Program-made: the position numbers and the translations under genes | The notes under the pieces: generated by a model | What the model was told of the DNA's origin: nothing | What the model saw: only the letters and a program-made list of their open reading frames with translations | The model's database searches: none | Part shown: positions 1 through 32,633 of the stretch, piece after piece | Layout of the letters: each line of letters opens with the position of its first letter | Position numbering within the stretch: the stretch's first letter is position 1 | Assembly (NCBI GenBank): GCA_020047875.1 | Contig: JAIFNE010000199.1 | Location: forward strand, 1 to 32,633 | From: Hydrogenophaga sp. | GTDB taxonomy: Bacteria; Pseudomonadota; Gammaproteobacteria; Burkholderiales; Burkholderiaceae_C | Reading direction: 5' to 3' | DNA: 32,633 nt

Positions 1-2090
1 CGCGATTTGATGGGCGCCGCCGCCGGGGTTTTCACCACCGGCAGCCACGGCGTGCGCCGCTCGGGTACCGCAATGGCGCAGGCGCCGCTGAGGTACTGGC
101 CGGTGAGCGAGCCGGGCGTGGCCACCACCTCGGCGCAGGTGCCCTGCGCCATCACCCGGCCACCGTGCACGCCGGCGCCGGGGCCCATGTCGATCACGTG
201 ATCGGCGGCGCGGATCATGTCTTCGTCGTGCTCCACCACCAGCACCGTGTTGCCCAGATCGCGCAGGTGCTTGAGGGTGTCGATCAGGCGGTCGTTGTCG
301 CGCTGGTGCAGACCGATGCTGGGCTCGTCGAGCACATACATCACCCCGGTGAGGCCGCTACCGATCTGGCTGGCCAGGCGGATGCGCTGGGCTTCGCCGC
401 CGGAGAGCGTGTCGGCGCTGCGGTCCAGGCTCAGGTAGTTCAGGCCCACGTCGTTCAAAAACTTCAGGCGCTGGCGGATTTCGTTCACGACGCGCGCCGC
501 AATGTCGCCCTTGGCACCGCTCAGGTGCAGCCCGCTGAAATACGCCAGCGACTCGCCCAGCGTGATGTGGCTGATCTTGTAGATGGGCTGGCGCTGCGCA
601 CCCTCGCCCACGAACACGTGGCGCGCCTCCTTGCGCAGCCGCGTGCCATGGCATTCGGGGCAGGGCTGGGTGGTGCGGTAGCGCGCCAGTTCTTCGCGCA
701 CGTGGGGCGAATCGGTTTCGCGGTGGCGACGCTCGAAGTTGCGGATGATGCCTTCGAACGGGTGCTTTTTGCTGATCTTCTTGCCCGCGCGCTCACCCGA
801 TTCCAGCGCGTAGCTGAACTTGATTTCTTCTTCACCCGAGCCATACAGCAGCACCTGCTGCACCGCGGCGGTTAGCGACTCCCAGGGCGCCTCGGCGTCG
901 AATTTGTAGTGCGCCGCCAGGCTTTCGATCATGGCGAAGTAGTAGCCGTTGCGGCGGTCCCAGCCTTTGATGGCACCGCTGGCCAGGCTCAGCGTGGGGA
1001 AGGCCACCACCCGCGCCGGGTCGAACACCTCGGTGTGGCCCAGGCCGTCGCAGGCCGGGCAGGCGCCCATGGGCGAATTGAACGAGAACAGCCGCGGCTC
1101 CATCTCGCCCACGCTGTGGCTGCAGACCGGGCAGGCGAACTTGGCCGAAAAGCCCAGCTCGGCGCCGGTGTCCATGTCGACCGCCAGCGCGCGGCCATCG
1201 GCCAGGCGAAGAGCGGCCTCGAAGCTCTCGGCGAGGCGCTGGCGCAAGGGGTTGTCGGCCCCCACGCTCCGCCCTTCCAGGGGTCGCTGCCCCCCGAGGG
1301 GGTGCGCCTGGCCTTGGGGCGGCCCGGCGTCCAGGCTGGCCTCGATCTGCCGAGCTGTTTCGGCCTCGTCGTGCGCGCGCACCTTGATGCGGTCCACCAC
1401 CACGTCGATGTTGTGCTTCTCCGTCTTCTTCAGGGCTGGCAGGTTCTCCGCCTCCACCACCTCGCCATTGAGCCGGAAGCGCACATAGCCCTGCGCCTGC
1501 ATGTCGGCAAACAGGTCGAGGAACTCGCCCTTTTTCTCGCGCGCCACCGGCGCCACGATCATCAGCCGTGTGCCCTCGGGCATGGCAAGCACCGTGTCCA
1601 CCATCTGCGCCACGCTCTGCGCGGCCAGCGGCAGATCGTGCTCGGGGCAATAGGGCGTGCCGGCGCGGGCGAAGAGCAGGCGCAGGTAGTCGTGGATTTC
1701 GGTCACGGTGCCGACCGTGGAGCGCGGGTTGTGGCTGGTGGCTTTCTGCTCGATCGCGATCGCCGGTGACAGGCCTTCGATCAGGTCCACATCGGGCTTG
1801 TCCATCAGCTGCAAGAACTGGCGCGCGTAGGCCGAAAGGCTTTCCACGTAGCGGCGCTGGCCTTCTGCATACAGCGTGTCGAAGGCCAGGCTGGACTTGC
1901 CCGAGCCCGAGAGGCCGGTGATCACCACCAGCGCGTGTTTCGGAATGTCGAGGTCGATGTTTTTCAGATTGTGCGTGCGCGCTCCGCGCACCGAGAGGGT
2001 GGCGTTGGCGCGGGCAGCGGCCTGGGCCGCGCGGCTGCGCTCCGGCACGGCATCGGGCAGCAAAACGGGGGGAAGCAGCGGGGAATTCAC
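1..2090 (-). CDS. uvrA: UvrABC excision nuclease subunit A, C-terminus cut by the window edge
   Basis: UvrA is the ATP-dependent damage-recognition subunit of nucleotide excision repair; it is a cytoplasmic dimer that loads UvrB. About 696 codons are present, so roughly the last quarter (the second ABC signature region) lies outside the window. Visible elements are the first Walker A ([19 protein letters not shown], about residues 62-80), the zinc-finger CPVC and CPAC pairs, the [16 protein letters not shown] segment, and the signature [16 protein letters not shown] followed by [14 protein letters not shown] place the start at GTG 2090 because an upstream ATG at 2136 runs into TGA in another frame. 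Between DRIKVR and RQRLAESF there are 44 residues (about 239-282), where E. coli UvrA has four. Part of this extra stretch is encoded by the repeat at 1257-1328. The gene is divergent from the MFS transporter gene. Confidence 0.97.
1257..1328 (-). repeat. Comamonadaceae-type dispersed GC-rich repeat inside uvrA
   Basis: This segment, read on the plus strand, has blocks CCCCCACGCTCC, TCGCTGCCCCCCGAGGGGG and CCTTGGGGCGGCCCGGC. I recognise this pattern as an intergenic repeat scattered through Comamonadaceae genomes. Here it sits within uvrA. The stretch I delimit is 72 bases, a multiple of three, so the reading frame stays open and it adds about 24 Gly/Pro/Arg-rich residues. The exact ends are approximate, and the repeat identification is from memory of such genomes, not from a search. 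Confidence 0.6.
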
Positions 2091-2238
2091 AGGAAATCGC
2101 CGGCCACGCCGGCGCCAGAAAGGCAACCCAGCATGATAAGGCGCGCACCCCGACGCTGCAGCGCTCCAGCCTGGAGCGCCCCGGGCGGGCCAGCGCCTCG
2201 CGCACAATACGGCCTCCTCCGCGCCCACTTGCCGCCCC

Positions 2239-3411
2239 GTGTCCGCCCTGAACCCCGCGCCCTCCGCCTCTCCCGCTGCCGCCCCGGCCGCCGCCGCGCG
2301 CATGACGCCCGGTGAGCGCCGCGCCAGCGTCTCGCTGGCCTCGATCTACGCGCTGCGCATGCTGGGTCTGTTTCTGGTGTTGCCGGTGTTTGTGCTGGAA
2401 GCCCGCAACTACCCCGGCGGTGACAACCCGGCGCTGGTCGGCCTGGCCATGGGCATTTACGGGCTGACGCAGGCGATGCTGCAGATTCCGTTGGGCATGG
2501 CGTCCGACCGGCTGGGCCGCAAGCCGGTGATCCTGGCCGGGCTGGCGCTGTTTGTGCTGGGCAGCCTGGTGGCGGCCTGGGCGCCCAGCCTGACCTGGCT
2601 GGTGGTGGGGCGTGCCCTGCAGGGTGCGGGCGCGATTTCGGCGGCGGTTACCGCGCTGCTGGCCGACCTCACGCGCGACCAGGTGCGCACCAAGTCCATG
2701 GCGCTGATCGGCATCAGCATCGCGCTGATGTTTGCGCTCTCGCTGGTGATGGCGCCCGCGCTGGTGCCCCACATTGGGCTGGCCGGCCTGTTCTACCTCA
2801 CCGCCGGCATGGCGCTCGTTGGCATGGCGGTGGTGGCCTGGGTGGTGCCGGCCGAGCCGGCGCAGCTGGTGGCCACCGGGCGCGCTGGGTTGCGCGAGGT
2901 GTTGGCCAATGCCGAGCTGCTGCGGGTGGATCTGGGCGTGTTCGTGCTGCATGCGGTGCAGATCGCGATGTGGATGGCGGTGCCGGCGCTGCTGCGCGAG
3001 GCGGGCGTGGCCACCGCGCAGCACTGGCATGTTTATTTGCCGGCGGTGTTGGGCTCGCTGCTGGTGCTGGGCGGCTTGCTGTTCCGGCTGGAGCGCCAGG
3101 GCCACTTTCGCGCGGTGTACCTGGGCGCGATCGCGCTGATGGTGTTGGTACAGCTGGGCTTTCTGGCCAGCCTGGGCGCGCCCAACGTGTGGGCGGTGGG
3201 CGTGTTGCTCGGGCTGTATTTCCTGGGCTTCAACACCCAGGAAGCCAGCCAGCCCAGCCTGGCCTCACGGCTGGCCGAACCCCGCCAGCGCGGCGCGGCG
3301 CTGGGCGTTTACAACACGCTGATGTCACTCGGCATTTTCGCTGGCGGCTCATTCGGTGGCCTGGTGCTCAAGGCCTCATGGCGATGTGGCTGGCGCTGGC
3401 CTGGCCCATGA
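2239..3411 (+). CDS. MFS transporter, YajR-like, with frameshifted C-terminus
   Basis: This is a major facilitator superfamily drug/metabolite efflux-type permease of the inner membrane. Hydrophobic segments begin at [20 protein letters not shown]. The loop 2-3 motif is [13 protein letters not shown], and the antiporter-like [14 protein letters not shown] helix follows. The GTG at 2239 gives an Ala/Pro-rich N-terminal tail; ATG 2302 ([10 protein letters not shown]) is a credible alternative and starts close to where homologues begin. The frame ends abruptly after GGLVLKA with [11 protein letters not shown] and a stop at 3411. The family-like last helix residues [18 protein letters not shown] are encoded in another frame, ending at 3434. 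I read this as a small deletion inside the last transmembrane helix, either a true mutation or a sequence error. No substrate can be assigned. Confidence 0.85.
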
Positions 3412-3446
3412 AGGGCCCCGCCTCGAACGGCTGACGCTGCGCCCGG

Positions 3447-4859
3447 TCAGCGATGGCTGGCGGGCGCGGGGGCTGGTGGCTTGTCGTCGGTGCCCGGACT
3501 GGCTGCCGTTGTTTCCATGCGCTGGGCTGGCGCGGCAGCGGCCTGTACCGCCCGGATCATCAGCGTCGACAGCATGGGGTAGAGCGGGCGGCTGATCAGG
3601 CGCGAAATCAGGCTGGCCAGCATGGCCCCGGCCATCAGGCTGAGCACCATGGCACGGCCATCGACCATCTCCATCACGATGATGAAAGACGTCAGTGGCG
3701 CCTGGGTGGTGGCCGCCAGAAAGCTCGCCATGCCCAGCGCGATGAGGATCGGTGCCAGGCTGCGCGCCTCGTCGCTGAACAGCAGCTGCGCCACGTCGTT
3801 GCCCACGCTGGCGCCGATGGACAGCGACGGCGCGAAGATGCCGGCCGGCACGCCGCTCCAGGCGGTGAGCCAGGTGGCTACCAGCTTGAGCAGGGTGTAA
3901 ACGCGGGACAGCTCCGCGCTGCCGGCCAGCATGTCCTTCACCTCGTTGGCGCCTGCGCCAAAGGTGGCGCCGCCAGTGACCATGCCGATGATGGCCACCG
4001 CCAGCCCGATACCTGCTGCAAACCGCACTGGTCTGGCCCGCCGGTAGGCGCTTACGCGGTCGGGCATGCCCTGGATCGAGGCCGCCAGCAGTCGCGAAAA
4101 CAGGCCGCCCAGCGCGCCACACAGCAGTACCACCAGCACGCCCGGGAAGAACACGCCCCAGCTCAGGCGCGGCAACGCGATCAAGCCGAAGTAGGTGAGG
4201 TTGCCGAACACCGAGATCGACACCAGACCGGCCAGCACGATGGCTGAAATGATGACGCCGTTGGTGCGCGAGTCCATGCGCTTGGAGAGCTCCTCGATGG
4301 CAAACACCACGCCGGCCAGCGGTGCATTGAAGGCGGCTGCAATGCCAGCCGCACCGCCGGCCACCAGCAGGGCGTGGTCGTTCATGGCAGAGCCTGGGCG
4401 CAGCCAGCGCCGCGCGTCGTGCATCACACCCGCGCCCACCTGAACCGAAGGCCCCTCGCGCCCGGCGGAGAGGCCGGCCAGCAGGCTGGCCGAGCCGAGC
4501 GCGATCTTTGCCAGGGCGAGCCTGAGCGAGACGAAGTGCGGGCGTATGGTGGTGTCGACCTGCGGGTCGAGCGCTGCGATCACCTGTGGAATGCCCGAGC
4601 CCGCTGCGCCCGGGAAGTAGCGCCGGGTGCACCAGACGATGGCGGCGGTGAGCGCCGGCGTCCAGATCAGGATCGACCAGGGGGCGACCTCGCGCAGGTG
4701 GGTGAACCACTCGAAGGCGAGCTCGCTCGTCAGGGTGAACGCCACCACAAACAGGCCCGCGATCACCGCATAGATCAGCACAATGCTGCGGTCAAGCCAG
4801 GCCCGTCCGTCCGACAGCTCGTCTTGCAGATTCTGGAAAAAATTCGGTTCGCGGTTCAT
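3447..4859 (-). CDS. ClC-family chloride channel / H+:Cl- antiporter
   Basis: This 470-residue polytopic membrane protein has the ClC selectivity-filter motifs in order: [13 protein letters not shown] (containing the gating glutamate) and [11 protein letters not shown] Glu pair in [10 protein letters not shown] sits at the place of the internal proton glutamate of exchange-type ClCs, and a Tyr in SRPLYPML fits the ion-coordinating tyrosine. These residues favour a proton-coupled antiporter over a passive channel. The C-terminal tail is Ala/Pro-rich and has no CBS domain. The gene runs opposite to its neighbours: it converges on the MFS gene, 12 bases after that gene's alternative-frame stop, and diverges from ssb. 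In many Burkholderiales, uvrA, an MFS gene and ssb lie side by side, so this gene looks like an insertion into that group. Confidence 0.95.
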
Positions 4860-4978
4860 GGCCAGTCAGACCATTGTGGCAGTCCACGCGGATGGCCGGA
4901 CACGCGGGCCTTGCGGCACAATGCCCCACTCGGGCGCTCGCGGCGCTCCGCCCCTTTGCGTTTCTCCAAGGAAATCCC

Positions 4979-5471
4979 ATGGCCTCCGTCAACCGGCAAC
5001 TGCGGCCGCGATCCCGAAGTCCGTTACCTGCCCTCGGGCCAGGCGGTGGCCAATGTCAGCGTGGCCACCTCCAGCCGCCGCAAGGACAAGAACAGCGGCG
5101 AGATGATCGAAGACACCCAGTGGCACCGCGTCACCTTCTACGAGCGGCTGGCCGAGATTGCCGGCGAGTATGTGAAGAAGGGCCGCCCGATTTACGTCGA
5201 AGGCCGTCTGAAATACGGCACCTACGTGGACAAGGCCACCGGTGTGGAGAAAAACACGGTTGACATCATCGCCACCGAATTGCAGCTGCTCGGCGGCCGT
5301 GAAGGCATGGGCGGCGGCGAGGAGGGTGGCAGCGCTGGTGGCGGTGGCTACTCGCGCCCGGCCGCTGCGCCCCGCGCGCCGGCCCCCGCCCCGCAGCGCC
5401 CCGCGCCCGCGCCAGCGGCGGCACGCCCGGCCAGCGGCTTCGACGACATGGACGACGACATTCCGTTTTAG
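4979..5471 (+). CDS. ssb: Single-stranded DNA-binding protein, 5' end apparently frameshifted
   Basis: SSB coats single-stranded DNA during replication and repair through an OB fold, and recruits partners through its acidic tail. The OB-fold body ([43 protein letters not shown]), a Gly/Pro/Ala-rich linker and the canonical MDDDIPF tip are all present up to TAG 5471. The start is ATG 4979 with an AAGGA Shine-Dalgarno at 4968-4972. It reads M-A-S-V-N and then goes out of frame with the body. In the family, M-A-S-V-N is followed by K-V-I-I-V-G-N. The missing stretch between GTCAAC and CGGCAACTGC equals 14 bases, and restoring 14 bases puts ATG 4979 in frame with the rest. SSB is essential, so an assembly or sequencing error is the first suspect. 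Confidence 0.9.
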
Positions 5472-5522
5472 GCACCCCTTCCCCACGATGGTCACGGTCG
5501 TCCTCCCCGGACGTGACCCTTG

Positions 5523-5556
5523 ACCCGCCCGGCCTCGGCCCGGCGGGTCTTTTGTT
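5523..5556 (+). terminator. Rho-independent terminator after ssb
   Basis: ACCCGCC pairs with GGCGGGT (7 bp), with an inner GGCC/GGCC pairing. The hairpin is followed by CTTTTGTT. It lies about 50 bases after the ssb stop, and isolates the sulfur module downstream. Confidence 0.8.
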
Positions 5557-5588
5557 GACGCGTTGTGCAGGCGGGGTGCTGCCATGGC

Positions 5589-5604
5589 CTGACATTTTTG
5601 GCAG
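5589..5604 (+). promoter_or_regulatory. Putative upstream activator site for the sigma-54 activator
   Basis: CTGACATTTTTGGCAG is a CTGCCA-N4-TGGCAG palindrome with one mismatch, nearly the same as the perfect copy at 14727-14742. More half-sites flank it: CTGCCA at 5579-5584 and CTGCCA at 5611-5616. It lies about 110 bases upstream of the -24 element at 5711, a usual distance for enhancer-binding proteins. The assignment to the activator gene at 13316-14701 is inference from site sharing and gene position. Confidence 0.55.
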
Positions 5605-5668
5605 CAGTGTCTGCCAGCTCGGCGGATTCGACGCCATCAACCAGATGCCTGCTGCGGCGATCCGTGCG

Positions 5669-5681
5669 TAAGTTATTGATT
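5669..5681 (-). promoter_or_regulatory. IHF-binding site candidate
   Basis: Read on the minus strand, AATCAATAACTTA matches the IHF consensus WATCAANNNNTTR at every defined position. It lies between the palindromic activator site (5589-5604) and the sigma-54 promoter (5709-5725). There a bend would bring the activator to the polymerase. Confidence 0.55.
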
Positions 5682-5708
5682 TGTCTGGACTGTTGGCCTG
5701 TGTGACGG

Positions 5709-5725
5709 CTGGCACGCTTCTTGTT
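5709..5725 (+). promoter_or_regulatory. Sigma-54 (-24/-12) promoter of the CydA-like/FCSD operon
   Basis: CTGGCACGCTTCTTGTT fits TGGCACG-N4-TTGCW except for the C of the -12 GC. The GG at 5711-5712 is ten bases from the G at 5723, the correct spacing. It predicts a transcription start near 5736 and a leader of about 50 bases before ATG 5788. Confidence 0.65.
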
Positions 5726-5787
5726 GATTCTTGCTGACACGCTGGTGGGCATTCCTCCGCAGCGGTTTCGTCGAGGAAGGCAAGTTC

Positions 5788-7191
5788 ATGGACATGATTG
5801 GTCTGTATCCCACCTGGTTCGAGCCGGGCGTGGGCAGCGGCTGGATCGTTGGCTTCATCGCCACGATCCATGTGCTGTTTTCCCACACCTCGGTCGGCGC
5901 GGCGATTTTCTTCGCCTGGCTTGCCAACCACGCGCACCGCCACAACAAGCCCGAGCTGCTGGAATTCATCAAGCGTTACGGCCTGTTCCTGCTGGTGTTC
6001 AGCTACGTGCTGGGTTCCATCACCGGCCCGGGCATCTGGTATTCCACCACCGTGGCCAGTCCGCGCGGCATTTCGGCGCTGATTCACAGCTTTGTCTGGA
6101 TGTGGGCCACCGAGTGGGTGTTCTTCGTGATCGAGGTGGTGGGTGTCTACATGCTGATCTACCTGGTGGGCAAGGTCGACGTGAAGACCCACACGCGCAT
6201 CGCGCTGATCTTTGGGCTGACCTCGTACACCACCATGCTGGTGATCGTGGGCATCCTGAGCTTCATGATGTGGCCGGGCAAGGCTGCCTGGACCGAGACC
6301 GGTGGCGTGCTCAACGCCTTTTACGGTCCCAACACCTTCGCCCAGCTGGGCATGCGCACGGCCTTCATGTTCACCATGACGGCGGTGGTGGGGGGCATCG
6401 TGGCCGGCCAGTTCAAGGACCTCACGCTCAAGAAAAGCATTGCGACCAAGCTGGCCTGGCTGGGCATCGTGGCCACGCTGGTCGGTGCCGCCATGTTGCA
6501 GTGGTATCTGGCCACCTTGCCCGAGACGGCCGACGTGGTGCTGCAGAACCGCCTGCCGGCGCACTTTCCCATGGCGCTGCTGAGTGTGGTGGCGGGTACG
6601 CTGGCGTACTTCATCCTGACGCTGGTGCAGCCGCGCGCGCTGGTTTCCAGCCTGGCGGCAGTCATGACGGTGGTGATTCTGGTGTTCGGCCTCTGGCCCG
6701 AAGAGGTGGCGCGCGAGTCGATCCGCAAGCCGTGGGTGGCCGGGCAGTACGTGTATTCCAACCAGGTGATTGGCCGCGACGTGCCGGGCATGGGCGTGAA
6801 GTCCGAGATTCCCACCATCGAGGCGCACGGTTTCATGAAGACGCTGGTGTTCGTGCCCGAGGCGCTGCGCACCATCGACGATGGCAACCGCGTCGAAGTC
6901 GGTCGACTGCTGGCGCTCAACACCTGCTCCAACTGCCATTCGCTGAGCAGCACCGGCATCCGCCCGCTGCGCAACTATTTCCCCGGCACCCACACCGAGG
7001 CCGAGGTCGCGGAGTACCTGCAGGCTGCGCTTTCGGGTGGCAACACGCTGTACATGCCGCAGATCCCGTTCAACGACGCCGAGGCCCGTGCGCTCGCCAG
7101 TTTCATCCTCACGCTGCCACCTGAGCGCACTACCCGTACCGCCACGGCCACTGCGCAAGCCCCGGTCGGCGCCACCGTGGTCAAGGAGTAA
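5788..7191 (+). CDS. CydA-like membrane protein fused to a C-terminal cytochrome c domain
   Basis: This 467-residue protein has multiple membrane helices over residues 15-325, then a soluble domain with one haem-c site (C380-S-N-C383-H384) and a probable distal Met423 in YMPQ. The first helix has I27-H28-V29-L30-F31, and by eye H28 aligns with the helix-1 haem ligand of CydA (His19 in E. coli). A Glu pair (ATEWVFFVIEVV) lies where CydA carries Glu99/Glu107, but with spacing 7 instead of 8. No Q-loop and no RLVH-type b558 ligand are seen. The start is ATG 5788, preceded by AGGAAGG. I place it in the bd-oxidase superfamily as a cytochrome-c-linked branch. Whether it reduces oxygen or passes electrons between cytochrome c and quinone is unknown. 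The next gene starts 3 bases downstream. Confidence 0.75.
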   Translation: MDMIGLYPTWFEPGVGSGWIVGFIATIHVLFSHTSVGAAIFFAWLANHAHRHNKPELLEFIKRYGLFLLVFSYVLGSITGPGIWYSTTVASPRGISALIHSFVWMWATEWVFFVIEVVGVYMLIYLVGKVDVKTHTRIALIFGLTSYTTMLVIVGILSFMMWPGKAAWTETGGVLNAFYGPNTFAQLGMRTAFMFTMTAVVGGIVAGQFKDLTLKKSIATKLAWLGIVATLVGAAMLQWYLATLPETADVVLQNRLPAHFPMALLSVVAGTLAYFILTLVQPRALVSSLAAVMTVVILVFGLWPEEVARESIRKPWVAGQYVYSNQVIGRDVPGMGVKSEIPTIEAHGFMKTLVFVPEALRTIDDGNRVEVGRLLALNTCSNCHSLSSTGIRPLRNYFPGTHTEAEVAEYLQAALSGGNTLYMPQIPFNDAEARALASFILTLPPERTTRTATATAQAPVGATVVKE

Positions 7192-7194
7192 GAC

Positions 7195-8418
7195 ATGACC
7201 CCTGAAATGCTCTACGCGCTGCGCGACCAGGCTGGCGTACCGTCCCATCCGCTGGTGTTCCTGGTGCTGGGTGTGCTCACTTTCGCGTTGCACATCGCGG
7301 CGGTGCAGGTGATGCTGGGTGCGGCCTCGCTCACGCTGCGCGGCGCCTTCAGCCCCAGCCTGCACTGGCGCCGCCTGGCCCAGGCCATGCTCGTCACGGC
7401 CAAGATCGCGGTCTCGGTCGCCATCGTGATCGGCGTGGCGCCGCTGCTGTTTGTTCAGGTGGTGTACGACCCGTTCTGGTACACGTCCAATGTGCTCTCG
7501 GCCTGGTGGGTGATCGGCTTCATCGTCCTGCTGATTGCCGGTTACATCGCGATGTATGTTTTTTACTGGAAGAACCACGACATCGTGGCAGATGGTGGTC
7601 GCGACGGCGTCTGGATGGTGCTGTCGTTGGTCTTGCTGCTGGCCGTGGGTTTCATCGTGCACAGCCTGACCAACCAGATGCTGTTCCCCGAGCACTGGAT
7701 GGCTTGGTACGCACCCCGCGGCGTGGTCAATCCCGACGGCCACTCGCTGCACTACTGGCATGTGCCACGTTTCCTTTTCTTCATCGGGTTGTCGGCTCCG
7801 GTCACTGGTGCCTGGCTCTTCGGCTACCGACGCTACCTGCAGGGTGGCGGTGAGATCGATGCCGCCTACCTGGGCTGGGTGCGTGGCCTGGCGCAAAACC
7901 TCATGCTCGTTGGTGGCGTGGTCTCGGTGCTGTTCGGGGCGGTCTGGATGCTCACCCTGCCCGAAAAGATGGCCTGGTTCGCCACGTCGGTCTGGATGCT
8001 GATGGCGCTCGTGGCGCTGCTTGCGGTGGTGGCCTTGCCGCTGGTGCTGCGCGAGCGCATCGATGCCGGCGTCTGGGGCTACGCCATCTTCGGCGCCGGT
8101 GCGGCGGGCTTGATCGTGGTGGGCGCGGCGCGCGAGATGCTGCGTTTCGTGACCCTGCTGGGCACGCACGGCTACAACGCCATGGACTACAAGATCAACA
8201 TGGACTGGTACAGCACCGGCCTGTTCTTCACCACCTTCGGCCTGGTCGGTGGTGTGACGCTGGCCTATCTGCTCACCGTGGCTTGGCAGGCCGGCCAGAG
8301 CAAGGGCCTGTACACCCCGAGCCCGGCCGTCACCCGCATTGGCCAGTGGTCGGTCGGCCTGCTCGTGGCCTGGACCGTGCTGTATTTCGCCGTTGGCTTT
8401 TTCGTCTGGGCGCGCTGA
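7195..8418 (+). CDS. Second CydA-like polytopic membrane subunit
   Basis: This 407-residue protein is hydrophobic throughout, with roughly nine or ten membrane helices and no cytochrome c motif. The N-terminal helix contains ALHIAAVQVMLG, whose His falls at the same place as H28 of the preceding protein and the helix-1 His of CydA. The following amphipathic stretch and helices also align loosely by eye with the first subunit. I therefore infer two related CydA-like subunits forming a heterodimer, in place of a CydA/CydB pair. The conserved-looking Glu pair is absent here. It is translationally linked to its neighbours, with 3-base gaps on both sides. The family name is my judgement; it could be recorded simply as a cytochrome-associated membrane protein. 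Confidence 0.6.
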   Translation: MTPEMLYALRDQAGVPSHPLVFLVLGVLTFALHIAAVQVMLGAASLTLRGAFSPSLHWRRLAQAMLVTAKIAVSVAIVIGVAPLLFVQVVYDPFWYTSNVLSAWWVIGFIVLLIAGYIAMYVFYWKNHDIVADGGRDGVWMVLSLVLLLAVGFIVHSLTNQMLFPEHWMAWYAPRGVVNPDGHSLHYWHVPRFLFFIGLSAPVTGAWLFGYRRYLQGGGEIDAAYLGWVRGLAQNLMLVGGVVSVLFGAVWMLTLPEKMAWFATSVWMLMALVALLAVVALPLVLRERIDAGVWGYAIFGAGAAGLIVVGAAREMLRFVTLLGTHGYNAMDYKINMDWYSTGLFFTTFGLVGGVTLAYLLTVAWQAGQSKGLYTPSPAVTRIGQWSVGLLVAWTVLYFAVGFFVWAR

Positions 8419-8420
8419 AC

Positions 8421-8894
8421 ATGAAACACACCGCTTCTTCCTCTGCTGCGCGGCCCGATGCCACCGTCCTGCGCAAAGTCCTGGGCTGGTCGCTGCTGGT
8501 CGCGCTGGGCGCCTCCGGGGCCGCTTCACTGGCCGTGAAGGCCGTGGCACAGACCGCGCCCAAGGCCGCAGCGCCTGCCACCGCAGCGGCGCCAGCAGCT
8601 CCCACACCCACCACCAACCCCCACCCGGCGCCCGCTTCGGTCATGGCACACAGCTGCGCTGCCTGCCACGGCACCAACGGCCAGCTGGGCGACGAGTTCT
8701 TCATGCCGCTGGCCGGCATGCCGGTGCAGCAGTTCGTGCGCACCATGACTGACTTCCGCGAAGGCCAGCGCCCGGCCACGCTCATGGGCCATGTGGCCCG
8801 TGGCTTCACCGATGCCGATCTGAGAGCCATGGGCGAGTTCTTCGCTGCCCAGACACCGCCGGATCTCACCCTTGATGCGAAAGGAACCCGGTGA
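8421..8894 (+). CDS. Membrane-anchored or periplasmic monohaem cytochrome c
   Basis: This 157-residue protein has an N-terminal hydrophobic segment (about residues 22-45), which is a signal peptide or anchor. An Ala/Pro/Thr-rich linker follows, and then one class I cytochrome c domain with C79-A-A-C82-H83. Possible Met ligands lie in FFMPLAGMP and TLMGHVARGF. It sits between the CydA-like subunits and the FccB-like flavoprotein, so a role as electron carrier between them is likely. The start ATG 8421 lies 2 bases after the previous stop. The stop overlaps the ATG of the next gene by one base (TGATG). Confidence 0.85.
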   Translation: MKHTASSSAARPDATVLRKVLGWSLLVALGASGAASLAVKAVAQTAPKAAAPATAAAPAAPTPTTNPHPAPASVMAHSCAACHGTNGQLGDEFFMPLAGMPVQQFVRTMTDFREGQRPATLMGHVARGFTDADLRAMGEFFAAQTPPDLTLDAKGTR

Positions 8895-10249
8895 TGGTCC
8901 ACACACAACACCCTTCGCGCCGCGAATGGCTGGCCCAGGCCCTGGGTCTGCTTTCGGTCGCTGCTGCGCCCTCGCTGGCCTTCGCACAGCAGAGCGCGCA
9001 CATCGTCATCGTCGGCGGTGGCGTCGGCGGGGCCACCGCGGCCAAGTACCTCAAGCTGTTCAACCCGACGATCAAGGTCACGGTGATCGAAAAGAACCCG
9101 GTCTATGTCAAGCCCTACGGCTCCAGCGAAGTGCTTAACCAGCACGCGAAGATGGACGACCTGAACGTCAGCTATGACGCGCTGAGATCGAAGTACGGCA
9201 TCCGCTTCGTGTTCGACACCGTGACCGGTTTCGACCCGGTCACACGCACCGTGAGCACCGCGAGCCGGCAGAAGATCGGCTACGACAAGCTCATCGTTTC
9301 GCCCGGCATCCAGCTCATGTACGAGGCCTACGCCGGCTACAGCGAAGCCGTCGCCCGCACGGCCGTGCCCTCGGGCTGGATTCCCGGTGAGCAGACCGCG
9401 CTGCTGGCCAAGCAGTTGCAGGGCATGCGTGCCGGCGGCACCTTCGTGCTGGCTGCACCACCCAACCCCTACCGCTGCCCGCCCGGCCCGTACGAGCGCG
9501 CCGCGCTCATGACCGAGTGGTTCAGCAAGCACAACCCAACGGCCAAGGTCGTCATCGTCGACCCGAAGGACAGCTTCGTGACCGACGAGACCATGATGCT
9601 TGGCTGGAACCGGCTGTACAACTTCAACCTGCCCGAGGACTACGTCAAGAAGATGTCCGCCGAGGTGGAGGTCAAACAGCACAGCGTCACCAGCATGCTC
9701 AGCTGGGTGCGTGGCAAGGACGGTGGCCGCACGCTGAAGATCGATGCCCGGCAGATGCGCATTGAGACCGAGGCCGAGGTGATCCAGGCCGATGTGATCA
9801 ACGTCATTCCACCCATGAAGGCGGGCCAGGTCGCCATGACGCTGGGCCTGGCCGACGGCAGCGGCTTCTGCCCGGTGGACCGCCGCACGTTTGCCTCCAC
9901 GCTGCAGCCCAACGTGTACGTGATTGGCGACGCCAGCATCGCCGATGCCATGCCCAAGAGCGGCTTTTCGGCCAACACCCAGGCCAAGGTGGTGGCGCGC
10001 GCCATCGTTGAAGAACTGGCTGGCCGCACCGCGCCGGAGCCGCTGTGGGAGAACACCTGCTACGCCCTCGCCGGCAAGGACTACGGCCTCTTCGTGGCCG
10101 ATGTGTTCAAGATCATCGACGGCAAGATTGCCCGCATCAATGGCCAGGGCCGCTACCTGCCGCTGAACGCCACGCCGGCGCAGATCAAGCTGGGCGCGCG
10201 CTATCAGCAGGCCTGGCTGCGAACCTTCACCGCCGACTGCTTTGCCTGA
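8894..10249 (+). CDS. fccB: Flavocytochrome c sulfide dehydrogenase flavoprotein (FccB/SoxF-like), non-covalent FAD variant
   Basis: FccB oxidises sulfide in the periplasm and passes electrons to its cytochrome c partner. The protein starts with a twin-arginine signal (SRREWLAQALG), then the dinucleotide-binding motif IVIVGGGVGGATAAKYLK. C195 in RCPPGPYERA and C389 in ENTCYALAG match the redox disulfide of Allochromatium vinosum FccB (Cys161-Cys337). VIGDASIADAMPKSGFSAN is the second FAD-contact region. Where A. vinosum has Cys42 in TCYLSNEV as the covalent flavin attachment, this protein has P74 (KPYGSSEV), so FAD is probably bound without the thioether. ATG 8894 has an AAGGAA upstream; a GTG 3 bases earlier is possible. 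The dihaem partner follows 10 bases later. Confidence 0.88.
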   Translation: MVHTQHPSRREWLAQALGLLSVAAAPSLAFAQQSAHIVIVGGGVGGATAAKYLKLFNPTIKVTVIEKNPVYVKPYGSSEVLNQHAKMDDLNVSYDALRSKYGIRFVFDTVTGFDPVTRTVSTASRQKIGYDKLIVSPGIQLMYEAYAGYSEAVARTAVPSGWIPGEQTALLAKQLQGMRAGGTFVLAAPPNPYRCPPGPYERAALMTEWFSKHNPTAKVVIVDPKDSFVTDETMMLGWNRLYNFNLPEDYVKKMSAEVEVKQHSVTSMLSWVRGKDGGRTLKIDARQMRIETEAEVIQADVINVIPPMKAGQVAMTLGLADGSGFCPVDRRTFASTLQPNVYVIGDASIADAMPKSGFSANTQAKVVARAIVEELAGRTAPEPLWENTCYALAGKDYGLFVADVFKIIDGKIARINGQGRYLPLNATPAQIKLGARYQQAWLRTFTADCFA

Positions 10250-10259
10250 AGGAACGCAC

Positions 10260-11048
10260 ATGCAACACGATCCCTACCTGCAAGAGCTGACCGCCGTGAC
10301 GAACGGCCTGTTTCATCGCGCCCGGGTGGCCTTGGCCATCGGCGTGACGGGGCTGCTCATGGGCCTGGCGGCCGACCCGGCCCACGCCACCGACCACGCG
10401 GCCGCACCGTCGGCCAAGGCCTGGACCCCTGCCAGCCTGCGCGGCGCGCTGGCGGCCCTGCCCAAAGGCGATGCCGAACGCGGCCGCGTGGTCAACCAGC
10501 AGCTGTTCTGTGCCTCTTGCCACGGTGAAAACGGCGTGGCGCCGACGCAGAACTGGCCCCATCTGGCCGGCCAGAAAGCCGCTTACACCGCCAAGATGTT
10601 GCTTGACTATCAGAGCCGCTTGCGGCTCGAGGGCAAGCGGGCCGAGCTGATGCACAACATCGCCGTGATGCTGACGCCGCAACAGATCGCCGATGTGTCG
10701 GCGTTCTACGCCAGCCTGCCGGCGCCCGGTGACGATGGCACGCCACGCCCGCCCCCCCGCGGGGAAGGCATGAGCGCCGCGCAGCTGGTTCGCAAGGGTG
10801 ACCCCGCACGCCTGCTCACGCCTTGCGCCAGCTGCCATGGCGTGAAAGGTCAGGGCGGCAAGCTCGAAGCCTCGGCCCTGGCCGGACAGAACCCGCTGTA
10901 CTTCACCCGCACCTTGCTCGATTACCAGAGCGGCGTGCGCGCGAACGACGCGGCCAAGGGCATGAGCACGTTTGCGAAAAAGCTCACGCGCGGTGAGATC
11001 GAGGCGCTGGCGGCCTACTACGCCGATCTGCCCTCACGCAACCAGTAA
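10260..11048 (+). CDS. Dihaem cytochrome c, FccA-like partner of the sulfide dehydrogenase
   Basis: This 262-residue exported protein has a hydrophobic signal region (about residues 27-50, ending AHA). Two class I cytochrome c domains follow, with haem motifs C84-A-S-C87-H88-G and C189-A-S-C192-H193-G. The two halves are alike (HLAGQKAAYTAKMLLDYQS and ALAGQNPLYFTRTLLDYQS), which shows internal duplication as in the dihaem FccA subunit. Tandem dihaem cytochromes of the c4 type share this layout, so the FccA role rests on its position just after fccB. The start is ATG 10260 with AAGGA at 10249-10253; a TTG at 10242 in frame lacks support. Confidence 0.82.
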   Translation: MQHDPYLQELTAVTNGLFHRARVALAIGVTGLLMGLAADPAHATDHAAAPSAKAWTPASLRGALAALPKGDAERGRVVNQQLFCASCHGENGVAPTQNWPHLAGQKAAYTAKMLLDYQSRLRLEGKRAELMHNIAVMLTPQQIADVSAFYASLPAPGDDGTPRPPPRGEGMSAAQLVRKGDPARLLTPCASCHGVKGQGGKLEASALAGQNPLYFTRTLLDYQSGVRANDAAKGMSTFAKKLTRGEIEALAAYYADLPSRNQ

Positions 11049-11058
11049 CGTGCGGCCC

Positions 11059-11661
11059 ATGAGCTTCTGGGACCAGAACTTTTCAATCGCTGGCTACAAG
11101 TACGGCACTGCGCCGAACGCCTTTCTGGTCGAGCAGCAGGGGCGCTTCAAGCCCGGTGGCGATGTGCTGGTGCCGGGGGACGGTGAAGGCCGCAACGGTG
11201 TCTGGCTGGCCCAGCAGGGGCATCAGGTTACCGCCATGGACGGCTCTGCCGTGGGCCTGAACAAGGCGCAGTCGCTCGCGACCGAGCGCGGCGTTCTCCT
11301 GCGCACCGTGCTCGGCGACCTCGCCGACTGGACGCCAGAGCCGGTCCGTTTCGATGCGCTGGTACTGGTCTTCGTGCACCTGCCAACCGCCATCCGCGCC
11401 GGGGCGCACAGGCGCTTGGCCGCGGGCTTGCGCCCGGGGGGCTGGCTGCTGGTGGAAGGCTTTCATCCGCTTCAACTGCAGCATCGAAGCGGCGGCCCCA
11501 AGGACCCGAGCATGCTGTTCACCCCCGAGCTGTTGCGGGCCGATTTTTCTGGCTTGCTCGACGAGCGCCTGGCCTGGCAGGGGGAGGTGGTGCTGGACGA
11601 GGGGCTAGGGCACCAGGGGTTGGCGCACACCACACGCTGGCTCGGTCAGGTCCTGGGCTGA
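11059..11661 (+). CDS. Class I SAM-dependent methyltransferase (TehB-like)
   Basis: This is a 200-residue soluble protein. It has a Rossmann-like SAM site, with VLVPGDGEGRNGVWLAQQGH as motif I and TAMDGSAVG as the acidic strand-2 end. FDALVLVFVHLP and LRPGGWLLVEGFHP are motifs typical of small TehB/thiopurine-type methyltransferases. The N-terminal W-D-Q-N-F region is also characteristic. It starts 10 bases after the dihaem cytochrome stop and is probably in the same transcript. The substrate cannot be read from the sequence. Methylation of a thiol or chalcogen compound would fit the operon, but that is only inference. Confidence 0.8.
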   Translation: MSFWDQNFSIAGYKYGTAPNAFLVEQQGRFKPGGDVLVPGDGEGRNGVWLAQQGHQVTAMDGSAVGLNKAQSLATERGVLLRTVLGDLADWTPEPVRFDALVLVFVHLPTAIRAGAHRRLAAGLRPGGWLLVEGFHPLQLQHRSGGPKDPSMLFTPELLRADFSGLLDERLAWQGEVVLDEGLGHQGLAHTTRWLGQVLG

Positions 11662-11682
11662 CGGGCTGCTTCTGCCTGCACA

Positions 11683-11709
11683 ATGCCATCCATGCCATCC
11701 ATGCCATCC
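11683..11709 (+). repeat. Three tandem 9-base repeats holding start codons
   Basis: ATGCCATCC occurs three times in direct tandem at the 5' end of the DUF3422 gene and encodes Met-Pro-Ser repeats. Gain or loss of a unit would keep the frame but change the number of start codons. Confidence 0.9.
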
Positions 11710-13029
11710 CAACCTCCTGATTTTCGTTGCTTGCCAGCCGACGATGTCCTGCGCATCGAGTTGCACAACGAGGTGCATGCACGCCCGTCGGCGCGCATCC
11801 GCTTGCCGGCGCTGGTGGTGTTTGTCGCGGTGTTCAACGATGGCGTAACCCGGGAGCAGGAGTGTGAGCACCTGCGGCGCCTTCCGGGCCAGGAAGGTTT
11901 GACGCCCGCCGACCTGCAAGGTCACTTCCTGCGCTTGCGACTGCCAGGCTGCACCCTCAAGTGGGAGCGTCACACCGAATTCAGCCGCTACTCACTGGTG
12001 CAACCCCTGCCCGAAGGGGCTCGGCCAGGTTTGGGCGACCCTGAGTTGCTGTCGCAACTGGTGCTGCCGGCCGACTGGCTGGCCACGATCCCGGGGCGCA
12101 CCTTCGCCGCCATCAAGCTCATCATGCTGTATGGCGACCTGAGCGAGCCGCAGCAGACCTTGGCGCTGGCACGCACGTGGCTGAGCGAGCACACGGTGGT
12201 GGCCTCTCAGATGGGCAACAACAGCCACTCCATCGTCGTCACCGATTTCTTGCTGCGCGACAGCGGCTTCGAACGCATGCTGGTGGTCGCGCCGCCCGAC
12301 ACCACCGAGACCCGCGCCGGCCGCGTCTCCCAACGCCTGCTGGAAATCGAGACTTACCGCCTGATGGCCTTGCGCGGCCTGCCGGTAGCCAAGAAGCTGG
12401 GCCGGCTGCTCGCGGAGAGTGAGCGCCAGCTGGCCGACATCACCGCGCAACTGGAGAACAAGGGGGCGAGCGACCAGGCTCTGCTGGATACGCTGGTGTC
12501 GCTGGCTGCCGGTGTGGAGCGGGCCATTGCCGAGCACGCTTACCGCTTTTCGGCCACCCGCGCGTATGACGCGCTGGTGACGCAGCGCATCACCGAGCTG
12601 CGTGAGCGACCTATTCCAGGCACCCAGACCATCGGCGAGTTCATGCAGCGCCGGCTCTCGCCGGCCATGGGTACCGTGGCCGCCACCGGGCAGCGCCTGA
12701 CCTCGCTGTCCGAGCGCATCAGCCGCGCCAGCGCCCTGCTGCGCACGCGGGTGGATATCGCCACCGAGGTGCAGAACCAGCAACTGCTGGAGAAGCTGAC
12801 CCGCGGGCAGGAACTGCAGCTGCGCCTGCAGACCACGGTGGAAGGCCTGTCGATCGCGGCCATTTCTTACTACGTGGTCAGCCTGCTGCTGTATCTGGGC
12901 AAGGCGGGCAAGGCTGCTGGTCTGCCGCTGAATCCGGAAATTCTGGCTGGGGCCTTTATTCCGCTTGTGCTGTGGGGCGCGTGGCGCACCACGCGACGCA
13001 TCCACGAGAAGCTGCGCGGCCCGGGTTGA
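11683..13029 (+). CDS. DUF3422 family membrane-anchored protein
   Basis: This 448-residue protein is of the DUF3422 type. It carries the family's N-terminal HNEVHARPSARIRLPAL motif, a central alpha-helical region with many Leu/Glu/Arg residues, and two hydrophobic C-terminal helices (about residues 383-405 and 418-436). The family's function is unknown to me; the C-terminal helices indicate a membrane anchor. The first 27 bases are three copies of ATGCCATCC, so three in-frame start codons are available. It begins 21 bases after the methyltransferase and may be the last gene of that transcript. Confidence 0.85.
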   Translation: MPSMPSMPSQPPDFRCLPADDVLRIELHNEVHARPSARIRLPALVVFVAVFNDGVTREQECEHLRRLPGQEGLTPADLQGHFLRLRLPGCTLKWERHTEFSRYSLVQPLPEGARPGLGDPELLSQLVLPADWLATIPGRTFAAIKLIMLYGDLSEPQQTLALARTWLSEHTVVASQMGNNSHSIVVTDFLLRDSGFERMLVVAPPDTTETRAGRVSQRLLEIETYRLMALRGLPVAKKLGRLLAESERQLADITAQLENKGASDQALLDTLVSLAAGVERAIAEHAYRFSATRAYDALVTQRITELRERPIPGTQTIGEFMQRRLSPAMGTVAATGQRLTSLSERISRASALLRTRVDIATEVQNQQLLEKLTRGQELQLRLQTTVEGLSIAAISYYVVSLLLYLGKAGKAAGLPLNPEILAGAFIPLVLWGAWRTTRRIHEKLRGPG

Positions 13030-13315
13030 CAGCCGCGGCGCAGGCAGCGTTGTGCGCTCGCTGTTCGGGCGATGAAGTGCTGGTCAGTTGCAAGGGTTGT
13101 GCCGTTTCGATGGCGATTCATGGGCCTGCCAGCGCGCGCGGGTCGGCACTTCACAGCGCTCGTTCTCGGCCGCGCCTGCGGTGCCCGCCGACACGCGGAG
13201 TCTCAGCTCCTCGGCGGTGGATGTCTGGTCGAAGTTGGCCAGCCCCGCAGAGTCATGTTGATCAGACGCACGGCCACGACAGGCTCGTGGACAGCGTGCC
13301 GCAGAGCGTCTCGGC
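13030..13315. other. 286-base intergenic region without recognised gene
   Basis: This gap lies between two convergent genes (DUF3422 and the sigma-54 activator). Short open frames exist, but none has a ribosome site, a family motif or codon use that persuades me. I saw no T-tailed hairpin. Confidence 0.5.
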
Positions 13316-14701
13316 TCAGGATGCCGGGGGCATGTTTGTCGAATCCAGCGACTTGATTTTTCGGTACAGCGAGCGCTCGCTGATGCCCATCTTGGCCGCC
13401 AGTTCGGCCCGGCTACCGGTGTGCGCCGCGAGCGTCGCGCGCAGGGCGGTTTGTTCCAGGGCCTTGAAATCGGTCACCGATCCCGCGGGATTGTCGGTGG
13501 TCAAGGCCGCCGATGGCCGTTGGGCCGGCGGGCGGGTGGTACCAGCCGGGCGGCGGCCGGTGTCGATGGCCCGCTGCACATGCTCGGCCTCGATCAGGTC
13601 GCCGTCACACAGCAGTGCGGCGCGTTCCAGCAAATTGCGCAGCTCGCGCACATTGCCGGGGAACGCTTGCGCGCTGAGCAGTCTCAGAGCCGAGGTGCTC
13701 AGGCGCAGGTGGCGCGGCGCTGCCACACGCTCCAGCAGCGAGGGCGCCAACAGCGTCACATCGCCTGCCCGATCGCGCAGGCTGGGCAACCGGATCGGAA
13801 ATATCGATAGCCGGTAGTAGAGGTCCTCTCGGAAGCGGCCGTCTGCCACCATCTGGTCCAGGTCGCGGTGGGTGGCCGAGACGACGCGGATGTCGGCATG
13901 GCGCAGCTCGGTGCTGCCCACGCGGCGGTAAGTGCCCGTCTCCAGCAGGCGCAGCAACTTGACCTGCATGGGCAGCGGGATGTCCCCGACCTCGTCCAGA
14001 AACAGCGTACCGCCGCTGGCCGCCTCCACCAGCCCGCCCTTGGCGGCGTTGGCGCCGGTGAATGCGCCACGCTCATGGCCGAAGAGTTCGGATTCGAACA
14101 GGGTCTCGGGCAGGCTGGAGCAGTCCACCGCCACCAGCGGCTTGCCCGCGCGCGGACTCGCCTCGTGCAGGGCCCGCGCCACCAGCTCCTTGCCAGTGCC
14201 GGATTCGCCGAGCAGCAAAACGGTGGCGCGCGAGGGTGCGGCCCGCGCCACCAGGGCCAGCATGGCCTGAAACGCCTCCGACCGCCCGATCAGTCCCTGT
14301 GCTGCCGGTTGGCCCTGGGCCACGCGCAGCGGCTCCATCTTTTCCACGAAGAATGCGGGCTCACCGTCGGGGCCTGGCAAGGGCGAGAGCTCGATGTTCA
14401 CGTATTCCTCGCCTTGGGTGGTGTGGTGCAGGTGCAGCACACGCTCGCGCTGGCGCGAGGCGAGCGACCGCGCCAGCGGGCAGGACTCCCCGGCCTGATC
14501 GCAGGGCACTGAAAAGTGGTGCGAGACCTCGTAGCAGGTGCGGCCGACCACATCGCGCTGGCCGCCATAGGCGCGCCGATACGCCGCGTTCGCAGCGAGG
14601 ATGCGGTACCGCGCATCGAAGAGGATGTGCGGTTCGGGCAGGCCTTCGAGAAAGGCCGTGAGTTCGGGCAGGGGTTTCAATGCGGGTTCCTGGGCAGGCA
14701 A
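13316..14701 (-). CDS. Sigma-54-dependent activator with PAS sensor and Fis-type DNA-binding domain
   Basis: This 461-residue enhancer-binding protein remodels sigma-54 RNA polymerase using ATP. Residues about 15-125 form a PAS domain containing C56-x10-C67-x6-C74 ([19 protein letters not shown]) and H61-H62, a possible redox or metal site. The AAA+ domain follows, with Walker A GESGTGKE (165-172), the sigma-contact loop GAFTGA (212-217), Walker [12 protein letters not shown] and the arginine-rich FREDLYYRL segment. The C-terminus has a Fis-type helix-turn-helix ([22 protein letters not shown] region). There is no receiver domain, so it is probably controlled directly by its PAS signal. It is divergent from cioA. 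A perfect palindrome, 26 bases before its start codon, may also autoregulate it. Confidence 0.92.
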
Positions 14702-14726
14702 AAAGGGGCAGTCTGCGCGCCATTTT

Positions 14727-14742
14727 CTGCCAAAAATGGCAG
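14727..14742 (+). promoter_or_regulatory. Putative upstream activator site (perfect palindrome)
   Basis: CTGCCAAAAATGGCAG has 6-base arms and an AAAA centre. A further TGGCAG half-site is at 14755-14760. It is about 90 bases upstream of the cioA sigma-54 element and just upstream of the divergent activator gene. A one-mismatch version lies upstream of the sulfide module at 5589-5604. Confidence 0.6.
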
Positions 14743-14785
14743 TTTTGGCGGAAGTGGCAGAGCGGGCTCTGACGGGTCTTCGCTC

Positions 14786-14798
14786 AACACCTTTGATT
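14786..14798 (-). promoter_or_regulatory. Weak IHF-like site between activator site and cioA promoter
   Basis: On the minus strand, AATCAAAGGTGTT keeps AATCAA, but the TT pair is shifted by one base from the WATCAANNNNTTR consensus. Its position, between the palindrome and the sigma-54 promoter, matches that of the perfect site at 5669-5681. Confidence 0.3.
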
Positions 14799-14826
14799 CC
14801 ATTGCACTTATCCGCCTGCGGTCGCG

Positions 14827-14842
14827 CGGCACGGATCTTGAT
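14827..14842 (+). promoter_or_regulatory. Sigma-54 promoter of the cio operon
   Basis: CGGCACGGATCTTGAT fits TGGCACG-N4-TTGCW apart from the first T and the C of the -12 GC. GG (14828-14829) is ten bases from G14840, the correct spacing. Like the copy at 5709-5725, it has a base other than C after the -12 G. Confidence 0.55.
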
Positions 14843-14951
14843 AAGTCATTGGTGATGAATGTCCCCTGTTTCCAGCAGCGCCGTCCCCGTGTGGGGCGGT
14901 TCCGGTGGCCAGCGGAACTGCGCGAACCCTGAATAACGCAAGGACCCCGAT

Positions 14952-16364
14952 ATGTTTGACTTACCCGATGCCCTGCTGCTGGCGCGAATCCAGTTCGCGT
15001 TCACGGTGAGTTTTCACTTCCTGTTCCCGGCGATCACCATTGGCCTGGCCAGTTACCTGGCGGTGCTCGAAGGCCTGTGGCTGAAGACTGGTCGCGAGGA
15101 CTACATGAACCTGTTCCGTTACTGGATCAAGATTTTTGCGCTCGTGTTTGCCATGGGCGTGGTCTCGGGCATCGTGATGTCCTATCAGTTCGGCACCAAC
15201 TGGGCGGTGTTCTCCGACAAGGCCGGGCCCATCATCGGGCCGCTGATGGCCTATGAGGTGCTGACCGCTTTCTTCCTGGAGGCCGGTTTTCTGGGCGTGA
15301 TGCTGTTTGGCATGAGCCGTGTGGGCAAACGCCTGCACTTCATCGCCACGCTGATGGTGGCCTTGGGTACCTTCGTCTCGGCGTTCTGGATTCTCTCGGT
15401 CAACAGCTGGATGCAGACCCCGTCGGGCTACGCGATCAACGCCAATGGCCAGTTCATTCCAGCAGGCAGCTGGATCGACATCATTTTTAACCCCAGCTTT
15501 CCCTACCGGCTGGTGCACACCCTCTCTGCTGCTTACCTGACCACCGCGTTCTTGGTGGGGGCGGTCGGTGCCTGGCATCTGTTGAAAGACCGCGCCAACC
15601 CGCGCGCGCGCCTCATGTTTTCGATGGCGATGTGGATGGCAGCCATCGTGGCACCGCTGCAGATCGTGTTGGGCGACATGCACGGGCTCAACACGCTGGA
15701 GCACCAGCCGGTGAAGGTCATGGCCATGGAAGGCCACTACCAGAGCCACCCGGAAGGTGCGCCGCTGATCCTGTTCGGGGTTCCCAACAGCGCTGAAGGG
15801 CGGGTCGACTACGCGGTGGAAATCCCGAAACTGTCCTCCCTCATTCTCAAACACGATCTCAACGCACCCATGAACGGACTCGACACGGTTCCCGTGGCCG
15901 ACCACCCGCCGGTGGGCATGGTGTTCTGGGCCTTTCGCATCATGGTCGGGTTGGGTTTTCTCATGGCTGGGTTGGGCTTGCTCAGCCTGTGGGCGCGTGC
16001 CCGGGGCCGGCTGTACGAGTGGAAGTGGTTGCATCGCTTTGCCCTGGTCATGGGCCCCTCGGGCCTGATCGCGGTGCTCGCGGGCTGGATCACCACCGAG
16101 GTGGGCCGCCAGCCCTGGACCATCCAGGGCCTGATGCGCACGGTCGAGTCGGCTTCACCGCTGGCGGCACCTGCTGTGGCGGCGTCGCTGGTGGCCTTTG
16201 TGGTCGTTTACTTCGCGGTCTTCGGTGCCGGGGTGCTCTACATCCTGAAGCTGATGGCCAAGCCGCCGGGGGTGCACGAGTCGGCCCCGCCCAACATCCC
16301 CGCGCGCGCTGCTGGCACGACACCCGCCGTGGCGCTGCGCCCCGACGCCATCGCCACCGAATAA
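14952..16364 (+). CDS. cioA: Cyanide-insensitive bd-type quinol oxidase subunit I
   Basis: CioA is the haem-bearing subunit of a cytochrome bd family oxidase that oxidises quinol and reduces oxygen in the inner membrane. The 470-residue length and short Q-loop fit the CIO class, not the longer E. coli CydA. The visible features are H22 in SFHFLFPAITIG (haem ligand of helix 1), the Glu pair eight residues apart in YEVLTAFFLEAG, the RLVHTLSAAY His (b558 ligand position), and GWITTEVGRQPW near the C-terminus. AAGGA lies about 8 bases before ATG 14952. The gene leads an operon with cioB and a small subunit, under a probable sigma-54 promoter. Confidence 0.95.
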   Translation: MFDLPDALLLARIQFAFTVSFHFLFPAITIGLASYLAVLEGLWLKTGREDYMNLFRYWIKIFALVFAMGVVSGIVMSYQFGTNWAVFSDKAGPIIGPLMAYEVLTAFFLEAGFLGVMLFGMSRVGKRLHFIATLMVALGTFVSAFWILSVNSWMQTPSGYAINANGQFIPAGSWIDIIFNPSFPYRLVHTLSAAYLTTAFLVGAVGAWHLLKDRANPRARLMFSMAMWMAAIVAPLQIVLGDMHGLNTLEHQPVKVMAMEGHYQSHPEGAPLILFGVPNSAEGRVDYAVEIPKLSSLILKHDLNAPMNGLDTVPVADHPPVGMVFWAFRIMVGLGFLMAGLGLLSLWARARGRLYEWKWLHRFALVMGPSGLIAVLAGWITTEVGRQPWTIQGLMRTVESASPLAAPAVAASLVAFVVVYFAVFGAGVLYILKLMAKPPGVHESAPPNIPARAAGTTPAVALRPDAIATE

Positions 16365-16374
16365 GGGGAGCCTC

Positions 16375-17379
16375 ATGAACATCGATCTGACCCTCATCTG
16401 GGCCCTCATCATCATGGTGGCCGTCTTCATCTACGTGGTGCTTGACGGCTTTGACCTGGGCATTGGCATCCTGTTCAACACCTTCGAGGTGGGCCACGAC
16501 CGCGACACTGCGATGAACAGCATCGCGCCGGTGTGGGATGGCAACGAGACTTGGCTGGTGATGGGTGGCGGGGGTTTGCTCGCGGCATTTCCACTGGCCT
16601 ACGGTCTGATTTTCTCTGCGCTGTATGCGCCCATCATCGCCATGCTGCTGGCGCTGGTGTTTCGTGGCGTGGCGTTCGAATTCCGCTGGCGCGACCCGGC
16701 CCACCGAGGCTTCTGGGACCTGGCTTTCACCGGTGGATCACTGCTGGCCGCGTTCGCGCAAGGCGTCATCCTGGGCGCACTGCTGCAAGGTGTGGCCATC
16801 AGCGAGCGGGCGTACGCCGGCGGCTGGTGGGACTGGCTCACGCCCTTTTCGCTGCTCACCGGTGCGAGTGTGGTGGTTGCCTATGCACTGCTGGGTGCCA
16901 CCTGGCTGGTGATGAAGACCGAGGGTACGTTGCAACGCCAGGCCCGTTCCATGGCCTGGTGGCTGGGTGCTGCCACGCTGGCGGCCATCGTCGCGGTCAG
17001 CATCGCCACCTTGTTCCTCAGCGCCGACTACTTCAGGAACTGGTTGAACTGGCCCAATGTCCTGTGGGTGGCACCGGTGCCGGTGCTGGTGGCATTGGCC
17101 AGCCTGGCCTTTGTGCGCAGCCTCAAAGCGGGGCAAGAGACGGCGCCCTTCCTGCTGGTGCTGGGCGTCTTCCTGTTGTGCTTCGTGGGTCTGGGCATCA
17201 GCGTCTTCCCCTACATCGTGCCGGGAGCGGTCACGATCTGGGACGCAGCCACCGACCGAAGCGGGCAGGTCTTCATGCTCTGGGGCACAGCCCTGGTGTT
17301 GCCGATGATTCTGGGCTATACGGCCTGGTCGTACTGGGTGTTCCGCGGCAAGGTGACTTCGGACGGATACCACGCATGA
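16375..17379 (+). CDS. cioB: Cyanide-insensitive bd-type quinol oxidase subunit II
   Basis: This 334-residue polytopic CydB/CioB subunit supports the haem subunit without binding haem itself. It has the CydB start (LTLIWALIIMVAVFIYVVLDGFDLGIGIL) and the typical SIAPVWDGNETWLVMGGGGLLAAFP motif. FSALYAPIIAMLLALVFRGVAFEFR and the late FPYIVPGAVTIWDAA segment are also present. It starts 10 bases after cioA with GGGGAG as ribosome site. Its stop overlaps the next start (ATGA). Confidence 0.96.
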   Translation: MNIDLTLIWALIIMVAVFIYVVLDGFDLGIGILFNTFEVGHDRDTAMNSIAPVWDGNETWLVMGGGGLLAAFPLAYGLIFSALYAPIIAMLLALVFRGVAFEFRWRDPAHRGFWDLAFTGGSLLAAFAQGVILGALLQGVAISERAYAGGWWDWLTPFSLLTGASVVVAYALLGATWLVMKTEGTLQRQARSMAWWLGAATLAAIVAVSIATLFLSADYFRNWLNWPNVLWVAPVPVLVALASLAFVRSLKAGQETAPFLLVLGVFLLCFVGLGISVFPYIVPGAVTIWDAATDRSGQVFMLWGTALVLPMILGYTAWSYWVFRGKVTSDGYHA

Positions 17380-17540
17380 AAACCCATCGCCTGCGCTGGC
17401 CGGAGATTGCTGATGTCCCCCGCGACGAGACGCCGCAGCCCTTGTGGCGGCGGCTGCTCTGGATGGCGGGGATCTGGGCAGCCACCATTGGCGTGCTGTT
17501 GCTCGTGTCCATGCTGTTGCGCCTGGTGCTCAAGCCGTAG
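17376..17540 (+). CDS. Small single-helix oxidase subunit (DUF2474/CydX-like)
   Basis: This 54-residue protein begins at an ATG overlapping the cioB stop. It has a basic N-terminal part, then PLWRRLLWMAGIWAATIG leading into one membrane helix (about residues 29-51). The pattern and the position after cioB match the DUF2474 family of accessory peptides of CIO-type bd oxidases, analogous to CydX in assembling or stabilising the enzyme. Confidence 0.85.
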   Translation: MKTHRLRWPEIADVPRDETPQPLWRRLLWMAGIWAATIGVLLLVSMLLRLVLKP

Positions 17541-17611
17541 GACGCCATTCAAGAGGTGCCGCATGCCATGCACTCACCTCACCCGCCACTGCCCATCACA
17601 AGGAGCCGAAC

Positions 17612-18229
17612 ATGCATCCCACACAGACACTTCCCCAACCCGTCGTACCCAGCGACCCGCAGCGCCGCACCTGGCTTCTGACCAGCAGCGCGATGGGCGT
17701 TGCCGCCACAGCTGCCGTGGCGGTGCCCTTTGTCTCCAGCTTCGCCCCCAGCGAGCGGGCCAGGGCACAGGGCGCGAGCGTGTCGATGAATCCAGCGGAT
17801 GTGGCGCCCGGCGAGATGAAGACCGTGGAGTGGCGCGGCCAGCCGGTTTGGGTGATGCGCCGAACACCCGAGATGCTGGCCACCCTGGACGGCATGCAGG
17901 GGCTGGCTGACCCAGACTCCCAAGCGAAGCAACAGCCTGCCTACGCGGCCAATACACACCGATCCATCAAGCCCGAGCTGTTCGTGACGGTCGGTATCTG
18001 CACGCACCTGGGCTGCTCGCCGGTGACGCTGAAGCAGGGCACCAGCAACCCCAGCGTGCCGCCCGACTGGCAGGGCGGCTTCTTCTGCCCGTGTCATGGG
18101 TCCACCTTCGATTTCGCCGGCCGTGTGTTCAAGAACAAGCCTGCGCCGACCAACCTGGTCGTGCCTTTGCACAAGTACCTTGCCGACGGCACCCTGCTGA
18201 TCGGCGAGGACGACAGCGACGCAGCCTGA
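17612..18229 (+). CDS. Orphan Rieske 2Fe-2S protein with Tat signal
   Basis: This 205-residue protein resembles the bc1 Rieske subunit. It has a twin-arginine signal/anchor (QRRTWLLTSSAMGV and following hydrophobic residues 26-44). The cluster-binding boxes are C130-T-H132-L-G-C135 and C159-P-C161-H162-G-S, which give the two Cys, two His and the disulfide. Genes for cytochrome b and c1 do not follow, so it is not in a bc1 operon here. Instead it follows the cio genes by 71 bases, with AAGGAG at 17600-17605 before ATG 17612. It may be a second Rieske for a bc1 complex encoded elsewhere, or a stand-alone electron carrier. Confidence 0.92.
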   Translation: MHPTQTLPQPVVPSDPQRRTWLLTSSAMGVAATAAVAVPFVSSFAPSERARAQGASVSMNPADVAPGEMKTVEWRGQPVWVMRRTPEMLATLDGMQGLADPDSQAKQQPAYAANTHRSIKPELFVTVGICTHLGCSPVTLKQGTSNPSVPPDWQGGFFCPCHGSTFDFAGRVFKNKPAPTNLVVPLHKYLADGTLLIGEDDSDAA

Positions 18230-18247
18230 TTCCTGGTGGAGAACAGC

Positions 18248-18376
18248 ATGTGGTCTTCTCCCCAGTGGCTCGGCGGCGGTATTGTGTCGAGCTTCGCTCG
18301 TTGGCACGGGTGGCTTTCGGGCTTGGCTGGCCTGACGGTGTTGCTGTTGGCGCTCCGGCTGCGCGGGGAAGGCTGA
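18248..18376 (+). CDS. Predicted 42-residue single-helix membrane peptide
   Basis: A short frame starts at ATG 18248, with GGTGGAG about 10 bases upstream, and ends at TGA 18376. It encodes a peptide with W-S-S-P-Q-W at the start and one hydrophobic helix, GLAGLTVLLLALRL, near the C-terminus. It fits tightly between the Rieske gene (18 bases) and the next gene (1 base), which supports translation. I do not recognise a family. A small partner of the Rieske protein or the oxidase is plausible. Confidence 0.55.
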   Translation: MWSSPQWLGGGIVSSFARWHGWLSGLAGLTVLLLALRLRGEG

Positions 18377-18377
18377 G

Positions 18378-19043
18378 ATGTTGTTTCGCATCCTCCACGA
18401 TGAGAGCGGTGGCGAGATGAGCTACCTGTTGGCCGACGTCGATGCACGTGAGGCGGTGGTGGTGGACCCTCACGGCCCCGATCTGCCGGTTTTGCAGGCA
18501 CTGCTGGCCGAGCGGGATCTGCGCCTGCGCTGGGTGCTGCGCACGCACCACCACGACGACCTGCAACCATCGGAATTTCCCTCGCTGTGCCAGCTGGGCG
18601 CCCCGGTGGTCCAGGGTGATCCGCGCCCCGGTGCTCACGCCGTGGCCGACGGCGATTTGCTGCCGTTCGGCAACGAGTTCCTGCAGGTGTTCGCAACCCC
18701 GGGCCACACGTCCGGTTGCCTCAGTTTCGTCTGGCGCGACCGGGTGTTTTGCGGTGGCCTGCTGGCGGTGGATGCCTGTCCGCACCAGCCCCGGCCTGCG
18801 CACCCCGCCGCGTTGTGGGACAGCGTGACGCAGCGCATTTTCACCTTGCCTGACGAGACCCTGCTGTTCGCGGGCCACGAGCGCCACGCACGCGCGGTGA
18901 GCACGGTGCAAGAACAACGGCGCTGGCACCCCTTCTTTGCCGCGACCTCGCGCGACACGTATCTGGCGCGCATCGCAACCTTGGCGGCGCAGGCAGACCA
19001 CCGGCACAGCGCAGCGGAGCGACCGCTCGATCAGCTGGCCTGA
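18378..19043 (+). CDS. Degenerate ETHE1-like metallo-beta-lactamase-fold protein
   Basis: This 221-residue protein has the MBL fold and resembles persulfide dioxygenases (FRILHDESGGEMSYLLAD start, VVVDPHG, TPGHTSG, FAGHERHA). Several metal ligands are altered. The HxHxDH motif reads H57-H-H59-D-D61-L, so its last His is lost. The Asp expected after the second sheet (F-x-G-D) is G127 (FCGGLL). H110 and the C-terminal GHE His remain. In ETHE1 the single iron uses two His and that Asp, so this protein probably lacks the standard activity unless D132 replaces it. It starts 1 base after the small membrane peptide gene. Confidence 0.75.
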   Translation: MLFRILHDESGGEMSYLLADVDAREAVVVDPHGPDLPVLQALLAERDLRLRWVLRTHHHDDLQPSEFPSLCQLGAPVVQGDPRPGAHAVADGDLLPFGNEFLQVFATPGHTSGCLSFVWRDRVFCGGLLAVDACPHQPRPAHPAALWDSVTQRIFTLPDETLLFAGHERHARAVSTVQEQRRWHPFFAATSRDTYLARIATLAAQADHRHSAAERPLDQLA

Positions 19044-19100
19044 TCGGGCACACACCAACACCGCTTTCACCCACCTTTCCACTTAACTTTCGGAGCCACC

Positions 19101-19490
19101 ATGAAGCAGCTGCATTTCCAGGAAAAGTACCCCATCACTGTGGTCGACATCGCCAAGGCCGAAACCCGGTTCGAGAGCGCAGCCGCCATTGCCGATTACT
19201 TCAAGGCCTGCATCGCCGACACGCCTCGCGTCCAGTACATCGCCACCTTCGATCACTTGGCCCATACCCAGGCCATCGGTGGCGATGTCTCCCCTCAGAT
19301 CCAGGCCGCCATGAACGTGGTGTTCTGCTTCGGCCATGCGCTACCCAACCCGCAGGTTCTGGCGGTGCGTCCGCGCAGCATCGGTGTTGCCGACATGGGC
19401 GACCATTTCGTCATCAGCTTCATGGACGCACCCATGAAGCCTGCCAACGATGCCATGCAAGCGTGGGCCCTGGCCCTGCGGAACCGGTGA
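19101..19490 (+). CDS. Conserved hypothetical protein (DUF6858-like)
   Basis: This 129-residue soluble protein starts at ATG 19101 with CGGAG upstream. It has no signal peptide or membrane helix. It begins K-Q-L-H-F-Q-E-K-Y-P-I and contains FDHLAHTQAIGG and VVFCFGHALPNPQVLAVRPR. I recall similar small proteins next to respiratory or sulfur genes in other bacteria, possibly labelled DUF6858, but I am unsure of the family number. No function can be given. The context is a redox gene series between an MBL-fold protein and a membrane transporter. Confidence 0.7.
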   Translation: MKQLHFQEKYPITVVDIAKAETRFESAAAIADYFKACIADTPRVQYIATFDHLAHTQAIGGDVSPQIQAAMNVVFCFGHALPNPQVLAVRPRSIGVADMGDHFVISFMDAPMKPANDAMQAWALALRNR

Positions 19491-19554
19491 ATACCCTCGC
19501 CGCGTTGCGTGGGTTTGCGCCCAGACCTTTGAAAATGAACAACAGGAAATGATC

Positions 19555-20550
19555 ATGTGGAACGTCCTGAACTGGCTGCAGAAACACCTGGTCTGGAGTA
19601 TCCCGCTGGCCATGCTGGGCGGGCTGGGTTTCGGTCAGCTCGTCGACCCCGGTTTCCTGCGCTCGGCCATCTTGCCGCTGACCTTCCTCATGGTCTATCC
19701 CATGATGGTCACGATGAATGTGCGCGAGTTGCTCAAGCCCGGCGGGGGCAAGCTGCAGGGCACCACGTTGGCCATCAACTTCGTGGTCCTGCCGGCCATC
19801 GGCTATGCGGCTGGTCTGGTGTTCTTTGCCGACCAACCCATGGTGCGGCTGGCGCTGCTGCTCACCGCGCTGCTGCCCACCTCGGGCATGACCATTTCCT
19901 GGACCGGTTTTGCCAAGGGCAACGTGCCCGCGGCGGTGAAGATGACCGTGGTCGGGCTGATTGCCGGATCTCTGCTCGCGCCGGTCTACCTCAAGGCGCT
20001 GCTCGGCACGGTGGTCGAGATCCCGGTGCTGCAGGTGTTCGGGCAGATCGCGCTCATCGTGTTCCTCCCGTTGCTGCTGGGCACGATCACCCAGCGCTGG
20101 CTGATCGGTAAACACGGCGAGCCGCACTTCAACCAGAAGATCAAGCCCAGGTTTCCGCCGATCTCCACGCTCGGTGTGCTGGGCATCGTGTTCGTGTCCA
20201 TGGCGCTGAAGTCGCAGGATATTTTTGCCCAGCCTGCGCTGTTGCCCGGATTGCTGCTTCCGCTGGTGTTGCTGTACGCGCTCAACTTTGCCCTCAGCAC
20301 CCTGGTCGGCAAACTCTTCTTTCAGCGTGGGGACGCCATTGCACTGGTTTACGGCACCGTCATGCGCAACCTGTCGATCGCCCTGGCAATCGCCATGGGC
20401 GTCTTCGGAGCCCAGGGGGCCGACGCTGCGCTGCTGATCGCACTGGCCTACATCGTGCAGGTGCAGGCCGCCGCGTGGTACGTCAAGCTCACCGACCGCC
20501 TGTTCGGCCCGCCACCGAATGCGCCCGGCGCAGCGGCCAAGGCTGGCTGA
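19555..20550 (+). CDS. Bile acid:sodium symporter / Acr3-type transporter without the arsenite cysteine
   Basis: This 331-residue membrane protein has about ten helices of the BART superfamily, which includes bile acid:Na+ symporters and Acr3 arsenite efflux. Its overall pattern (PLTFLMVYPMMVTMNVRELL, FVVLPAIGYAAGLVFF, ALLLTALLPTSGMTISWTGF) is Acr3-like. In Acr3 the equivalent helix has a conserved Cys in a P-C-T-A-M-V-F-V-W context; here it reads P-T-S-G-M-T-I-S-W. Arsenite transport is therefore doubtful. The start ATG 19555 is favoured by AGGA seven bases upstream; ATG 19549 is too close to it. The substrate is unknown, an organic or sulfur anion being possible. Confidence 0.8.
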   Translation: MWNVLNWLQKHLVWSIPLAMLGGLGFGQLVDPGFLRSAILPLTFLMVYPMMVTMNVRELLKPGGGKLQGTTLAINFVVLPAIGYAAGLVFFADQPMVRLALLLTALLPTSGMTISWTGFAKGNVPAAVKMTVVGLIAGSLLAPVYLKALLGTVVEIPVLQVFGQIALIVFLPLLLGTITQRWLIGKHGEPHFNQKIKPRFPPISTLGVLGIVFVSMALKSQDIFAQPALLPGLLLPLVLLYALNFALSTLVGKLFFQRGDAIALVYGTVMRNLSIALAIAMGVFGAQGADAALLIALAYIVQVQAAAWYVKLTDRLFGPPPNAPGAAAKAG

Positions 20551-20594
20551 GTTCCGCTTCCTGCAGGTTCAACCCTTTTGAAAGGACGCATGGC

Positions 20595-21032
20595 ATGGAC
20601 AACGCCGCTGCTCAAACCACCTACCACACGCTCGGTGGCGCCGAAGGCATCCACCGCCTGGTGGACCGCTTTTACGAACTCATGGACGAACTGCCCGAGG
20701 CCCACGCCGCTCGCCGCCTCCATCCCGAGAGTCTGGCCGGCGCCAACGAAAGCCTGTTCGAATTCCTCTCGGGCTGGTTTGGCGGCCCCAACCTTTACAT
20801 CGAAAAAAAGGGCCATCCGCGTCTGCGCAGGCGGCACTTGCCGTACGCCATTGGCCCGACCGAGCGCGATGAGTGGATGCTGTGCATGCGCACAGCACTG
20901 AACGAACAGGTGTCAGACGAGGGTTTTCGGGCCGCGCTGATCAAGACCTTCTCTGACATGGCGGATCACATGGTCAACACCGAGGGTCGGGAAGGCTGCG
21001 GCCACGCATTGCACGACCGCGCCCCAGCATGA
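20595..21032 (+). CDS. Group II truncated haemoglobin
   Basis: This 145-residue 2-over-2 globin is of the TrHbO (group II) type. The diagnostic stretch GHPRLRRRHLPYAIGPTERD holds the proximal His, followed by W-M-L-C-M-R-T-A-L with the G8 Trp of group II. The early region YHTLGGAEGIHRLVDRFYELM is also typical. Such proteins bind O2, NO or sulfide, and are linked to oxidative or nitrosative protection. AAAGGA precedes ATG 20595. The stop overlaps the next ATG (ATGA), so the small exported protein downstream is co-translated. Confidence 0.92.
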   Translation: MDNAAAQTTYHTLGGAEGIHRLVDRFYELMDELPEAHAARRLHPESLAGANESLFEFLSGWFGGPNLYIEKKGHPRLRRRHLPYAIGPTERDEWMLCMRTALNEQVSDEGFRAALIKTFSDMADHMVNTEGREGCGHALHDRAPA

Positions 21033-21304
21033 CACCCCTGAAAAAGACCCTCACCACCTTGGCGCTGACGCTGCTCCTGCCCCTGTGTACCCATGCCGCA
21101 GCCGTCGAACCCGGTCAACCCTGGCCCGCTTTGCGCGAGCATCCCTTCGACGTGGGGGTGTCGCGGCATGAGGCCCTGCTCGCCGACTGGCCGCGGCAGC
21201 AAGATGCGGTCACGCTCATTGCCTTGGCGGGCGGTCGGGTGCTGGATGTGCAGTACGCGCACAGCGAGTCCGAATTGCGCATGGCGCTGGGCTTGAAGCC
21301 CTGA
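21029..21304 (+). CDS. Small exported protein of unknown function
   Basis: This 91-residue protein has a clear Sec signal peptide (TPLKKTLTTLALTLLLPLC, cleavage near THAAA). The mature part is about 65 residues and ends in EPGQPWPALREHPFD... and RMALGLKP. The Cys near the end of the hydrophobic core could be a lipobox, but LCTHAA is not a good match. It overlaps the haemoglobin gene by four bases (ATGA). I do not recognise the family. Confidence 0.65.
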   Translation: MTPLKKTLTTLALTLLLPLCTHAAAVEPGQPWPALREHPFDVGVSRHEALLADWPRQQDAVTLIALAGGRVLDVQYAHSESELRMALGLKP

Positions 21305-21341
21305 GCGCTGCCCCTCCATACCCCAACTCCCCAGACGAGAC

Positions 21342-21809
21342 ATGCCCATGGACGCTTTCCAGGACCACTACCCCGACAACGCTTCGCACTGCTACGGCTG
21401 CGGCAGCCAGAACGAGCACGGCCACCGGATCAAGACCGTCTGGGACGGTGAAGAGACCGTCACACGCTTCAGGCCCGAGCCCTTTCATACCTCCGTGCCC
21501 GGCTTCGCCTATGGCGGCCTGATCGCTTCGCTGATCGACTGCCACAGCACCGGCACCGCCGCTGCAGCCATGTACCGGCAAGCAGGTCGCAACATGGATT
21601 CATTGCCGCCGTTCCGCTTTGTCACCGGCTCATTGCACGTGGACTTTCTCAAGCCCACACCCATCGACACAGAACTGGTGATCCGCGGCCGCGTGAAGGA
21701 AATCAAGGGCCGCAAAGTGATTGTGGAAACGGTGGTTTATGCCGAAAACGTGGCAACCGCACGCGGCGAAGTCGTCGCGGTTCAGATGCCTGAGCATTTC
21801 GGCGCCTGA
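21342..21809 (+). CDS. Hotdog-fold (PaaI-like) thioesterase
   Basis: This 155-residue single-domain hotdog protein begins with a Cys-rich N-terminal motif, CYGCGSQNEHG. That is followed by the helix region GFAYGGLIASLIDCHSTGTAAAA, where catalytic Asp/Gly residues lie, and the sheet FVTGSLHVDFLKPTPIDTELVIRGRVKEI. Such proteins hydrolyse acyl-CoA thioesters in the cytoplasm; the substrate is unknown. ATG 21342 and ATG 21348 are both possible starts. It converges on the DsrE-like gene, with a long hairpin in between. Confidence 0.85.
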   Translation: MPMDAFQDHYPDNASHCYGCGSQNEHGHRIKTVWDGEETVTRFRPEPFHTSVPGFAYGGLIASLIDCHSTGTAAAAMYRQAGRNMDSLPPFRFVTGSLHVDFLKPTPIDTELVIRGRVKEIKGRKVIVETVVYAENVATARGEVVAVQMPEHFGA

Positions 21810-21816
21810 TCCCTGA

Positions 21817-21866
21817 TGCCCCACAAGGAAACGGCGCCCCGCAGGGCGCCGTTTCCTTGTGGGGCA
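21817..21866. terminator. Perfect 23-bp inverted repeat between convergent genes
   Basis: Arms at 21817-21839 and 21844-21866 are perfectly complementary, with a 4-base loop (CGCA). It lies between the thioesterase stop (21809) and the DsrE stop (21876), so a bidirectional terminator or RNA 3'-end protector is likely. No T-tract follows on either strand, which is unusual for an intrinsic terminator. Confidence 0.6.
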
Positions 21867-21875
21867 CAGAGCCGA

Positions 21876-22298
21876 TCAGAACGCCAGCGAGTTCAAGCCT
21901 GGCTTGAGCAAGTGCGCGGCCACATCGGCGGGCTTGGCAGGCGTCACGCCCTCGATCAGATCGGTCGGCTTGCGGCCGGTGTTGGGCAGGTACAGGGCAC
22001 AGACCTCAACCTTGGCGCCAGCCTTGATGACGCCCTGCAGCATCTGCTGGGTGGTCACGTCGCGCGGCTTGAGCTTGGGCAGTTGTTGGCCCACCACGGC
22101 GATGTCGCCGGCCGCGTCGCACAGCAGGATGCGCACATTGGCCTTTTGCTCCAGCGCCTGACCGGCGAGCACCAGCCCGGCACCTTGCGCCATGGCGCTG
22201 CCGCTGTGGATGTTGACGAACAGTTCCGTGCTGTCAGCGGCGTGGGCAGCAGCGACGACGGCCAGGCCAATCAGGCCCAGAGCGAAGGATTTTTTCAT
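21876..22298 (-). CDS. Periplasmic DsrE-family protein
   Basis: This 140-residue protein has a Sec signal peptide (KKSFALGLIGLAVVAAAHA) and a DsrE/DsrF-like fold: FVNIHSGSAMAQGAGLVLAGQAL, then VRILLCDAAGDIAVVG with a Cys at the end of the strand. GVIKAGAKVEVCALYLPN holds a second Cys. DsrE-type proteins act in sulfur relay or sulfur binding through a Cys. An exported version next to sulfate-transport and persulfide-oxidation genes suggests periplasmic sulfur handling. The start is ATG 22298; a longer open frame upstream lacks a ribosome site. A palindrome sits about 50 bases upstream. Confidence 0.8.
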   Translation of the reverse strand: MKKSFALGLIGLAVVAAAHAADSTELFVNIHSGSAMAQGAGLVLAGQALEQKANVRILLCDAAGDIAVVGQQLPKLKPRDVTTQQMLQGVIKAGAKVEVCALYLPNTGRKPTDLIEGVTPAKPADVAAHLLKPGLNSLAF

Positions 22299-22346
22299 GG
22301 GATTCGATTCAGAGAGGAAATAGAAATCTGGCCGGGCCAGGAGCGA

Positions 22347-22366
22347 GTATCGAAGTTTATCGATAC
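22347..22366. promoter_or_regulatory. Candidate operator upstream of the DsrE-like gene
   Basis: GTATCG-N8-CGATAC is a perfect 6-base palindrome. It overlaps two TATCGA direct repeats spaced 10 bases apart (22348-22353 and 22358-22363). It lies 49-68 bases before the start codon, where a promoter operator would be. The binding protein is unknown. Confidence 0.4.
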
Positions 22367-22460
22367 CCCATGGAGTGTCCGTGACATCCGTCAAACCCCT
22401 GCACGCAACAGGGCCTGCTGGGCCGTCAAAGGACAGCTGGTGGGTGCGGGGTGGTCGGCG

Positions 22461-24182
22461 TCATTCCGCAAGCGTGGTGATTGCCTGGTGGTGCGTCAGG
22501 AAGACCTGACCGCTGAGATGTTGCAGGAAATCGCTGCGCTGCAGGCGGTCCATCACCGGTCCTTTCACCTCGCTCAGGTGCAGTTTCACGCCCGCATCCT
22601 GCAGGCGTTGCGCGATGGTCTCCAGGCTCTCCAGCGCGCTGGCGTCGATGTCGTTGATGGCGGTGCACTGCAGCACCACGTGCGCAACGGACGGGTATGC
22701 GGCCACCTGTGCAGCGATGTGGTCTTCCAGGTAACGGGCGTTGGCGAAGTACAGGCTTTCATCCACGCGCAGGCCCAGTATGCGGGGGTGTGTTTGCACC
22801 GCGTGGCGCAACACATTTCGGTAGTGTTCGGTGCCAGGCACGCGGCCCACGGTGGCGATGTGCGGGCGGCTGGTGCGCCACAGGTACAGCAGCAGCGAGG
22901 TGCCGACGCCGGCCATCAGTCCGGCTTCCACACCGATCAGCAGCGTGAGCGAGAAGGTGAGGGCCAGCGCAGTGAAATCGGCGCGTGCGTAGCGCCAGGT
23001 GCGCGCAAAGGCGCCGAAGTTCACCAGTGTGAGCACGGCCACCACGATGGTGGCGGCCAGGGTGGCTTGCGGCAGGTAGTGCAACGCGGGCGTGAGCAGC
23101 AGTGCTGCCAGCAGCAGACCCAGCGCGGTGTATACCCCGGCAGCCGGCGTTCGCGCACCGGCTTCGAAGTTCACCACCGAGCGGGAGAAACCGCCGGTGA
23201 CCGGGAAGCCGCCGGTCAGGCCCGCAGCGATGTTGCTCGCACCGAGGGCGCGCAGCTCGGCGTCTGGCTCGATGCGCTCGCGCCGTTTGGCCGCGAGCGA
23301 CTGGCCCACCGAAACCGATTCGACAAAACCGACCAGGCTGATGAGCAGCGCAGCGGTTGCCAGCTGCTGCAGCTGCGGCCACAGGCTCGCATCGAGGATC
23401 GGCAACGTGAGCGGCGGCAGTCCGACGGGCACCGCGCCCACCACGCGCAGTCCGCTCTGGTCGAGCTGCAGCGTCCAGGCCAGCAGGGTGGTGACGGCCA
23501 GCGCCAGCACCGGCGCGGCCTTGGTGATCACGTCGGCAGCGACCGGCCCCAGGCCGATCCGACGCAGCAGGCCTTTGAGCGAGCGCCGCACCCAAAACAG
23601 AAACGCCAGCGCACCGCCGCCGATCGCCAGCGTGGGCGCGTGCAGCTGGTGCGCGTGTTGCCACAGGCTGGGCAGCAGCTCGGGCAAGGTTTGCCCCTGC
23701 AGCGGAATGCCCAGCAAGTGCTTGAGCTGGCTGGCGGCGATCAGCAGTCCCGAGGCCGACACAAAACCCGAGATGACCGGGTGGCTCAGAAAGTTGGCCA
23801 CCATACCCAGGCGCAATACGCCCATAGCGAACAGCATCACGCCGCTGAGCAGCGCCAGCAGCGAGGCCGCGGCGACGTAACCCAGGCTGCCCGATGTGGC
23901 CACCGTGCCGAGGGCTGCGGCCGTCATCAGCGAGGTGACGGCCGCCGGGCCCACGGCGAGTGCGCTGCTGGTGCCGAACAGGGCGTACAACACGAGCGGC
24001 GCCATGCTGGCGTAGAGGCCGGCTTCGGGCGGCATGCCTGCCAGCAACGCATAGGCCAGGCTCTGCGGGATCAGCATCAGCGTGACCACGGCAGCGGCCA
24101 CGGCATCGGCGCCGAAGTGTTCGGCGCGGTACTGCTTGCCCCAGCGCAGGATGGGCAACCAGTGGGACAGCGCGTGCTTCAT
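22461..24182 (-). CDS. SulP-family anion permease with STAS domain
   Basis: This 573-residue inner membrane transporter is of the SulP (SLC26) family, which includes sulfate and bicarbonate permeases. It has the signature AAAVVTLMLIPQSLAYALLAGMPPEAGLYAS near residue 30-60. GGFPVTGGFSRSVVNFEAGARTP is the conserved loop near residue 300. A C-terminal STAS domain (about residues 440-570) contains VVLQCTAINDIDASALESL. It starts 10 bases after the stop of the persulfide dioxygenase gene, so the two form an operon. Export or import of sulfate or sulfite from sulfur oxidation would suit this pairing, but bicarbonate transport cannot be excluded. Confidence 0.93.
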   Translation of the reverse strand: MKHALSHWLPILRWGKQYRAEHFGADAVAAAVVTLMLIPQSLAYALLAGMPPEAGLYASMAPLVLYALFGTSSALAVGPAAVTSLMTAAALGTVATSGSLGYVAAASLLALLSGVMLFAMGVLRLGMVANFLSHPVISGFVSASGLLIAASQLKHLLGIPLQGQTLPELLPSLWQHAHQLHAPTLAIGGGALAFLFWVRRSLKGLLRRIGLGPVAADVITKAAPVLALAVTTLLAWTLQLDQSGLRVVGAVPVGLPPLTLPILDASLWPQLQQLATAALLISLVGFVESVSVGQSLAAKRRERIEPDAELRALGASNIAAGLTGGFPVTGGFSRSVVNFEAGARTPAAGVYTALGLLLAALLLTPALHYLPQATLAATIVVAVLTLVNFGAFARTWRYARADFTALALTFSLTLLIGVEAGLMAGVGTSLLLYLWRTSRPHIATVGRVPGTEHYRNVLRHAVQTHPRILGLRVDESLYFANARYLEDHIAAQVAAYPSVAHVVLQCTAINDIDASALESLETIAQRLQDAGVKLHLSEVKGPVMDRLQRSDFLQHLSGQVFLTHHQAITTLAE

Positions 24183-24192
24183 GGGCGGGGGT

Positions 24193-25089
24193 TCAGACAG
24201 CGTTGAGCGGAATTTTCAGGTAGCGCACACCATTGCTTTCGGCCGCTGGCAGCTGCCCGGCGCGCATGTTGACCTGCACCGAGGGCAGGATCAGCATCGG
24301 CATGTCGAGCGTGGCGTCCCGCGCCTGTCGCATCGCGACGAACTCGGCCTCGCCCACACCTTGGTGCACATGCACGTTGGCTGCTTTTTGCGCCGCCACG
24401 GTGGTGATGCACTGTGGCTCGCGGCCACCGGGCGGGTAGTCGTGGCAGAGGACGATCTCGGTGTCGTCGGGCAGAGCCAGCACCTTCTGGATCGAGCGGT
24501 AGAGCACGGCGGCGTCGCCGCCGGGGAAGTCGCAACGCGCAGTACCGTAATCGGGCATGAAGAGCGTGTCGCCAACGAAGGCGACGGTGCGGATCGGGTC
24601 TGTGCTGTGGTCGCGCACCACATAGGTCATGCAGGCGGGCGTGTGGCCCGGCGTGTGCATCGCCTGGGCTTGCAGGCCGCCAATGGTGAAGCGGTCACCG
24701 TCGCTGAACAGGCGGTCGAACTGACTGCCGTCGCGCGCGAACTCGCTACCAGCATTGAACAGCTTGCCAAACACGTTTTGCACGGTGGTGATGTTCGAGC
24801 CGATGGCCAACTGCCCACCCAGGTGATGCTGCAAGTAGGGCGCCGCCGACAGGTGGTCGGCGTGGACGTGGGTTTCCAACAGCCATTGCACCTGCAGGCC
24901 GAGTTCGCTCACGCGATCGATCAGGCGGTCGGCGCTGGTGGTTTTTGTGCGGCCCGATTTGGGGTCGTAGTCAAGCACGCTGTCGATCAGCGCGCACTGA
25001 CCGCTGGCCTGGTCCCAGAGGATGTGGCTGAAGGTGGAGGTGGCGGGATCGAAGAAGGATTCGATGTGCAGACGGGACGGTGTGCTCAT
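24193..25089 (-). CDS. Persulfide dioxygenase-like MBL-fold hydrolase (ETHE1/Blh type)
   Basis: This 298-residue protein has a complete metal site: THVHADHLSAAPYL, TPGHTPACMTYVV, FVGDTLFMPDYGTARCDFPGGDA and LCHDYPPGGREPQ. These motifs and the FDPATSTFSHILWD start match ETHE1-like persulfide dioxygenases, which oxidise glutathione persulfide to sulfite with a mononuclear iron. A C-terminal extension (about 60 residues, ending VRYLKIPLNAV) is typical of the longer bacterial Blh-like subgroup. The start ATG 25089 gives the family-typical N-terminus. A T-tailed hairpin separates it from the upstream peroxiredoxin gene. Its partner downstream is the SulP permease. Confidence 0.88.
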   Translation of the reverse strand: MSTPSRLHIESFFDPATSTFSHILWDQASGQCALIDSVLDYDPKSGRTKTTSADRLIDRVSELGLQVQWLLETHVHADHLSAAPYLQHHLGGQLAIGSNITTVQNVFGKLFNAGSEFARDGSQFDRLFSDGDRFTIGGLQAQAMHTPGHTPACMTYVVRDHSTDPIRTVAFVGDTLFMPDYGTARCDFPGGDAAVLYRSIQKVLALPDDTEIVLCHDYPPGGREPQCITTVAAQKAANVHVHQGVGEAEFVAMRQARDATLDMPMLILPSVQVNMRAGQLPAAESNGVRYLKIPLNAV

Positions 25090-25118
25090 GGTGCCAATGC
25101 CTGTGACAGATAAGAAAT

Positions 25119-25149
25119 GGCCGCAGAGCCTGGATCGGGCTCTGCGGCC
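25119..25149 (-). terminator. Rho-independent terminator after the peroxiredoxin gene
   Basis: GGCCGCAGAGCC and GGCTCTGCGGCC form a perfect 12-bp stem with a 7-base loop. On the minus strand it is followed by the T-rich ATTTCTTATC. It lies between the peroxiredoxin stop and the persulfide dioxygenase start. Confidence 0.8.
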
Positions 25150-25205
25150 CCAGCATCCCGCGGCTTCACCGGGCGAGGTGAAGTCGGGGTGGGCGCTTCG
25201 GCCGA

Positions 25206-25844
25206 TCAGAGCGACTTGGTCGAGTAGTACCAGTCGGTCGTCTTGTAGCCCTCGGCCATGCGTGCCTTGATGGCGTCGGGGCTCTTGGGCGGTGGCACGA
25301 TCACGTCGCAACCCGGCGTCCAGCCCTCGGGTGTGGCGATTTTGTTGGCGTCGCTGGTCTGCATGGCTTGAAGCAGGCGAACGAACTCATCAATGCTGCG
25401 GCCGTTGCTCATGGGGTAATAGACCATGGCGCGCAAGATGCCGTTGGGATCGATGAAGAAGGTGGCGCGCACGGCCTGCGTGTCGGCCGCTCCGGGGTGC
25501 ACCATGCCGTAGGCGCGGGCCACATCCATCTTGATGTCTTCGATGATCGGAAAACTGATCTCGACGCCGAATTTCTCCTGGATGTTCTGGGTCCAGGCCA
25601 GGTGCGAGTAGAGGCTGTCAATGGACAGACCAAGCAGCTCGCAGTTCATGCCACGGAAGGTCTCCGCGTGTTTTTGGAAGCCGATGAACTCGGTGGTGCA
25701 CACGGGTGTGAAGTCGGCCGGGTGCGAGAACAGGATCAACCACTTGCCTTTGTAGTCGGCGAGCGTACGGTCACCATGGGTGGTTTTGGCGTTGAAGCCG
25801 GGAGCGGCTTCGTTGAGGCGGGGGAAAGTGGCAACGTTTTCCAT
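25206..25844 (-). CDS. Peroxiredoxin, Prx6 (1-Cys) type
   Basis: This 212-residue cytoplasmic thiol peroxidase has its peroxidatic Cys49 in HPADFTPVCTTEF. The Prx6 hallmark region ATFFIDPNGILRAMVYYP follows. A second Cys in GWTPGCDVIVPPP occurs also in bacterial and archaeal Prx6 homologues and could act in resolution. It reduces peroxides and may protect against oxidants formed in sulfide oxidation. I choose ATG 25844 because GGAG (25851-25854) sits six bases upstream; ATG 25856 would add M-E-F-L. Its own sigma-70-like promoter and terminator suggest a monocistronic unit. Confidence 0.94.
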   Translation of the reverse strand: MENVATFPRLNEAAPGFNAKTTHGDRTLADYKGKWLILFSHPADFTPVCTTEFIGFQKHAETFRGMNCELLGLSIDSLYSHLAWTQNIQEKFGVEISFPIIEDIKMDVARAYGMVHPGAADTQAVRATFFIDPNGILRAMVYYPMSNGRSIDEFVRLLQAMQTSDANKIATPEGWTPGCDVIVPPPKSPDAIKARMAEGYKTTDWYYSTKSL

Positions 25845-25923
25845 GAGGAACTCCATTCACGTTGGGTTTCGGATGAACCGGGAAAGCAGGATTGCTTGTC
25901 CGATGAATGAAGTCTATGGATCA

Positions 25924-25952
25924 ATAATCTACGATAGTTTGACTTTTATCAA
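25924..25952 (-). promoter_or_regulatory. Sigma-70-like promoter of the peroxiredoxin gene
   Basis: On the minus strand, TTGATA (25947-25952) and GATTAT (25924-25929) are separated by 17 bases, in the only AT-rich stretch of the area. ATAG/CTAT-like pieces overlap it and could hint at OxyR control, but they do not match the OxyR spacing well. Confidence 0.45.
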
Positions 25953-26026
25953 GCGGCCGATTGGCATTCTCGAACGCACCGATAGTCGCGGTTGTCCGGC
26001 AAGAAGCAAGGCTGGCGCAGCCCGCC

Positions 26027-27148
26027 TCACGCCGGTGCATTGGCCGCATCGGTCGTGATCACGCCGCCGCCCAGGCACACCTCGCCGTCGTAAATCACCG
26101 CGCTTTGTCCGGGGGTGACGGCCCATTGCGGCTGATCGAAATGCAGGGTGAAGTGCGTGCCGTCATTGGGCTGGACGCGGCAGGGCGCGTCGGTCTGGCG
26201 GTAGCGCGTTTTGGCGGCCAGCGCGCCGGCGGCGGGCGGCGGGCCAGCGATCCAGCTCGCGTCCTGCGCGCGCAACGCGGGCGAGAGCAGCCACGGGTGG
26301 TCGTGGCCCTGCACCACCCACAGCGTGTTGTTGGCCATGTCTTTGCGCGCCACGAACCAGGGGGCGTGTTCGTTGCCCCCTTTTTGCGCGCCTTTTTCCT
26401 TCACGCCACCGATGCCCAGGCCCTGGCGCTGACCCAGGGTGTAGAACGAGAGGCCCTGGTGCCTTCCCAGCACGCGGCCCTTCTCGTCTTTGATCGGCCC
26501 CGGTTCCTTGGCGATGTAGCGGTTCAGGAAATCGCGGAACGGCCGCTCGCCGATGAAGCAGATGCCGGTGCTGTCTTTCTTTTTGGCGTTCGGCAGGCCG
26601 ATTTCGGCGGCGATGCGGCGTACCTCGGTCTTGGGCAGCTCGCCCACCGGGAACAGCGTTTTGCTCAGCTGCGCCTGGTTGAGCCGGTGCAGAAAATAGC
26701 TCTGGTCTTTCAGCGGGTCCAGACCCTTGAGCAGCTCGAAGGCGCCAGCGCGTTCGCGCACCCGTGCGTAGTGGCCGGTGGCGATTTTCTCAGCCCCCAG
26801 GCGCATGGCGTGGTCGAGAAACGCCTTGAACTTGATCTCGGCGTTGCACAGGATGTCGGGGTTGGGCGTGCGTCCGGCCTGGTACTCGCGCAGGAACTCG
26901 GCGAACACGCGGTCTTTGTATTCGGCGGCGAAATTGATGTGTTCGATCTCGATGCCGATCACATCGGCCACCGCCGCCGCGTCCACAAAGTCGATGTTGG
27001 ACGAGCAGTATTCGCTGTTGTCGTCATCTTCCCAGTTCTTCATGAAGATGCCGATCACCTCGTGTCCCTGCGCTTTGAGCAGGTGCGCGCTCACTGCGGA
27101 GTCCACGCCCCCGCTCAGTCCCACCACCACACGTTGTTTCTTGGCCAT
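26027..27148 (-). CDS. mnmA: tRNA-specific 2-thiouridylase MnmA
   Basis: MnmA installs sulfur at C2 of the wobble uridine in tRNA for Lys, Glu and Gln, taking persulfide sulfur from the Tus relay or cysteine desulfurase. The 373-residue protein has the PP-loop [13 protein letters not shown] near the N-terminus and the catalytic Cys in [14 protein letters not shown]. The second catalytic Cys is in [18 protein letters not shown]. The C-terminal barrel contains [18 protein letters not shown]. It is preceded by the YeiH gene 42 bases upstream on the same strand. It is a housekeeping gene and need not be functionally linked to the sulfur island. Confidence 0.97.
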
Positions 27149-27190
27149 GTGCGCGATTATCCCCAGCGCGCTGGCTGGGTGTGCGCCAGC

Positions 27191-28249
27191 TCAGGCCGCG
27201 TAAAGCAGAAGCACCGCGCCCAACACCAGGGCGCCAATGAACAGCGTCTCGGCAACGAACAGCCACAGCGGTCGCCAGCCCAGGTGCAGCAATTCCTCGA
27301 TGCTGGTCTTGATGCCCACAGCGGCAATCGCCAGCACCAGGCACGCGCGGGAAAGGTCCGACGCGCCCTGCACCACGGGTGCGGGAATCTGCCCGGTGGA
27401 CGACAGCAGCATGAACACCACAAAGGCCAGCAAGAAGCCCGGCACCAGCGGCGTGCTGGCGCGTGTTTCATCCAGCGTGTGGTGGTGGCGGTACAGGAAC
27501 GAAATGGCCATCACCACCGGCAGCAGCAGCATCACCCGGAACAGCTTCACCACGGTGGCGCTGTCGGCCTGCGCCGGACCCAGCAGCATGCCGGCGGCCA
27601 CCACCTGCGCCACGTCGTGGATGGTGCCTCCCAGAAACACGCCGCTGGCCACCGGCGCGAGCTGCAACGCCTGGATCAGCAGGGGGTACACGATCATCGC
27701 GATGGTGGACAGCACCGTCACGGCCACCACCGCCAGCAGCGTGAAGCGCTCGTTCGCTTTGGTCTGGGGCAGCACGGCGGCAATGGCCAGCGCGGCAGAG
27801 GCGCCGCAAATGGCCACCGATCCGCCAGAGAGCAAGCCCTCTTCGCGGCTGAGTCCGAGCAGCCGGGCCCACCACACGCCCATGAGAATGGTCAGCGCCA
27901 CGGCCAGCACCACGATGGCGCCCACCTGAACCCCGAGCTGGGTCACCTGGTCGAATGTGATGCGCGCACCCAGCAGGGCAACCCCGATGCGCAGCACCGT
28001 GCGGCCGCAGAAGTCCACCCCCTTTTTGGCCTGGGGGTTGCCGTGCAGGAAGTGCAGGCTCAGGCCGATCAGCAGCGCATACAGCAGCAGCGGGCCGCCG
28101 TAATGCTCGGCAATGAAGGTGGACGCGAGCGCAATCACCCCGCACACCAGAACGCCGGGCAGCCGCTCCCGGACAAAGCGGTACCCGGACAGGGGATGCC
28201 AGATTGGGCGCTGCGCGCCGGCCGAAGCGTGTTCCTCGGTGTTCGCCAT
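27191..28249 (-). CDS. yeiH: YeiH-family putative sulfate exporter (UPF0324)
   Basis: This 352-residue membrane protein has about ten helices. It belongs to the YeiH/UPF0324 putative sulfate exporter family, as shown by LLLYALLIGLSLHFL, GRTVLRIGVALLGARITF, SVAICGASAALAIAAVLP and GGTIHDVAQVVAAG. Members are proposed to export sulfate or sulfite; the evidence for the family is limited. It lies 30 bases after the LysR gene on the same strand, so they are likely one transcript. In E. coli yeiH also neighbours a LysR gene (yeiE), in divergent orientation. Confidence 0.92.
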   Translation of the reverse strand: MANTEEHASAGAQRPIWHPLSGYRFVRERLPGVLVCGVIALASTFIAEHYGGPLLLYALLIGLSLHFLHGNPQAKKGVDFCGRTVLRIGVALLGARITFDQVTQLGVQVGAIVVLAVALTILMGVWWARLLGLSREEGLLSGGSVAICGASAALAIAAVLPQTKANERFTLLAVVAVTVLSTIAMIVYPLLIQALQLAPVASGVFLGGTIHDVAQVVAAGMLLGPAQADSATVVKLFRVMLLLPVVMAISFLYRHHHTLDETRASTPLVPGFLLAFVVFMLLSSTGQIPAPVVQGASDLSRACLVLAIAAVGIKTSIEELLHLGWRPLWLFVAETLFIGALVLGAVLLLYAA

Positions 28250-28279
28250 GTGGTGCGTCAGATCAGCCGCCAGGCTGTC

Positions 28280-29158
28280 TCAGGCCTGCCCGGTGTGTGA
28301 GGTGGTTGCATCGCCGTTGCGGTTGGCCACGAATTGCGCCATCAGCCGCTGCAGTGCTTCGTCGCTGCGCCGCAGCTCGCGCAGAGTGCCTTGCTGCAGA
28401 TCGTGGGCAATCAGGGTTCTGGGAAGCCAGGCGGCTCCTTGATGGATCAGCGCCATTTCACGCAGGCCCAGACTGAACTCGCTCACGTACTGCACCGCGA
28501 CCAGCCGGGTGTGCATGAGTTCTGCCAGCGCGTGCGTGCGCACCGCCTGCCCAAAGAAGCTCTCGGGTGGAAAGCACAGCAGCGGCAGCGGGCGATCCGG
28601 CCGCATGAAGTCGTCGGAATCGCACAGTTTGGCGCTGGCCACCAGCACCAGGGCATCTTCGCGCAACGTGCACGAGGAGGCCAGCTGCGTCGGTATGGTG
28701 CTGCTGGTCTGTCGGGACTCGTATGTCATCAGAATGTCGGCCTGCCCCCGCAGCATCAGCGCCACGCCGTCGTCCCGGTTCTGTGACCGAATCCGGAATC
28801 GCTGCTCGGGCAGGATGGCCCGAAGCTCCTCGATGAAGCTGGGCAGGCAGCAAGCAGCCAGGCTGTGCTGCGCGGCCAGCACCATGTCTGGCGTGTGTGC
28901 GGCATCCGCTCGCAGCGTGGCCTGAAATTCGTAGATGTGGGTCACCAGGCTGCGAAAAGCCACCTCGTGCTGGGTGGCCAGGGGCGTGAACCGAAGGGGC
29001 TTGCGCGAGCGGTCGATGAGCGTGACGCCCAGCCATTCCTCAAGCTGCTGAATCCGCCGCGAAAAGGCCGGCTGCGACACATGGCGCTTCTCGGCGGCGG
29101 CTGAGAAAGAGCCGGTCTCGATGAGCGCGAGGTAGTCGTCCAACCACTTGAGTTCCAT
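28280..29158 (-). CDS. LysR-family regulator, HypT/YjiE-like
   Basis: This 292-residue protein has an N-terminal winged helix-turn-helix (LKWLDDYLALIETGSFSAAA, HVSQPAFSRRIQQLEEWLG) and a LysR effector domain. The start M-E-L-K-W-L and the effector segments MVLAAQHSLAACCLPSFI and LIHQGAAWLPRTLIAHDLQ resemble E. coli HypT (YjiE), a hypochlorite-responsive regulator, more than CysB or YeiE. That placement is by memory and eye. It likely controls the co-directional yeiH gene, and perhaps itself. Confidence 0.88.
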   Translation of the reverse strand: MELKWLDDYLALIETGSFSAAAEKRHVSQPAFSRRIQQLEEWLGVTLIDRSRKPLRFTPLATQHEVAFRSLVTHIYEFQATLRADAAHTPDMVLAAQHSLAACCLPSFIEELRAILPEQRFRIRSQNRDDGVALMLRGQADILMTYESRQTSSTIPTQLASSCTLREDALVLVASAKLCDSDDFMRPDRPLPLLCFPPESFFGQAVRTHALAELMHTRLVAVQYVSEFSLGLREMALIHQGAAWLPRTLIAHDLQQGTLRELRRSDEALQRLMAQFVANRNGDATTSHTGQA

Positions 29159-29230
29159 GGGCGTTCTTGTGCGTGGTGTTGGGGTGGCGCCAGTGTAGGC
29201 AGCTGGGCGCCACCGCTCCGCGCAGGGCTT

Positions 29231-30028
29231 TCAGTGGGCGTGCCCGGATGGCTGGGGCTGCTGCCGGTGTCCCACCAGGAAGTCCAGCAGCAGGTGGTGA
29301 AAGACCACCGGGTTTTCCAGGTGCAGCGCATGGGCACACTGCGGCAACACCGCCAGCGAAGCGCCGGCAACGCCGCGCCACAGCCGCTCGATCTGTGGCC
29401 ATTGGTAGCTGCGGTCCTGGTCACCCCACACGATGAGTGTGGGTTGTGTGATGTGGGCCAGTTGGTCCTGGCCGTTCCAGCGCTCCATGGCCCAGAGCCC
29501 CGCCTCGGCCGCCTGCGCACTGGCCTGAGCCGCCAGATCCCCGAGCGCCCCGGCGCTGGGCGACGCCTCCCTAAGCAGCAGCCAGGTGGCGCTGATGCGC
29601 CGCGCTGTGGCCTCCACACCGTCCTGTGCGAGGCGCTCGCGGGAGCGGGCCATGGTCTCGAAGCGCCCAGGCAGCAGGCCCAGGGCGCCGGTGGCGTAGA
29701 GCACCAGCCGCGTTACCCGCTGGGGTGCGAGCCGCACCATCTCCTGCACCACCATGCCGCCCATGGAATGGCCCAGCAGGTGAAAGCGTTCCACGCCCAG
29801 CTCGTCCAGGCAATCCAGCACCGCCTGTGCGTAGCCGGTGATCTGGTCGGGTGATGTCAATTGGTTGCTTTTGCCAAAGCCGGGCAGGTCCGGAGCGATC
29901 ACATCGAAGTGAGGGCCCAGGGCCTGCAGCTCGGCAGCCCACTGGCTGGAGCCGCCCAGGTAGCCATGCACCAGCACCAGCGGTTCGCCACTGCCAGCGC
30001 GCTCCACATGCAAGCCAGACGCGTGCAT
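29231..30028 (-). CDS. Alpha/beta hydrolase
   Basis: This 265-residue alpha/beta fold enzyme has the oxyanion motif VLVHGYLGGSSQW, the nucleophile elbow GHSMGGMVVQ and an acidic residue in LIVWGDQDRSY. The catalytic His is in PQCAHALHLENP. It hydrolyses an ester or a C-C bond; the substrate is unknown. ATG 30028 overlaps the stop of the TRAP large permease by one base (TGATG), so it is the last gene of the TRAP operon and may process the imported carboxylate. A longer start upstream at 30049 is possible but lies inside dctM. Confidence 0.9.
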   Translation of the reverse strand: MHASGLHVERAGSGEPLVLVHGYLGGSSQWAAELQALGPHFDVIAPDLPGFGKSNQLTSPDQITGYAQAVLDCLDELGVERFHLLGHSMGGMVVQEMVRLAPQRVTRLVLYATGALGLLPGRFETMARSRERLAQDGVEATARRISATWLLLREASPSAGALGDLAAQASAQAAEAGLWAMERWNGQDQLAHITQPTLIVWGDQDRSYQWPQIERLWRGVAGASLAVLPQCAHALHLENPVVFHHLLLDFLVGHRQQPQPSGHAH

Positions 30029-31326
30029 CACATCACCGAGGGCAGCCACAGCGCGATGGCCGGGAAGGCAATGACCAGCGCGATCAGCACCGCCATGCAG
30101 GCCAGGAACGGCAGGCTGCCTTTGATCACGTCACCGATCGGGATCGTGCCTCGACTGATCCCCTGAATGACATACAAATTCAAGCCCACCGGCGGCGTGA
30201 GCACCGCAATTTCCATGGTGATGGTGAAAATGATGCCAAACCAGATCAGGTCGTAACCCGAGGCGACCATCAGCGGGAAAATGGTGGGCAGCGTGATGAA
30301 GGTCATCGACACCGGCTCCATGAACATGCCAATGATCACGTAGAAAGCGATCACCATGGCCAGCACCATCACCGGGCTCAGCTCCAGCGCAATGAACATA
30401 TCGCTGAACTGCTGGGGCACGCGGTAATACGTGAGCACGAAGCCAAACAAAATGCCAGCTGAGAGCAGCAGCCCCAGGTAACCCATGGTGCGCATGGTGG
30501 CCATCAGCGCGTCTTTGAACCCTCTGATGGTCAGCCCGCCCACACCGAAAGCCAAGATGGCGGTCAGCAGCGCAGACACAGCAGCGGCTTCGGTGGGTGT
30601 CGCAATACCGGCGTAGATAGACACGGTGATGACCAGACCAATCAGGAAGATCGGACCGAAGGCCAGCAGAAAGTCGCGAACCGAAGCCCGAGGCGAGTTG
30701 TCTGCGTCGGGGATGTGGCTGGGGTACAACCGGCCCCAGATGAACACCGTGATGGCAAAAAAGGTGGCCAGCAACAGCCCTGGAATCACGCCTGCAATGA
30801 ACAGCTCGCCGATGGAGGTGTCGGTGACGATGCCGTAAAACAGCAAAATCAAGCTGGGTGGGATCAACACGCTGAGTGTGCCGCCGGCTGCCAACACACC
30901 GCTGGACAAGCGCTTGTTGTAGCCCAGCTTGGTCATCTCGGGCAGCGCAACCCCACCAATGGTGAGCGAACCCACCATGGACGAACCACACACCGCACCA
31001 AAACCAGCGCAAGCGGCAATGCTGCCGTAAGCCGCTGAGCCCTTGACCCGCACGCCCCGGTGCATGAGCCGATAAAGGTTGGGGCCGATGTTGCATCGCC
31101 CGATCAATTCCCCCAGCAGCACAAACAGGGGAACGGCCAGCAACACGTAGTCGATCCAGACGCCCCACAACTTCAGTTCTGTGCTCACCAAGGCGGTGGA
31201 CCACCCCTGGATGAACAGCAGAAACGGCATGGAAGCCAACGCCAGGGCGAAGGGAATGGGCAAACCGATTCCGATGAACACGACCAGCAGCGTCATCAGC
31301 CCCAGTCCGACGTGGTACCACTCCAT
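30028..31326 (-). CDS. dctM: TRAP transporter large permease (DctM)
   Basis: This 432-residue membrane protein is the ion-coupled channel subunit of a tripartite TRAP transporter. It has the family patterns GLPIPFALALASMPFLL, GFGAVCGSSMVGSLTIGGVALPEM and GGTLSVLIPPSLILLFYGI. IGMFMEPVSMTFITLPTIFP and LTPPVGLNLYVIQGISRG near the C-terminus are also typical. It follows dctQ by 9 bases. The substrate is probably a carboxylate, and cannot be fixed from this subunit. Confidence 0.96.
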   Translation of the reverse strand: MEWYHVGLGLMTLLVVFIGIGLPIPFALALASMPFLLFIQGWSTALVSTELKLWGVWIDYVLLAVPLFVLLGELIGRCNIGPNLYRLMHRGVRVKGSAAYGSIAACAGFGAVCGSSMVGSLTIGGVALPEMTKLGYNKRLSSGVLAAGGTLSVLIPPSLILLFYGIVTDTSIGELFIAGVIPGLLLATFFAITVFIWGRLYPSHIPDADNSPRASVRDFLLAFGPIFLIGLVITVSIYAGIATPTEAAAVSALLTAILAFGVGGLTIRGFKDALMATMRTMGYLGLLLSAGILFGFVLTYYRVPQQFSDMFIALELSPVMVLAMVIAFYVIIGMFMEPVSMTFITLPTIFPLMVASGYDLIWFGIIFTITMEIAVLTPPVGLNLYVIQGISRGTIPIGDVIKGSLPFLACMAVLIALVIAFPAIALWLPSVM

Positions 31327-31335
31327 GGGAAACCT

Positions 31336-31842
31336 CTATTGTTGGTTGGGGGTGAGCTGGGCCGGGCTTGACAACACAGACAGCAAGCGAACGAAGGCGT
31401 ACAGCGTGAACACCACGAGCGCCAGCGCGCCAGGTGCCCAAAACAGGTAGCGCGGCCACAACAGGATTTCAGAAGCGGTGCCCGACGCGTAGGCACGCAT
31501 CGTGGCCTGAACGCCTGCAATGGAAAAGAACACGCCCACTGCGATCATCAGGACGAGGTTCACCGCGGTCAGCGCCTTTCGGCTCTGGTGCCCCAGGGCG
31601 TCGAGCAAAAACGTGACTTTGGGGTAAGCGTCTTCGCGCAGCGCAAAGGCCAGTCCCAGCAGCGCCGCGGGAAACAGCAGCATGGCCGTGGCTTCGGTCA
31701 CGGTGCCGTCGGGTCGTCCCATGACATAGCGCATAAAAACGCCATAGGAGATCCAGAGCGTCTGTACAACGATGATCAGCGCACCCAGAGCGGCCAGCCA
31801 GACGGCCAGCCGCTCCAGACCACGTTCAATGGTGGCCAGCAT
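31336..31842 (-). CDS. dctQ: TRAP transporter small permease (DctQ)
   Basis: This 168-residue protein has four membrane helices typical of DctQ: LAVWLAALGALIIVVQTLWI and the FMRYVMGRPDGTVTEATAMLL segment. DAYPKVTFLLDALGHQSRKAL and a last helix near LFWAPGALALVVFTLYAF follow. It pairs with DctM to form the membrane part. It starts 6 bases after the DctP stop. Confidence 0.94.
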   Translation of the reverse strand: MLATIERGLERLAVWLAALGALIIVVQTLWISYGVFMRYVMGRPDGTVTEATAMLLFPAALLGLAFALREDAYPKVTFLLDALGHQSRKALTAVNLVLMIAVGVFFSIAGVQATMRAYASGTASEILLWPRYLFWAPGALALVVFTLYAFVRLLSVLSSPAQLTPNQQ

Positions 31843-31848
31843 GCTCGC

Positions 31849-32633
31849 TTACAGCGCGTTTTGGTTGAACAAGGTGCGCACCTTGCCAGCCAGCTCGGGG
31901 CCACAGCCGGCGTTCACCTCGGCGTCCCACTTGCCGGTCACGCTGCTGAGCAGTGCCTTGCGCTTTTCAGCGGTGATGGTGGTGACAGTGCCCCCCTGCT
32001 TCACCGCGTCAGCGATGCTGTCGTCCACCCACTTTTCGTATTTCGGCTTGAGCCAAGTCTCCGATTCAGCGGCGGCAGCCTGCAGGGCTTTCTGATCGGC
32101 GGGCGACAGCGAATCGAACTTGCGCTTGCTGATCATGTACTGAATGTTCCCGTAGAACAGGTTGGCTTTGACCATGTGCGGCATCACGCCCCACAGCTTC
32201 CAGGCGCTGTAAGTGGCCACACCCATGTTGATGCCGTCCACCACGCCGCGCTCGGCCGACTGAAACACCTCTTTGGGCGCAATGAACACCGGCTTGCCGC
32301 CCCAGGTTTCGATCATCATGGACGTCAGCGGGCCGATGGAGCGCACCAGTTGCCCATCAATCTTGCCGATGTCGGTGTTGGGCTTCTTGAACCACCATTC
32401 CTGGTCGTAGGAGTAGTTCGAGTTGATCAACGGCACGAGCCCAGCTTTGGCAGCCTCGGGGGCAATCAGCGCTGCATACGCGGCATCCATCGGCAGCTGC
32501 TTTTTCATGTCGATGGCAATCGGGTACAGCGAGGTCACCCGATAGCAGGGCAGGCGCTTGTCGGCCGAAACCCAGGCAATGTCAGCCACGCCGCCCAACA
32601 TGGCATCGATGCCCTCGCTCCAGCCGTGCAGGG
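31849..32633 (-). CDS. dctP: TRAP transporter solute-binding protein (DctP), N-terminus outside the window
   Basis: About 260 C-terminal residues of a periplasmic DctP/TAXI-like binding protein are present; the signal peptide and first lobe lie beyond the window. The DctP signature is seen: VRSIGPLTSMMIETWGGKPVFIAPKEVFQSAERGVVDGINMGVATYSAWKLWGVMPH, including the substrate-contact Arg in LVRSIG. The reading frame is open to the window edge (LHGWSEGIDAMLGGVADIAW). It is the first visible gene of the dctP-dctQ-dctM-hydrolase operon. Confidence 0.93.
   Translation of the reverse strand, partial: LHGWSEGIDAMLGGVADIAWVSADKRLPCYRVTSLYPIAIDMKKQLPMDAAYAALIAPEAAKAGLVPLINSNYSYDQEWWFKKPNTDIGKIDGQLVRSIGPLTSMMIETWGGKPVFIAPKEVFQSAERGVVDGINMGVATYSAWKLWGVMPHMVKANLFYGNIQYMISKRKFDSLSPADQKALQAAAAESETWLKPKYEKWVDDSIADAVKQGGTVTTITAEKRKALLSSVTGKWDAEVNAGCGPELAGKVRTLFNQNAL

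Follow-up and report, generated by a model that had tools for sequence, protein, structure and literature searches.

The locus and its features

The window, i.e., the whole stretch of 32,633 nucleotides of Hydrogenophaga DNA analyzed here, carries two operons that are each preceded by a sigma-54-type promoter: one begins with the cioAB genes of a cytochrome bd oxidase, and the other encodes a module with a flavoprotein of the flavocytochrome c sulfide dehydrogenase (FCSD) type. A regulatory gene diverges from cioA, and a palindrome lies upstream of each promoter (Table 1). CioA is of the short Q-loop (CIO) type, as its residues 316-319 span residues 313-381 of Escherichia coli CydA, with the motif GRQPW kept. 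The region after cioAB (17444-21032) encodes a Rieske-type protein, an MBL-fold protein, a DUF6858 protein, an SBF transporter, and a bacterial globin. In addition, a DUF3422 gene (10972-13029) lies near the activator gene in several relatives as well, and in two loci (L080 and L081) is directly divergent to it.

Table 1. Features of the window, with coordinates and strand
Feature	Coordinates	Strand	Remarks
Second palindrome, CTGACA-TTTT-TGGCAG	5589..5604	.	before the FCSD module
Sigma-54-type promoter TGGCACG-CTTC-TTGTT, TGGCACGCTTCTTGTT	5710..5725	+	FCSD-module operon; -12 base T (5724)
Membrane protein with C-terminal c-haem motif (CSNCH)	5788..7191	+	first gene of the FCSD module
Second membrane protein of the FCSD module	7195..8418	+	
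Small cytochrome c	8415..8894	+	CAACH motif
FCSD-type flavoprotein	8891..10249	+	
Dihaem cytochrome c	10254..11048	+	two CxxCH motifs
FisR-family activator, PAS_4 / AAA+ / Fis-type HTH	13319..14701	-	divergent from cioA
Palindrome CTGCCA-AAAA-TGGCAG	14727..14742	.	TGNCA half-sites at 14728 and 14737, spacing 9 bp
TGGCA, third TGNCA half-site of the cio-side array	14755..14759	.	
Sigma-54-type promoter CGGCACG-GATC-TTGAT, CGGCACGGATCTTGAT	14827..14842	+	cio operon; -12 base A (14841)
cioA, cytochrome bd oxidase subunit I, short Q-loop	14952..16364	+	
cioB, cytochrome bd oxidase subunit II	16375..17379	+	
Rieske-type protein	17444..18229	+	upstream start uncertain; homologues in divergent operon of many relatives
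MBL-fold protein	18378..19043	+	homologues in divergent operon of many relatives

The activator

Judged by its sequence, the activator is a FisR-family sigma-54 enhancer-binding protein: it matches PF00158 at E 9e-69 and PF02954 at E 3e-6, and it combines an AAA+ domain carrying the GAFTGA motif with a C-terminal Fis-type HTH. Its PAS domain has three cysteines, C56, C67, and C74, in the arrangement C-x10-C-x6-C, which are kept in every activator homologue where this part could be read. We take this spacing to be that of C53, C64, and C71 of FisR. FisR itself is described, in passages of PMC9774590, as sensing reactive sulfur species via three conserved cysteines. Because the neighbor in the window is cioAB and not the pdo-sqr pair that FisR adjoins and activates, the assignment holds at the level of the FisR family and does not make the protein an orthologue of Cupriavidus pinatubonensis FisR.

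The alignment indicates that the true start of the activator may be a TTG at about 14680. No sigma-70-like promoter was found for its gene; by its position next to the palindrome, the activator may also regulate itself. In another genome of the genus (L037, G281), the activator frame has an internal TGA, and neither the half-site array nor the divergent operon is present, an apparent case of decay.

Palindromes and promoters in the window and the draft genome

An earlier note on this DNA had described a perfect palindrome upstream of cioA and a near copy of it before the sulfide module, and both descriptions agree with the sequence. The arms of CTGCCAAAAATGGCAG (14727-14742) are perfectly complementary, while CTGACATTTTTGGCAG (5589-5604), once reverse-complemented, agrees with CTGCCAAAAATGGCAG at 15 of 16 positions, and at 11 of 12 in the arms. 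The distance from the -12 base upstream to the palindrome center is about 106 bp on the cio side, with the array at a matching distance in orthologous loci, and about 127 bp on the FCSD side; the FCSD-side array has four sites, namely the palindrome and TGCCA at 5580 and 5612. Allowing up to 3 mismatches, the whole window contains two matches to the palindrome (query included; 0.40 expected), the second with one mismatch.

Genome-wide scans were made by pattern search in the draft genome, which is fragmented, comprises 2.25 Mb, and is 59.5% complete. The bare palindrome (arms, at most 1 mismatch) occurs at 13 places in it, versus 10 for a control pattern, so that the palindrome alone is not special. 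Only the two copies in the window precede a sigma-54-type promoter, whereas the other 11 all fall within long open frames and have no sigma-54-like site in their vicinity; for this reason, the palindrome was rejected as a genome-wide marker of a regulon. About 11 background palindromes per 2.25 Mb correspond to about 5e-4 per upstream stretch of 110 bp, which puts the probability that both promoters have one by chance at about 3e-7.

Regarding the promoters, both read GG-N10-G followed by A or T where C is usual, i.e., the GG at -24 and the 10-base spacing are present and the GC at -12 is replaced by GA or GT. The sigma-54 consensus of D. vulgaris is tGGcacg/tTGCt (PMC4641369), and the window promoter deviates from consensus at the first T of the -24 element and at -12. 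A search of the draft genome for the extended promoter YGGCAYGNNTCTTGW gave three exact matches, two of which are the window promoters; the third, on contig C200, was rejected because it lies inside a ribosomal-protein (rplX-like) gene. Another sigma-54-like promoter of the draft genome, TGGCACGGTGCTTGCA (L226, G000 C144:4104-4117), precedes a gene for a TRAP-type binding protein and has four scattered TGNCA sites upstream. It was not counted, having a canonical TTGCA and no CTGCCA palindrome.

Sulfate-permease, persulfide-dioxygenase-like, and peroxiredoxin genes stand in a row on the minus strand of the window (22461-25856). Neither array nor promoter was seen in the sequence read upstream of the pdo-like gene (24193-25113) and of the preceding peroxiredoxin gene, and the pdo and SulP genes were on this ground rejected as further targets.

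A half-site array conserved among activator homologues

Strong homologues of the activator (roughly at least 50% identity) occur at about 60 places in 301 genomes of the family, and the comparison covered 60 regions from these genomes together with 80 named loci from genome contigs. In many of these loci the divergent operon is cydAB. Divergent cioAB genes occur in the window, in Acidovorax benzenivorans (L098), and in two gammaproteobacteria (L131 and L132), where the activator adjoins cioAB followed by pdo-sqr; other loci have divergent Rieske, CcoG, or MBL-fold genes. The activators of a more distant, sister group, including that of Cupriavidus basilensis (L143), stand beside pdo-sqr.

Footprinting across relatives, suggested in the earlier note as a check, revealed that orthologues keep both a divergent sigma-54 promoter, present at most loci, and an array of TGNCA/CTGCCA half-sites; some orthologous loci have no recognizable promoter or array. 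The 57 upstream regions compared contain 319 TGNCA sites, versus 110 expected from dinucleotide shuffles. In promoter-aligned sequences the density of TGNCA, starting at about 0.08 per 20 bp, reaches 1.3 per 20 bp in the interval 100-140 bp upstream of -12. Sigma-54 enhancers (UAS) typically have repeated sites at about -80 to -200 that are conserved among orthologues, a pattern that these arrays fit. Spacings near 9-10, 19-21, and 31 bp are preferred, and a strict 9-bp tandem array was rejected because the two longer spacings are favored besides the 9-10 peak.

Across about 100 homologues, the putative operator consists of clustered TGNCA half-sites, which read CTGCCA when oriented. The cyd/cio/FCSD group prefers inverted pairs 8-9 bp apart, whereas the pdo-sqr group prefers direct repeats; the layout of the operator seems to have changed between the groups, with direct-repeat CTGCCA at the loci of the pdo-sqr activators (L082-L093, L116-L143). 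The complete CTGCCA-N4-TGGCAG unit is kept in Hydrogenophaga sp. NFH-34 (L095) and in one more genome (G209, L036). The expectation that the palindrome persists wherever the gene pair does held only in part: A. benzenivorans retains the activator-cioAB pair and the array but not the exact 16-bp palindrome. On these sequence comparisons, a TGNCA half-site array is the better description of the putative recognition unit, and the palindrome is one arrangement of this array.

The FCSD module as a probable second target

Neither membrane protein of the FCSD module (5788-8418) has a Pfam match at E 0.001, and the two may represent an undescribed membrane partner of FCSD. The likeness of the first protein to solved structures is weak and confined to its C-terminal cytochrome c part, and relatives of it were found in 10 of 301 genomes.

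Orthologues with 77-89% identity in four genomes (G026, G153, G214, and G118) are preceded by the same class of promoter and a TGNCA array. The activator is directly divergent to the module in one of them (G118, L069) and is located elsewhere in the genome in the other three. In G250, the Rieske-like gene that diverges from the activator is followed downstream by the module, apparently in one operon. By contrast, module homologues in G050, G166, and G245 have neither array nor promoter, and no close orthologue of the activator was found in these genomes. This comparison is a small natural control, made on genomes that are not mutually independent. That module orthologues carry array and promoter even where the activator is encoded elsewhere supports the earlier proposal that one regulator links the two operons.

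In G153, L184, and L188, the first gene of the module is split as though by an insertion, with residues 18-200 on one piece and residues 267-479 on another about 2.9 kb away; it retains promoter and array.

The base at -12

For counting the base after TTG, only (T/C)GGCA(C/T) and TTG were required of a promoter. In the close group (n = 42) this base is A in 30 promoters, T in 6, C in 4, and G in 2, and TC precedes TTG in most of them; of 15 promoters of more distant homologues that do not belong to the pdo-sqr groups, 13 have C. Joining the close group with the pdo-sqr promoters of Burkholderiales, A outnumbers C by 39 to 8, versus 38 to 96 for exact-pattern sites in 40 related genomes, a contrast whose Fisher p of 8e-11 overstates the evidence because the promoter rows share ancestry. 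The earlier note had called the missing C of the two -12 elements a shared oddity. The C is indeed lacking, but its absence is lineage-wide (TTGA/T in 36 of 42) and, as far as these promoters can be read, is a character of their lineage.

Phylogeny and a possible exchange of the oxidase

A tree of 108 activators was built by a quick method and rooted at the midpoint only. In it, the window activator groups beside that of L035, whose operon encodes a long Q-loop cydAB, cio operons appear in three places, and the pdo-sqr group with C. basilensis (L143) lies across a well-supported fork. The neighboring position of the cydAB-linked activator and the scatter of cio operons suggest that the oxidase was swapped behind a conserved operator and promoter.

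We lean, with modest confidence, toward a broader reading, in which FisR-family activators of Burkholderiales and Pseudomonas would use a distinct sigma-54 class (TGGCAYG-NNTC-TTGA, with A at -12 and TC before TTG) together with a helically phased CTGCCA array. One branch would serve the respiratory chain rather than the detoxification of persulfide, with sulfide directly selecting the terminal oxidase, and cydAB would have been exchanged for cioAB with the operator unchanged.

A proposed circuit and its alternatives

The sites and promoters, the domain make-up of the activator, conservation, and the gene neighborhoods can be read from the DNA. On this basis we consider it probable that an activator of the FisR family, responding to sulfane sulfur, turns on together a bd oxidase resistant to sulfide and a periplasmic module that oxidizes sulfide. 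Sulfide entering the cell would give rise to sulfane sulfur (polysulfide or persulfide), which the three cysteines of the PAS domain probably sense. The activator is predicted to bind the CTGCCA/TGNCA clusters about 100-150 bp upstream of the two promoters and, by DNA looping, to open the sigma-54 polymerase at TGGCACG-NNTC-TTG(A/T). As a result, cioAB would be induced along with the Rieske and MBL-fold genes to supply a quinol oxidase that resists sulfide, and the FCSD/cytochrome operon would be induced simultaneously for sulfide oxidation. Against this circuit speak the deviations of the promoter from consensus and the orthologous loci with no recognizable promoter or array. A search for rpoN in the draft genome also found none, although the draft is 59.5% complete and 19 of 20 genomes in the relatives set have the gene.

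The same circuit could instead answer another signal, such as cyanide, nitric oxide, or a redox or metal cue, with cioAB as its main target. The protection that bd oxidases give extends beyond sulfide to cyanide, NO, and metals (Chromobacterium CioAB, PMC11837568), and in many relatives the activator is paired with Rieske or CcoG genes, neither of them specific to sulfide; however, the recurrent association of the activator with pdo-sqr and FCSD genes speaks for sulfur, as does its cysteine motif of the FisR type, and we regard a different signal as rather improbable. It appears very improbable that a different regulator reads the arrays and that the adjoining activator gene controls something else, as the arrays follow this gene across families and changing target operons and are absent from homologous modules where no close activator was found, even though four scattered TGNCA sites accompany an unrelated sigma-54-like promoter of the draft genome. 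Finally, a chance likeness of two palindromes and two weak promoter matches would fit the missing genome-wide enrichment of bare palindromes but is hardly credible given the footprint in about 100 loci, the conservation of the promoter columns, and the fact that the remaining palindrome copies are all coding and have no promoter.

Relation to known systems

One of the nearest known counterparts is FisR of C. pinatubonensis JMP134 (Li et al. 2017, doi 10.1111/mmi.13725), which, in the passages of PMC9774590 and PMC7315123 that describe it, shares with our activator the domain make-up, the three cysteines of the regulatory domain, and sigma-54 dependence. According to these passages its target is pdo-sqr, whereas the targets in the window would be a bd oxidase and an FCSD/cytochrome module. 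FisR relatives beside pdo-sqr, such as the C. basilensis homologue (about 52% identity to the window activator), have the CTGCCA half-site and the TTGA-type promoter in common with the window but favor direct over inverted pairs.

Acinetobacter baumannii FisR is likewise a divergent sigma-54 activator of a sulfide-oxidation operon, in the passages of PMC7315123 that treat it; these also describe bd oxidases as refractory to sulfide and cydAB as sulfide-induced, an induction that they do not assign to FisR. Unlike the window activator, this FisR lacks the cysteines and yet responds to sulfide, so the cysteine motif by itself does not prove the signal. In Chromobacterium violaceum, protection against sulfide and cyanide comes from a bd oxidase that is also under dedicated control, but CioR, encoded in the cioAB operon, is a repressor of the MarR family (PMC11837568); the words sigma and FisR are absent from that paper. 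In a literature search with subscription papers outside its reach, we found no report of FisR or sigma-54 directly controlling a bd oxidase. FisR is a known kind of regulator, while its respiratory targets and the promoter class described here look new.

Implications

Sulfide is known to raise the expression of bd oxidases, and the passages on A. baumannii name no regulator assigned to cydAB. The FisR-family activator, its operator, and its class of promoter can now be read across dozens of genomes, where direct control of both an oxidase and a sulfide-oxidation module is predicted. Moreover, promoters with a conserved A at -12 provide a natural test of the reasons for the usual C at this position of sigma-54 promoters.
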